Assembly (NCBI GenBank): GCA_001873365.1
Contig: MNYZ01000041.1
Coordinates: forward strand, 1-49,242
Source of the DNA: Oscillatoriales cyanobacterium CG2_30_40_61
Lineage (GTDB): Bacteria > Cyanobacteriota > Cyanobacteriia > Cyanobacteriales > Microcoleaceae
DNA: 49,242 nucleotides
Reading direction: 5' to 3'
Both the position numbers and the translations under genes were made by a program. Position 1 is the stretch's first letter. Each line of letters starts with the position of its first letter. Below the pieces are notes generated by a model. That model did no database searches and was not told the origin of the DNA. It was given only the letters and a program-made list of their open reading frames with translations. Of the stretch, positions 1-49,242 are shown in pieces.

Positions 1-66
1 CTACTCCCCCTGCTCCCCCTACTCCCCGGTGCTCCCCGGTGCTCCCCGGTGCTCCCCGGTGCTCCC
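1..66. repeat. C-rich short tandem repeat (decamer, STRR type)
   Basis: A 10-bp unit, GCTCCCCGGT, repeats about four times, preceded by the related CTACTCCCC/CTGCTCCCC units. The strand is strongly C-biased. A closely related 9-bp array closes the window at 49203-49242. It lies upstream of the rpsL promoter candidate and shows no coding potential. Confidence 0.85.
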
Positions 67-96
67 TATTCCCTGTTCCCTCCTACAAAATCAAAT

Positions 97-125
97 TTGC
101 AAAAAGTGGTGATATAGGTTATTAT
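97..125 (+). promoter_or_regulatory. Candidate sigma-70-type promoter for the rpsL operon
   Basis: TTGCAA (97-102) and TATTAT (120-125) are separated by 17 bases, close to the vegetative consensus. Transcription would start near 132 and leave a leader of about 120 bases before rpsL. The leader holds a small CCCC/GGGG hairpin near 171-189. Called from pattern only. Confidence 0.45.
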
Positions 126-253
126 GATCTTTTGGGTGTCAACATCTGACCATACTTTTGAAAGAAAGTCCCGTCCCCAGGTAGGGGAGGGATATTTCAG
201 TGGAGATACCTCAAAACTTCAAATTGCCTAATTATTTCAGTATGTCGTAACTC

Positions 254-625
254 ATGCCCACTATCCAGCAACTAATTCGTTCTGCACGGGAACAGACTCA
301 GAAGAAAACAAAATCACCCGCCCTAAAGAGTTGCCCTCAAAGGCGGGGAGTCTGTACAAGGGTTTATACAACCACCCCTAAAAAACCTAATTCCGCGCTG
401 CGTAAGGTGGCAAGGGTGCGGCTAACCTCTGGCTATGAAGTGACAGCATATATTCCGGGTATTGGTCACAACTTGCAAGAACACTCCGTAGTAATGATTC
501 GAGGCGGTCGGGTGAAAGATTTGCCTGGAGTTCGATATCACATTATTCGCGGAACATTAGATACGGCGGGAGTCAAAGATCGTCGTCAAGGACGCTCGAA
601 GTATGGTGCCAAGCGTCCTAAGTAG
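254..625 (+). CDS. rpsL: 30S ribosomal protein uS12
   Basis: Small-subunit protein at the decoding centre of the 30S ribosome. The 123 residues match the usual bacterial length, and the hallmark stretches are present: the [13 protein letters not shown] loop (about residues 40-52), where streptomycin-resistance changes occur in other bacteria, and KDLPGVRYH near residue 90. The basic C-terminus (KYGAKRPK) is typical. It is the first gene of the rpsL-rpsG-fusA-tuf-rpsJ set, 132 bases before rpsG. The ATG at 254 has no strong Shine-Dalgarno, which is common in cyanobacteria. Nothing is missing or broken. Confidence 0.98.
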
Positions 626-757
626 GAGCTTTGAGTCAGGGCTAAGTTAAAAGTTGTGGCGGTGTTGTTGGATCAAGATTAACAACATTAGGCCCCTGGT
701 GACTTGTCCCCATCGCTGAAAATCTTAAATTATCTATTGTGTTAAGGAAGATACAAT

Positions 758-1228
758 ATGTCTCGTCGCAGAGTTGTGCAGAAGCGTCCGATCCCTGTAG
801 ATCCGGTCTATAACAGTCGCTTAATTAGCATGATGGTACGTCGCATCATGAAGCACGGAAAGAAATCCATTGCCTACGGGATCATTTATCAGGCACTGAA
901 AACAATCGAAGAAAGAACGGGTTCAGAGCCTCTTGAAGTCTTTGAAAAAGCCGTTCGGAATGCGACTCCCCTAGTGGAAGTCAAAGCGCGACGGGTGGGT
1001 GGTGCAACCTATCAGGTTCCCATGGAAGTTCGCTCAGAACGAGGAACAGCTTTAGCCCTCCGTTGGTTAATTCAATATGCTAGGGCCAGAACCGGACGTT
1101 CTATGTCCGTGCGATTGGCCAATGAACTGATGGATGCCGCTAACGAAACTGGAAGTGCAGTTCGTAAACGGGAAGAAACTCACCGGATGGCAGAAGCTAA
1201 TAAAGCCTTTGCCCATTATCGGTACTAA
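758..1228 (+). CDS. rpsG: 30S ribosomal protein uS7
   Basis: Primary 16S rRNA-binding protein that organises the head of the 30S subunit. The 156 residues are the standard bacterial length. It begins [10 protein letters not shown] and carries the conserved core [11 protein letters not shown] (about residues 78-88) and a C-terminal [19 protein letters not shown] segment. An AAGGAAG Shine-Dalgarno lies 8 bases before the ATG. It sits between rpsL and fusA, 68 bases from fusA, and is expected to be co-transcribed. In other bacteria S7 can repress its own operon; no such site was recognised here. Confidence 0.98.
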
Positions 1229-1284
1229 AAAAATGGATAGCAGTGATATCCGTAAACGTATAAAATCTTAATAAAGGTTTAAAA

Positions 1285-1291
1285 AAGGAGG
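1285..1291 (+). promoter_or_regulatory. Strong Shine-Dalgarno setting the GTG start of fusA
   Basis: AAGGAGG lies five bases before GTG at 1297. It is the best ribosome-binding site in this operon and fixes the non-ATG start of EF-G. Confidence 0.8.
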
Positions 1292-1296
1292 TAGTT

Positions 1297-3378
1297 GTGG
1301 CACGTGCCGTCCCGCTTGAGAGAGTACGGAATATTGGTATTGCAGCCCACATTGACGCGGGCAAAACAACCACAACGGAGCGGATTCTATTCTACTCCGG
1401 CATGGTTCATAAAATGGGCGAAGTCCATGAAGGAACAGCAGTAACCGACTGGATGGCTCAAGAGCGGGAGCGTGGAATTACCATCACGGCTGCCGCGATT
1501 ACCACCAGTTGGAAAGATCATAAGATCAATATCATTGACACTCCGGGTCACGTTGACTTCACCATTGAAGTCGAACGTTCGATGCGGGTGTTAGACGGTG
1601 TGATTGCTGTTTTTTGTTCAGTCGGTGGTGTACAACCCCAATCTGAAACGGTTTGGAGACAAGCAGATCGCTATAAAGTTCCTCGGATCGTCTTTGTGAA
1701 CAAGATGGATCGCACGGGTGCTAACTTTTTCAAAGTTTATGAGCAAATCCGCGATCGCTTAAGAGCCAATGCCGTTCCGATCCAGATCCCGATTGGTAGT
1801 GAAAACGACTTCCAGGGATTAGTGGATTTGGTAGAGATGAAAGCTTATCTCTACAACGACGACGATAAAGGAACGGATTTTGAGGTCACTGATCAAATTC
1901 CCGAAGCTGTGAAACAGATAGCCGAGGAATATCGGGTGAAATTGGTGGAGTCGGTTTCTGAAACCGATGATCACCTGATGGAGAAGTACCTAGAAGGTGA
2001 AGAACCGACGAACGAAGAAATTCGGACTCAGTTACGCAAAGGCACAATTGCCGGGAAGATTGTTCCTCTGCTATGTGGTTCTGCTTTCAAGAATAAAGGG
2101 GTACAACAACTGTTAGATGCGGTGGTTGACTATCTCCCGGCTCCATCGGAAGTTCCTCCGATCCAAGGCACCTTGGCAAATGGTGAGATTGACGTCCGTT
2201 ATGCCGATGACGAAGCACCTTTATCGGCTCTAGCGTTCAAGATCATGGCTGATCCTTACGGACGCTTGACCTTCGTTCGAGTCTATTCCGGTGTTTTGCA
2301 AAAGGGCAGTTATGTCCTGAACTCGACAAAAGATAAGAAAGAGCGAATTTCTCGCTTAATCGTTCTTAAAGCTGATGATCGGATCGAAGTGGATGAACTG
2401 CGGGCTGGAGACTTAGGGGCAGCCCTGGGCTTGAAAGATACCCTCACCGGTGATACCCTCTGTGATGACACGAACCCGATTATTTTGGAATCTCTGTTCA
2501 TCCCTGAACCCGTGATTTCCGTGGCGGTGGAACCCAAAACCAAACAGGATATGGAGAAACTCTCCAAAGCTCTCCAATCTTTGTCAGAGGAAGATCCGAC
2601 CTTCCGGGTTTCCGTTGATTCCGAGACCAACCAAACCGTAATTGCCGGGATGGGCGAACTGCACTTGGAAATTCTGGTTGACCGGATGTTACGGGAGTTC
2701 AAAGTGGAGGCGAATGTTGGTGCTCCTCAAGTTGCTTATCGGGAAACTATCCGCAAATCTGTGAATCGAGCCGAAGGCAAATTCATCCGCCAAAGTGGCG
2801 GTAAAGGTCAATACGGTCACGTTGTGATTAATCTCGAACCCGGTGAACCCGGTAGCGGATTTGAATTTGTTTCCAAAATTGTTGGGGGAACTGTACCCAA
2901 AGAGTACATCAACCCGGCGGAACAAGGGATGAAAGAAGCCTGCGAAACTGGAGTAGTTGCGGGTTATCCTCTGATTGACTTGAAAGCCACTCTGGTGGAT
3001 GGATCTTACCACGATGTAGACTCCTCAGAAATGGCATTCAAGATCGCTGGCTCCATGGCACTCAAAGAAGCGGTGAGTAAAGCTTCACCCGTGCTGTTAG
3101 AGCCGATGATGAAAGTTGAGGTAGAAGTTCCAGAAGACTTTATTGGTAACGTGATTGGAGACCTCAACTCTCGCCGGGGCCAAATCGAGGGTCAAGGAAC
3201 AGAACAGGGTATTGCCAAAGTGACCGCTAAGGTTCCCTTAGCTCAGATGTTTGGTTATGCCACGGATATCCGTTCCAAAACCCAAGGTCGGGGGATTTTC
3301 ACCATGGAGTTTAGCCATTATGAGGAAGTTCCTCGTAGCGTGGCTGAAGCCATTGTTGCCAAGAATAAAGGCAACTAA
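1297..3378 (+). CDS. fusA: Translation elongation factor G
   Basis: Ribosomal translocase GTPase. The protein is 693 aa, the usual length of bacterial EF-G. The G domain shows the P-loop AHIDAGKTT (about residues 17-25), the switch region [14 protein letters not shown] (G3) and NKMD (G4). Domains II-V follow, including the domain IV tip region (about residues 480-600). The start is GTG, supported by the strong AAGGAGG. It lies between rpsG and tuf as in most bacterial str operons. Reverse-strand open frames inside it are shadows. No unusual substitutions were noticed. Confidence 0.98.
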
Positions 3379-3486
3379 ATGGGATCGGGGGGTTTGGGTA
3401 ATAGTTAATGGTTAATCACCAACAACTCATACCTGCCCCGCTGCCCACAATTATTTTTCTTGAAAACTTTCAATTCTTAACTGAAA

Positions 3487-4716
3487 ATGGCACGCGCAAA
3501 ATTTGAACGAAACAAACCCCACGTTAATATCGGTACCATCGGTCACGTTGACCACGGTAAAACCACTTTAACGGCTGCAATTACCATGACTTTGGCTGCT
3601 CTGGGTCAAGCCACAGCCAAAAAATACGATGAAATTGATGCGGCTCCCGAAGAAAAAGCCCGGGGGATTACGATCAATACGGCTCACGTTGAATACGAAA
3701 CCGAAAGCCGCCACTATGCCCACGTTGACTGTCCGGGTCACGCTGACTATGTGAAAAACATGATCACCGGTGCGGCTCAGATGGACGGTGCAATTTTGGT
3801 GGTATCGGCGGCCGATGGCCCCATGCCCCAAACCCGTGAACATATCCTGTTAGCCAAACAAGTCGGGGTTCCCAATATCGTTGTCTTCCTGAACAAAGAA
3901 GACATGGTGGATGATGCGGAACTGTTGGAACTGGTGGAACTGGAAGTCCGAGAACTGTTAAGCTCCTACGGTTTCGAGGGCGATGAGATCCCGATTGTTG
4001 CTGGATCTGCTAAAGAAGCTTTAGATTTCATGGTGGCTAACCCCAAAACTGCCGTCGGCACAAATAAATGGGTTGATAAGATCTACAAGCTGATGGAAGA
4101 AGTGGATGCCTATATCCCCACTCCTGAACGTGATATTGATAAGCCTTTCCTGATGGCTGTTGAAGATGTCTTCTCCATTACTGGACGGGGTACAGTGGCA
4201 ACGGGTCGGATTGAACGGGGTAAAGTCAAAGTTGGCGATAACGTTGAACTGGTGGGAATTAGAACGACTCGTGCCACTACTGTCACGGGGATAGAAATGT
4301 TTAAAAAGAGTCTGGAGGAAGGGATGGCCGGGGACAACGCTGGTCTTCTCTTACGCGGTATCCAGAAGGCTGATATTGAACGGGGTATGGTAATTGCCAA
4401 ACCCGGTTCGATTACCCCCCATACTCAGTTTGAATCTGAGGTCTATATTTTGAAGGACACAGAAGGTGGACGTAAAACTCCTTTCTTCCCCGGCTATCGT
4501 CCTCAGTTCTATGTCCGAACCACCGATGTTACCGGAACCATTAAAGCATTCACCTCCGATGAAGGTGAGGAAGCCGAAATGGTTATGCCTGGTGACCGGA
4601 TTAAAATGACGGTGGAACTGATCAACCCCATTGCTATTGAACAAGGGATGCGCTTTGCTATCCGTGAAGGTGGCCGTACCGTGGGTGCTGGCGTTGTGTC
4701 CAAAATTCTGAAGTAA
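3487..4716 (+). CDS. tuf: Translation elongation factor Tu
   Basis: GTPase that delivers aminoacyl-tRNA to the ribosomal A site. At 409 aa it matches the cyanobacterial EF-Tu length, about 15 longer than in E. coli. Visible motifs are the P-loop GHVDHGKT (19-26), the switch I region ending RGITI, DCPGH, NKEDMVD and the SAKE loop. Domains II and III continue to the C-terminal GVVSKILK. It follows fusA after 108 bases that include some GGTAATAG/GTTAATG repeat-like sequence. Codon choice is strongly selected, as expected for a very highly expressed gene. A stem-loop lies between tuf and rpsJ. Confidence 0.98.
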
Positions 4717-4750
4717 GCTTTGTGAATTAAAGCTGCAAAGTTGAGGATAA

Positions 4751-4791
4751 GGTTGCAGAAAATAGGAAGGGTTTGATCCTGTTTCTGCACC
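4751..4791 (+). other. Stem-loop between tuf and rpsJ
   Basis: GGTTGCAGAAAATAGGA pairs with TCCTGTTTCTGCACC around a loop of about nine bases. The core TGCAGAAA/TTTCTGCA is perfect, and the rest includes one bulge and one G-U pair. There is no U-tract, so a processing or attenuation site is more likely than a full terminator. The function is inferred. Confidence 0.5.
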
Positions 4792-4857
4792 TTCTATCTG
4801 TCCAGCTCCTGTGACTGCTCAAGCCGATAATCCTGAACCTAGAAAACTGAACACCCC

Positions 4858-5175
4858 ATGGCAACTATTCAACAACAAAAAATTCGGATTCGTCTCAAAG
4901 CCTTTGATCGTCGTTTACTTGATACCTCCTGCGAGAAGATTGTAGATACGGCGAATCGGACTAGCGCCACTGCGGTTGGGCCGATTCCTTTACCCACAAA
5001 ACGCCGGATTTACTGTTTATTGCGTTCTCCCCACGTTGATAAAGATTCCCGGGAACACTTCGAGACTCGTACCCATCGTCGGATTATTGATATTTATCAG
5101 CCTTCTTCTAAAACCATTGATGCTCTGATGAAATTAGATTTACCCGCCGGGGTAGATATTGAAGTGAAACTTTAA
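4858..5175 (+). CDS. rpsJ: 30S ribosomal protein uS10
   Basis: Small-subunit protein and, in other bacteria, the NusE component of antitermination complexes. The 105 residues match the family. Conserved segments include [13 protein letters not shown] (about 10-22), the [23 protein letters not shown] loop region (about 40-62) and the C-terminal [13 protein letters not shown]. In cyanobacteria rpsJ commonly follows tuf, as here, 141 bases downstream. A clear terminator 22 bases after the stop closes the operon. Confidence 0.98.
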
Positions 5176-5196
5176 TTTTCCGCTTCGACTATTCTC

Positions 5197-5243
5197 AACC
5201 TACTCAACCTGACCTTTTAATCTGGGTTTTGAGTAGGTTTTTT
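5197..5243 (+). terminator. Intrinsic terminator of the rpsL-rpsJ operon
   Basis: AACCTACTCAA (5197-5207) pairs perfectly with TTGAGTAGGTT (5229-5239) and runs into a T-tract ending at 5243. It directly follows rpsJ. Confidence 0.85.
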
Positions 5244-5302
5244 GATATTTAGAAATTGACCCAAGATCTGCTACGTTGTTAGTAGCTCTTACTTAACGGA
5301 CA

Positions 5303-5944
5303 ATGGCATCATCTTCCTCAATTGCTGTTCGAGAACTGCCTCTGTTTCCTCTACCGGAAGTGGTTTTATTTCCGGGTAGACCCCTACCCCTGCATATTTT
5401 TGAATTTCGTTATCGGATTATGATCAATACTATCCTAAATGCGGATCGCCGTTTTGGGGTATTAATGTTTGATCCAAATCAAGGTCAAGTTGCTTCCGTG
5501 GGTTGCTGTGCGGAAATTGTCCAACACCAACGTTTACCCGATGATCGGATTAAAATGCTGACTTTGGGACAGCAGCGGTTTCGGGTATTAGAAGCGGTTA
5601 GAGAAAAGCCGTATTTGGTGGGTTTAGTGGAATGGATAGAAGATGAACCCCCTCAACAGGATTTAAGGCCCATGGCAACGGAAGTTGAGCGTTTGTTACG
5701 GGATGTGGTGCATCTGTCGGGGAAGTTAATGGATCAAAATATTGAACTTCCCGATGATATTCCCAGTTTACCGACGGAACTTTCCTACTGGGTTGCCAGT
5801 AATCTCTATGGTGTCGCCACCGAACAACAAACCCTATTAGAAATGCAAAATACTGTCACTCGTTTGGAAAGGGAAGTAGAGATTTTAACTTCAACCCGCA
5901 GCCATTTAGCTGCCCGGACAGCCTTAAAAGATGCTTTAGATTAA
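5303..5944 (+). CDS. LON substrate-binding-domain protein (no protease domain)
   Basis: The 213 aa are almost entirely a LON N-terminal (substrate-binding) domain. It opens with RELPLFPLPEVVLFPG (about residues 10-25) and LPLHIFEFRYR (about 28-38), both classic for the fold. The AAA+ and Ser-Lys protease domains of Lon are absent, and the length fits the small stand-alone family found across cyanobacteria. A helical, charged C-terminal part (about 160-213) follows. Such proteins are assumed to bind proteins or peptides, but no activity is established. The gene has its own transcription unit after the rpsJ terminator, a position conserved in cyanobacteria to my knowledge. The ATG at 5303 is the natural start. 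Confidence 0.9.
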   Translation: MASSSSIAVRELPLFPLPEVVLFPGRPLPLHIFEFRYRIMINTILNADRRFGVLMFDPNQGQVASVGCCAEIVQHQRLPDDRIKMLTLGQQRFRVLEAVREKPYLVGLVEWIEDEPPQQDLRPMATEVERLLRDVVHLSGKLMDQNIELPDDIPSLPTELSYWVASNLYGVATEQQTLLEMQNTVTRLEREVEILTSTRSHLAARTALKDALD

Positions 5945-5948
5945 CTCC

Positions 5949-5982
5949 ATAGTAGGGATAATTCATGAATTACCCCTACTAT
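5949..5982. repeat. Near-perfect palindrome between convergent genes
   Basis: ATAGTAGGGATAATTC and GAATTACCCCTACTAT form a 34-bp palindrome with a single mismatch around a central CATG. It lies between the LON-domain gene (+) and the ABC1 kinase (-), so it could act as a bidirectional transcription stop, but neither side has a long T-run. Confidence 0.6.
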
Positions 5983-6033
5983 AGGGGTGATGTGTAAGTC
6001 CTGTTAGCTCAGATTTTTGATCATAAAAACTAA

Positions 6034-8088
6034 TTAACGACTCTGGGGTAAAGATAAGGGCTGTTGAGGAAAAGATTTTTCCTGATTAGAATGTCCGTTT
6101 TTTTTAACAGTAGACCCCAATTGATTATCTTCAGAAATCAGAGGATCAGCAGATAAAAATAACTCCCGAATCAACCTAGCCGCGGCTCGTTGGGCTAATT
6201 CCCCCGCCACTTTTTGACTCAGGTGTTGAACTTCCGGTTTCACCATTAAACCCGGAACTCGCTGCACTAATAACATCGGATCAAACCCTTTCGTATCTTG
6301 GAGAATACCCACAATTCTTTGAATTTGTTCTAAGTTATTTTGATTGGGGGTAGGTTGAGGGGTAATTGTGGGAGTTGGGGGGACTTTTATTCCCATCCAT
6401 TCCGCTACTTTAGATTGGGCTGTAGTCAACGCATTACGAGAAGCTAGATCAATACTTTTAACTAACTCATTCCCTAACTGTTCTCGAATTAATTCCCCCC
6501 GTTCTGAAAATAAAAAATCTAGGGTTTGATCCAATACTTGATTAATATCATAATCCTCGCTACTTTGGGCATTTTTAAGTAAATTCTCTAAACGATTCCA
6601 TCGAAATGATCCATCCTTAAATAAGAGATCTTTTAAGGAGGTTCTTAACTCAACAGAAGGATCAGTTAAGAGTCGTTTCGCCACATAGGGATAGGCTTTA
6701 CTTAACACTTTAAAATTGGGATCAACGTTAATAGCAATTCCTTCTAAAGTGACTAAAGACCGAATAATTAAGGCATAATAAGCCGGAACTTGGAAGGGAT
6801 ACTCATACATTAAATCCGAGAGTTGATCCGTAATACTCTTAAAATTCAGTTCAGCAACACTCGCCCCCAAGGCATTACTAAACACTTCTGCTAAAGCTGG
6901 AATAATTGGGGTTAAATCGGTTTCAGGTGTTAAAAATTCCAACTTCACATAATCTTTTGCTAACCCTTCAAAATCCCGATTAACTAAATGCACAACTGCC
7001 TCTAATAACCCATATCTTTGATACGGTTTAACCTCACTCATCATCCCAAAATCGAGATAGACTAATTTTCCTTCCGGACTAGCTAATAAATTACCGGGAT
7101 GGGGATCGGCGTGGAAAAATCCATGTTCTAATAATTGTCGCAAAGAACATTGTACCCCCACTTCAATTAAGTAACGAGCGTCAATTCCTTGGGCAGTAAC
7201 TTCTTCTAAATTAGTTAATTTAGTACCATTTATCCACTCCATTGTCAATACCCGTCGCCCGGTATAACCCCAATAAATTCTAGGCACATAAATATCAGGA
7301 ATATTGCCGTAAAGTTGTCTAAATCGTTCAGCATTTCTGCCTTCGTGGTTGTAGTCCATTTCTTCATAAATTCTTTCCCCAAATTCATCCATGATCGCGA
7401 CTAAATCACTGCGGATAAATTTAAACCTTTTCTTAACCCATTGGGCTAGGGTTCGTAAAATATAAATATCCAGGGCAATACTTTCGGATAAACCCGGACG
7501 TTGCACTTTGACCGCGACGGTTTCTCCGGTTTTTAATTTGCCTTTATAAACCTGTCCCAAGGAAGCCGCAGCTAAGGGATCGGCACTTAATTCTGCATAG
7601 ATATTATCGGGGTGATCGCCTAATTCTTCTTGAATAAATTGATAGGCAATTTCATTGGAGAATGGGGGAAGTTGATCTTGTAATTTGGTTAATTCGTCTA
7701 AATATAAAGTAGGCATGACGTCGGGCCGGGTGGATAGCGCCTGTCCGACTTTAATAAAAGCTGGGCCGAATTCGGTTAATATAGTTCGCAGTTGAATTGC
7801 CCGTTTTTTATCGGATTTAACTTTTTTTCCCCGTTTGCCATCTAACCATAATCCCAAGGCGAAGGAGCCGAATTTCCAAATAATACTAAATAAACGTCCC
7901 CAGACCTGGAACAATCGGGAACGGTAATAGTCGGCAATGGCCACAGGATCGTAGCGTACCGTAGGTGGCTCCGATTCATTGTGGATGGTTCCCTCTGGCC
8001 GGGGATGATGTTCGTCCATGGACTTTGAGGAAACATCAATGGTGGCTGGGGAAAATGATCCGTTCGATTCGAGTTGGGTGATAGTCAT
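6034..8088 (-). CDS. ABC1/UbiB-type atypical protein kinase
   Basis: Member of the ABC1/AarF/UbiB/ADCK family, usually linked to quinone or lipid metabolism and membrane-associated; exact substrates in cyanobacteria are not settled. It has 684 aa. Family hallmarks are all visible: the KxGQ motif in FIKVGQALSTRPD (about 111-123), the alanine-rich loop AAASLGQV that replaces the P-loop glycines (173-180), the lysine in VAVKVQRP (K194), the catalytic HADPHPGN (326-333) and DFG (346-348). The N-terminal 45 residues are polar and variable. The C-terminal 150 residues include a proline-rich linker and helices. It is a single-gene unit convergent with the LON-domain gene. All catalytic residues are present, so an active kinase/ATPase is expected. 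Confidence 0.93.
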   Translation of the reverse strand: MTITQLESNGSFSPATIDVSSKSMDEHHPRPEGTIHNESEPPTVRYDPVAIADYYRSRLFQVWGRLFSIIWKFGSFALGLWLDGKRGKKVKSDKKRAIQLRTILTEFGPAFIKVGQALSTRPDVMPTLYLDELTKLQDQLPPFSNEIAYQFIQEELGDHPDNIYAELSADPLAAASLGQVYKGKLKTGETVAVKVQRPGLSESIALDIYILRTLAQWVKKRFKFIRSDLVAIMDEFGERIYEEMDYNHEGRNAERFRQLYGNIPDIYVPRIYWGYTGRRVLTMEWINGTKLTNLEEVTAQGIDARYLIEVGVQCSLRQLLEHGFFHADPHPGNLLASPEGKLVYLDFGMMSEVKPYQRYGLLEAVVHLVNRDFEGLAKDYVKLEFLTPETDLTPIIPALAEVFSNALGASVAELNFKSITDQLSDLMYEYPFQVPAYYALIIRSLVTLEGIAINVDPNFKVLSKAYPYVAKRLLTDPSVELRTSLKDLLFKDGSFRWNRLENLLKNAQSSEDYDINQVLDQTLDFLFSERGELIREQLGNELVKSIDLASRNALTTAQSKVAEWMGIKVPPTPTITPQPTPNQNNLEQIQRIVGILQDTKGFDPMLLVQRVPGLMVKPEVQHLSQKVAGELAQRAAARLIRELFLSADPLISEDNQLGSTVKKNGHSNQEKSFPQQPLSLPQSR

Positions 8089-8168
8089 GGGGTGAATCTA
8101 AATCAAGCCGGGGCTGAGTTTTGAATTTATATTAACTATTGTAACAACATTCCTATCAGTCATCAGTT

Positions 8169-8230
8169 GTAGGGGCGGGTTCATCAAGATTTAAGTGATT
8201 AAAAAAGATCTCAAAGAACCCGCCCGTACC
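8169..8230. repeat. 62-bp palindromic dispersed repeat, copy 1
   Basis: The arms GTAGGGGCGGGTTC and GAACCCGCCCGTAC enclose an AT-rich centre. The same element occurs at 22620-22680 and, inverted, at 40136-40196. Copy 1 and the reverse complement of copy 3 agree over nearly the whole length. Non-coding. Confidence 0.85.
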
Positions 8231-8240
8231 AATTATCAGT

Positions 8241-8336
8241 TATAGGAGTCGCCATAACGCTATTGACATGGATTACCGCACTAAGGCGGTAATGACAGCC
8301 GATAAGTAGTCCTAATAGCTAGGCGCGGTTGCTATA
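8241..8336. mobile_element. MITE-like element, copy A (about 96 bp)
   Basis: Its reverse complement matches 33564-33661. A 52-base core, from the CTATTAGG end to the CCATG end, differs at only two positions. Both copies contain a perfect inner hairpin (ATTACCGC/GCGGTAAT) and end in TATAG-like inverted termini. No coding capacity, so any movement would need an enzyme supplied elsewhere. Confidence 0.75.
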
Positions 8337-8360
8337 AAAAGATTCCAATAGTAGAACATC

Positions 8361-8795
8361 TCAATCCAGATTTTCTGTTTCTGGGTTGGGTGCGAGTCGC
8401 TGGCAAATATTCAATAAATGCAGACGGGTACTCACGGGAAGACGGGGTAGGGGGGCTTCCATGTTTGGCCAGGTGGGTAAATCAAAGCAGGGACAGCAAG
8501 CGGGGGGAATTCCGGCAACTTTCACCGGAACCAAAAGAGAACATCGTACACAGGATTCTATTTCCCATTCGGAGGAGAGCAGGTTTTCAATAGTTTGCTC
8601 GGTTCCCTCTAAATAGCATTCTCCTGACTCAGATGAGAGGATTTCAGTCCAACATTCCTCAAACTGTCGGCTATACCTTTCTCCTTGAACCACCGGTTGC
8701 GGTAGGCGGGAGTCGGCGCCGTTACGAATGAATACTTTTTTGCCTAACTGAAACCAGTGGGCTAAATATTGTTTAACTTGATCTTGGGAAGCCAT
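8361..8795 (-). CDS. Conserved-type protein of unknown function, Cys-rich centre
   Basis: I do not recognise a named family. The 144 aa have no signal peptide or membrane segment. Four to five cysteines cluster in CVRCSLLVPVKVAGIPPACC followed by PCFDLPTWPN (about residues 82-112), a CxxC plus CCxC arrangement that could bind a metal. The N-terminal half is acidic (GECYLEGTEQTIENLL), and the C-terminus PRLPVSTRLHLLNICQRLAPNP is amphipathic. The codon pattern looks like that of its neighbours and the reading frame is clean, supporting a real gene. It is a lone minus-strand unit. Two small opposite-strand open frames inside it are shadows. Confidence 0.7.
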   Translation of the reverse strand: MASQDQVKQYLAHWFQLGKKVFIRNGADSRLPQPVVQGERYSRQFEECWTEILSSESGECYLEGTEQTIENLLSSEWEIESCVRCSLLVPVKVAGIPPACCPCFDLPTWPNMEAPLPRLPVSTRLHLLNICQRLAPNPETENLD

Positions 8796-9229
8796 GATTT
8801 TAATTTTTTGAGGTTTTAACAGCTAAACTTAAAGGTTAGGGATCGGAACTTGAAGTTAAAATTAAATCAAATCAACTATTTTTATATTTCCTGAGTTAAA
8901 TTGTGTCGGTTAAACTCCCATTAAACTTCAGCTTAAATCTATATTAATTCTAAAGTTTTATTGAAAAAAATTGATATTTTACAATTATTATCTAGGGAGT
9001 TAGCCCCGTTGAAGATTGATTAGGTAGCTTTATTTAAAGCAATTGAATTTAGTTGAGATAATCTGATTATATCATTTAATTATAGATGGGGATCAATATA
9101 TTTATTAATAAATATGACGACATTCATTAATCTTTGTTAAGATTATCAAAAATAAATTTTAGTTGTTTAAATATTTATTAATCTTGTAAATCATATATTT
9201 ATAATCTGGTTATAATCGGAAAAATAAGT

Positions 9230-9261
9230 AATCAATTATTTTTAATAATCAATAATTGATT
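9230..9261. promoter_or_regulatory. Perfect 11-bp inverted repeat upstream of sqr
   Basis: AATCAATTATT (9230-9240) and AATAATTGATT (9251-9261) are exact reverse complements with a 10-base spacer, about 75 bases upstream of the promoter candidate. It could be an operator for a sulfide- or redox-responsive regulator, but AT-rich DNA can produce such symmetry by chance. Confidence 0.35.
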
Positions 9262-9334
9262 CTTGATAAAATCCCCTATAAATTTATTCTGTGTAGAGCT
9301 TTTGAACCGGAAATCTTAAAAGTTGTTAATAGAT

Positions 9335-9362
9335 TTGATATTTGGCTCAATTTTCCTATACA
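9335..9362 (+). promoter_or_regulatory. Candidate promoter of sqr
   Basis: TTGATA (9335-9340) and TATACA (9357-9362) are separated by 16 bases. Transcription would start near 9369, about 30 bases before the ATG at 9400. Confidence 0.5.
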
Positions 9363-9399
9363 CTCAATAAGAATATCAGTCCAGAAGTTATAAGCCATT

Positions 9400-10677
9400 A
9401 TGTCTAGTATAACCTCGCAACCTTCAAATTTCGATCCAACAACCGATGTAACCCGCCATCAAATTGTGATTGTGGGGGGAGGAGCCGGAGGAATTACCGT
9501 CGCCGCCCAACTGATGCGGAAAAATTCCAACCTCGATATTACCATTATTGAACCATCGGAGCAACATTACTATCAACCCGCTTGGACGTTAGTGGGGGGA
9601 GGAGCTTATAAGATTCAAGATACAATTAAGGATGAAAAAGACTGTATTCCCCCGGGTGTCAAGTGGATTAAAGCCTATGCGGATAAATTTGAACCCGAAA
9701 ATAATTTAGTTATTACAAAAGACGGTCAACGGATTAATTATCAATACTTAGTAGTTTGTCCGGGGATTCAAATTGATTGGCATTTAATCGAAGGATTAAA
9801 AGATGCCATTGGTAAAAATGGTGTCACCAGTAATTATTCCCGGGAATATGCCCCCTATACTTGGGAATTGTTGAAAAATTTCAAAGGCGGAAATGCAATT
9901 TTTACCTTTCCATCCACACCAATTAAATGTGGAGGAGCCCCCCAAAAAATCATGTATTTAGCCGATGATACCTTCCGCAATCATGGGGTACGGGAAAACA
10001 GCCGGGTGATGTATTGTACCGCCGTGGCGAAAATGTTCCCGATTCCTGGCTATTGTGAAGCCTTAGAAAAAATAGTGCAACGCCGGAATATTCAGGCAAA
10101 TTATAAACATAATCTCAAAGCAATTAAACCGGAAACAAAGGAAGCAATTTTTACGGTGACAACCGATAACGGTGTGGAAGAAGTCAGTATTAAGTATGAT
10201 TTTATTCACGTCACACCGCCCATGAGTTCCCCTGATTTTATTAAGAATAGTCCCTTAGCAGTGCAACCTGGGGGATGGGTAGATGTGAATAAAACCACGT
10301 TACAACATAATGTTTATCCGAATGTTTTTGCATTAGGAGATGCGTCTTCTTTACCTACTTCTAAAACGGCGGCAGCAATTCGGAAACAAGCGCCTACTTT
10401 AGTGGAAAATCTCTATAGTTTAATTCATGCTCAAAAGCTAACAGGAAGTTATGATGGTTATACCTGCTGTCCGTTAATTACGGGTTATGGAAAAACGATT
10501 ATGGCCGAGTTTACTTATGAGAATAAACCGGATTCTAGTTTTCCTTTTGACCCCACACAAGAACGTTATAGTATGTGGTTAGCCAAGCGTTATGTTTTAC
10601 CTTGGTTATATTGGAATCGGATGTTAAAAGGCGCGCCCTTTGAAGCGGAGAGTTTGAAAAAGTTAACCGGGAAATAA
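9400..10677 (+). CDS. sqr: Type II sulfide:quinone oxidoreductase
   Basis: FAD enzyme that oxidises sulfide and passes electrons to quinone at the membrane. The 425 aa resemble the mitochondrial-type (type II) enzyme. The FAD-binding loop is VIVGGGAGG (23-31); the YYQPAWTLVGGG segment is at 57-68; the first redox cysteine lies in IKCGGAPQK (C177); the second lies in YTCCPL (C356 or C357); and the second FAD contact is NVFALGDASS (308-317). The extra cysteine of type I enzymes was not found at the expected place. The C-terminal region (PWLYWNRMLKG) is amphipathic and may dock to the membrane. The gene stands alone behind its own promoter and a terminator-like hairpin. In cyanobacteria this family serves sulfide detoxification more often than anoxygenic photosynthesis. 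Confidence 0.9.
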   Translation: MSSITSQPSNFDPTTDVTRHQIVIVGGGAGGITVAAQLMRKNSNLDITIIEPSEQHYYQPAWTLVGGGAYKIQDTIKDEKDCIPPGVKWIKAYADKFEPENNLVITKDGQRINYQYLVVCPGIQIDWHLIEGLKDAIGKNGVTSNYSREYAPYTWELLKNFKGGNAIFTFPSTPIKCGGAPQKIMYLADDTFRNHGVRENSRVMYCTAVAKMFPIPGYCEALEKIVQRRNIQANYKHNLKAIKPETKEAIFTVTTDNGVEEVSIKYDFIHVTPPMSSPDFIKNSPLAVQPGGWVDVNKTTLQHNVYPNVFALGDASSLPTSKTAAAIRKQAPTLVENLYSLIHAQKLTGSYDGYTCCPLITGYGKTIMAEFTYENKPDSSFPFDPTQERYSMWLAKRYVLPWLYWNRMLKGAPFEAESLKKLTGK

Positions 10678-10688
10678 TTGTTGAGGAG

Positions 10689-10716
10689 CCGGGTTTTTCT
10701 GGAAAATCCGGTTTCT
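10689..10716 (+). terminator. Terminator-like hairpin after sqr
   Basis: CCGGGTTTT (10689-10697) pairs with AAAATCCGG (10703-10711), with one G-U pair, and is followed by a T-rich stretch. It lies 12 bases after the sqr stop and resembles the AAACCCGGTTT-type repeats near 20.4 kb. Confidence 0.55.
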
Positions 10717-10722
10717 GTGTTT

Positions 10723-10792
10723 GTAGTAAGCCCGACCGGGCTTAATCCCCAGTAGTTTATAACCTCTTCATTAACGGCTTATTATTCATCAA
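10723..10792. repeat. 70-bp dispersed repeat, copy 1
   Basis: Matches 13875-13944 at 63 of 70 positions. Four of the seven differences lie in the central AAGCCC(N4-5)GGGCTT palindrome. Its end overlaps the last codons and stop of the HTH gene on the minus strand. Confidence 0.8.
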
Positions 10793-11315
10793 TATTATTT
10801 TTAGATTCTTCACAGTTTAAATTTGACGGAAAATGGAGTTGAAGGTTGATATCAATTGAAATAGTATTTTCTTTTGAAAAATCTACATTAACTATTTTAA
10901 CTAAAGTTTCTTGAGGTAATGAATTATTGAATAAGTTTTCTGCTGAAGATGACTTTTTATAACCTGCATCATTTAACCAGTTACAAATATTACGCCAATT
11001 TCCCACGGGTTCCTGAGAAACATCTAAAAGATTTTTTAAATAAGGATATAACGTTTTACAGAGGTAAACTTCCACACTTTTAGGACTTTGAAATAGTTTT
11101 TTGGCAATTTCCGCCGGACTATAACCACACAATAGTCCCCTCAGATAAAGCTTTTCCGTTTCAGTTAACCCCTGTCGAGAACGAGGAGACAATAGCCGTT
11201 TTACTGCTTCTAGGTCTTGATACAGTTTTTGTAAATCCCAAAAGTTACTAGCCTCAGTAAACATCTCATCTTTAGTATTCATAGTAAGTCTGGGTAGTTT
11301 GACTAACGTAAGCAT
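10782..11315 (-). CDS. Small helix-turn-helix protein, probable DNA-binding regulator
   Basis: The clearest part is a LuxR-like helix-turn-helix at about residues 50-95: LTETEKLYLRGLLCGYSPAE then IAKKLFQSPKSVEVYL, in the pattern of a recognition helix (SPKSVEVYLCKTL). The N-terminal 45 residues are helical and charged. The C-terminal 60 residues (from about 118) are low in recognisable motifs. There is no receiver domain. The 177-aa frame begins at ATG 11315; a second ATG at 11282 (MNTKDEMF) looks more like a true start, but neither has a good Shine-Dalgarno. It is divergent from the CAP-domain gene across 293 bases, so it may control that gene or itself. The last codons and stop lie in a dispersed repeat, so the C-terminus may have been altered. 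Confidence 0.7.
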   Translation of the reverse strand: MLTLVKLPRLTMNTKDEMFTEASNFWDLQKLYQDLEAVKRLLSPRSRQGLTETEKLYLRGLLCGYSPAEIAKKLFQSPKSVEVYLCKTLYPYLKNLLDVSQEPVGNWRNICNWLNDAGYKKSSSAENLFNNSLPQETLVKIVNVDFSKENTISIDINLQLHFPSNLNCEESKNNIDE

Positions 11316-11608
11316 AGCGTAAAATACTAGCTTTTGTTAGTTGTGTAATAGTTTAGGTTGGTATATTCTGAAACTAACCCGCTAAAACATTAATTGTCGA
11401 GAAAACCCTAAAAACAAAAGCCAATTCCCTATGAATAGGCAGTTTTTGGTCTGGAAAAAATATGAGTTGCTCCAGTCAGAACGTAAACTTTTGTAACCCA
11501 TACTGAGGTTTGGCGTAAAAGTCGCTACTAGCCATCCATAGCAGAAATAATACATTTCAATTTTGAACGTTTGATTAGTTTTTTACCTAACCATATATAG
11601 AACTTATC

Positions 11609-13063
11609 ATGTTTGAAGTTAATTCTAACCCGCAATCAGCCAACGCTATCACTTCTTTAGCGGAGACTAACGCCTTTTTAGCAGAACAGGTGATGCCCAA
11701 AGTTTATCAGCAACTGCAACTGTTTGCTAATGATCCCAGTTTCGTTGACCAACTGAAGCTACCTTTTGGTGATAGTTGCGACATTCAAAAGGCACAAACC
11801 TTAGCCACAGAATGGCTTACGGGAAATTTTAGTAACCTTGCCCCGATTAAAATTGTCACTTCAGCCAATCTTAAAGGGGCTTCTGGGGCGTTTGCGGATG
11901 CTACAAATCAAATTTACCTAGCTGAAGATATTTTGACGGGTAGCAACGTTAATCAGGCTGTGAGCGTAGTCTTGGAAGAAATCGGACATTCTATTGATTC
12001 TCTACTTAATTCTAGCGATTCTCTTGGGGATGAAGGCGAAATTTTTGCCAATATTGTTCAAGGTAAAGGATTAAGTCCTGAACAAATTCAAACGTTAAAA
12101 GTTGAGAATGATCACGCCACTATAACTATAGATGGAAAAATACTTGCAGTTGAGTTTAATGAGGTTTATGATTTTTATTCTCAAAATTGGGGGGGTGAAA
12201 TTTTTGATTGGACAACAGGACAAAATGAAAGTAAAGGATGGTATCCATTTACTCGAAATGATCAAAGTTCTGTTACTACAAGAAATAGTATTTCTCGAAA
12301 TTGGGGTAATGGCTCACCCAGTAATGTAGGTTCAGATTATTTTGGAGTGAATTTATACACTATAACGAATTTTGAGGCAGGTAATACCTACAATTTCTCA
12401 GTCACAGCAGACGATTTTTATCGAGTAGGTGTTATCCCCGTTAACGCTAATCAATCTAGTCAATGGGTTAACATCAGTGGTCAAGATTGGAACTGGTTAA
12501 ATGATGCTAACAGTACCAAACAATATACTTTTACTCCCACAACTACTGGGGAATATTGGGTCTATGCTGGATATGCGGAAAAACAAGATACCGCCAGTTT
12601 TAATATTTCTTGGACTACCAACAATAATAACGGTGGAGGCACTACTAATAACGATCCAAACTCATTTGAACAGCGTGTTTTTGAACTAACTAATCAAGAA
12701 CGCCTTAAAGCTGGGTTATTGCCTCTAACCTATGATTATCAATTGGAAACATCGGCAGAAATTCATAGTCAAGATATGGCACTGCAAGACTATTTTGATC
12801 ATAACGGACTCGATGGCAGTAGCCCTTTTGATCGAATTGAAGCGGCAGGATATAATTACTCTTGGGCGGCAGAAAATATAGCCGCAGGTCAAACTACACC
12901 CGAACAAGTTGTCAACGGATGGATGAATAGCCCCGGACATCGTGCTAATATTCTTAATCCGAATTTAACAGAAATTGGTGTGGGCTATTACTATTTAGCT
13001 GATGATACAGGCAATCAGAATTTTAACCACTATTGGACACAAAATTTTGGAACGCCTGCATAA
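11609..13063 (+). CDS. Extracellular CAP-domain (SCP/YkwD-like) protein with degenerate metalloprotease-like N-terminus
   Basis: The 484 aa divide into three parts. Residues about 1-185 form a domain with LAEDILTG and VLEEIGHSIDSLL (121-133), followed by GDEGEIFANIV. This resembles a zinc-protease HExxH site, but the first histidine is glutamate (E123-E124-I-G-H127). Residues about 186-335 form an aromatic, Gly/Asn-rich beta domain. Residues about 352-484 are a CAP domain (TNQERLKAGLLPL, the HSQDMA helix, DYFDHNG, WAAENIAAG, WMNSPGHRANIL), as in YkwD proteins. An Asn/Gly/Thr linker near 336-350 joins the last two. There is no Sec signal peptide, and the RTX gene follows after 52 bases, so type I export is likely. 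TTGATT-17-TATATA (11571-11599) could be a promoter, but it would leave almost no leader. Confidence 0.85.
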   Translation: MFEVNSNPQSANAITSLAETNAFLAEQVMPKVYQQLQLFANDPSFVDQLKLPFGDSCDIQKAQTLATEWLTGNFSNLAPIKIVTSANLKGASGAFADATNQIYLAEDILTGSNVNQAVSVVLEEIGHSIDSLLNSSDSLGDEGEIFANIVQGKGLSPEQIQTLKVENDHATITIDGKILAVEFNEVYDFYSQNWGGEIFDWTTGQNESKGWYPFTRNDQSSVTTRNSISRNWGNGSPSNVGSDYFGVNLYTITNFEAGNTYNFSVTADDFYRVGVIPVNANQSSQWVNISGQDWNWLNDANSTKQYTFTPTTTGEYWVYAGYAEKQDTASFNISWTTNNNNGGGTTNNDPNSFEQRVFELTNQERLKAGLLPLTYDYQLETSAEIHSQDMALQDYFDHNGLDGSSPFDRIEAAGYNYSWAAENIAAGQTTPEQVVNGWMNSPGHRANILNPNLTEIGVGYYYLADDTGNQNFNHYWTQNFGTPA

Positions 13064-13115
13064 AAGAATATCGAAATTAACAAAAACCTACATTTAGATT
13101 GAAGCATTAAACACT

Positions 13116-13847
13116 ATGACATTACAACCTAGCACTCAAAGCGGTATATCTTTTTTAATCGGAGATAATACCGCAGAATCAATTATTTTATCTTCTGGAC
13201 AACTTAGTAATTATCCAGGTGGTTTATTAGCCCTCGATGGTAATGATACTGTTATCGGTTCAGAAAATAGTGAATTTATTAATGGAAATACGGGTTTAGA
13301 TTCCTTAATGGGAAATGGAGGAATTGATACCCTTAGAGGCGGTAAACAAGATGATATTCTCGATGGCGGAAGTGGGAATGATTTCTTAGCAGGAGATTTA
13401 GATCAAGATATTGTTAAAGGAGGAGAGGGTAACGATAGTTTATATGGGGGAAAAAACAGTGATCAATTGTTTGGAGATGCTGGAGATGATATTCTTTCAG
13501 GAGACAAAGATAACGATACATTGACAGGAGGAATGGGAAAAGATACGTTTGTTTTAGTTACAGATGGCGGTTTAGATGTAATTACTGATTTTGAAAATAA
13601 CATTGATATTATTAAACTGCCGGATGGTGTGACATTTAATGATATTCTGTTGCAACCCTTGTCAGGAAATACCCTAGTTATTGTTAAAAATACAGGAGAA
13701 CAATTAGCCCAAATTAATAATATTTCTGTTAGTAATTTAACGGCGGCTAGTTTTGGGGAAACAACTGCAAATGTAATCCCTACTATTCTTGATATCCCTG
13801 GTATTCCTGGTATTCCTACTATTCCTGTTTCTAACAACAGTTTATAA
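13116..13847 (+). CDS. RTX-repeat calcium-binding protein, secreted
   Basis: At least eight consecutive nonapeptides of the GGxGxDxLx type lie at about residues 75-150 (for example GGSGNDFLA, GGEGNDSLY, GDAGDDILS, GGMGKDTFV). Each would bind calcium in a parallel beta roll that folds only outside the cell. A short domain of the kind following RTX repeats (DVITDFENNIDIIKLP) comes next. The 243-aa protein ends in an unusual Ile-Pro-Gly tract (IPGIPGIPTIPV), encoded by a short tandem DNA repeat. There is no Sec signal, as expected for type I secretion. It is 52 bases after the CAP gene and probably in the same transcript. The tail is not the usual RTX secretion signal, so export by the exporter at 20.5-26.5 kb is an inference. 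Confidence 0.85.
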   Translation: MTLQPSTQSGISFLIGDNTAESIILSSGQLSNYPGGLLALDGNDTVIGSENSEFINGNTGLDSLMGNGGIDTLRGGKQDDILDGGSGNDFLAGDLDQDIVKGGEGNDSLYGGKNSDQLFGDAGDDILSGDKDNDTLTGGMGKDTFVLVTDGGLDVITDFENNIDIIKLPDGVTFNDILLQPLSGNTLVIVKNTGEQLAQINNISVSNLTAASFGETTANVIPTILDIPGIPGIPTIPVSNNSL

Positions 13848-13874
13848 TCTTTTTCCCTGGTTCTACCTGGGAAC

Positions 13875-13944
13875 GTAGTAAGCCCTTAAGGGCTTAATCC
13901 CCAGTGGTTTATAACCTTTTCATTAACCGCTTATTATTCATCAA
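13875..13944. repeat. 70-bp dispersed repeat, copy 2
   Basis: Counterpart of 10723-10792. Here the centre is a perfect palindrome, TAAGCCCTTAAGGGCTTA. It lies between the convergent RTX gene and the GT4 gene. Confidence 0.8.
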
Positions 13945-13950
13945 GATTCT

Positions 13951-14016
13951 AGGCTCTGCCTCCGGTTAAGAGCAGGCGGAGCCTGCAAAATGGCATTGCT
14001 AGGTTGAACCTAGCAA
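13951..14016. repeat. Pair of REP-like hairpins between convergent genes
   Basis: AGGCTCTGCCT (13951-13961) pairs with AGGCGGAGCCT (13974-13984), with one wobble. TTGCTAGGTT pairs exactly with AACCTAGCAA (13996-14016) around one base. Together with the neighbouring 70-bp repeat they fill the gap between two convergent genes and may stop transcription from either side. Confidence 0.65.
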
Positions 14017-14033
14017 CGAGAGAACGAGAGATA

Positions 14034-15107
14034 TTATAAATATTTTTGAATCACTTCTGCTGTTTTTTCTCCAGTTTTTTCCCAACTAAATTGTTGAACT
14101 TGTGTTAATCCTAATTGTCTTAAATGCGATCGCATTTCTGTATTATTAACCAAGGTTTCCATCGCTTCTGTAATTTCTTCTACTTGATAAGGATTAACAT
14201 ATAATGCCGCCTTTCCCCCCACTTCGGGTAAGGAAGATAGGTTAGAGGTAATAACCGGAGTTCCGCAAGCCATGGCTTCTAAAACCGGGAAACCAAAGCC
14301 TTCCCAAAGACTGGGAAAAACAACAGCAATGGCTTGATTAATTATTGTAGTTAATTCATCGGTCGGAACATAATTTAAAAACTTTACTTGTTGAGTTAAT
14401 TCTAACTCTTGAACTTGCCTTTTTAGTTCCGGTGTATAGGTTTCATCCGTTGGGCCAGCCAACCATAATTCATAGTCTGATGAGTTTTTTAACCCAGCAA
14501 AAGCACTAATTAATCGGGACACATTTTTATGAGCATCATGACGACCAATATAAAGAAAATAATTGCGGGTGGGTAAGTCTAAAAAATGGAATTGTTGCGG
14601 GTTGTAGGCTAGGGGAATGGGTGTAATTTTCTGTTCTGGAATGTTAAAAAACGCGATTAAATCTTGAGCCGTTGCGATAGAATTACAGATAATATGTTCG
14701 GCTTGAGATAATACCAAGGGAATATAATATTTAAAATAAGCTGTTAACCGAGAACCTCGCCTCGGAAACCGTAAGGGAATTAAATCATGAGCCATTACAA
14801 TAGACCGACATCCCGAATATAAAGGAGCTTCTGGAACTGGAGAAAATATCAAATTCCCCTTTAATTCCTGATAAATTTTAGGGAGTTTAAATTGTGTCCA
14901 AAGTAACCGCCTAAGATGTCCCTTTGTTCCTTGGTCGGGGGTCATATTATTGGGGATAGAATAACAGGAATAATCGAGGTTTTCTTGAGAGGTTAACAAG
15001 GTAGGTTGCAGAGGTTTTAAAGCGGGTAAAATATGACTTGCATAAATAGATATTCCTGTGGGTTCAGGAATTAAAAATGATAAATTAATCAGGAGTGAAT
15101 TACTCAT
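14034..15107 (-). CDS. Glycosyltransferase family 4
   Basis: The 357-aa GT-B enzyme most likely adds a sugar from a nucleotide donor to a surface glycan or lipid-linked oligosaccharide. An N-terminal Rossmann half begins LLINLSFLIPEPTGISIYA. The donor-binding half contains NYFLYIGRHDAHKN (about 182-195) and the GT4 E-x7-E signature in LWEGFGFPVLEAMACG (about 265-280). The DGxx loop and the C-terminal helix are normal. No signal peptide is present. It is the last gene of the rfbC-rfbD-rfbA-GT2-GT4 run, 41 bases after the GT2 stop. The donor and acceptor cannot be read from sequence; dTDP-rhamnose is a plausible donor given the operon. Confidence 0.88.
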   Translation of the reverse strand: MSNSLLINLSFLIPEPTGISIYASHILPALKPLQPTLLTSQENLDYSCYSIPNNMTPDQGTKGHLRRLLWTQFKLPKIYQELKGNLIFSPVPEAPLYSGCRSIVMAHDLIPLRFPRRGSRLTAYFKYYIPLVLSQAEHIICNSIATAQDLIAFFNIPEQKITPIPLAYNPQQFHFLDLPTRNYFLYIGRHDAHKNVSRLISAFAGLKNSSDYELWLAGPTDETYTPELKRQVQELELTQQVKFLNYVPTDELTTIINQAIAVVFPSLWEGFGFPVLEAMACGTPVITSNLSSLPEVGGKAALYVNPYQVEEITEAMETLVNNTEMRSHLRQLGLTQVQQFSWEKTGEKTAEVIQKYL

Positions 15108-15148
15108 AAAAAATCTATAATTAAAAATATTACTAAATTTATAATAGC

Positions 15149-16021
15149 TTATTTATGATATATTTTAACAATAAAATTTATAACCCCTTGGAGTTTATAC
15201 CAAGATTTTTTGGGAGTAATTAAAAGTGTCATTAAACTAATAATAGTTATTCTAAACAACCAATAAAATAGAATAACTTTAGAGGTATGTTTATCAAGAG
15301 TCAGGAGATAACTGTAAATACTATATTGAAGTTTGAGGTTAGGGTTTCTCTGGGTAATGGATGAAGTTTGATGAAATACTTGTATTTGTGGAGTAATCCC
15401 AATTTGATGTCCTTGATTTCGATATCGTAAACAGAAATCAAAATCTTCATAATAAAGGAAATAGTTGGGATCAAATTCAGGACATTCTTTAAAGTTTTTT
15501 AAATTAATTAATAGACTGCATCCCGATACCCATTCTGTTAACTGATAAGGTTCATTTTGCAATGTTTCTGAGAGTTGATTACAGACTTTAATTATGCCTG
15601 TTTTTGGGTTAAATTGTCCTTGTGTAAACTCTAATTGTCCTTTAGAATTGTAAATAACTGTTCCTAAAATAGATAATTCTGGGTAAGATTTAAAGAAATC
15701 AATTGCTGGAGATAGGGCATTTTTAGATAAATACGCATCAGGATTAATTAACCACACAATAGCTTGAGAATCTTGTTGATAAACCCAATTTAACCCCAGA
15801 TTACAAGCTCGACCAAATCCAATATTTTCGGGTGCGTCAAATACTACAATATACGGAGATTGCAACCGATGAATAGAAAGATCATCAGGAGAATTATTAA
15901 TGATAATTACCTGATAATTTATCTCTCGTAGAGACGTTGCATGCAACGTCTCTACGAGAGAATCGATTAACCTTTGAATCAGTTCGGTAGAGTAATAATT
16001 AACCGTTATCCAGTAAATCAC
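15149..16021 (-). CDS. Glycosyltransferase family 2, rhamnosyltransferase-like, with inserted palindrome
   Basis: A GT-A enzyme of 290 aa. It begins IYWITVNYYSTELIQRLIDS. The nucleotide-binding NNSPDD and ENIGFGRACNLGL motifs and the INPDAYL acidic site are present, and the acceptor region has FLYYEDFDFCLRYR (about 192-205), a pattern common in rhamnosyltransferases. The C-terminus (about 245-275) carries a hydrophobic segment that may sit in the membrane. Translation starts at GTG 16021, overlapping the rfbA stop as GTGA, so the two are translationally coupled. Residues about 21-33 (SLVETLHATSLRE) are encoded by a perfect 38-bp palindrome that looks inserted in frame between the first helix and the second strand. 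The frame is intact, so the enzyme may still work. Confidence 0.87.
   Translation of the reverse strand: MIYWITVNYYSTELIQRLIDSLVETLHATSLREINYQVIIINNSPDDLSIHRLQSPYIVVFDAPENIGFGRACNLGLNWVYQQDSQAIVWLINPDAYLSKNALSPAIDFFKSYPELSILGTVIYNSKGQLEFTQGQFNPKTGIIKVCNQLSETLQNEPYQLTEWVSGCSLLINLKNFKECPEFDPNYFLYYEDFDFCLRYRNQGHQIGITPQIQVFHQTSSITQRNPNLKLQYSIYSYLLTLDKHTSKVILFYWLFRITIISLMTLLITPKKSWYKLQGVINFIVKIYHK
15923..15960. repeat. Perfect 38-bp palindrome inside a GT2 gene
   Basis: CTCTCGTAGAGACGTTGCA followed by its exact reverse complement, centred on TGCA. The 28-bp core is the same type as the palindrome at 17125-17152, differing only at the centre. It lies wholly within the coding frame. Confidence 0.9.
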
Positions 16022-17091
16022 GCTAATTCAACTTGACTATCATCTCCAATCATAAATCGCAGGGCTTTAGGTCTTTGAGGTGCGGTACTTAGACTGGCTC
16101 GACGACCAATAACCGTATCCACAATGCGTTGATTAATCCCAATAATTTTAGCTTCACTTAAGATAACACTATGCTCGATTTCAGCATCAATTAAAGTGAC
16201 TTTATTGTCAATACTACTATAGGGGCCAACAAAGCAATTTTCTAAATAGCAATTTTCCCCAATAATCACTGGCCCCCGCACACTACAGTTAACTAATTTT
16301 GTGCCTTGACCAATTTTAACCCGTCCTAAAATATGACTATTTTCGTCTATTTCTACTGCTACATCGTAGGTAATACAGGAATCTAAAATAATTTGATTTG
16401 CACTGAGTAAATCATCTTTTTTTCCTGTATCTAACCACCACCCTTCTAAGGTACAAGCTTCTACACTTTTGCGATCATCAATTAATTGTTGAATTGCATC
16501 GGTAATTTCTAGTTCTCCCCTAGCGGAAGGTTGGATTTTAGCGATCGCATCATGAATAGTTTTATCAAAAAAATAAACCCCAACTAATGCTAGATTTGAG
16601 GGGGGAACTTTAGGCTTTTCAATTAACTTTAAAACCCGTCCTTGATCATCAACAACGGCTACCCCAAAGGCACTGGGATTAGTGACAGTTCGCAGTAAAA
16701 TTAAAGCATCTAGTTGTTGCTGTTTAAACCGCTCAGAAAATTGACTTAGTTGACTTTCAATTAAGTTATCTCCCAAGTACATAATAAAGGGAGAATCTCC
16801 TAAAAACGGTTGACCGACTTTCACCGCATGGGCGAGTCCGGCGGGTTGTTCTTGTAAAATATAGGTAATTTTTGCGCCAAAGCGATCGCCATTTCCGGTT
16901 AAATTTTTAACTTCTTCTCCGGTTTCTGGACTAATAATAATTCCAATTTCTGTAATTCCCGCCGCCACAATTCCTTCAATTCCATACCATAAAATCGGTT
17001 TATTGGCGACGGGAACAAGTTGTTTTGCACCTGTATAGGTTAAAGGGCGTAATCTTGTTCCTTTTCCACCGGAAAGAATTAGTGCTTTCAT
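16018..17091 (-). CDS. rfbA: Glucose-1-phosphate thymidylyltransferase, long form
   Basis: Makes dTDP-glucose (or another NDP-sugar) from sugar 1-phosphate and NTP. The N-terminal nucleotidyltransferase domain shows LSGGKGTRLRPLTYTGAKQL (about 6-25), QEQPAGLAHAV and YLGDNLIE. Unlike the roughly 290-aa RmlA of enteric bacteria, this 357-aa form adds a left-handed beta-helix of hexapeptide repeats (about 245-340), as seen in the archaeal and antibiotic-pathway long form. The stop overlaps the next gene by four bases, and rfbD lies 57 bases upstream across a palindromic repeat. The sugar specificity of the long form is less certain than that of short RmlA, so the gene symbol is by context as well as sequence. 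Confidence 0.88.
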   Translation of the reverse strand: MKALILSGGKGTRLRPLTYTGAKQLVPVANKPILWYGIEGIVAAGITEIGIIISPETGEEVKNLTGNGDRFGAKITYILQEQPAGLAHAVKVGQPFLGDSPFIMYLGDNLIESQLSQFSERFKQQQLDALILLRTVTNPSAFGVAVVDDQGRVLKLIEKPKVPPSNLALVGVYFFDKTIHDAIAKIQPSARGELEITDAIQQLIDDRKSVEACTLEGWWLDTGKKDDLLSANQIILDSCITYDVAVEIDENSHILGRVKIGQGTKLVNCSVRGPVIIGENCYLENCFVGPYSSIDNKVTLIDAEIEHSVILSEAKIIGINQRIVDTVIGRRASLSTAPQRPKALRFMIGDDSQVELA

Positions 17092-17124
17092 AATTAATAG
17101 TTAAGGGTTAATAGAAAACATCCT

Positions 17125-17152
17125 GTAGAGACGTTCCATGGAACGTCTCTAC
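17125..17152. repeat. 28-bp palindrome supplying the rfbD stop codon
   Basis: GTAGAGACGTTCCA followed by its exact reverse complement. Bases 17149-17151 of the right arm read TAG on the minus strand and end rfbD. Related to the palindrome at 15923-15960. Confidence 0.88.
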
Positions 17153-18024
17153 GGTTTTAATTGTTGTAACATTTTTCGCAGTCCTTGTCGCCATTGGGGG
17201 TTATGATTTCCCAAAACATTAGCTAATTTTTTCCCACTTAAAACCGAATAGGCGGGACGACTAGCAGGTGTGGGATATTCGGCTGTTGTAATTGGGATTA
17301 CCCTTTCAATTTTCAGAGGAAAACCTAATAATTTGGCTTCTTCAAAAATTGCGATCGCAAAATCATACCAACTGGTTACACCACTATTAGTACAGTGATA
17401 AATTCCGTAGGTTTGATCATTTAAAAGAGGCATTAATTTAACAATTGATTCTGCTAAATCCCCCGTCCAAGTCGGACTTCCCACTTGATCACTCACCACT
17501 CGAATTTCTTCCCGTTCTTTGCCCAATCGTAACATGGTTTTAACGAAATTTCCGGTTCCACCCACACCATAAACCCAGGCTGTTCTAATAATTGCAAATT
17601 TAGCTTGGGTTGCTTGAATAGCCATTTCTCCGGCTAATTTTGATTCTCCATAAACACCCAAGGGGTGAGTCAAATCAGTTTCAATATAGGGATGGCTTTG
17701 GGTTCCATCGAAGACATAATCCGTGGAAATATGAATCAATGTTGCATCTAATTTTTGACAGCTTTTGGCTAAAATACCGGGTGCAATTCCGTTGATTTTT
17801 AGGGCTAATTCCGGTTCACTTTCTGCCTTATCCACTGCGGTATAAGCGGCAGCATTAATCACCCATTCCGGTTGTATTTTCTCAATTAACCTTGCAATTT
17901 CTTGGGTTTGAGATAAATCAAGGGTATCTCGTCCGACACTCACTAATGACCCCATGGAAGTGAGGAAAGGTTGCAATTCTTGACCTAGTTGACCATCTTT
18001 TCCGATCAGTAAAATGGGTTTCAT
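17149..18024 (-). CDS. rfbD: dTDP-4-dehydrorhamnose reductase
   Basis: Reduces dTDP-4-dehydro-rhamnose with NAD(P)H, the last step to dTDP-L-rhamnose. From ATG 18024 the protein has 291 aa. The NAD(P)-binding LLIGKDGQLGQEL is at 5-17, HISTDYVFDG at 98-107 and the catalytic YxxxK in VYGESKLAGE (Y125, K129). An upstream in-frame ATG at 18105 would add 27 residues that overlap the end of rfbC and match nothing in the family, so I start at 18024. This gives an ATGA overlap with the rfbC stop and tight coupling. The stop codon and final bases derive from the palindrome at 17125-17152, so the C-terminus may be slightly changed. Confidence 0.93.
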   Translation of the reverse strand: MKPILLIGKDGQLGQELQPFLTSMGSLVSVGRDTLDLSQTQEIARLIEKIQPEWVINAAAYTAVDKAESEPELALKINGIAPGILAKSCQKLDATLIHISTDYVFDGTQSHPYIETDLTHPLGVYGESKLAGEMAIQATQAKFAIIRTAWVYGVGGTGNFVKTMLRLGKEREEIRVVSDQVGSPTWTGDLAESIVKLMPLLNDQTYGIYHCTNSGVTSWYDFAIAIFEEAKLLGFPLKIERVIPITTAEYPTPASRPAYSVLSGKKLANVLGNHNPQWRQGLRKMLQQLKP

Positions 18025-18569
18025 GAGAAAAATTCCGCCGTTTTTAAAGGTTGACCCGCTTGATCTTTTGCTGACAAAATCGGTGTAATTCCCTCTAAGG
18101 GCCAATCAATGCCAACATCAGGATCATTCCAAAGCAAAGATCGCTCATAGTTCGGCGCATAATAGTCGGTAGTTTTATATAATACTTCAGCAATATCTGA
18201 AGTTACCAAAAAGCCATGGGCAAATCCAGGTGGAACCCAAAATTGTCGCTTATTTTCTGCACTGAGAATGCAACTCACCCACTGTCCAAAAGTTGGAGAA
18301 CTTTTTCTCATATCTACAGCAACATCAAAAATTTCCCCGGCAACAACACGCAATAATTTACCTTGGGTTTGTTGTATTTGATAATGTAAACCTCTCAAAA
18401 CCCCTTGCACAGAACGGGAATGATTATCCTGTACAAACTCCGAGGTAATGCCTGTTTTTTCGGCAAAATTTTTCTGGTTAAAACTTTCAAAGAAAAAGCC
18501 TCTTTCATCTCCAAAGACCTTGGGTTCAATGATGAAAACATCTGGAATTTTTGTCGGAGTAATAGTCAT
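18021..18569 (-). CDS. rfbC: dTDP-4-dehydrorhamnose 3,5-epimerase
   Basis: Cupin-fold epimerase acting on dTDP-4-dehydro-6-deoxyglucose. At 182 aa it has the normal length. Catalytic signatures are present: GVLRGLHYQ (H62) at 56-64, KLLRVVAGEIFDVAVD (71-86, with K71 and the aspartates), FWVPPGFAHGF (110-120) and YAPNYERSLLWNDPDVGIDW. It is the first gene of the minus-strand dTDP-sugar operon and overlaps rfbD by four bases. The dehydratase rfbB that makes its substrate is not in this window. Confidence 0.95.
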   Translation of the reverse strand: MTITPTKIPDVFIIEPKVFGDERGFFFESFNQKNFAEKTGITSEFVQDNHSRSVQGVLRGLHYQIQQTQGKLLRVVAGEIFDVAVDMRKSSPTFGQWVSCILSAENKRQFWVPPGFAHGFLVTSDIAEVLYKTTDYYAPNYERSLLWNDPDVGIDWPLEGITPILSAKDQAGQPLKTAEFFS

Positions 18570-18643
18570 TTTTAGTTAGAATTATGGTCAGCGACTAAAC
18601 ATTGTACCAAATTGTTGCTACTTGATCAAAACTTAATTAAAAC

Positions 18644-20383
18644 TTAGTTTTTTTCAAGAATAATCTTGACTCCTCCTTTTAAGGGGATAAATTCATTCCC
18701 ATCAGGATTATAGACCCAAGCTTTAATGGTTGTGTTTCTCCCGTCATGATGCAATTGTACAGCAGGAATTGTAACTTCCCATCGCCCATGATCATATAGG
18801 GGAGAATCCAAAACTTGAGCAATATCTGGACTATTCAAACCCACATTAGCTTGGGCAAAAAAGGAGCGTTGGTTTCCCCTGGAGAAAAAGACGAGTTGGG
18901 GTTGTTTTTGTTGCTGAGGAAAAATTGCCCATCCTTTTAAGGTAACAGAATCTTGAGGTTTTAATTTTAAAGGTTGATCACTCGATAATGGAAAATCAAT
19001 ATAACCATAAACTTGTTCTGATTCTGTTTTAAATGTGATCTTATTTTCCCAATTTCTGAGGTTAACGCTCTGGAGTTTTTTAACTCCATCTTGAATCCAC
19101 CAAGTGGTTTTACTTAATCTTAATAAGCAGCGTTCATGATGGGTTTTAAAGAATTTTGAGTCTTCTAAGTAGTTAATGATTTCTAAGCAGGTTTCTCCCC
19201 GTTGTTTATTAATAATATCTGTTTGAGCTTGAGCGATCGCTATTTCTGATTTTACCACAATTAAACAAACTAAAATTCCCCCGACAAAACTATAAATAAG
19301 TTTAGGATAATAATTTCGATGGAAAAAATTACCTGCTGAAATAATAATAAACCAAACTTGAATAACAGCAATAATTAATAGTAAAGAATGGCTAGTATAT
19401 CGAGAGGTATAAATAGCATAATTTGCTCCATAACTATAACGACCTAATGTTATTAAAATTGAGCAGAGGATAGAAAATATTCCAATCGAAAACCAAGGAG
19501 AGCATAATTTTATTAAATAGTTTTTATTCTTTAGATTAATTAGACAGTAACTTCCTAAAATAATAAAGTTTAAGACAATAATTATTCCGATACAAATACT
19601 AAAATTTTGAGAATTTGTTAGGGGTGCAGCAATCAGATTAAAAAAGAATTGAATCAGAGCTAATAACTTTTCTAGGAGAGAGAGATTAATTGTTTTGGGC
19701 TCTTGAGTGTATCCTATTGAGTAAATTAAACTGGAAAGTAAAAATAAAGTTATCCAAAAAATTAGGTATTTTTTTCTTTGATTTACTTCTGTTGTCAGCA
19801 CCAAAACAGAGGGAATTAAAGCTAACCAACTCATTAAACCTTGAGCAGATGAAAAACTGGCAATCCCACAAGGAATCGCAGCCAATAATAACTTTTGTTT
19901 AGGCTTAATTTGATTTTGAGTTAAAATAAAACAACTTATAATTACACAAAAATTGATTAAAAATATCGCGATTTGAAACCCCCAAAGCCAGTTTTCCGAT
20001 TGAGCTAAGGAGAAAAATATTAAAGCCGTTAATAAATTGGTAAAATCAAAGAAATAATTTTGGTTTTTGCAAGAATTAGCCGAAATTTTATATAACAATA
20101 TAAAAGTTAATATTGCCAATCCTAAACTAAAAAAAAGCTCTAATTTAATATTCCAACTCGAAATGAATCCTAAAGCAATAAAAATTAAGCGAGGAAATAG
20201 GATACGATGGTTATTATGCAGTTCAAATAAGTCTTTAAATTGTAACGTTCCCGTAGCTATTTTTTCAAATAAAGCAGGTAAAACCCACTGATCATAAAAG
20301 GGAACATTCACCCCAAAACAAATAATAAATCCCGTAACTACAAGAATTGGAATTAAATATAGCTTAGAAACCGGGTTTCTCAT
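18644..20383 (-). CDS. Polytopic membrane protein of unknown function, possible GT-C-type
   Basis: I do not recognise a named family. The first 370 or so of its 579 aa contain about ten to twelve hydrophobic helices. After the first helix comes NVPFYDQWVLP, with an aspartate (D31) where GT-C enzymes often carry a catalytic acid, and then HNNHRILFPRL (56-66). The last 170 residues are soluble, with VTLKGWAIFP and GRWEVTIPAV, and look like a beta-sandwich facing outside. A lipid-linked-sugar glycosyltransferase or a polysaccharide-modifying role fits this layout, but that is inference. It lies downstream of hlyD across a repeat-filled 180-base gap and just upstream of rfbC. Codons 2-7 fall in an AGAAACCGGGTTTCT palindrome of the nearby repeat family, so the start may have been supplied by a repeat. 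Confidence 0.75.
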   Translation of the reverse strand: MRNPVSKLYLIPILVVTGFIICFGVNVPFYDQWVLPALFEKIATGTLQFKDLFELHNNHRILFPRLIFIALGFISSWNIKLELFFSLGLAILTFILLYKISANSCKNQNYFFDFTNLLTALIFFSLAQSENWLWGFQIAIFLINFCVIISCFILTQNQIKPKQKLLLAAIPCGIASFSSAQGLMSWLALIPSVLVLTTEVNQRKKYLIFWITLFLLSSLIYSIGYTQEPKTINLSLLEKLLALIQFFFNLIAAPLTNSQNFSICIGIIIVLNFIILGSYCLINLKNKNYLIKLCSPWFSIGIFSILCSILITLGRYSYGANYAIYTSRYTSHSLLLIIAVIQVWFIIISAGNFFHRNYYPKLIYSFVGGILVCLIVVKSEIAIAQAQTDIINKQRGETCLEIINYLEDSKFFKTHHERCLLRLSKTTWWIQDGVKKLQSVNLRNWENKITFKTESEQVYGYIDFPLSSDQPLKLKPQDSVTLKGWAIFPQQQKQPQLVFFSRGNQRSFFAQANVGLNSPDIAQVLDSPLYDHGRWEVTIPAVQLHHDGRNTTIKAWVYNPDGNEFIPLKGGVKIILEKN

Positions 20384-20416
20384 TTATCTTTCTGTTAATA
20401 GCAAAGGTTATTGCAA

Positions 20417-20564
20417 AAATCTGGTTTCTGAGTAAGATGATCGTAACAAACACAAGATTTATACAGAAACCCGATTTCTGATTCTGGGGTGGGGTGTGTA
20501 GAAATCTGGTTTCTGAGTAAGATGATCGTAACAAACACAAGATTTATACAGAAACCCGATTTCT
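20417..20564. repeat. Two identical 63-bp direct repeats, each a hairpin
   Basis: 20417-20479 and 20502-20564 are identical over 63 bases (period 85). Each begins AAATCTGGTTTCTG and ends CAGAAACCCGATTTCT, so each can fold on itself. The second ends at the first base of the hlyD stop codon. A shorter relative lies at 20366-20380 and another at 10689-10716. Confidence 0.85.
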
Positions 20565-22438
20565 TACTTCAAGTTGGTAATACTGTTGATCCGACCAGTA
20601 AAGCGGTTTAAGAAGATGTCTAACACCGAACGTTTACCGACATTAATCTTAGTATTTACGGACATCCCCGACTGTAAACCAATCTTAATATTTCTTTCCT
20701 CATCTAAGGTAAAGCTTTGTTTATCCAATTTCACTTTTCCTTTAAACGAAAAATACTGACGGCCTTTTTCGGGATCAGGTTTAATCGCATCTTGACTCAA
20801 CCATTTTAACTGTCCAGAAACCATCCCAAACTGATCATTAGGGAAAGCATCAATTGTGACTTCCACCGGAATACAATCTGGATCAGTAATCCCAATTTCT
20901 GATCGAGCTTCTGGAGAATCTGGACAAATACAATCCTTTTCTGCTTTACATTCAATCACTTCTCCAGCCACGGTTTTTCCATCATAGGGCTGTAGGAATT
21001 TACGTTTGATCCGCAAAGCATTTAAAACTAAAGCCAGATCCGTATTTTTAATAAAAATTGTGCTTTCGAGCCCTTTATCATCAGCTAAAATCTGCATCAA
21101 TTTTTCCGTTTGTTGAGCTTCATAATAAGCCTCATTACAACGCTTCATTTTCGGATCACCAGATTTTAAAACTTGCTGATTCACATAGTTGCAAATTTCA
21201 TCCTTATTCATATCAACTTCCGAATCCTGTTTGGTTGAGGGTTGTAAATCATAAATCACCCCCGCCACCGGTGAACGTAAAACTTGAGTATCACGCTGTT
21301 CTTCAACTTTTTCCAGTTGAGCCGTAACATCCCCTAATCGTTTTTCGTTCTCCAGTTTATATCGACTCAGTTGAGAGTCAATACTAGCAATCTGTTTTTT
21401 GTTTTCTTCAACACGAAAATACAGTTCTTTCGCCCAAGCATCTTTCGTATTTTGCAACTCTTTTTTGGTTCGTTCAATAGATGCTAAAACTTTTTGTTTT
21501 TCATCTTCTAATCGTTTAATTTCAGCCTGTTGTTTTTCCACATCACCTTTACGCGCGTTAATTTCACTTTGACGGGTTGTGATTTGATCCTGTTGTCGTA
21601 AAAATTCATTTTGACTTCTTAAAACCTCCTGTTCTTGACGTTTTTTATTTAGGTCAGACATGGCTCCTTCTTCAACTAAAGGCGCAATTTGACCTAAAAT
21701 AGATTCGTTCAGATCTAAACCTTCTTGAGACTTATCCAGTTGATCCCGGGCTGAATTTAATTGTTCTTCAGAATAGCGAATTTGATTGGTGGCGTATTGA
21801 ATCTGTTCTCGGGTTGCGCGAATCGAATTTTCTGTTTGTTCGAGTTGTTTGTTAAATTCAACAATTCGCCCTTCCACCGCCGACACCCGGGATTGATATT
21901 CCGCTCGGTAATTAGTCACTAAACCCGCCTGAGTGGAACTATAGTTAACTGTTCGACCTTGATTATTATAAAGTTCATTAATCAAAGAACTCAAAACGTC
22001 ATTTTCTTGGATGCGGGTATCCCGATCTTTAACCATGGTTTCCCATTCCGGGGGTAAAGTTCCTCGACCATTCCCCTGAATAATATTCTTATAAAATTCG
22101 TTTTCTTGATTCAGAGTCCCTTGCAATTTAGCTAAAGATTTAATATCCGCACTGGGGTTTGTTTGACTAAAGGTTAAAAGCGGTTGGTTTTTCTGAACGC
22201 GATCGCCATTTTCAACGTGCAATCTCACTACGGCTCCGGTTGTTGGAGCTTGAATTTCTCTAGCACCTTCTTTATATTCGAGTTCACCCACGGCGGGAAC
22301 AGTTTGTTCAATCTGAGAAAAATAAGCCCAAACCACACCTGATGTGGTGATTAACATAATCAACCACAGAAACAGATGAGACCACATCGCGGGTTTCTCA
22401 AGAATAACCGGTTGATCAATAAGTGATACAGATTTCAT
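20564..22438 (-). CDS. Type I secretion adaptor (HlyD-family membrane fusion protein)
   Basis: The periplasmic adaptor links the inner-membrane ABC exporter to an outer-membrane TolC-type channel. The 624-aa protein has one N-terminal membrane segment (about 19-41) and then a split biotinyl-lipoyl domain, whose halves are near AVGELEYKEGAREIQAPTTG (about 49-68) and LRSPVAGVIYDLQP (about 392-405). Between them is a very long coiled coil (about 95-390) rich in Gln, Glu and Lys. After the second lipoyl half is an insert with six cysteines (C416, C434, C497, C503, C505, C522), unusual for this family and possibly disulfide-bonded. The beta-barrel end follows. It is downstream of the ABC exporter in the same direction, with 291 bases of repeats between. 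Confidence 0.88.
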   Translation of the reverse strand: MKSVSLIDQPVILEKPAMWSHLFLWLIMLITTSGVVWAYFSQIEQTVPAVGELEYKEGAREIQAPTTGAVVRLHVENGDRVQKNQPLLTFSQTNPSADIKSLAKLQGTLNQENEFYKNIIQGNGRGTLPPEWETMVKDRDTRIQENDVLSSLINELYNNQGRTVNYSSTQAGLVTNYRAEYQSRVSAVEGRIVEFNKQLEQTENSIRATREQIQYATNQIRYSEEQLNSARDQLDKSQEGLDLNESILGQIAPLVEEGAMSDLNKKRQEQEVLRSQNEFLRQQDQITTRQSEINARKGDVEKQQAEIKRLEDEKQKVLASIERTKKELQNTKDAWAKELYFRVEENKKQIASIDSQLSRYKLENEKRLGDVTAQLEKVEEQRDTQVLRSPVAGVIYDLQPSTKQDSEVDMNKDEICNYVNQQVLKSGDPKMKRCNEAYYEAQQTEKLMQILADDKGLESTIFIKNTDLALVLNALRIKRKFLQPYDGKTVAGEVIECKAEKDCICPDSPEARSEIGITDPDCIPVEVTIDAFPNDQFGMVSGQLKWLSQDAIKPDPEKGRQYFSFKGKVKLDKQSFTLDEERNIKIGLQSGMSVNTKINVGKRSVLDIFLNRFTGRINSITNLK

Positions 22439-22462
22439 AAATAGTAATTAGTAAACAACAAA

Positions 22463-22531
22463 ATCAGTTATCAGTCATCAGTCATCAGTCATCAGTCATC
22501 AGTTATCAGTCATCAGTAATCAGTTATCAGT
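22463..22531. repeat. Heptamer tandem repeat (TCATCAG/TTATCAG)
   Basis: About nine copies of a 7-bp unit, (T)CATCAGT with TTATCAGT variants. The same motif family recurs at 22681-22728 and 37491-37534 and flanks the palindromic repeats at 8.2 and 22.6 kb. Non-coding. Confidence 0.85.
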
Positions 22532-22619
22532 GAAAGAAATAAAATCAAGATTTTTACTCATTGAGAGCAATTGTAACTGCCTCTTAACTCTTAAACTGAT
22601 AACTCTTAAACTGCCAGCC

Positions 22620-22680
22620 AGGGGCGGGTTTATCTAGTCAACTTGTGGTTAACAAAGCTCTAAAAGAACCCGCCCCTACA
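22620..22680. repeat. 62-bp palindromic dispersed repeat, copy 2
   Basis: The arms AGGGGCGGGTTT and AGAACCCGCCCCTACA enclose an AT-rich centre. Its centre is the most diverged of the three copies. It lies between the ABC exporter and hlyD genes. Confidence 0.8.
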
Positions 22681-22729
22681 ACTGATAACTCTTAAACTGA
22701 TAACTGATAACTGGTAACTGATGACTGTA

Positions 22730-25700
22730 TTAGGGCGCTTCCTGTTGTTGATACAGGCAGTAATAACGTCCTTTCAGGGCAACTAACTGATCATGATTTC
22801 CCTGCTCCACTACAGACCCTTGATCCATCATAATAATGACATCGGCGTTTTTGACGGCACTCAGACGGTGAGTAATAAAAAACACCGTGCGATCGTGAAA
22901 GACATCCATCAAGTGATTAATCACAGCCCGTTCCGATTGATAGTCTAGGGCGCTGGTAGCTTCATCCAAAATTAACAGTTTAGGATTTTGTAATACCGTG
23001 CGGGCAATGGCCACCCGTTGCCGTTGTCCCCCGGATAAAGCCGATCCCCTTTCTCCCACCTGGGTATTGTAACCATTGGGAAGACCCATAATAAAATCGT
23101 GAGCCGCAGCAATTTTAGCCGCCCGAATAATTTCATCGCTACTAGCTTCGGGGTTACTCAAACCGATATTATCCTGAACCGTTCCGTTAAATAGGAGGGT
23201 ATCCTGCAACACCACCCCCAATTGACGGCGGACAGAATAGAGTTCCACCTTATTAATATCGTAGCCATCAATTAAAATTCGTCCCGACAGGGGAGCATAT
23301 AAACGCTGCAATAACTTCATCAGGGTACTTTTACCCGATCCACTCAACCCCACAATCGCCACGAATGACCCAGAGGGAAAATCTAAATTAATGTTAGCCA
23401 GTTGCAGTGGCCCGGTGGGATTAAATCGGAAAGACACCTCCTCAAAGGTAACTGACCCTTCAATTTCTGGTAAGGGAATATTATTGCGATCAGCTTCATC
23501 GGCTTCAGGAAGGGTATCGATAATATCCCGCAACCTTTCCACCGAAATTGACACCTCTTGGATCTGTTGATAAACACTAATAAACCGTAATAACGAGCCC
23601 GTGACGTTTCCAGAGATAATCCGAAAGGCAATTAATCCCCCAATGGTCAACTGGTGTTCAATTACCAAATAGGCCCCGACCCATAACAGGGCAATCCCGC
23701 CAATTTTATTCAGGAAGTCACTCATAGTTCCCGCGGCTGTTTGGGTGAGAGTGGTTTGTAAACTCGCACTCATGTAGCGGGCATACATTCCTTGCCACCG
23801 CCAACGGGCTGTTAATTCAATAGTTTGGGATTTAATCGTTTGAATCCCACTAATAACTTCCACAATATAGGCCATGGACGCCCCAGCTAAACCTGCCCGT
23901 TTGCGGATTAATCGCATAATCACCGGAGAGAAGACAAAGATAATTCCAGCAAATAGGGGCAAAGGAGCTAGGGCTACCAGAGTCAGAATCGGACTCAAGG
24001 CAAACATTACGGCGATGTAGACCACCGAGAACACCGCATCGAGAACCACCGTTAAGGCTGTCCCCGTTAGGAAGTTACGGATATTTCCCAACTCGTTAAA
24101 ACGGCTCATCAAGTCCCCGACCTGGCGGCTATCAAAGTATCCCAAAGGCAGCCGTAACATATGGTCGATAATTTCCGCTGTGAGTTTGATATCAACGCGG
24201 TTGGAGCTATCCACAAACAGATAGGTTCGTAATGCTGTTAATAAACCTTCAAACAGCGCAAACCCTAACAGCAGAATCCCCAGAATATTCAGCACATCCA
24301 AGTTACCTTGTCCGATCACCGCATCGATGATCACCATACTCACCAAGGGGTTGACCAAACCGAACACTTGGATAAAAAACGAAGACAGCAACACCTCCAC
24401 AAATGTGGCTCGATGCTCCATCAAGGCGGGTAAAAACCACCAGAAGCTAAATTGTTCTTTTTGATCAACTCGGGGCGCTTGTAACAGCAGTACCTGTCCT
24501 TCCTCACCCCAAATTTCCGCAAACTGCCCTGGACGCATCCGGGCTAAACCCTTTTCCGGGGATGCCAGGATGATTTCCCGTTCGGTAATGCTATAGAGAA
24601 TCGCAAAGCTATCTTTCCAGACCACCATGGCTGGAGCTTTGAGGCGACCAATGGCTTTAGATGACACCTGGACTAACTGAGCATTAATTCCCAACATTTG
24701 GGTCACAGCCCCGCAGGCCTGCAAACTAATATTACCGACCGTTGCTAACTGATTATCTAAAACCCGACGAACAATATCCTTCTTAAAGCTAATTCCGAAG
24801 AACTTGGCAATCATATTGAAGCAGGCTAGGGGCGCGTCAATCTTGCCTCTACCCCTGACCACGGGAAACTTCAGAGCCGATTTCGGGATATTGGTTTCCG
24901 GGGTAGGGGGCACTTCAGGAGCTGAAGTTACCGCCGATAGGTCAATGGGGCGATTACCGTTACCATTATTGGAGTCTTGAACACTTACCTCGGCATCGGA
25001 GGTTTCTACCGAGGTTTCAACTTCATAAACCGGTTCTCGCAGCCCCACTAACCGCACGCCTTGGGGCCCATCCACCTTATAAAATGATGAATTACCTTCT
25101 TCTAATAAAACCCGGCTACCTGGGGCAAAACCAGCCAAAGTCCCGCTACTGACTAACCAAATCCGTTTGGGATCAAGCAGGTTAGTCAATTCTTTAGTTT
25201 TCTTATTTCCTGCGGTCAAGTTCAGCACCACCGCATCCTGCCCTAGATCAACTGCTAAATTCTTGATATTATTGACTGGAACAGCCTGGGCCTGTAGATG
25301 TTGGCTTAATAGGTCAAAAACTTCGCTCAAACCCGCTTGATCTCGGAAGGCTTCCCCAAAGCTCTGTTCCTTGGCCACCAATTGTAAAAAATCCCCAGCC
25401 GACAGCGTAATACAGATTGTGTCCGTTGAAGCGATCGCGGTTTCACAGGGGACTCCTCGAATTAACCCGGCCCAACCGACAATTTCTCTGGCGCCGAGCA
25501 AGCCCAAACTAACATGGCGTTGCGCCCTGGGATCAAAACCCAGTAATCGAGCCTGTCCTTGATAAATAATCGTGATTTGAGTCGGCAATTTATCCCGCTC
25601 AAAGATCGGTTGTCCGGTACGGTAGCCCAGGAGTTGGCATTTGGGCAACAGGTTCTGAAGTGCCTTCTCCGAGAGTCGATCAAAGGGAGTCGTTTCAGCT

Positions 25701-25744
25701 AAGAAGGTCTGAATTTGGGATTGAGAAACGGCGGATGTTGTCAT
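22730..25744 (-). CDS. Type I secretion ABC exporter with cyclic-nucleotide-binding-like and inactive C39 domains
   Basis: Energises export of unfolded proteins across both membranes. From ATG 25744 it has 1004 aa. Residues about 15-150 resemble a cyclic-nucleotide-binding domain. Residues about 295-425 are a C39 peptidase-like domain whose catalytic Cys and His positions read Ala304 and Ser379, so it should bind rather than cut substrate, as HlyB does. Residues about 440-735 hold the six membrane helices. Residues about 760-1000 are the ATPase: Walker A GLSGSGKS (799-806), LSGGQ (903-907), Walker B LLILDE (923-928) and the H-loop ITHR. An in-frame start at 25813 would add 23 unlikely residues inside the PPIase gene. 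ATG 25744 overlaps that gene's stop as ATGA. Confidence 0.92.
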   Translation of the reverse strand: MTTSAVSQSQIQTFLAETTPFDRLSEKALQNLLPKCQLLGYRTGQPIFERDKLPTQITIIYQGQARLLGFDPRAQRHVSLGLLGAREIVGWAGLIRGVPCETAIASTDTICITLSAGDFLQLVAKEQSFGEAFRDQAGLSEVFDLLSQHLQAQAVPVNNIKNLAVDLGQDAVVLNLTAGNKKTKELTNLLDPKRIWLVSSGTLAGFAPGSRVLLEEGNSSFYKVDGPQGVRLVGLREPVYEVETSVETSDAEVSVQDSNNGNGNRPIDLSAVTSAPEVPPTPETNIPKSALKFPVVRGRGKIDAPLACFNMIAKFFGISFKKDIVRRVLDNQLATVGNISLQACGAVTQMLGINAQLVQVSSKAIGRLKAPAMVVWKDSFAILYSITEREIILASPEKGLARMRPGQFAEIWGEEGQVLLLQAPRVDQKEQFSFWWFLPALMEHRATFVEVLLSSFFIQVFGLVNPLVSMVIIDAVIGQGNLDVLNILGILLLGFALFEGLLTALRTYLFVDSSNRVDIKLTAEIIDHMLRLPLGYFDSRQVGDLMSRFNELGNIRNFLTGTALTVVLDAVFSVVYIAVMFALSPILTLVALAPLPLFAGIIFVFSPVIMRLIRKRAGLAGASMAYIVEVISGIQTIKSQTIELTARWRWQGMYARYMSASLQTTLTQTAAGTMSDFLNKIGGIALLWVGAYLVIEHQLTIGGLIAFRIISGNVTGSLLRFISVYQQIQEVSISVERLRDIIDTLPEADEADRNNIPLPEIEGSVTFEEVSFRFNPTGPLQLANINLDFPSGSFVAIVGLSGSGKSTLMKLLQRLYAPLSGRILIDGYDINKVELYSVRRQLGVVLQDTLLFNGTVQDNIGLSNPEASSDEIIRAAKIAAAHDFIMGLPNGYNTQVGERGSALSGGQRQRVAIARTVLQNPKLLILDEATSALDYQSERAVINHLMDVFHDRTVFFITHRLSAVKNADVIIMMDQGSVVEQGNHDQLVALKGRYYCLYQQQEAP

Positions 25745-26493
25745 GACACAGAAGACACTGAAGTGCGAACAGGTTGTAGGGAGCCGACTTGAGCCATTTG
25801 CTCTCGTAGCCAAGTTTCAAACATTTCTTCGATCATACGGCGACGCATCGATTCATCTAACTGGGCGGGAAGGAATTTTTCTAACCGAATAATCACGAAC
25901 CATTCCGCTAAGGGCCGGGGTGCCCACAGTTGACCGGGTTGACTCACTGATAAAAGTTTACTAATCGCTGGGTGAGGTTGAGATACCGGAACTGGCCCCA
26001 AGACTCCACCAGAACGAGATTCTGGCCCTTCGGAATGATCACGGGCTACCTCAGCAAAGGAATTTTCCCCCTCCGCAATTCTAAAATAGAGTTCTTGGGC
26101 CAAGCCAGGATTTTTCGTCCGAATTAAGGAATATACAACTTGATCTAAACCACCTTTACGACTCAAAAAATAATTCTCGACCCGACCACTCCAAGTTTCT
26201 TGTTTAAATTTTTCAACTTTTACCGGGCGTTCTGCCATTTCCACAAGTTGTTCTGGGGTCATATCATAGGCGGCTAACCAAGCGGCTTTTGCTTCCGGGG
26301 AAGTAAGTTGGTGTTGACTTTCAAATCGTTCGACGGCCGCGGCTTGTTCGGCTTCTGTACAAGTGATCTTAGCGATCTCTTGATCCAAAATCACTTCCCG
26401 CAGAAATAATGGCATTAACTGATAACGCTTGAGCAGCGATGGCAAATCCTCTGCTGTAATAATGGTGTCTCCAACTTTGAACAATCCTGTCAT
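25741..26493 (-). CDS. Parvulin-type peptidyl-prolyl isomerase
   Basis: The 250-aa protein has a SurA/PpiC-like layout. An N-terminal helical chaperone-like part (about 1-135) precedes a parvulin domain (about 130-225). Recognisable segments are SLIRTKNPGLAQELYFRI, FAEVARDHSEGPESRSGGVL, GPVPVSQPHPAIS and WFVIIRLE. It has no signal peptide, so it probably acts in the cytoplasm, perhaps keeping the export substrate unfolded. ATG 26493 follows GGAGAG at a good distance; an upstream TTG (26505) is less likely. The stop overlaps the exporter start by four bases, so isomerase and exporter are made together. This pairing recurs in cyanobacterial type I secretion loci, as far as I know. Confidence 0.88.
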   Translation of the reverse strand: MTGLFKVGDTIITAEDLPSLLKRYQLMPLFLREVILDQEIAKITCTEAEQAAAVERFESQHQLTSPEAKAAWLAAYDMTPEQLVEMAERPVKVEKFKQETWSGRVENYFLSRKGGLDQVVYSLIRTKNPGLAQELYFRIAEGENSFAEVARDHSEGPESRSGGVLGPVPVSQPHPAISKLLSVSQPGQLWAPRPLAEWFVIIRLEKFLPAQLDESMRRRMIEEMFETWLREQMAQVGSLQPVRTSVSSVS

Positions 26494-26538
26494 TGAACTC
26501 TCCAACCGACTTTCACTACCCCGTTCAAATTTACCCTT

Positions 26539-26559
26539 GGTAGTCCGAAATTGACTACC
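26539..26559. promoter_or_regulatory. Inverted repeat upstream of the secretion operon
   Basis: GGTAGTC and GACTACC are exact reverse complements with seven bases between, about 45 bases before the PPIase start. TTGGAC lies just upstream on the minus strand. It may be an operator or a leader hairpin. Confidence 0.3.
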
Positions 26560-26789
26560 CGATCAAATCTACTTGTCCAAATAATAGCAGACCTTCTACT
26601 CCTTACCAGGAATTGGTGATCTCTAAATTACCTCAACTTTTGGGAAACTGCTCAAAAAAATTCCTGTATCGACTGACGCAGATCAATGGTTTCAGGTTCC
26701 GGTGTTCCGGTGTTCTGGCGTTTTCTGCCTGAAATCATGGCTTTTTTATAACTTATCGAAAAAATGGGTTTAAAACCCCGTCGTTCTAC

Positions 26790-26822
26790 GCCTGCCCTCA
26801 TGAAAATGGGGGACGGCTTTTT
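26790..26822 (+). repeat. Left-end hairpin of the TnpB element
   Basis: GCCTGCCCTCAT (26790-26801) pairs with ATGGGGGACGGC (26806-26817) around a GAAA tetraloop, with a two-base mismatch, and is followed by TTTTT. It may also stop transcription entering from upstream. Confidence 0.65.
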
Positions 26823-26875
26823 ATTGCGTCGTCTATTTGTGCTACTCTTAACAGTAAGAAGGTTAACAAAAAACA

Positions 26876-28102
26876 ATGAAGTTAAGGTATCGTTACCGAA
26901 TCTATCCAACAGACCAACAAAAGGGGCTGATGTCTCAATTGTTCGGTTGTTGTCGGGTAGTTTTTAACGATGCCTTAGCCTATTGTCAAGAACAATACCG
27001 TGAGGGGAATAAAAAACCTGATAGTAAAGAACTTTCTAAAAGACTTACGGAACTCAAGAAAACTGAGGAAAAGCAATGGTTAACAGAAGTTTCCTCTGTT
27101 CCCTTGCAACAGTCTTTGAGAGATTTGGAGCAGGCTTATTCTAACTTTTTCAAATCCTGTAAAGGACAAAGAAAAGGTAAGAAAGTTAAGCCACCTAGAT
27201 TTAAAAAACGTAAGTCTAAACAGTCTGCTAAGTTCACTGATAATGGCTTTAAAATCCATACCAATTCAGATTACATTCACCTAGCTAAAATTGGTGATAT
27301 TAAAGTAATTTGGAGCAGAGAGCTACCCGCAACGCCTTCGGGTGTTACCCTAATCAAAGATAGTGCTGATAAGTATTTTGTCAGTTTTGTAGTTGAGTTT
27401 AATCCTCAACAATTACCTGAAAATCAAAATTCCGAAGGAATTGATTTAGGAATCACTAATTTTGCCACATTAAGCAACGGCGAAAAAGTGAAATCTCCCA
27501 AACCTTTAAAGAAACAATTAAAGCGTTTAAGGAGATTACAGCAAAATTTGTCAAGAAAACAGAAAGGGAGTAAAAGAAGGGAGGTTGCTAGAAATAAATT
27601 AGCTAGGCTTCACGCTAAGATTTCTGATACCCGAAATGATTTTCTTCATAAACTGTCAACTAAGATTATTCGTGAGAATCAAACAATAGTCTTGGAAGAC
27701 CTAAACGTTTCAGGAATGGTTAAAAACAGAAAATTAGCCCGTGCCATTTCCGATTTAGGTTGGCGCAGTTTCAGGACTATGCTGGAAGCTAAATCAGTAA
27801 TGTACGGGCGTGATTTTAGAGTAATTGATAGATGGACTCCCACTTCTCAAACTTGCTCTTGCTGTGGCTTTAAAGGTGGCAAAAAAGAGTTAAATATTAG
27901 AGAGTGGATTTGCTTAAATTGTGGCACTTTTCACGATAGAGATATTAATGCCGCAGTAAATATTTTAGTCGCCGGAGGGCTTTCGGAGACTCTAAACGGA
28001 CGTGGAGAGAAGGTCAGTCTTTCTGCAAAGAAAGCACATCTCGGCGAAGCGTCAACCCTTCCAGCATTTCAGCAGTTGTCAATTTTTGATCTGCTTAAAT
28101 AG
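26876..28102 (+). CDS. tnpB: TnpB RNA-guided nuclease (OrfB family)
   Basis: Ancestor-type relative of Cas12, cutting DNA under guidance of an RNA read from the element's right end. At 408 aa it has full length. N-terminal helix-turn-helix/OrfB features (LRYRYRIYPTDQQKGLM, GCCRVVFNDAL) are present. The RuvC-like triad looks intact: D190 in GIDLGI, E274 in VLEDLNV and the acid in DRDINAA (D354 or D356). The zinc ribbon has C327-x2-C330 and C346-x2-C349. There are no stops or frameshifts, so the nuclease may be active. It starts at ATG 26876 with the strongly basic MKLRYRYR. Its 3' end overlaps the convergent GT2 gene by eight bases. Confidence 0.93.
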   Translation: MKLRYRYRIYPTDQQKGLMSQLFGCCRVVFNDALAYCQEQYREGNKKPDSKELSKRLTELKKTEEKQWLTEVSSVPLQQSLRDLEQAYSNFFKSCKGQRKGKKVKPPRFKKRKSKQSAKFTDNGFKIHTNSDYIHLAKIGDIKVIWSRELPATPSGVTLIKDSADKYFVSFVVEFNPQQLPENQNSEGIDLGITNFATLSNGEKVKSPKPLKKQLKRLRRLQQNLSRKQKGSKRREVARNKLARLHAKISDTRNDFLHKLSTKIIRENQTIVLEDLNVSGMVKNRKLARAISDLGWRSFRTMLEAKSVMYGRDFRVIDRWTPTSQTCSCCGFKGGKKELNIREWICLNCGTFHDRDINAAVNILVAGGLSETLNGRGEKVSLSAKKAHLGEASTLPAFQQLSIFDLLK

Positions 28103-28139
28103 ATGGAATCCCTGCCCGTTTTACGGCGGGGCGGATGTC
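27990..28139 (+). ncRNA. Candidate omegaRNA (reRNA) at the TnpB 3' end
   Basis: In studied TnpB systems the guide RNA spans the last part of tnpB and the right end, with the guide read from flanking DNA. Here the right end contains the CCTGCCCG/CGGGGCGG hairpin (28111-28134). The guide would begin near 28140 with GT2-derived sequence. Boundaries are inferred. Confidence 0.35.
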
Positions 28140-30719
28140 AATTAGACTGGCTACAGACTCAGAACCCTGTCCTTTTTCAACTAAAAAGTTAATAATTTTG
28201 TTTCTATAACCATAAATCCCCTGGAGATCAATTTCATTGAAACTATCATAATTTAGCTGAGAATATTTAAGATAACATTGGCATATATATACCCACAAAT
28301 CACAGGAAGATGAATCTATATTCAGGTTCTGGCTAATATAAGCTAATAAATTTTCTTGAAACCTAATATATTTTAATTGATCCTCTTGAATCTCAAAAAA
28401 ATTAACTTTTGCAAAAAGCCAGGTAACAAATTCAGGGAAAAAATATCTGGGAATCATCGCATTTTTGTATATAAAATCAAGTTCATAGGCTTTTTTATAT
28501 AACATAACCCCCATCAAATCGGGAATTAAATCACAGGAATACAAACCTTGATCAAGTCGTTTTTTTATAGATTCAATCCATGATTTCTCAATATCACTTC
28601 CTGCTTGATCAACAATATTACTGGTTAATAACATTTGATAAATCGGACGAATTTCCCGGGAGTATTGAGTTTCTAAATCCTGAGAATTTAAAGTTAACCA
28701 ATATTGAACTAGGGTTTGGCGAACTAATTGCAGACTCTCCATCACTTTATGATCATGATCTCTTTGATATTGGTTCAGTAAATCAGTGATTAATTTTAGA
28801 TAGAATTGTGAATTAAACAAAGTTTTTTGTAAAACCATCTGTTTAAAAGATGGACTCAAAAAACCATAGCAAGAATCTTGTAAAAGTTTTAAATAAAGTC
28901 TTTCATAATCTTTATAATTTTCTTTTTGAACAATATTAACTTGAGTTTGTTGTCTTTGATGAATCAGGAGAGAAGATAAGGTTTGATTCACAAAAGCAAT
29001 TTTATAATAACCCATAATTCTGAACCACATATCAACATCTAAAAGTTGCTGAAGTGTAGAATCAAATTCTCCTAATTTCTCAAAAACCTGTTTAGAAATT
29101 AATACGGTTGTCGGTTCTCCAATTTTATTTAATCCTCCTATTAAACAATTCGGATCTGATAAAAGATCTTGACCCGATTGTATCGGTTTTAAATTAGACC
29201 ATTTTTCATGTAAATTAATCGCCCCATTATAAGCAGATTGACAAGCTAAATCTGATTGTGAATTAGGGTCAATAAAGACTTGACGGGGCGAAAAAACTAA
29301 CCCTATTTCTGGATCTTGTTCGGCTAAATTAACCATTTCTTGAATACAATTAGGTTCTAACCAATCATCCTGAAAAATAAATTTGATATACTTACCTTGA
29401 GCTTGCTGAATAGAAAAATTAAGATTTTTGACTAACCCATAGTTAGAATGAGTTATAATTCGATAGGGAATAGAACAATTATTTTTAAAAGATTCGGCAA
29501 TTTTTACAGTTCCATCTGTTGACCCATCATCAGAAATAATTATTTCTAGGTTAGAATAGGTTTGATCTAAAGCACTCTGAATCGCTTTTGATAAGAATTG
29601 TTCCCCATTATAAGTCGGAATTAATATACTTACTAGCGGTTTAGATTTCGTTTCAATAGATAGATCTAATTTCTGTTCTAATGCTTCTAGGTGTTTTTTT
29701 GTTTGCTCCAGATCTTGCTTCAATTTTTTATTACTAATCATTTGAAAAATATCATAATTTCCAGTAAGATGAATCAGATCTGTATATTTAAACGAATATT
29801 TTTTTTCAATATATTCAGCAGATTCTGAATTATTCATCAACCGATATAAGGTAGAAATTCCAAAATATTGATGACTAGGACGATTAATATTTAAAGCCTG
29901 TTTTGCAATTAAAAATTGCAGATCGTCATGGGTAATAGGAGTTTCAATAAGTTGCTGCTGAGGAAAAATATTATCAAAATTTTGGCTAACCTCTGAACAT
30001 AAATAATGCTCAAGCACTTGAGACATTTCCCAAGTATGTCGAATCATATTTTCAGATGTTATACCACTAATATTGCGATCGTGAAATCGAAATAAAACCA
30101 AAGGTTCGGGTAAAATATGAATTTCTGATTTCAGACATAAACGTATCCAGAAATCTAAATCATGAATTTGACGTAATCGCGGATCGTATAAACCTACTTG
30201 ATCATAGCATTTTTTCTTAATTAAAACACTGGTATTACACAAAGAATTATCGGAGTGAAAAAAAGAATTTAACCATTGAAACCGATTTTTATTATTTTGA
30301 GCAAATAACTGTTGAAAATAGGATTCCTTACCTCGATGAAAATTACCATTTTTATCAATAATAATAGCGTGGGTAAAAACCGCATCGAATCCGGGGTTTT
30401 CATCTAAAAAATTAACTTGCTTTTCAAGTTTATCAGGTAAAAAAATATTATCAGAATCTAAAATTGCAATTAGTTCTCCCGTCGCCTGACGAATACAATG
30501 ATTTGCTGCTATACTCACTCCTTGATTCTGACTAAAAGAAAAATAGCGAATTCGAGGATCTTTTTTTTCTTTAATTATTTGCCATGTTTGATCCGTAGAA
30601 CCATCATTCGTGATCACAATTTCAAAATCTTGATAGGTTTGGTTTAAAACACTATCAATCGCTTCTGAAATGTAGGAATCTTGGTTATAAGTTGGAATAA
30701 TAACGCTGACTCTAGGCAT
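28095..30719 (-). CDS. Tandem-domain GT2 glycosyltransferase, 3' end replaced by TnpB element
   Basis: The 874 aa include two GT-A domains. The first (about 3-230) has VSVIIPTYNQDSYISEAIDS, TNDGSTDQT and the metal-binding ILDSDN (86-91). The second (about 360-590) repeats the pattern with VSILIPTYNGEQFL, SDDGSTDGT and IFQDDW. A coiled-coil linker lies near 335-355. The C-terminal 280 residues are helical with no known motif. The last 14 residues (DIRPAVKRAGIPSI) are encoded by 28098-28139, the right end of the TnpB element, so the native C-terminus has probably been lost. Both catalytic domains are untouched. It is divergent from the 30827 gene. The sugar donor is unknown. Confidence 0.85.
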   Translation of the reverse strand: MPRVSVIIPTYNQDSYISEAIDSVLNQTYQDFEIVITNDGSTDQTWQIIKEKKDPRIRYFSFSQNQGVSIAANHCIRQATGELIAILDSDNIFLPDKLEKQVNFLDENPGFDAVFTHAIIIDKNGNFHRGKESYFQQLFAQNNKNRFQWLNSFFHSDNSLCNTSVLIKKKCYDQVGLYDPRLRQIHDLDFWIRLCLKSEIHILPEPLVLFRFHDRNISGITSENMIRHTWEMSQVLEHYLCSEVSQNFDNIFPQQQLIETPITHDDLQFLIAKQALNINRPSHQYFGISTLYRLMNNSESAEYIEKKYSFKYTDLIHLTGNYDIFQMISNKKLKQDLEQTKKHLEALEQKLDLSIETKSKPLVSILIPTYNGEQFLSKAIQSALDQTYSNLEIIISDDGSTDGTVKIAESFKNNCSIPYRIITHSNYGLVKNLNFSIQQAQGKYIKFIFQDDWLEPNCIQEMVNLAEQDPEIGLVFSPRQVFIDPNSQSDLACQSAYNGAINLHEKWSNLKPIQSGQDLLSDPNCLIGGLNKIGEPTTVLISKQVFEKLGEFDSTLQQLLDVDMWFRIMGYYKIAFVNQTLSSLLIHQRQQTQVNIVQKENYKDYERLYLKLLQDSCYGFLSPSFKQMVLQKTLFNSQFYLKLITDLLNQYQRDHDHKVMESLQLVRQTLVQYWLTLNSQDLETQYSREIRPIYQMLLTSNIVDQAGSDIEKSWIESIKKRLDQGLYSCDLIPDLMGVMLYKKAYELDFIYKNAMIPRYFFPEFVTWLFAKVNFFEIQEDQLKYIRFQENLLAYISQNLNIDSSSCDLWVYICQCYLKYSQLNYDSFNEIDLQGIYGYRNKIINFLVEKGQGSESVASLIDIRPAVKRAGIPSI

Positions 30720-30826
30720 AAAATTTAAGGTGAAAATCGTCTCAAAAGTTTTTAATTCTAAAATTAACTTGCCAGTATGACCTAAAACCTGTTATTTATA
30801 AAATAGCTCTAATTTTACTCAAGGTT

Positions 30827-32530
30827 ATGAATAGAGATACTATAGATCAGGTCAGTGATCATCATTTTAATCAGAAACCCTCGGAGTTATTGAATTTTTT
30901 ACCCCCTAATGCTCAAGTCCTGATAGACGTGGGTTGTCGAAACCGAAGTACAGGTTATCATTATAAACGAATTAATCCTCAAAGTTTTTATTGGGGAATT
31001 TTAATTGATTCTGAGTTAAGTTCAGAAATAACTCAAGGGTTAGATCGGATTATTCTGAGTTCGATTGATCAGTTAGAAACAATCCGGTTAGAATTAGAAG
31101 AACAAACCGTAGATTGTTTGATTTATGATCGGATTTTACCCCAAACCAGAAACCCGCTCCAGGTTTTACAATATCACACTCGATGGTTAAAAGATCAAGG
31201 TCAAGTTTTAGCTTATATTCCTAATAGTCAATATTGGCAGAATATTATTAATTTGTTACAGGGGAAATCAGAAAATGAGGGTGAAGAAAATACTGATTAT
31301 CAAGGATTTACTTTAGAAAGAATTCAAAAACTATTCTGGGAAGCGGGATTATATATTTATGAAATTCAAACACGAGGAAAAAAAGATGATCAGTTTCAAA
31401 ATTTCCTACAATTAGTAGAACCACTTAGGAATAGTTTGGGGTTAGATCCTAATCGTTTTGCGACTCAAACCGCCGCCGAATTTTATATTGTTCGTGCGAT
31501 TAAATCATTACAACCTCCCCGTCGTTTATTAATTCAAACGGCGATTATGGCTCCTACAGGATGCGATCGCCTGCGAGTATTAGAACCCGATCAATTCAGC
31601 ACTACCATACCCGGAACCCGCACTATTTCAGCCTCTAAATCTATTCCTAAATGTTCCATTTTACCCGAAGAAGAAAAGGTTTTTATTTGGCAACGGACAA
31701 TTTTATCCTATGAGAATCACTTAGAAATATTAAGAAATTTGTTAAAACAGGATTATCTAATTATTGCTGAAATTGACGATAATCCTTTACGCAGACGGGA
31801 GTATGCGGATAATCGTTATCTGAGCTATCGTGGTTGTCATGGTGTACAGACTTCAACAGACCCTTTAAGGGTATTTTTACAACAGTTTAATCCTCACGTT
31901 GCTATCTTTAAAAATCATTTATTGATTTTACCTCCTCCTCGAATTTATGCCAATCCAAAAGTTACTTTATTTTTTGGCGCATTAAATCGGGAACAGGATT
32001 GGCAACCAATTATGGAAACCTTAAACCGGGTTTTAATTCGTCATCAAAGTTTAGTTAGGGTTAAGGTAATTCATGATCGACGTTTTTTTGATCATTTGGC
32101 AATATCTGATAAAGAATTTGAGCCATTTTGCAGTTATGATAGATATAATCAGATTCTACAAACCTGTGATATTGGTCTGTTACCGTTAACCCCCACACCT
32201 GTTAATTTAATGAAATCGGATTTAAAGTTTTTAGAATGTGCGGGTCATGGGGTGGCGGTTTTAGCCAGTCCAACGGTCTATGCACAATCGGTAATTCATG
32301 AAGAAACAGGTTTAATTTATCGCAATATTCAACAGTTTGAAATGTATTTGAATGAATTAATTGTTAATACCACTCTGAGGCAAAAAATCGCTAATAATGC
32401 CTATCTTTGGGTAAAAAGTAATCGTTTACTATCCCAACATTATCAACAGCGACGAGAATGGTATTTAAAAATGCGAGATAATTTACCCAGTTTAAATCAA
32501 GAATTGCGTCAACGAGTCCCAGAATTATGA
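30827..32530 (+). CDS. Fusion protein: methyltransferase-like N-terminus and glycosyltransferase-like C-terminus
   Basis: The N-terminal part (about 18-215) resembles a class I SAM-dependent methyltransferase. It has VLIDVGCRNRSTG (31-43) in the place of motif I, DCLIYDRILPQTRNP in the place of motif IV, and VLAYIPNSQYW afterwards. Motif I lacks the usual GxGxG, so activity is doubtful. Residues about 230-555 resemble a GT-B glycosyltransferase: VTLFFGALNREQDW, CDIGLLPLTPTPVNLMKSDL, KFLECAGHGVAVLAS and a C-terminal helix. This pattern is common in cyanobacterial surface-glycan genes. The total is 567 aa. It starts a plus-strand pair with the next gene, 91 bases away. The donor and acceptor are unknown. 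Confidence 0.72.
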   Translation: MNRDTIDQVSDHHFNQKPSELLNFLPPNAQVLIDVGCRNRSTGYHYKRINPQSFYWGILIDSELSSEITQGLDRIILSSIDQLETIRLELEEQTVDCLIYDRILPQTRNPLQVLQYHTRWLKDQGQVLAYIPNSQYWQNIINLLQGKSENEGEENTDYQGFTLERIQKLFWEAGLYIYEIQTRGKKDDQFQNFLQLVEPLRNSLGLDPNRFATQTAAEFYIVRAIKSLQPPRRLLIQTAIMAPTGCDRLRVLEPDQFSTTIPGTRTISASKSIPKCSILPEEEKVFIWQRTILSYENHLEILRNLLKQDYLIIAEIDDNPLRRREYADNRYLSYRGCHGVQTSTDPLRVFLQQFNPHVAIFKNHLLILPPPRIYANPKVTLFFGALNREQDWQPIMETLNRVLIRHQSLVRVKVIHDRRFFDHLAISDKEFEPFCSYDRYNQILQTCDIGLLPLTPTPVNLMKSDLKFLECAGHGVAVLASPTVYAQSVIHEETGLIYRNIQQFEMYLNELIVNTTLRQKIANNAYLWVKSNRLLSQHYQQRREWYLKMRDNLPSLNQELRQRVPEL

Positions 32531-32568
32531 TCACGGATTTAAAGGATTACGCGGATTGTACGGATTAG
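32531..32568. repeat. Short GGATT-type tandem repeat
   Basis: Units of the kind ACGGATT/GCGGATT recur four times after the stop of the upstream gene. The motif is of the short tandem type seen elsewhere in this window. Non-coding. Confidence 0.5.
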
Positions 32569-32621
32569 ATTTGGGCTTTGTTTAAGTTCTTCTAAAATGT
32601 TAAAAGGTTCAGTTATAAATT

Positions 32622-33533
32622 ATGCGGATTTTATTTACAATTCCTCACTTTTTTAACCCGGATGGAGATGGGAAACACGCATCTTTAAGTAAAGATCCCC
32701 GCCCTAGAATTAGTGCTCTAATCTTTGCTTTAACTGCTTTGCGGGAACTTTATAGTCAATCCCAGTGCATGATTGATATTGCTCAATGTCAGGCAATTCC
32801 GGTGAATCAGGAACACAATTATCAAGTTGATATTGTGATTTGTACTACTCAAGACTATCATTTACTGGCACAAATTCCCTTACCTTCATGGTTTTGTCAA
32901 CATTATCCTACCCAGGTAGAACCGATGTTACTAGGATTTCAATGTCATCAAGTTTTGCGGGAATATTTGGGTCAATATGATTATTATTGTTATTTAGAAG
33001 ATGATTTAATTTTGCGTGATCCCTGGTTATTTACAAAGTTAAATTGGTTTAATAGTCATGCTGGAAATAGCTGTTTGTTACAACCCAACCGTTATGAAGT
33101 TTCTCCCCATAGTAAAGTAATTAAAGCCTATATTGATGGGGATCTTTTACCGCATATCACGGCTAATTTTCAAAATATTCAAGATCAGCCGCAATTTATT
33201 GGGAAAGTGATGGAACAGGCGGTTTCATTTAAACGCCCTTTAAATCCCCATTCCGGTTGTTTCTTTTTGAATGCTGAACAGATGGAATATTGGGCAAAAC
33301 AACCCTATTTTTTAGATCGAGATTGTGGTTTTATTGGGCCCTTAGAAAGTGCCGCAACTTTAGGGATTATGAAAACATTTAAAATTTATAAACCTACGGC
33401 TTCCCATGCTAATTTCTTGGAAATTCAGCATTTTGGTTCGGGTTTTATTAATTTGATTGGCCGTCAAGTTAAGTATGGGAGGGAACAGGGAACAGGGAAC
33501 AGGGAACAGGAAGAAACGGATTTCAATGTATAG
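32622..33533 (+). CDS. Putative glycosyltransferase-like protein with a repeat-derived tail
   Basis: I cannot assign a firm family. The 303-aa protein starts MRILFTIPHFFNP, a typical beta-strand opening, and has YYCYLEDDLILRDPW (122-136), an acidic cluster like the DxD metal site of GT-A enzymes. Later come CLLQPNRYE, PLNPHSGCFFLNAEQMEYW and GPLESAATLGI. These suggest a GT-A glycosyltransferase similar to cyanobacterial surface-glycan enzymes. The last 18 or so residues (REQGTGNREQEETDFNV) are encoded by the GGGAACA tandem repeat at 33477-33511, so the tail was probably gained by repeat insertion before the old stop. It follows the fusion gene on the same strand. Confidence 0.65.
   Translation: MRILFTIPHFFNPDGDGKHASLSKDPRPRISALIFALTALRELYSQSQCMIDIAQCQAIPVNQEHNYQVDIVICTTQDYHLLAQIPLPSWFCQHYPTQVEPMLLGFQCHQVLREYLGQYDYYCYLEDDLILRDPWLFTKLNWFNSHAGNSCLLQPNRYEVSPHSKVIKAYIDGDLLPHITANFQNIQDQPQFIGKVMEQAVSFKRPLNPHSGCFFLNAEQMEYWAKQPYFLDRDCGFIGPLESAATLGIMKTFKIYKPTASHANFLEIQHFGSGFINLIGRQVKYGREQGTGNREQEETDFNV
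33477..33511. repeat. GGGAACA heptamer repeat inside coding sequence
   Basis: Four to five GGGAACA units. They are read in frame as part of the C-terminus of the 32622-33533 protein. Related arrays lie at 37402-37470 and 40042-40077. Confidence 0.85.
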
Positions 33534-33563
33534 GTCATCAGTCTTTGTTTCCTAGTGCGTAGT

Positions 33564-33661
33564 GCTATAGCAACTGCCAGGGCTATTAGGACTAATTATC
33601 GGCTGTCATTACCGCCTCAGTGCGGTAATCCATGTCCTAACTGTAATGGGTAGCGCTATAG
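33564..33661. mobile_element. MITE-like element, copy B (about 98 bp)
   Basis: Ends in GCTATAG and GCGCTATAG-type inverted termini and holds a perfect inner hairpin (ATTACCGC/GCGGTAAT). Inverted copy of 8241-8336. It lies between the glycosyltransferase-like gene and a terminator. Confidence 0.75.
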
Positions 33662-33701
33662 AAAAAAAGACCGAGAAATTATTTTTTTCCCGGTCTTTTT
33701 T
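33662..33701. terminator. Bidirectional intrinsic terminator
   Basis: AAAAAAAGACCGAG pairs with CCCGGTCTTTTTT, with one mismatch. The A-run on one side and T-run on the other let it stop both the plus-strand glycosyltransferase-like gene and the minus-strand RTX gene. Confidence 0.85.
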
Positions 33702-33764
33702 ATATTTGAACCTATTGAAATCCCGAAAGAGGAGAAATATTTCTCCTTCTGGTGTTCACCCAAC

Positions 33765-35765
33765 CTAAAGAATGATCACAACATCGGTTCTGGTTAGGGT
33801 CGGAATTGTGTTGTCTGGTCGTCGGAAGTTGGCAACGACATCGGCTGGATTCGAGCCACCACCATCGGAGTCATACCATAGGACTCCACTGGATTTCTCG
33901 TACACTAACACAGGGCTAAGCAATGATACTTGAGTATTTGCACCAGCGCCGTTGTAACTCTCTGTACTGGGAAGAACAATAAACTGAGCCGGAACGAGGT
34001 CATTAGGCCCACCAATCTCAGTAAACGCAAAGCCACCTGGCCCACGGGAGAAGAATAGTTTATCTTCACCGGACTGGAAGTCAGTGATGATATCAGCAGT
34101 GCTGGCATTAGCACCGTTAAGATCGGATTTGAACTGATACAGGAAGATATCAACACCTTCACCACCGACTAATGTATCCCCTCCAGTACCGCCTTGTAGG
34201 GTATCGTCACCCGCTTCGCCGAACAGGACATCACTGCCTGAACCGCCAAACAGGTAGTCATTACCACCACCAGCAACTAGGGTGTCATCTCCGAAACCAA
34301 CATCGAATGTCGCCGCCGCTGCAACGCTGCCCCCTTGCAGGAAGTCAGCCCCACTACCTGTAACGATGCTGTCGTTGCCATCACTACCGGAAATGGTGTT
34401 ATTACCGAGGGTATCGAACAAGACAAAACTGACCCCGGTAGCTCCAGCAGCTAAACCACCCACAAAGGAAATCTTGTCGTTGCCTTCAACTGAACCTTCA
34501 CCTAAGAGGCTATCGTTGGTTGTGGTAAAGACAATCGTGTCATCACCAAGACCACCATTATACAGGTTAGCCACTGAGCCGAAAGCACCGTGGAGATAGT
34601 CATTACCCGAACCACCGGATAGGGTAACAGCAGGTACTCTATCGATGACTCCAGGAAGTTCTAATGTCCAGTCTCCTCCATAGAGGGTATCATTTCCATC
34701 TCCACCATCTAGGAGGGAGAATTTACCACTGAGGCTGTCATTTCCGGCATCACCATAGAGGAAATCAGTGCTGAAACCTGCTAGTAGGGTATCATTACCA
34801 CCGCCACCATACAGGGTGTTTTCACCTGTAAAGCCGGGTTGAGTGGTGCTACCTTGAATAGTGAGAACATTGGGATTGGCTGTGACGATCAAGTCATTGC
34901 CTTCACCACCATACAGGGCGTCTTGAAGCGCAAAGCCTCGGATTGTATCGTTGCCATCTCCACCCTCAAAGTAGTTCTGGCCTTCTCCAAAGCGACCCAC
35001 ACCACCGTAGAGAGAATCATCACCGGCTCCACCCAGTAGGGTCGTTTGGCTTACGCCAACAACGGCCAAATTCGTTGAGAATTGTTGGGTGGCGACGGGG
35101 TTTTGGATTTTTATGGTGTCATTCCCACTACCACCATCTAGGAAGTTCAGACTACCTACACCAATGATGGAGTCATTATCATCACCGCCAAGCAGGGTAT
35201 CTCCAGTGTTAATCCCCACAATACTGTCCGCGCCTATATCTCCAGAAACATAGTTGTTTCCTTGGTTCACGCCACCGACGGCTCCACTCACCGCAACCCC
35301 TGTGAGGTTACTTTGACCATTGGTGCCTACAAATCCTAGGAGGTCTGCTCCTGAACCCCCATAGAGGAAATCTCCACCCTGAATACCACCTAGCAGGGTA
35401 TCTTCATCCTTATTGCCAAAGAGGTAGTTACCAGCAGATTGACCTATGAGAAAATCTCGGTCTACCCCCCCATACAAGTTGGCGGTTACATCTGCTGACA
35501 GGGTGTCCCGACCTTGATTACCAATCAGAATGGTGCGAAGCTGTTGAGACCGAATTGAATCATTGCCCGTGTTACCGATAACTGTGTCACCGGGGCCTCG
35601 CGATTGCAGAATGTCATTATCAGTGCCACCATCGATCAGACTTCCACCCAGGGTAGAAGAAAAGATCGTGTCATTTCCTCCTTCACCCAGAATAGTATCG
35701 GGTTTAGGGGCGAAGCCCACATCCTGATCGTAAAATTGTGGCCCTAGGCCTAAAGCTGTTACCAT
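33765..35765 (-). CDS. Large RTX calcium-binding surface protein, oscillin-like in size
   Basis: The 666 aa are mostly RTX nonapeptides (GGxGxDxLx) from about residue 28 to 540, for example GGSGNDTIK, GGAGDDSLY, GGEGNDLIV, GEAGDDTLQ and GGTGGDTLV. It has no Sec signal. The C-terminus (about 545-666) has the cyanobacterial type I secretion pattern: ADIITDFQSGEDKLFFS, SSGVLWYDSDGGGS, ADVVANF and a hydrophobic end DVVIIL. An AGAGGAG Shine-Dalgarno (35775-35781) precedes the ATG. The DNA is visibly more GC-rich than flanking glycosyltransferase genes and codon choice is like tuf, which suggests high expression. Oscillin of Phormidium (646 aa, RTX-type glycoprotein) is a possible relative, by size and type only. 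Confidence 0.9.
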   Translation of the reverse strand: MVTALGLGPQFYDQDVGFAPKPDTILGEGGNDTIFSSTLGGSLIDGGTDNDILQSRGPGDTVIGNTGNDSIRSQQLRTILIGNQGRDTLSADVTANLYGGVDRDFLIGQSAGNYLFGNKDEDTLLGGIQGGDFLYGGSGADLLGFVGTNGQSNLTGVAVSGAVGGVNQGNNYVSGDIGADSIVGINTGDTLLGGDDNDSIIGVGSLNFLDGGSGNDTIKIQNPVATQQFSTNLAVVGVSQTTLLGGAGDDSLYGGVGRFGEGQNYFEGGDGNDTIRGFALQDALYGGEGNDLIVTANPNVLTIQGSTTQPGFTGENTLYGGGGNDTLLAGFSTDFLYGDAGNDSLSGKFSLLDGGDGNDTLYGGDWTLELPGVIDRVPAVTLSGGSGNDYLHGAFGSVANLYNGGLGDDTIVFTTTNDSLLGEGSVEGNDKISFVGGLAAGATGVSFVLFDTLGNNTISGSDGNDSIVTGSGADFLQGGSVAAAATFDVGFGDDTLVAGGGNDYLFGGSGSDVLFGEAGDDTLQGGTGGDTLVGGEGVDIFLYQFKSDLNGANASTADIITDFQSGEDKLFFSRGPGGFAFTEIGGPNDLVPAQFIVLPSTESYNGAGANTQVSLLSPVLVYEKSSGVLWYDSDGGGSNPADVVANFRRPDNTIPTLTRTDVVIIL

Positions 35766-36138
35766 TTGATTTCACTCCTCTGCAATAATGTCATTAGCTC
35801 TGTTGGGATGACAGACACTGCTTAAAACACCATAACTTGTTCGGCAGTAGTTTAACCTGTTTATCTCCAGCAAGTCTAGTCCTTTGTGATCATTCTTGTC
35901 TACTTGATAGATATGGCGGTTCCGATGGCGGGATTTTATTATCAATTATTTATTGAAAATTTTCATCCTCAATTGGTCTTGAAGCCATCACTCTTAACTC
36001 ATAAAAGGCACTTTATGTTAACTTGCTTACCTCCGTCAGACGGGTTTATAGACAATAATGTTCCTCATTAACCCGACCTTATCTTCTAATCAGAATATCT
36101 TCTGTATAGACGAACGGAACTCCGATCAAGTTCCCGCT
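35766..36138. other. 373-bp intergenic region upstream of the RTX gene
   Basis: Holds the leader, the Shine-Dalgarno and presumably the promoter of the RTX gene on the minus strand. No promoter matched the consensus well enough to call. A 61-codon open frame on the plus strand has no support. The left 60 bases precede the stop of the GT4 gene and show no hairpin terminator. Confidence 0.6.
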
Positions 36139-37401
36139 CTATCGCAAAACCATTCCCGACTCAACCCGGCCAACGGTGGCGGGGAGAGAACGATTAGCAA
36201 CTTGGGTAATCAGTTGCAGATGTTTTGAGAGAAGTTTGCTCAGATCATAACGTTCTAAGGCTGTTTCACGAGCTTTAACTCGCAACTGAGCCATCCGATC
36301 GCGATGATCCAAGACTTCATCGACTCGATCCGCAATCTGTTTGGGTGAGAAAAAATCCACCAGTAAGCCGTTTACCCCATCTTGAATCACTTCCCGCACG
36401 GGCGCGGTATCTGAACCCAGGACTAAACAACCTGTTGACATGGATTCAATCATTGACCAGGATAGAACAAAAGGCCGGGTTAAATAAATATGAACATCTG
36501 AAGCCTGAATCACTTGCAGATATTGGCCGTAGGCTAGGGGCCCAACGAAATGAATGCGGGAAAGATCCAAGGGGACTTTCTTGAGCATATAGTCCTTATA
36601 GCTCATCCCGTTGGGTAAAGGTTTACCATAACAAACTCGTTCCGATCCCACAACTACAACATGGCATTTGGGTCTACGTTCCTGAATATAGGCCACGGCT
36701 TCTATGAATTCAGGAAAGCCCCGATAGGGTTCCATTCCCCGCCCCACATAAGTTACCAGTTCCTCTACATCGGATAAATCCAAGTTGGGTAAAACTAATT
36801 TGGCCCCGGGATTCGGTTTAAAATAGCTGGTATCTACTCCATCGTGTAGGACAGAAATTTTTTCCCTGAGTTCCGGGGGAAATTGGGATTGTTGCCAATG
36901 GGTCGGCGAAAGTCCCCAATCACAGGAATATAAATCAATTAAAATTGGGGTATTTTTCACCCGAATTCGGGCTTTATCATCGATGCTTAAGGGATCAGCC
37001 GGATCGAAGTCAGCATCTGAACCTTCCGCATGATAGAACCACTCGAAATAACATAATAATGGGATATTAGGAAAGGCTTCTTTGACAAATAAAGTCGGCC
37101 CCCAGCCGGAATGACCACAAATAACATCGGGGACAAAACCTTTGGCTTTGAGTTGTTCGGCCATTCTAAATACGGCCTGTCCCTGTAATACGGCACTTTC
37201 TAAACCCCTAACATATTGATGGGTGTCTGCACTAGCTTCTCGACTGGGATTAAATACGGCTTTTTCAACTCCTGGGATACTCCATTCAGGACGTTCGTTT
37301 TTTGTCCCAAATACAATTTGATTATTGGGATCTGCACCTAATGTTGTAATAATATGGCGGTATTGGGCGGGAAAGTTGGGATGTAAAAATAATGCTTTCA
37401 T
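36139..37401 (-). CDS. Glycosyltransferase family 4
   Basis: From ATG 37401 the protein is 420 aa with a natural GT-B opening (MKALFLHPNFPAQYRHI). The donor half includes ELVTYVGRGMEPYRGFPEF, HVVVVGSERVCYG, RIHFVGPLAYGQYL and ASDVHIYLTRPFVLSWSMIE. The last motif is typical of this subgroup and has phenylalanine in place of the first glutamate of E-x7-E. A longer frame to 37527 would add 42 residues rich in Tyr, Pro, Phe and Ser that are translated from GGGAATA tandem repeats, so I reject it. It follows the sulfotransferase-methyltransferase gene across that repeat. Confidence 0.88.
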   Translation of the reverse strand: MKALFLHPNFPAQYRHIITTLGADPNNQIVFGTKNERPEWSIPGVEKAVFNPSREASADTHQYVRGLESAVLQGQAVFRMAEQLKAKGFVPDVICGHSGWGPTLFVKEAFPNIPLLCYFEWFYHAEGSDADFDPADPLSIDDKARIRVKNTPILIDLYSCDWGLSPTHWQQSQFPPELREKISVLHDGVDTSYFKPNPGAKLVLPNLDLSDVEELVTYVGRGMEPYRGFPEFIEAVAYIQERRPKCHVVVVGSERVCYGKPLPNGMSYKDYMLKKVPLDLSRIHFVGPLAYGQYLQVIQASDVHIYLTRPFVLSWSMIESMSTGCLVLGSDTAPVREVIQDGVNGLLVDFFSPKQIADRVDEVLDHRDRMAQLRVKARETALERYDLSKLLSKHLQLITQVANRSLPATVGRVESGMVLR

Positions 37402-37534
37402 AGGAAAAGGGAACGGGGAATAGGAAACAGGGAATAGGGAATAGGGAATAGGGAATGGGTAATGGGGAATACCAGAATAGGGAATTTTAACTCTTAAACT
37501 GATAACTGGTAACTGATCACTGATCACTGATCAC
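37402..37534. repeat. Compound tandem repeat (GGGAATA, then ACTGATCA units)
   Basis: GGGAATA/GGGAACA-type heptamers fill 37402-37470, followed by ACTGATAACTGGTAACTG and three ACTGATC units (37491-37534). The latter overlap the last codons of the neighbouring minus-strand gene (its end, VISDQ). Confidence 0.85.
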
Positions 37535-39100
37535 TTCGGGTGCTTGACAAACCCAAACGCAATCTCTGGGCACAGATTGATTATCTTTTCGGATAATTTT
37601 ATAGTTAAGATGGGTTAAAAATTTCTCCATAATGGTATCAGTCATTAAGGAAAAAGCGGTTCCATGTCGGTTTCCTAATAGGTTTTTATCCCAATCTTGT
37701 AAGAATTTTTGCCAGCCCAATTCACTTAATAGATTGGTATGATGAAAAATACAGAGGCGATCGCCTTTTAATAAAGCGGGGATGCGAGTTAAATAGTTAA
37801 AAATATCTCGTGGTTCAATATGTACTAAGGTATCATAACAAAAACAAACATCTAGGGATTGGGGTGCAATTCCATCTAGGGTTAAACCATCTAATTTAAC
37901 ATATCTAACCCGTTCATCTCCCAAACGATTGTGGGTGGCATTTAGGAGTTCTTTGGAAATATCAGCACAGACCAAGCGATCGCAATATTTAAGGAGTAAA
38001 GCTGCGGTTTTTCCTCCCCCTACACCAATTTCTAAAACCTGATGCTGCTTCTGAATATAAGGAGCAATAAATTGTTGTTCAATTAGGGCTTCATATTCTG
38101 CCAAGGAAGTCGCTGCACCCGCGGCAAATCCAATCCATTCATCGCCTCTATAAACTTCTTCAGATCTGACACTTTGCCAATTTTTAGCATAGTCATCCCA
38201 GGCGGATTCATAATCAACTTTTTTCATAATTTTAACCGAATTTAAGATAGATTGAGAACGGGTATTTTCCGAAAAATTTAGTAATTCAGCAGTGGATTCA
38301 GAGGGATGATCAGGGATTTCCCAACTCCAATCTTGACCTAAAAATTGTGTCAATTTTTGATTGTAAGGGTGAAAATAGGTTTCTAACTGCTGACGAATAA
38401 TGGGGTTAACATTAGGGTAATTATTGGCATTATATTGATCATAGCTCAATAATTGATAATTTGGTAGTCCTAAAAAATTAAAAACTTGATTGACTACGGT
38501 TTCGGAATCAAAATATAAATCTTCACTCTTGAGAATCAAGAATTGTTGTCGCGGGAAAAACTGCATCCATCTTTGCAATTGATCAATATAAATTCCCCTA
38601 GAAAGGTAAGAATAATGTTGATGATTAAAACTAAAATAAGTGGGATCTGCACCTATTTTTTCGGATTCTCCTTCTAGCCGTTGAGGTTCTTGGGCGATCG
38701 CATCTTCTAAAGATAGAGATTCATGACCTAGTTTTACCTCCCAATAATAATGAGAAATCGCCCGATCTACGGGATTTCTCAATAATACTATAAACCGTGT
38801 TTTAGGAAAAAATTCATACAGTCGTTGGGGCACTAAGGGATGAAATAAATAATAGGGAGAACCTTCACCCGTGAGCAGATATTTTCCATCAGCTTCTGGA
38901 GAAAATTGGGATTTGTACCACTCTAAACCCTGCTGATAATTGAGAGTAAAAAAATGGATTTCCTTTTGGGTAGCCGCTACAATTTGAGGATGTTGACATA
39001 GATACTGATAGAGGGAATTAGTTCCCCCTTTTTGTACCCCAAGAATGATAAACTGGGGCGCAGTGATTGGTGTTAAATCGATTGTCCTAGGTTGTTGCAT
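37517..39100 (-). CDS. Sulfotransferase-methyltransferase fusion
   Basis: The 527-aa protein joins two enzymes. Residues about 15-260 are a PAPS-dependent sulfotransferase of the heparan type. The 5'-phosphosulfate loop is GVQKGGTNSLY (about 21-31), and the 3'-phosphate site is FIVLLRNPVDRAISHYYW (about 103-120). Residues about 290-525 are a class I methyltransferase with VLEIGVGGGK (motif I), ADISKELL and CYDTLVHIEP. It could sulfate and methylate a surface sugar. ATG 39100 is chosen over a TTG three bases upstream; GGAGG lies 16 bases before it. The C-terminal VISDQ comes from tandem repeats. It is divergent from the 39333 gene. Confidence 0.88.
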   Translation of the reverse strand: MQQPRTIDLTPITAPQFIILGVQKGGTNSLYQYLCQHPQIVAATQKEIHFFTLNYQQGLEWYKSQFSPEADGKYLLTGEGSPYYLFHPLVPQRLYEFFPKTRFIVLLRNPVDRAISHYYWEVKLGHESLSLEDAIAQEPQRLEGESEKIGADPTYFSFNHQHYSYLSRGIYIDQLQRWMQFFPRQQFLILKSEDLYFDSETVVNQVFNFLGLPNYQLLSYDQYNANNYPNVNPIIRQQLETYFHPYNQKLTQFLGQDWSWEIPDHPSESTAELLNFSENTRSQSILNSVKIMKKVDYESAWDDYAKNWQSVRSEEVYRGDEWIGFAAGAATSLAEYEALIEQQFIAPYIQKQHQVLEIGVGGGKTAALLLKYCDRLVCADISKELLNATHNRLGDERVRYVKLDGLTLDGIAPQSLDVCFCYDTLVHIEPRDIFNYLTRIPALLKGDRLCIFHHTNLLSELGWQKFLQDWDKNLLGNRHGTAFSLMTDTIMEKFLTHLNYKIIRKDNQSVPRDCVWVCQAPEVISDQ

Positions 39101-39332
39101 CAACGGTAATATACCTCCAAATTAAGAGTTTAATCATCAATAGTGATGATCTCCTATCGATTCAATTTACCTACTGTCCACATTGGGAAAACTCCGTAGG
39201 CAACCACTGAAAAAAACTGAGTAAATTTTAAACTCAATTTAGGATTATACTCTAAAGGGTTAGGGATTTCAGTTATCAATTGACTGAAAATCGAAGATTA
39301 ATTAAGAATTAACTGCTGAGGACATTAGAATT

Positions 39333-40040
39333 ATGACACTCACGGCTGATGCTGAAACACTTTCTCCAATTTATACATTTCGCCGTTTTTTTGCTAACCG
39401 ATATTTACAGGGAAATGGCATTGAAGTCGGAGCCTTAAATCATCCTCTGGAAGTTCCTACATCCGCTCAGGTTAAATATGTAGATCGGATGAGTGTTCCT
39501 GATTTAAAAGAACATTATCCTAATTTAGCAGATGTTGATTTAGTTGCTGTCGATATTATCGATAATGGTGAATTTCTAGGAACACTTGAGAATGAAACCC
39601 AGGATTTTGTGATTGCAAATCATTTTATTGAACATTGCCAAAACCCGATTTTAACCATTGAAAATTTATTACGGGTGATTAAAAAAGACGGGATTTTGTA
39701 TTTAGCGGTTCCCGAAAAACGAACTTGTTTTGATTGCGATCGCCCAGTCACTTCTATTGAACATTTATTAAAAGATTATCAACAGGGCCCGGAATGGTCT
39801 CGACAAAATCATTATGAAGAATGGATTGAATTAGTAGAAAAAGAAACGGATGAAACCAAAGCAAAATGGATGGTTAAAGAATTGATGAGACGGGATTTTA
39901 GTATCCATTTTCATGTCTGGACATCTGCGGATTTTGTGGATTTTCTTTTAACCTTAAAACACCAACTTGGGTTTCCTTTTAATTTAGAAAAGATTTTTGA
40001 TAATGGCAATGAACTGATCACAATTATCAGAAAAGTATAG
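39333..40040 (+). CDS. SAM-dependent methyltransferase-like protein
   Basis: The 235-aa protein is like those in which a class I methyltransferase core (Methyltransf_11 type) is found beside glycosyltransferase genes. The N-terminal NGIEVGALNHPLEVP (about 28-42) is in the place of motif I. VDLVAVDIID follows, then FVIANHFIEHCQNPI (motif IV-like), NLLRVIKKDGILYLAVPEK (motif V-like) and the C-terminal IHFHVWTSADFVDFL. The IEHCQNP and VPEKRTCFDCDR motifs are common in cyanobacterial sugar-modifying methyltransferases. The substrate is unknown. It is alone on the plus strand, divergent from the sulfotransferase fusion across 232 bases. Confidence 0.75.
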   Translation: MTLTADAETLSPIYTFRRFFANRYLQGNGIEVGALNHPLEVPTSAQVKYVDRMSVPDLKEHYPNLADVDLVAVDIIDNGEFLGTLENETQDFVIANHFIEHCQNPILTIENLLRVIKKDGILYLAVPEKRTCFDCDRPVTSIEHLLKDYQQGPEWSRQNHYEEWIELVEKETDETKAKWMVKELMRRDFSIHFHVWTSADFVDFLLTLKHQLGFPFNLEKIFDNGNELITIIRKV

Positions 40041-40041
40041 T

Positions 40042-40077
40042 AGGGAACAGGGAACAGGGAACAGGGAACAGGGAACA
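40042..40077. repeat. GGGAACA heptamer repeat
   Basis: Five units of GGGAACA directly after the methyltransferase stop. Same class as 33477-33511. Confidence 0.9.
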
Positions 40078-40135
40078 CCGAAAGAGTTTTAGCTGGAATT
40101 TATTCGTAAAAGCTTAACTATTTCACTGGTGACTG

Positions 40136-40196
40136 GTACGGGCGGGTTCTTTTAGATGTTTGTTAATGACCTAAATCTTGATGAACCCGCCCCTAC
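40136..40196. repeat. 62-bp palindromic dispersed repeat, copy 3 (inverted)
   Basis: Reverse complement is nearly identical to 8169-8230. It lies between the convergent 39333 gene and the giant glycosyltransferase gene. Confidence 0.85.
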
Positions 40197-40210
40197 AAAT
40201 GATGACTGAT

Positions 40211-43200
40211 TCAAAAGCGTTTGGGACGCAATACACACAAACAGAAATCCGATTCTAAACCCCCCGGAATTTCCATTAATATTTGTTCAAATTCCAACAA
40301 AAGTTTAATTAAGGTTTCGCCTTTGGGATCACCGGGTAAACATTGATTATGATCTAATAAAGGATACAGAGGATGAAGAATTGCGCCCCCAAACGGATTA
40401 AATAGTTCGATATCAAAATAATACTCAATAAAGGGTAAAATCAGTTGGGAACGAACAGCCTCTGAGGGGTCAGTGGCAAAAACTTGATGGATACTGGGAT
40501 TAATAAATTTATTTTCCATAATCCCAGAACGAATTAATTTATGGAAACATTGGTATAGGCGGTTAATTAGTTCTACCTGGCGTTTATTGTAAATGCAATA
40601 ATTAGCCCCTACATATTCATTAATAATGAAATATCCCTGGGGATGTAACGCCTTATGAACCATTTCTAAAAAACGTTCTAGTTCCCGAACGTGATGCAGA
40701 GAACCGGAACAAAATGCCACATCATATTTAACGTCTGGATTTAGGTTAAAGGTATTAAAATCTTCTTGATAGAAATTAACCTGAACTCCAGCTTTTTCGG
40801 CATCTTTTCGGGCAATTTCTAAGGAGGATTCCGAAAAATCAAAGGCATCAATATGTTGAGCAAATCCCAATTCTGCCATCAAAATTTCGTGATTTCCAAT
40901 ACCACATCCCAGGGAAATTAGGTGATTAAAGTTTTGACCTGCAAAATAATCTTGAATTAACCACCGTAACCAATATTTTTTAGTTTGACCTCCAGACATT
41001 CGTTGATGGATAGTATCCGCAATAATTGGATTAGAAACCCATTGACTAGCGGCGGCGTTAGGATTGGTTTCCCAATAATTCTTGGCTTGAGGTTCGGCAA
41101 TTTCCGGCTCTGGATGATGGATTTCAACGGCGGGAATCGTAACCGGAGAAGGAGGGTTTATCTGAATCTCTAAGGAATTAGTAAATAGGGGATTAGAAGC
41201 CGGATTGGGATTAATAAAATAGGCTTCTTGAAAGATTTCTAAATAACTTTGGGTCATTTCCTCAAAGGTATTTAGAGACTCCAAAACATACTGGGAATTT
41301 TGAGCAAATTCCTGTCTTAAATCCGGGTTTTCTAGCAATGATGTTAAACATTTTGCTAATTCTTCCGGTTGGTGGGGAGTATAAAATAAACCATTAATTT
41401 CAGGACGCACCTGTTCAGGAATTCCAAATACGGGAGTAGTGATAATTGGTAGGTTATATCCCATGGCTTCCATAATCACTCTGGGATAACTTTCAATCCG
41501 AGAAGTACAGACGAAAATATCCGCAGCTAGGAAGTATTGGGCGGTTTCTGGGGTTTCTGGAACTAGGGTTAATCGCTGTTTTAAAGACTCGGGAAGTTGG
41601 GCTTTTAATTGAGCTAATTCGGTACTATAAATACTAGGGCGATCGCCAACAATAAAACAACGAATTTTCTGGTAATATTGGGGTGATAATAGGGGTAATG
41701 CTTCGAGTAAATCCTTTTGTCCTTTGCGTTCACAAACCGTTCCCAGTAACAAAATAACGATTTCATCTTCTGCTATTGATAAGGTGGTTCTGGCTTCAAT
41801 TCGAGTTAGCTGTTCTGATGTTTTTAGTAACCTTTGAATATCTAAACCATTATGAATCACCGTAAAGTTGTGATGACTATTTAAAGAGTGATAAAGATTT
41901 CGGGTTGCATCCGCAACAAAAATCACCCGATAGGGAAATTGAAAACACTCTAAGGCTCGGGCTGCAATTTCTGATCCCAATCCATTAAAATAGGTTTGCC
42001 AAGCCTGACTTTCATGGATATTCCAAATACAAGGAATTGATTTTTGTTGAGCACAATCAACCATAAAAAAGGTTTCTAAAGTATTAGCATAAACCAGATC
42101 AAATTGTTCTATTTGGAGTTCATTTGCTAATCTTTCAATAGCAGTATTATACGCTTCTTGTTGATAAATATTAGCCAGGGGATGTTCCCGAACAATTACT
42201 CTAATTCCCTGCTGTTCATAGGCATAGCGTAACGGCCCATCATCAACACAGAAAATCGTCGGTTCTAGTTTTCCTTCGGCGGCTAACTTAACAGCAATTT
42301 CAAATTGATGTAAGGGTGCGCCCGTATATTCTAAGGCATTACTGCACATTAAAATCTTAGGAATCGGGGCAGAATTAGTAGTTGATTTTAATTGATAGCG
42401 TCGAGGTTGAATTTGGAACCATTCATTATCTAAGGATAAATGAGGATTATAAAAAGGATCAATTTTATCGGCATATTGGCGACGGAATTTTGCCACTTCT
42501 TTCGGGTCATCTTTATAACCCCGACTGGTTCCTTCTCGGTGAATTAATTCTGCTTCCGGGCAATAAACCGATTGATAACCTTTTTCAAATAATCGATATC
42601 CATAATCAACATCATTGTAAGCAACGGCAAAATCAACTTGATTAAATCCCCCTAAATCTAAGAACAATTGTCGGGGTGTTAATAAACAAGCCGCCGTCAC
42701 CGCCGAATAATTTCTTACAACTTTAGAATAGGCTAAATAACCGAAATCTTGACGATGGGTTAACTTAAAAGCATGACCCGCTAAACCATGATGAAGTCCA
42801 TGCAAAATTCCAGCGTGTTGAATCCGGTCATCGGGATAAATTAACCGCGCCCCGACCGCCCCTACGCCTACGATGCGAGCATAGCCCATCATCTGAGTTA
42901 ACCAATGGGAATTAATCACTTCTGTGTCATTATTCAGGAATAATACATAATCCGTATTCACCTGTTCCACCGCCCGATTATTAATCGCAGCAAAGTTGAA
43001 TTTTCCTTGATTAGCTATTTTTAAAACCGATATTTTTTCGGTGTCACTAATTTTCTTGAAATACTCTAGGGTTTTGGGGTCATCGCTTTCGTTGTCAATA
43101 ATCACAACCTGATAATTTTGATAGGTTGTTTTCTGAATTGATTCTACACAAGCCTGGAGTAATTTAAGTTGATTTTTAGTCGGAATAATAATTGTTACCG

Positions 43201-46200
43201 ACGGCCCCTGGTCGGGGAATTGATGATAAAAAATTCCTAGGTTAAGTTCACTAGCCCAATTCGGCTGATAAACTTTTCCTAAACTTTGAAGACGGGTTAA
43301 TGCTTCTTGAATTGCGTGTTTTCCGGCATCAAAACTGGCGGGTTTTGCCGCTCCAGAAACCGCCGTTGAGCCGGGGGCTGTACGCCAATGGTAGAGGACT
43401 AAAGGAATATGACCAATCTGGCGAGAAATTTCCGTGGCTCTGAGGGCAAAATCATAATCCTGTGACCCTTCAAATCCAATTCTAAATCCCCCTAATTTCT
43501 CAAAAATTGCTCGTCTAACTACTAACAAATGCCCCATATACATATAGGAAAGCAAGAGTTGGGGCGACCAATCGGGCTTAAATTGGGGAGCAAATCTTTT
43601 GCCTTCTGGGTCAATTTTATCGTCATCGGAATAGAGAAAATCGGTTTCAGGATATTGAATTAAATATAATCCCATTTCCCCTAAAGCATCCGGGGTTAAT
43701 TCGTCATCGTTATCTAAAAAGGCAACAAATTCCCCGGTAGCTTGACTGGCTGCACTATTGGTAGCCGCGCTAATATTGCCATTTTCCGTACGGAAATAGA
43801 CTTTAATTCGAGCATCTTTGGCTGCATATTCAGTTAATAATTCTACAACTTGGGTATCGGTACTACAATCATCGGCAATACATAATTCCCAATTAGCATA
43901 AACTTGATTAACCACACTTTGAATCGCTTTTTCTAAGAATTCAATCGGGGGGTTATAAACGGGCATAACCACTGAAATTTTAGGCAATATTTCTGGCGAA
44001 TAAACCGTTAATCGAGTTTTTAAAGACTCCAAACTCCTTTCCGTCCATTGATTGGCGGCTAACCAAGCCTGATAGGGTTCAATTGGTTGTAGTAATTCAA
44101 AGCCTTGGGGCGGTAAAAAATCCCCCTGGGGAACGGTTGTTTGCCGATACATTAGGCTCATTTGCCGCAGAATTGCCGGAATTTCCCAAGGCATGGGTAG
44201 GAGACGACCTAAACGCTGTTTCCGTTCTTTTATGCGTTTCTGAATCGCCGCCGTATAACGAGAAACTTGTTTGATTTTTGCGGTGCTTTTTTCTAATAGT
44301 CCATAGCGGGAAACTTGTAAGATTTGAGGACAGTTATAAATCAGAATTTCCCCACTTTCTAAATGGGCTTCCAAACTAATTTCCCAAGTTCCCGGGGGTA
44401 AATCAATTAAGGCTTCAAACCCACTTTCGGCGCTTCCTATCCAATTGGGAAAAACCTGCCCCACATCGACACGACGTAACCCATAGGCACAAATCACCCA
44501 TTGATTTCCATAGATTAATTTTAATTGTGTAATGCGTTGATTTGGATGGCAACACCACCCGGCAAATAGAATTTGTCCTTGTCGTTGTTCCCACTGTGAG
44601 GGCACATCAAAGGACGCTCTCAAACTAGAAACCGTTAAAGGATAACGGGCAAATACCGTCCATTTTCCGTTACTATCTTGGGCCTCTAATTCTACTAAGG
44701 AATTGCCTTGAGGAACGCGAATTTGCAGATAGAATCCTGATAATTTTGCTTGGGGATAAACTGCATGAATATCCGCCACATCTTGACGTTCAATGCCATA
44801 TTCTCCGGTAAAAATATCCGTTCCTATTTTAGCTCTCACCTGTTTTATCTCTTGATTTCCAGTATGAAAACACCAACCGGAAATATTTAAGAATTTCTCG
44901 GTAAATCCCGTTAATTCCCAATTCAAGGGAAAATCTAGGGAGTAAATAAATCGACGGCGGAATTGTTTTAAACGCCGTTTAGCACCTAGCCATTTTCCTC
45001 GCAGTTTCCAAAATTTAGAAGACTGCATGGCAATAATTTCTCTTTGGGCTTTACCCAATTCATCTTCTAAACTGAATATTTTATTTAAGGCTTGTTCAAA
45101 TTGAGATTCTGCTCCGAATAATTTCAGTTGGGTGCGACCTAATTCATTTTCTAAGGTTAAGAGTTTGGTCAGTCCATCTTGATATTGAACGCTAACAACT
45201 TGTAGTTTAAATTCCGTTTTTTCTAGGGCGGTTTCTGATTCCAAACATCGAGCTAATATTTCTTGATATTTAGCATCTAAAGCTTTATATTTAGTCTCGA
45301 TATCTTGATATTGGGCAATTATATCTTGATAGTTGCCCTGGGTTTTACCTAATTCTATTTCTGTGGTAACGAGTTTATCTACCGCCTGTTCAAATTGGGT
45401 TTTAAACCCTTCTAATTCTGCTTGAGTTTTGCCTAATTCTGCTTCGGTAGAGATTAACTTGGTTATGGCTTCCTCGGCTTTAACTTCTACACCACTGAGT
45501 TTTAATTGAGTTTCACCTAGGAGATTTTCGGTTTTAATTAAACGTTCAACGGCATCTTGAAAGCGTTCTTGCCATTCTTGAATATCTTTTTGTAAAATAT
45601 CTCTATCTTTGAGCAAAATATCTAAATCTTTTGCTAGAATAGACTGATTTTTTTCTAATTTTCTAAGTTGTGCCCAATCCTCAAATACCCAATCGGCAGA
45701 TAAAGGTTGATTCAAACTCTCTAATTCCGATGCCGTTAAATGGCTATTCAATGGGTAAGCAGTGGTTTCTAAAGTTTGATAGAGTTCAATGGCTTCGGGA
45801 AAATAGGCTTTAATAAACAGGGGTTTGGGAGTCGCCAAAATTCGGTTTACTAATAATGACGGTTCAAATTGATTGGAAAATTCACCCTGTAAATTAAGAT
45901 TAAATTTATGATTAATTTCGTTAATAAAATCAGCAGTTTGATTGCCAATTGTATAAATATTTGCTAACAGACAATTGTCGGGATATTGATGATAAAATTC
46001 TAAAATTTTACGGTTATAATGGCTCCACATTTGGATAGCAATTTCAGGATGATCTAATAAAGTCGCATCCGTTGCCCGACGATACAAAGAATCAATTACT
46101 TCCCAGGGAGAACGATAGACAAAAATAAACTTAGCCTGGGGTAATAATTGATGCCAAAAGTCCAAAAACAAAGTAGTTCTAGGATCTTTCCATCCCCAGA

Positions 46201-46510
46201 CTGAAGACGAATCTTGATTAATTTCAATCAGTTTTTTAGCGGTTTCTATCTCTGGTTCTGTGAGGGAGATTTCCCCTGAGAATACACACCCCAATTCATC
46301 AATATTATGGCTCTTAAAAACAGATTTGTGAAAGTCTACAAAATCAACATTTTCAAAATGACCTTTAATATTGCCATAGTCTGCACCGACTAACTGTTTA
46401 CCAATATTAACCCCTAGATTTTGCAGCAGAGAAGCTGTTAAAGAGGTTCCCGAGCGGTGCATTCCGGCAATGATAATAATGGGAGAGGAGGTATTCGTTG
46501 TATCCATCAT
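40211..46510 (-). CDS. Giant multidomain sulfotransferase-glycosyltransferase-methyltransferase
   Basis: One intact frame of 2099 aa. Order of domains: sulfotransferase-like (about 11-230; AGMHRSGTSL at 15-24 and FVYRSPWEVIDSL at 130-142); coiled coil with repeated ELGKTQ units (about 285-495), ending SSKFWKLRGKW; two similar beta domains (about 540-625 and 640-735); GT2 (845-1050; VVMPVYNPP, LDNDDE); a second GT2 (1104-1330; IIIPTKN, LNNDTEV); GT4 (1385-1770; E-x7-E at 1673-1681); class I methyltransferase (1845-2085; ISLGCGIGNHE, CSGSLHHV). It starts 40 bases after the Wzt-like gene, in the same operon. It probably builds, and perhaps caps, the glycan exported by Wzm-Wzt. No signal peptide is seen, so it acts at the cytoplasmic face. 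Which sugars are made is unknown. Confidence 0.92.
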   Translation of the reverse strand: MMDTTNTSSPIIIIAGMHRSGTSLTASLLQNLGVNIGKQLVGADYGNIKGHFENVDFVDFHKSVFKSHNIDELGCVFSGEISLTEPEIETAKKLIEINQDSSSVWGWKDPRTTLFLDFWHQLLPQAKFIFVYRSPWEVIDSLYRRATDATLLDHPEIAIQMWSHYNRKILEFYHQYPDNCLLANIYTIGNQTADFINEINHKFNLNLQGEFSNQFEPSLLVNRILATPKPLFIKAYFPEAIELYQTLETTAYPLNSHLTASELESLNQPLSADWVFEDWAQLRKLEKNQSILAKDLDILLKDRDILQKDIQEWQERFQDAVERLIKTENLLGETQLKLSGVEVKAEEAITKLISTEAELGKTQAELEGFKTQFEQAVDKLVTTEIELGKTQGNYQDIIAQYQDIETKYKALDAKYQEILARCLESETALEKTEFKLQVVSVQYQDGLTKLLTLENELGRTQLKLFGAESQFEQALNKIFSLEDELGKAQREIIAMQSSKFWKLRGKWLGAKRRLKQFRRRFIYSLDFPLNWELTGFTEKFLNISGWCFHTGNQEIKQVRAKIGTDIFTGEYGIERQDVADIHAVYPQAKLSGFYLQIRVPQGNSLVELEAQDSNGKWTVFARYPLTVSSLRASFDVPSQWEQRQGQILFAGWCCHPNQRITQLKLIYGNQWVICAYGLRRVDVGQVFPNWIGSAESGFEALIDLPPGTWEISLEAHLESGEILIYNCPQILQVSRYGLLEKSTAKIKQVSRYTAAIQKRIKERKQRLGRLLPMPWEIPAILRQMSLMYRQTTVPQGDFLPPQGFELLQPIEPYQAWLAANQWTERSLESLKTRLTVYSPEILPKISVVMPVYNPPIEFLEKAIQSVVNQVYANWELCIADDCSTDTQVVELLTEYAAKDARIKVYFRTENGNISAATNSAASQATGEFVAFLDNDDELTPDALGEMGLYLIQYPETDFLYSDDDKIDPEGKRFAPQFKPDWSPQLLLSYMYMGHLLVVRRAIFEKLGGFRIGFEGSQDYDFALRATEISRQIGHIPLVLYHWRTAPGSTAVSGAAKPASFDAGKHAIQEALTRLQSLGKVYQPNWASELNLGIFYHQFPDQGPSVTIIIPTKNQLKLLQACVESIQKTTYQNYQVVIIDNESDDPKTLEYFKKISDTEKISVLKIANQGKFNFAAINNRAVEQVNTDYVLFLNNDTEVINSHWLTQMMGYARIVGVGAVGARLIYPDDRIQHAGILHGLHHGLAGHAFKLTHRQDFGYLAYSKVVRNYSAVTAACLLTPRQLFLDLGGFNQVDFAVAYNDVDYGYRLFEKGYQSVYCPEAELIHREGTSRGYKDDPKEVAKFRRQYADKIDPFYNPHLSLDNEWFQIQPRRYQLKSTTNSAPIPKILMCSNALEYTGAPLHQFEIAVKLAAEGKLEPTIFCVDDGPLRYAYEQQGIRVIVREHPLANIYQQEAYNTAIERLANELQIEQFDLVYANTLETFFMVDCAQQKSIPCIWNIHESQAWQTYFNGLGSEIAARALECFQFPYRVIFVADATRNLYHSLNSHHNFTVIHNGLDIQRLLKTSEQLTRIEARTTLSIAEDEIVILLLGTVCERKGQKDLLEALPLLSPQYYQKIRCFIVGDRPSIYSTELAQLKAQLPESLKQRLTLVPETPETAQYFLAADIFVCTSRIESYPRVIMEAMGYNLPIITTPVFGIPEQVRPEINGLFYTPHQPEELAKCLTSLLENPDLRQEFAQNSQYVLESLNTFEEMTQSYLEIFQEAYFINPNPASNPLFTNSLEIQINPPSPVTIPAVEIHHPEPEIAEPQAKNYWETNPNAAASQWVSNPIIADTIHQRMSGGQTKKYWLRWLIQDYFAGQNFNHLISLGCGIGNHEILMAELGFAQHIDAFDFSESSLEIARKDAEKAGVQVNFYQEDFNTFNLNPDVKYDVAFCSGSLHHVRELERFLEMVHKALHPQGYFIINEYVGANYCIYNKRQVELINRLYQCFHKLIRSGIMENKFINPSIHQVFATDPSEAVRSQLILPFIEYYFDIELFNPFGGAILHPLYPLLDHNQCLPGDPKGETLIKLLLEFEQILMEIPGGLESDFCLCVLRPKRF

Positions 46511-46550
46511 GTTCTTAGGGTTTTATTTCAGCTTGAATCAACAACAATAT

Positions 46551-47972
46551 TTAAAGACATTCTAGTTCAGATACCTTCTGAACTAAACCGGACTTGATTT
46601 TTAAACTGGGTTCAATTAATAAGTCCACCACTCCGGTACTACAAGAATCTTCATAGGGTTGAACTCGGAACATCCCGACATCAATACAGCGATCTAAATA
46701 GGTAAATTCACCCTCCACAATACCAGAAACCCCGGCATTCAGGAAATAAACATCCGGTGATAATTGACATTCAAACTTAAATTTGATCGTCATTGTTGTT
46801 CCCGGTTCAATCTGTTTGATTGATTGAGAAGTGGCTAAAAAGGAAGCTCCAGCTAGTTCAAATCCACTTACGGTTTTAATTAACATTCCAAAACGAACAT
46901 GGGAGGCAAGTTTATCAAATTTCACGGAATAGGTGTAAATATAACTATTTCGAGCTACTAAATGATTAACCATTTCCCCCGCCAAGGTGGTAATATGGGG
47001 TTCTAAAATTTCTGCCCCCCGGGAAGGATATTTAATCGGATGATCAGGAACTAATTTAGGATCAAAATAATCTTTATAATGTCCATTATTTGATTTGAAA
47101 GTAGGTAGAACTGATGGAGATGCCGGATTTTCAGGATGAAAATTATTCGATTTAGACGATTCTAAAGGCTGTTCAACCGGCTGGGAAGATTTATGGTTTA
47201 AATGTTGAATTTCCTCGCGAATCATGATCATTTGATCGGCATCGGCATAGATCATTTTTTGATATTTGGAAATGATCATTTTTGGGGTATGTTCGAGTAA
47301 TAATTCTCCCCGATCCATTAACACCGCCGAGTCGCAAAGTTGAATAATTGAAGGAGCAGAATGGGAAACAAATAAAATTGTGCCACCCCGATCTTTAATT
47401 TCATGAATTCGACTAAAACATTTGCGTTGAAAGGCTTCATCTCCGACGGATAGGGCTTCATCCACAATTAAAATATCAGGATCAACACTGGTAGCTACCG
47501 CAAATCCTAAACGAACATACATCCCACTGGAATAGGTTTTGACGGGTTGATCAATAAAATCTCCAATATCCGCAAAGGCAAGAATATCATCAAATTTGGC
47601 TTCAATTTCCTGGGTTTTTAATCCCAATAATTGACCATTGAAAAATACATTTTGTCGCCCGGTAAATTCAGGATTAAACCCGCTACCGAGTTCTAATAAT
47701 GCTGAAACTCGACCATTAACTTCCACATTCCCTTGAGTTGGGGTTAAAGTTCCGACAATAATTTGTAATAGGGTACTTTTTCCCGAACCATTGCGCCCAA
47801 CAACTCCTAAAGTTTGGCCTTTCCAAACTTGTAAATTAATATCTTGCAATGCCCAAAAATTATGGGCCAGACTTTTTCCGGGCACAAAAATTTCCTTCAA
47901 TCTATCCACCGGATGGCGATAACGTTTGAAGCATTTAGAGACGTGATTAACGGATATAGCTATTTCGGTCAT
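46551..47972 (-). CDS. wzt: ABC glycan-export ATPase (Wzt-like) with C-terminal carbohydrate-binding-like domain
   Basis: Energises export of a lipid-linked polysaccharide. The ATPase half (1-245) has Walker A GRNGSGKST (59-67), the signature YSSGMYVRL (147-155) and Walker B DILIVDE (166-172). A linker of about 50 residues, rich in Ser, Pro and Asn, follows. Residues about 300-470 form a beta-rich domain (YSVKFDKLASHVRFGMLIKT, YFLNAGVSG) like the Wzt C-terminal domain of E. coli O8/O9a, which recognises the finished glycan end. At 473 aa it is longer than KpsT/TagH-type ATPases, which lack this part. It lies 67 bases after the permease and 40 before the giant enzyme. Confidence 0.92.
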   Translation of the reverse strand: MTEIAISVNHVSKCFKRYRHPVDRLKEIFVPGKSLAHNFWALQDINLQVWKGQTLGVVGRNGSGKSTLLQIIVGTLTPTQGNVEVNGRVSALLELGSGFNPEFTGRQNVFFNGQLLGLKTQEIEAKFDDILAFADIGDFIDQPVKTYSSGMYVRLGFAVATSVDPDILIVDEALSVGDEAFQRKCFSRIHEIKDRGGTILFVSHSAPSIIQLCDSAVLMDRGELLLEHTPKMIISKYQKMIYADADQMIMIREEIQHLNHKSSQPVEQPLESSKSNNFHPENPASPSVLPTFKSNNGHYKDYFDPKLVPDHPIKYPSRGAEILEPHITTLAGEMVNHLVARNSYIYTYSVKFDKLASHVRFGMLIKTVSGFELAGASFLATSQSIKQIEPGTTMTIKFKFECQLSPDVYFLNAGVSGIVEGEFTYLDRCIDVGMFRVQPYEDSCSTGVVDLLIEPSLKIKSGLVQKVSELECL

Positions 47973-48039
47973 TCGATGTTGATTTCGGTGGTTTATCAGT
48001 GATCAGTTAGCGTGTGTTTTGTGTGAGGAACTGTCACTT

Positions 48040-48897
48040 TTATAAAACGTCAGCAAAGGCTGGACGCAACCGCCTATAAACCCCTAGGCCCACACAAAAT
48101 ATAACCAAGGCGAATATTGAGGATACGGCTAATTCTCCCCAATGTCTCATTTCCCCAACTAAAATTAAATCTCGATAGGCTTCTGAAAGTCCAGTAATAG
48201 GATTACACCAAACAATCCAAAATTGCCAGGATTCAGGAACTTTAGCAACAGGATATAAAATCGGCGTCACATAAAACCAAAGGTTCAAAATTACGCCTAA
48301 ACTCTGGGGAATATCCCGCAAAAATACAGTTAGTCCGGATGTTAAATAGCCTAACCCGGCTGTTAATAAAAGTTGGGGTATCCAGACTAAGGGCAGTAAC
48401 CACAGGGTGGGGTGCATGACTTGAGTGGACAAGGCGGTTAACCCAATTAGAGCCACTAAGCCAAAGGAACTTTCAATAAATGCTGAAAAAATTGGGACGA
48501 GGGGCAATAGTCCCAGGGGAAAAACCACTTTTTTAACTAAATTTGTCTGTCCTACTACGGAATTGGCGGCTTGAATTAATCCATTTGTGAAGGCAAACCA
48601 AGGAATTAAACCCGCAAATAGCCACAGGCCAAAGGCTAATTCGTTATCGGGAAAACCCTCAAGATTGAGTTTGACCTTGAGAACAATAGAAAAAACGTAG
48701 GTATAAATCAGCAGTTGGGACAACTGATTCAATAGAGGCCAGAGGTTGCCAAGAATAGAACCTTTGTATCGTGCCTCTAAGTCCCTTCGGACTAATGTAC
48801 TAAGCAGATTCAGTTTGAGGGATAATCGGCTATTGACAAGCGACCATTGACTCCCACGCCCCGAAGTTCTGACAAAACCCTTGATTGACCGCAGCAA
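48040..48897 (-). CDS. wzm: ABC-2-type glycan-export permease (Wzm-like)
   Basis: Membrane channel partner of the Wzt-like ATPase. The 285 aa have the standard ABC-2 layout. A cytoplasmic N-terminal helix carries LVRRDLEARYKGSILGNLWPLL (positions about 36-57), the family signature. About six membrane helices follow (YTYVFSIVLKV, FGLWLFAGLIPWFAF, LGLLPLVPIFSAFI, and others), and the late FYVTPILYPV...WCNPITGLSEAYRDLIL motif is present. The start appears to be TTG 48897, eight to nine bases after GAGGA; no ATG lies nearby in frame. It is the first gene of the wzm-wzt-giant operon. The substrate is inferred to be a surface polysaccharide. Confidence 0.92.
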   Translation of the reverse strand: MLRSIKGFVRTSGRGSQWSLVNSRLSLKLNLLSTLVRRDLEARYKGSILGNLWPLLNQLSQLLIYTYVFSIVLKVKLNLEGFPDNELAFGLWLFAGLIPWFAFTNGLIQAANSVVGQTNLVKKVVFPLGLLPLVPIFSAFIESSFGLVALIGLTALSTQVMHPTLWLLPLVWIPQLLLTAGLGYLTSGLTVFLRDIPQSLGVILNLWFYVTPILYPVAKVPESWQFWIVWCNPITGLSEAYRDLILVGEMRHWGELAVSSIFALVIFCVGLGVYRRLRPAFADVL

Positions 48898-49242
48898 TTT
48901 TTTCGTCCTCGTTCACTACACACACCATGATTTCAAGCTCACCACCGGACACAAAGAGCCAAGAAGACCTCAACCCTAGAGTCAACAGTGTTATCAGATA
49001 TCCCGGCCACAGGATTATTACTCCCAGATCTTGATCTTAATCAATCAGTGTGCCATACAAAGTGTCCAAAAAGCTAGTCCAATCCTTTACTTTCACTAGG
49101 GAATAGGGAATAGGGAATAGGTAATGGGTAATGGGTAATAGGTAATGGGTAATAGGTAATAGGTAATGGGTAATTACGAATTACGAATGGGTAAAACTTG
49201 ACCTCCCCTGCTCCCCCTGCTCCCCCTGCTCCCCCTGCTCCC
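48898..49242. other. Intergenic region upstream of wzm, ending in two tandem repeats
   Basis: Bases 48898-49097 contain the likely wzm promoter region; no consensus promoter is clear. A 32-codon open frame on the minus strand overlaps the wzm start. Bases 49098-49174 are GGGAATA/GGTAATGG-type repeats, and 49203-49242 is a (CTGCTCCCC) array of about four units, like that at 1-66. Nothing else is visible. Confidence 0.7.

Follow-up and report, generated by a model that had tools for sequence, protein, structure and literature searches.

In Escherichia coli O9a, WbdD carries its modifying enzymes N-terminal to a coiled coil and works with an ABC exporter, while polymerisation is left to a second protein, WbdA, and the cap is a methylphosphate (PMC3482155). 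In Klebsiella pneumoniae, WbbB of O12 holds an N-terminal terminator (a Kdo transferase), a coiled-coil ruler and C-terminal polymerase glycosyltransferases (GTs) in one polypeptide, together with a Wzm-Wzt exporter whose added domain reads the cap, and ORF6 of O7 has an N-terminal methyltransferase-kinase giving a methylphosphate cap, then an Ig-like (CBM-like) domain, a coil and two GT2 domains (PMC11231755). The authors of that paper mention cyanobacterial orthologues of the N-terminal part of ORF6; their account of WbbB describes no sulfotransferase or methyltransferase, and the paper nowhere uses the word "sulfotransferase". In Geobacillus stearothermophilus, WsaE, encoded beside wzm-wzt, carries an N-terminal methyltransferase and two rhamnosyltransferases in one chain and is credited with a 2-O-methyl cap; its description includes no sulfotransferase and leaves length control to an unknown extra factor (PMC2943079). 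In the O-antigen cluster of Aeromonas salmonicida, ORF19, a separate 216-aa protein with a sulfotransferase domain, lies between wzt and wbbB and was left unexplained by its authors (PMC4483657). A Pfam search by Maeda et al. 2021 found sulfotransferases in cyanobacterial ABC-type clusters, which were read as general sulfated-polysaccharide clusters in a main text where the words "coiled" and "Wzt" do not occur (PMC8205485).

The fusion gene and its locus

The window, that is, the whole stretch of DNA analysed, comprised 49,242 nucleotides. It comes from a filamentous, bloom-forming cyanobacterium whose congeners in the comparison were Planktothrix. The features of the locus, in the order of the genes, were as follows:

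48040..48897, minus strand: Wzm permease (PF01061)
46551..47972, minus strand: Wzt ATPase with a C-terminal glycan-binding domain at 46620-47030 (ABC_tran and Wzt_C, Pfam)
40211..46510, minus strand: fusion protein of 2099 aa with sulfotransferase (ST), coiled coil, basic helix, two Ig-like domains, GT2, GT2, GT4 and methyltransferase (MT) (open frame, Pfam, whole in eight congeneric genomes)
45707..46510, minus strand: N-terminal sulfotransferase, residues 1-268, candidate chain terminator (Sulfotransfer_3 in Pfam, fold)
45023..45649, minus strand: coiled coil, residues 288-496 (209 aa), candidate ruler (7- and 28-residue periodicity, 21-bp tandem DNA repeats)
44939..45022, minus strand: basic helix SSKFWKLRGKWLGAKRRLKQFRRRF..., candidate membrane-binding segment (conserved in A1)
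44621..44938, minus strand: Ig-like domain B1, residues 525-630 (AlphaFold model)
44291..44620, minus strand: Ig-like domain B2, residues 631-740
43256..43981, minus strand: first GT2, residues 844-1085 (PF00535; chondroitin synthase 2z87_A, E 8.4e-20)
42401..43228, minus strand: second GT2, residues 1095-1370 (PF00535/PF13641)
41171..42373, minus strand: GT4, residues 1380-1780 (PF13439 and PF00534)
40214..41068, minus strand: C-terminal SAM methyltransferase, residues 1815-2099 (PF13847)
37517..39103, minus strand: second sulfotransferase (Sulfotransfer_1) fused to a methyltransferase, 528 aa (Pfam)
16018..18569, minus strand, same contig: RmlA, RmlD and RmlC genes for dTDP-L-rhamnose supply (TIGR01208, TIGR01214 and TIGR01221, above cut-off)

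The wzm and wzt genes lie upstream of the fusion gene and share its strand; 67 bp separate wzm from wzt and 40 bp separate wzt from the fusion, and this spacing and the conserved gene order support the single operon proposed in the initial annotation. The Wzt_C domain (PF14524) scored 82.8 bits against a curated cut-off of 30.4 (E 3e-23) and was the only Wzt_C match in its genome. Pfam placed Sulfotransfer_3 at residues 10-178 of the fusion protein, GT2 at 846-1006, a second GT2 near 1103-1329, GT4 at 1397-1739 and Methyltransf_31 at 1864-1980. The intact 6.3-kb multidomain frame read at the outset beside Wzm-Wzt was thus confirmed with all six of its modules, and the two Ig-like domains and the strongly basic helix after the coil, which that reading had missed, were added. 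The whole fusion was found in eight of the nine other genomes of the genus that were searched, the ninth being cut by a contig end (3118 bases), which rules out an assembly artefact or a chance fusion.

The ST domain contained the motifs GMHRSGTS at residue 16, WGWKDPR at 105 and YR-x7-S at 132, and the MT domain contained LGCGIG at 1867; we take all four to be cofactor-site motifs, those of the ST being the 5' phosphosulfate loop and the 3' phosphate site of PAPS-dependent sulfotransferases. Across 35 aligned ST sequences, H18, R19, S20, G21, S23, W107, K108, P110, R111, R133 and S141 were invariant, and fold comparison gave a sulfotransferase fold. By Pfam, motifs and fold the domain is a candidate PAPS-dependent sulfotransferase that would transfer sulfate to a sugar. 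The ST lies across the coil from the GTs, in the N-terminal slot that the terminator occupies in the Klebsiella and E. coli systems (PMC11231755). The second sulfotransferase-methyltransferase protein (37517..39103) is a possible modifier of the same glycan, and a Sulfotransfer_1-type second sulfotransferase was also found nearby in L033, L049 and L064.

The GT2-GT2-GT4 set (residues 844-1780), on the far side of the coil from the ST, is predicted to polymerise the glycan. Several other large frames of the source genome also had more than one GT2 match. The exported glycan is probably rhamnose-based, and the rml genes may serve the fusion protein. Among 41 named loci of other genera, the MT was fused in 3 and encoded on its own in 13; in the other 25 no MT appeared within the sequence covered, several of these loci being cut by contig ends.

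Coiled coil, basic helix and Ig-like domains

The coiled coil, expected at about residues 285-495, was located at 288-496, with hydrophobic residues at 47 of 60 a/d positions and a contrast that 0 of 5000 shuffles reached. Coil length was 6 modulo 7 in 47 of 48 distinct coils (146-447 aa) and in 13 of 14 distinct lengths, the L045 coil (177 aa) being a real exception. The counts by pass were 36/38, 42/45 and 47/48; for the third, the end motif had to begin with S or A, which shifted two cases by one residue, and sequences were excluded only for X within the coil (L097, 312 aa, class 4, was dropped). As a control, GT2b-GT4 spacings in 47 proteins were scattered, with 26 distinct values and no class holding more than 7; these spacings were measured between HMM edges, which are less exact than the coil anchors. 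Coils were detected with our own heuristic, which also marked short amphipathic helices. A coiled coil rises 0.1485 nm per residue, so that 209 aa span about 31 nm and 146-447 aa span about 22-66 nm. With lengths quantised in heptads, the coil resembles a ruler that changes in steps and may control chain length.

Directly after the coil, the basic helix had a net charge of +7 to +9 per 18 residues and a hydrophobic moment of 0.24-0.42, and by analogy with WbdD it may bind the membrane. Residues 512-762 formed a beta-sandwich in the AlphaFold model (pLDDT 87.5), whose fold matches were for the most part Ig-like or Fn3-like domains. Against PDB sequences, a profile covering residues 1-843 picked up coiled-coil proteins and two weak sulfotransferases, with no match in the Ig-like region.

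Pairing of sulfotransferase and Wzt across cyanobacteria

The WztC and ST profiles had been built from ST-linked loci, and the association was therefore judged by a tree and not by profile scores. A tree built quickly from the C-terminal parts of Wzt (62 rows of the 70 Wzt_C places, eight being absent; a short search with long-branch warnings) showed one clade (SH-aLRT 99) of 38 rows. Of these, 35 are ST-linked Wzts, among them that of the window, and the other 3 come from loci truncated at a contig end. None of the 22 Wzts scored without ST fell inside this clade, 5 of the 22 being from loci with only 5-10 kb of downstream sequence covered, and the ST-linked Wzts of L138 and L155 also fell outside, on long branches. 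As the association forms one clade, it points mostly to shared descent and not to many independent events.

In the 36 ST-linked loci the ST gene came directly after wzt (13), after one gene (19) or after two or three genes (4). A GT2a-like polymerase above 150 bits was absent from 5 of the 36 (L139, L140, L144, L146 and L147, the sequence of L146 ending 2.9 kb after wzt), which suggests that the ST-Wzt pairing can outlast polymerase exchange. No coil followed the ST in the same frame in L140, L146 and L167; the ST frame was split in L061. A weak GT2 match lay between ST and coil in L059. In L064, MT, ST and coil were joined in one protein, which parallels the MT, kinase and coil of WbdD (PMC3482155); a PDB search with it gave nothing at E 0.01 and established no relation to the WbdD MT. 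In a phylum-wide sample of 292 genomes, at least 24 of at least 42 ST matches lay within 10 kb of a Wzt_C match, where random placement gave an expected 0.21, and 18 of the 42 were unlinked, with at most eight candidates scored per genome. The 24 genomes included 16 from the first set and 8 new ones.

ST-coil proteins were also found away from any full-length Wzt (L062-L067 and L069), one of them in the source genome. Three congeners (G008, G003 and G002; L056-L058) carried a paralogue of about 1600 aa in which the ST is joined to GT2-GT2-GT4 and the coil is absent, with GT2 domains about 67% identical to those of the window fusion and no Wzt within the 18 kb covered. Such a polymerase can thus exist with an ST and without ruler or exporter, and this lowers the odds of the sulfate-cap readings and raises those of internal sulfation and of readings without a cap.

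Proposed mechanism, alternatives and known systems

The reading we prefer, whose chances we judge evenly balanced, is a single-chain polymerase, ruler and terminator for a Wzm-Wzt exported glycan, with sulfate as cap and export tag. GT2-GT2-GT4 at the membrane end would lengthen a lipid-linked chain. This end would be kept at the membrane by the basic helix, and the coil would place the ST about 31 nm away, so that a chain would be sulfated at its free end only once it is long enough to span that distance. Sulfation would halt growth, the C-terminal domain of Wzt would recognise the sulfated end and export the chain, and the C-terminal MT, beside the polymerase, would methylate residues during growth. 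The initial annotation had suggested that polymerisation, length ruling and capping by sulfation or methylation may be fused in one enzyme; of the two caps, sulfation is the better candidate for a predicted terminator, judged from relatives, and methylation is unlikely. On the other side, no sulfate was found in the A. salmonicida O-antigen despite ORF19, which counts against a sulfate cap (PMC4483657).

A wider proposal, advanced tentatively and somewhat short of an even chance, is that sulfate is a further terminator chemistry whose end is read by a dedicated clade of Wzt C-domains, that length evolves by whole heptads, partly through gain and loss of the 28-residue repeat, and that Wzt-ST is a portable cap-reader module used with different polymerases in cyanobacteria and perhaps beyond.

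In the sulfated polysaccharides known from cyanobacteria the sulfate is taken to lie along the chain, and this counts against a terminal cap. The ST may likewise sulfate along the growing chain, giving a sulfated, O-methylated rhamnan of the calcium-spirulan type, with the coil as an oligomerising scaffold and length set otherwise; this is the main rival and a serious possibility, though on balance doubtful. Spirulan contains rhamnose, 3-O-methylrhamnose and sulfate (PMC8004682), the sulfated capsule of A. platensis has been suggested to come from an ABC-type cluster with sulfotransferase genes (PMC8205485), and Arthrospira sp. PCC 9108 carries the locus (L096), albeit with its ST divided between two frames. 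The presence of rmlA, rmlC and rmlD on the window's contig fits this account, as does the coil-less paralogue, where the ST sits directly beside the GTs. An enzyme acting on each repeat is hard to reconcile with a rod of about 22-66 nm that changes only by whole heptads; the second sulfotransferase could perform internal sulfation, and the clade of Wzt C-domains that accompanies the ST argues against sulfation along the chain.

That the protein is a large glycosyltransferase of several domains that also carries decorating enzymes, neither capping nor ruling, and that Wzt_C reads the backbone, we consider very unlikely: the other multi-GT2 frames of the source genome and the paralogues without coil or Wzt speak for it, and the heptad-locked coil lengths over a threefold range and the Wzt-ST pairing across genera speak against it. 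It is equally improbable that the C-terminal MT is the terminator, making a WsaE-like O-methyl cap (PMC2943079) with the ST as accessory, for although a different MT precedes the ST in many other loci, the MT of the fusion sits with the polymerase, on the same side of the coil, and fusion is rare in other genera (3/41).

If the preferred reading holds, sulfation would join the short list of known chain-terminating reactions, and the position of the ST gene so close behind wzt in many cyanobacterial loci would be explained. The coils would offer a natural series of ruler lengths for cross-species tests of molecular rulers, and the locus a genetic handle on cyanobacterial surface glycans, Arthrospira's included.

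The arrangement had been proposed as new and its order as different from that of WbdD. Neither holds as stated, since N-terminal terminator, coil and C-terminal GTs are already joined in WbbB and in ORF6 of O7 (PMC11231755), and the enzymes of WbdD are also N-terminal to its coil (PMC3482155), so that in its N-terminal half the fusion follows the order of WbdD. The fusion shares with this class an N-terminal modifying enzyme with a long coil, GTs at the other coil end, where they would polymerise, and a linked Wzm-Wzt with a C-terminal glycan-binding domain. It differs from WbdD in having its polymerase GTs in the same chain, from ORF6 in that its two Ig-like domains follow the coil and not a kinase, and from WsaE in its C-terminal MT. 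No sulfotransferase acting as glycan chain terminator was found in the literature searched, and the N-terminal slot here holds, by Pfam and fold, a sulfotransferase in place of methyl, methylphosphate or Kdo chemistry, which makes the fusion a variant that would work like WbdD, WbbB and ORF6 and not a plain member of their class. The layout is thus known from other bacteria, while the sulfotransferase in the finishing position looks new.

Fusion protein and its distribution

The window is one entire contig of a 4.8-Mb genome placed by sequence in Planktothrix or adjacent to it, with P. paucivesiculata PCC 9631, Planktothrix sp. PCC 11201, and P. rubescens PCC 7821 as relatives. Re-examination agreed with the initial annotation on the following feature:

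40211-46510, minus strand: fusion frame of 2099 aa, with the Wzt (ATPase) and Wzm (permease) genes upstream

The accompanying domain list held for the frame, Wzt, and Wzm and had omitted a conserved basic helix followed by two tandem Ig-like domains (B1 and B2) in the stretch from the coil to the first GT2 domain (GT2a); the mean pLDDT of this Ig-like region (residues 512-762) was 87.5 in the AlphaFold model. The N-terminal domain was assigned as a PAPS-type sulfotransferase (ST) on motif and fold grounds.

The ST domain had matches in 48 of 59 genomes, a search set including the window's own, and ST, B2, and GT2a shared a single frame in 26 of the 40 loci extracted after this search. The full fusion adjoined Wzm-Wzt in all congeneric loci having enough sequence (8/8). 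The order ST-coil-Ig-Ig-GT2-GT2-GT4 was common outside the genus (Microcoleus, Tychonema, Okeania, Trichodesmium, and others), with GT4 or ST sometimes as its own frame. Among 41 named loci outside the genus, each with a B1-B2-GT2a frame, the methyltransferase (MT) was fused after GT4 in 3 (L089; L096, Arthrospira sp. PCC 9108; and L100, Lyngbya aestuarii, but with ST as a separate gene), was a separate gene in 13, and was unseen within the available stretch in 25, several ending at contig edges. This variation in domains and genes suggests that the fusion probably grew by module addition onto a Wzm-Wzt-ST core. In Arthrospira sp. PCC 9108 (L061), the ST region was divided between frames 6983-7348 and 7300-13257, and it was open in the congener locus L042.

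A 235-aa methyltransferase (39333-40040, opposite strand) was kept beside the fusion in 8/8 congeneric loci. The window also contained a type-1-secretion-like set (20564-26505, 13116-13847, and 33765-35765) of an ABC exporter with Peptidase_C39 and cNMP-binding domains, an HlyD-like protein, a PPIase, and two RTX-repeat proteins, and an IS605 OrfB-type transposase (26876-28102) adjoining a double-GT2 gene (28095-30719). An open frame of 2780 aa with three GT2 matches was seen in the same genome (G000:C20:16274-18637).

Exporter association and coil length

The glycan-binding Wzt_C domain was found at 70 places in 51 of the 59 genomes, and a quick tree was built from the C-terminal parts of 62. 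A Wzt was labelled ST-linked when an ST gene (>100 bits) lay at most 10 kb away on its own strand (37 Wzts; 22 were without ST) and left unjudged when a contig ended within 1.5 kb (3). A single clade of 38 (SH-aLRT 99) held 35 ST-linked and the 3 unjudged Wzts, and none of the 22 without ST fell inside it in the 62-row tree. The two remaining ST-linked Wzts (L138 and L155) stood outside on long branches, which the tree program flags. On the tree the ST label needed 2 changes; shuffled labels needed 18.1 on average. Since this is a single clade, it attests to a pairing kept over a long time and not to repeated separate gains. Across 292 genomes sampled from the whole phylum, ST occurred in 33 and Wzt_C in 75; 24 of 42 ST places were ≤10 kb from a Wzt_C place (expected 0.21) and 18 were unlinked, and 8 of the 24 genomes with linked places were outside the first genome set. 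In 5 of 36 ST-linked loci, one of which (L146) ends 2.9 kb after wzt, nothing scored over 150 bits as a GT2a-like polymerase.

Unusually long Wzts (678-690 aa) in L152, L169, and L170 had C-terminal parts outside the ST clade and no ST nearby. A 1007-aa protein with about 740 residues of coil by our own heuristic (L163, 8839-11862) lay near a Wzt without ST and is perhaps another terminator type.

The genome of the window encodes a second protein with ST and coil (L062, 4388-6637; coil about 267-653), whose 15-kb stretch contained no Wzt, and similar proteins occurred in other genomes. In three congeners (L056, L057, and L058), an ST-GT2-GT2-GT4 paralogue measuring about 1600 aa lacked a coil separating ST from the glycosyltransferases, had no Wzt in the 18-kb stretch covered, and had GT2 domains 67-68% identical to those of the fusion. 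This ST family and this GT2-GT2-GT4 polymerase can therefore exist without coil or exporter. L059 showed a weak GT2 match between ST and coil, and the ST frames of L140, L146, and L167 had no coil.

The window coil comprised 209 residues and repeated itself at 7 and 28 residues, with an identity at shift 28 of 0.26, reached by 0 of 5000 shuffles. The 70 frames with ST and B1 yielded 48 distinct coils free of X, of which 47 had a length of 6 modulo 7 (13 of 14 when counted by distinct length) over a range of 146-447 residues. Coil length thus varies freely, yet almost only by register-preserving steps, as should be expected of a continuous rod under selection. An 84-bp tandem unit, equal to 28 coil residues, in L107 (11402-11869; 5.6 copies, 90% match) is likely a hot spot for ruler length change. 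By analogy with characterised relatives, the coil may act as a ruler.

Possible terminal or internal sulfation

In the Klebsiella and E. coli systems of PMC11231755, the N-terminal slot, across the coil from the glycosyltransferases, belongs to the terminator; this rule makes ST the candidate terminator. The strongest rival is that ST sulfates inside the chain rather than capping its end: Maeda et al. 2021 (PMC8205485) note sulfotransferases in ABC-type clusters and point to the A. platensis capsule, and spirulan is described in PMC8004682 and PMC11395459 as containing rhamnose, O-methyl rhamnose, and sulfate. Internal sulfate could come from a nearby protein:

37517-39103: Sulfotransfer_1 fused to a methyltransferase

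The Sulfotransfer_1 gene of L049 and L064 was unfused; a small MT-like gene, its MT part recognised by eye, lay nearby.

The glycan of this locus is plausibly a rhamnan, because PMC4515613 reports 3-substituted alpha-L-rhamnose in the O-chain of Oscillatoria planktothrix FP1 and the contig carries:

16018-18569: rmlA, rmlD, and rmlC in a row (dTDP-L-rhamnose supply), neighboured by GT2 (15149-16021) and GT4 (14034-15107) genes

Intervening methyltransferases and known systems

Many other loci had an MT gene between wzt and the ST gene; the 46 such frames in named loci measured 285-1091 aa, some incomplete, and 40 contained a coil by our own heuristic. Planktothrix had no MT gene there. Of its 10 genomes, 9 carried a homologue at a different place, and the one without was 73% complete. 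The copy in the window's genome had 389 aa without coil, and those of other congeners were open frames of 378-393 aa. In two genomes of the genus Arthrospira the operon copy was accompanied by a second homologue, so the Planktothrix gene is probably the counterpart of the latter.

Proteins that combine terminator, ruler, and polymerase have been described before. Searches of an open-access library, which includes few subscription papers, turned up no case of a sulfotransferase occupying the terminator slot. The nearest published hint comes from A. salmonicida, where a cluster has a sulfotransferase ORF that separates wzt from wbbB; according to PMC4483657, the O-antigen proved free of sulfate, and this speaks against a general rule. 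In L064, MT, ST, and coil were joined in one protein, which had no match in the PDB and would resemble WbdD, with the sulfotransferase standing in for the WbdD kinase.
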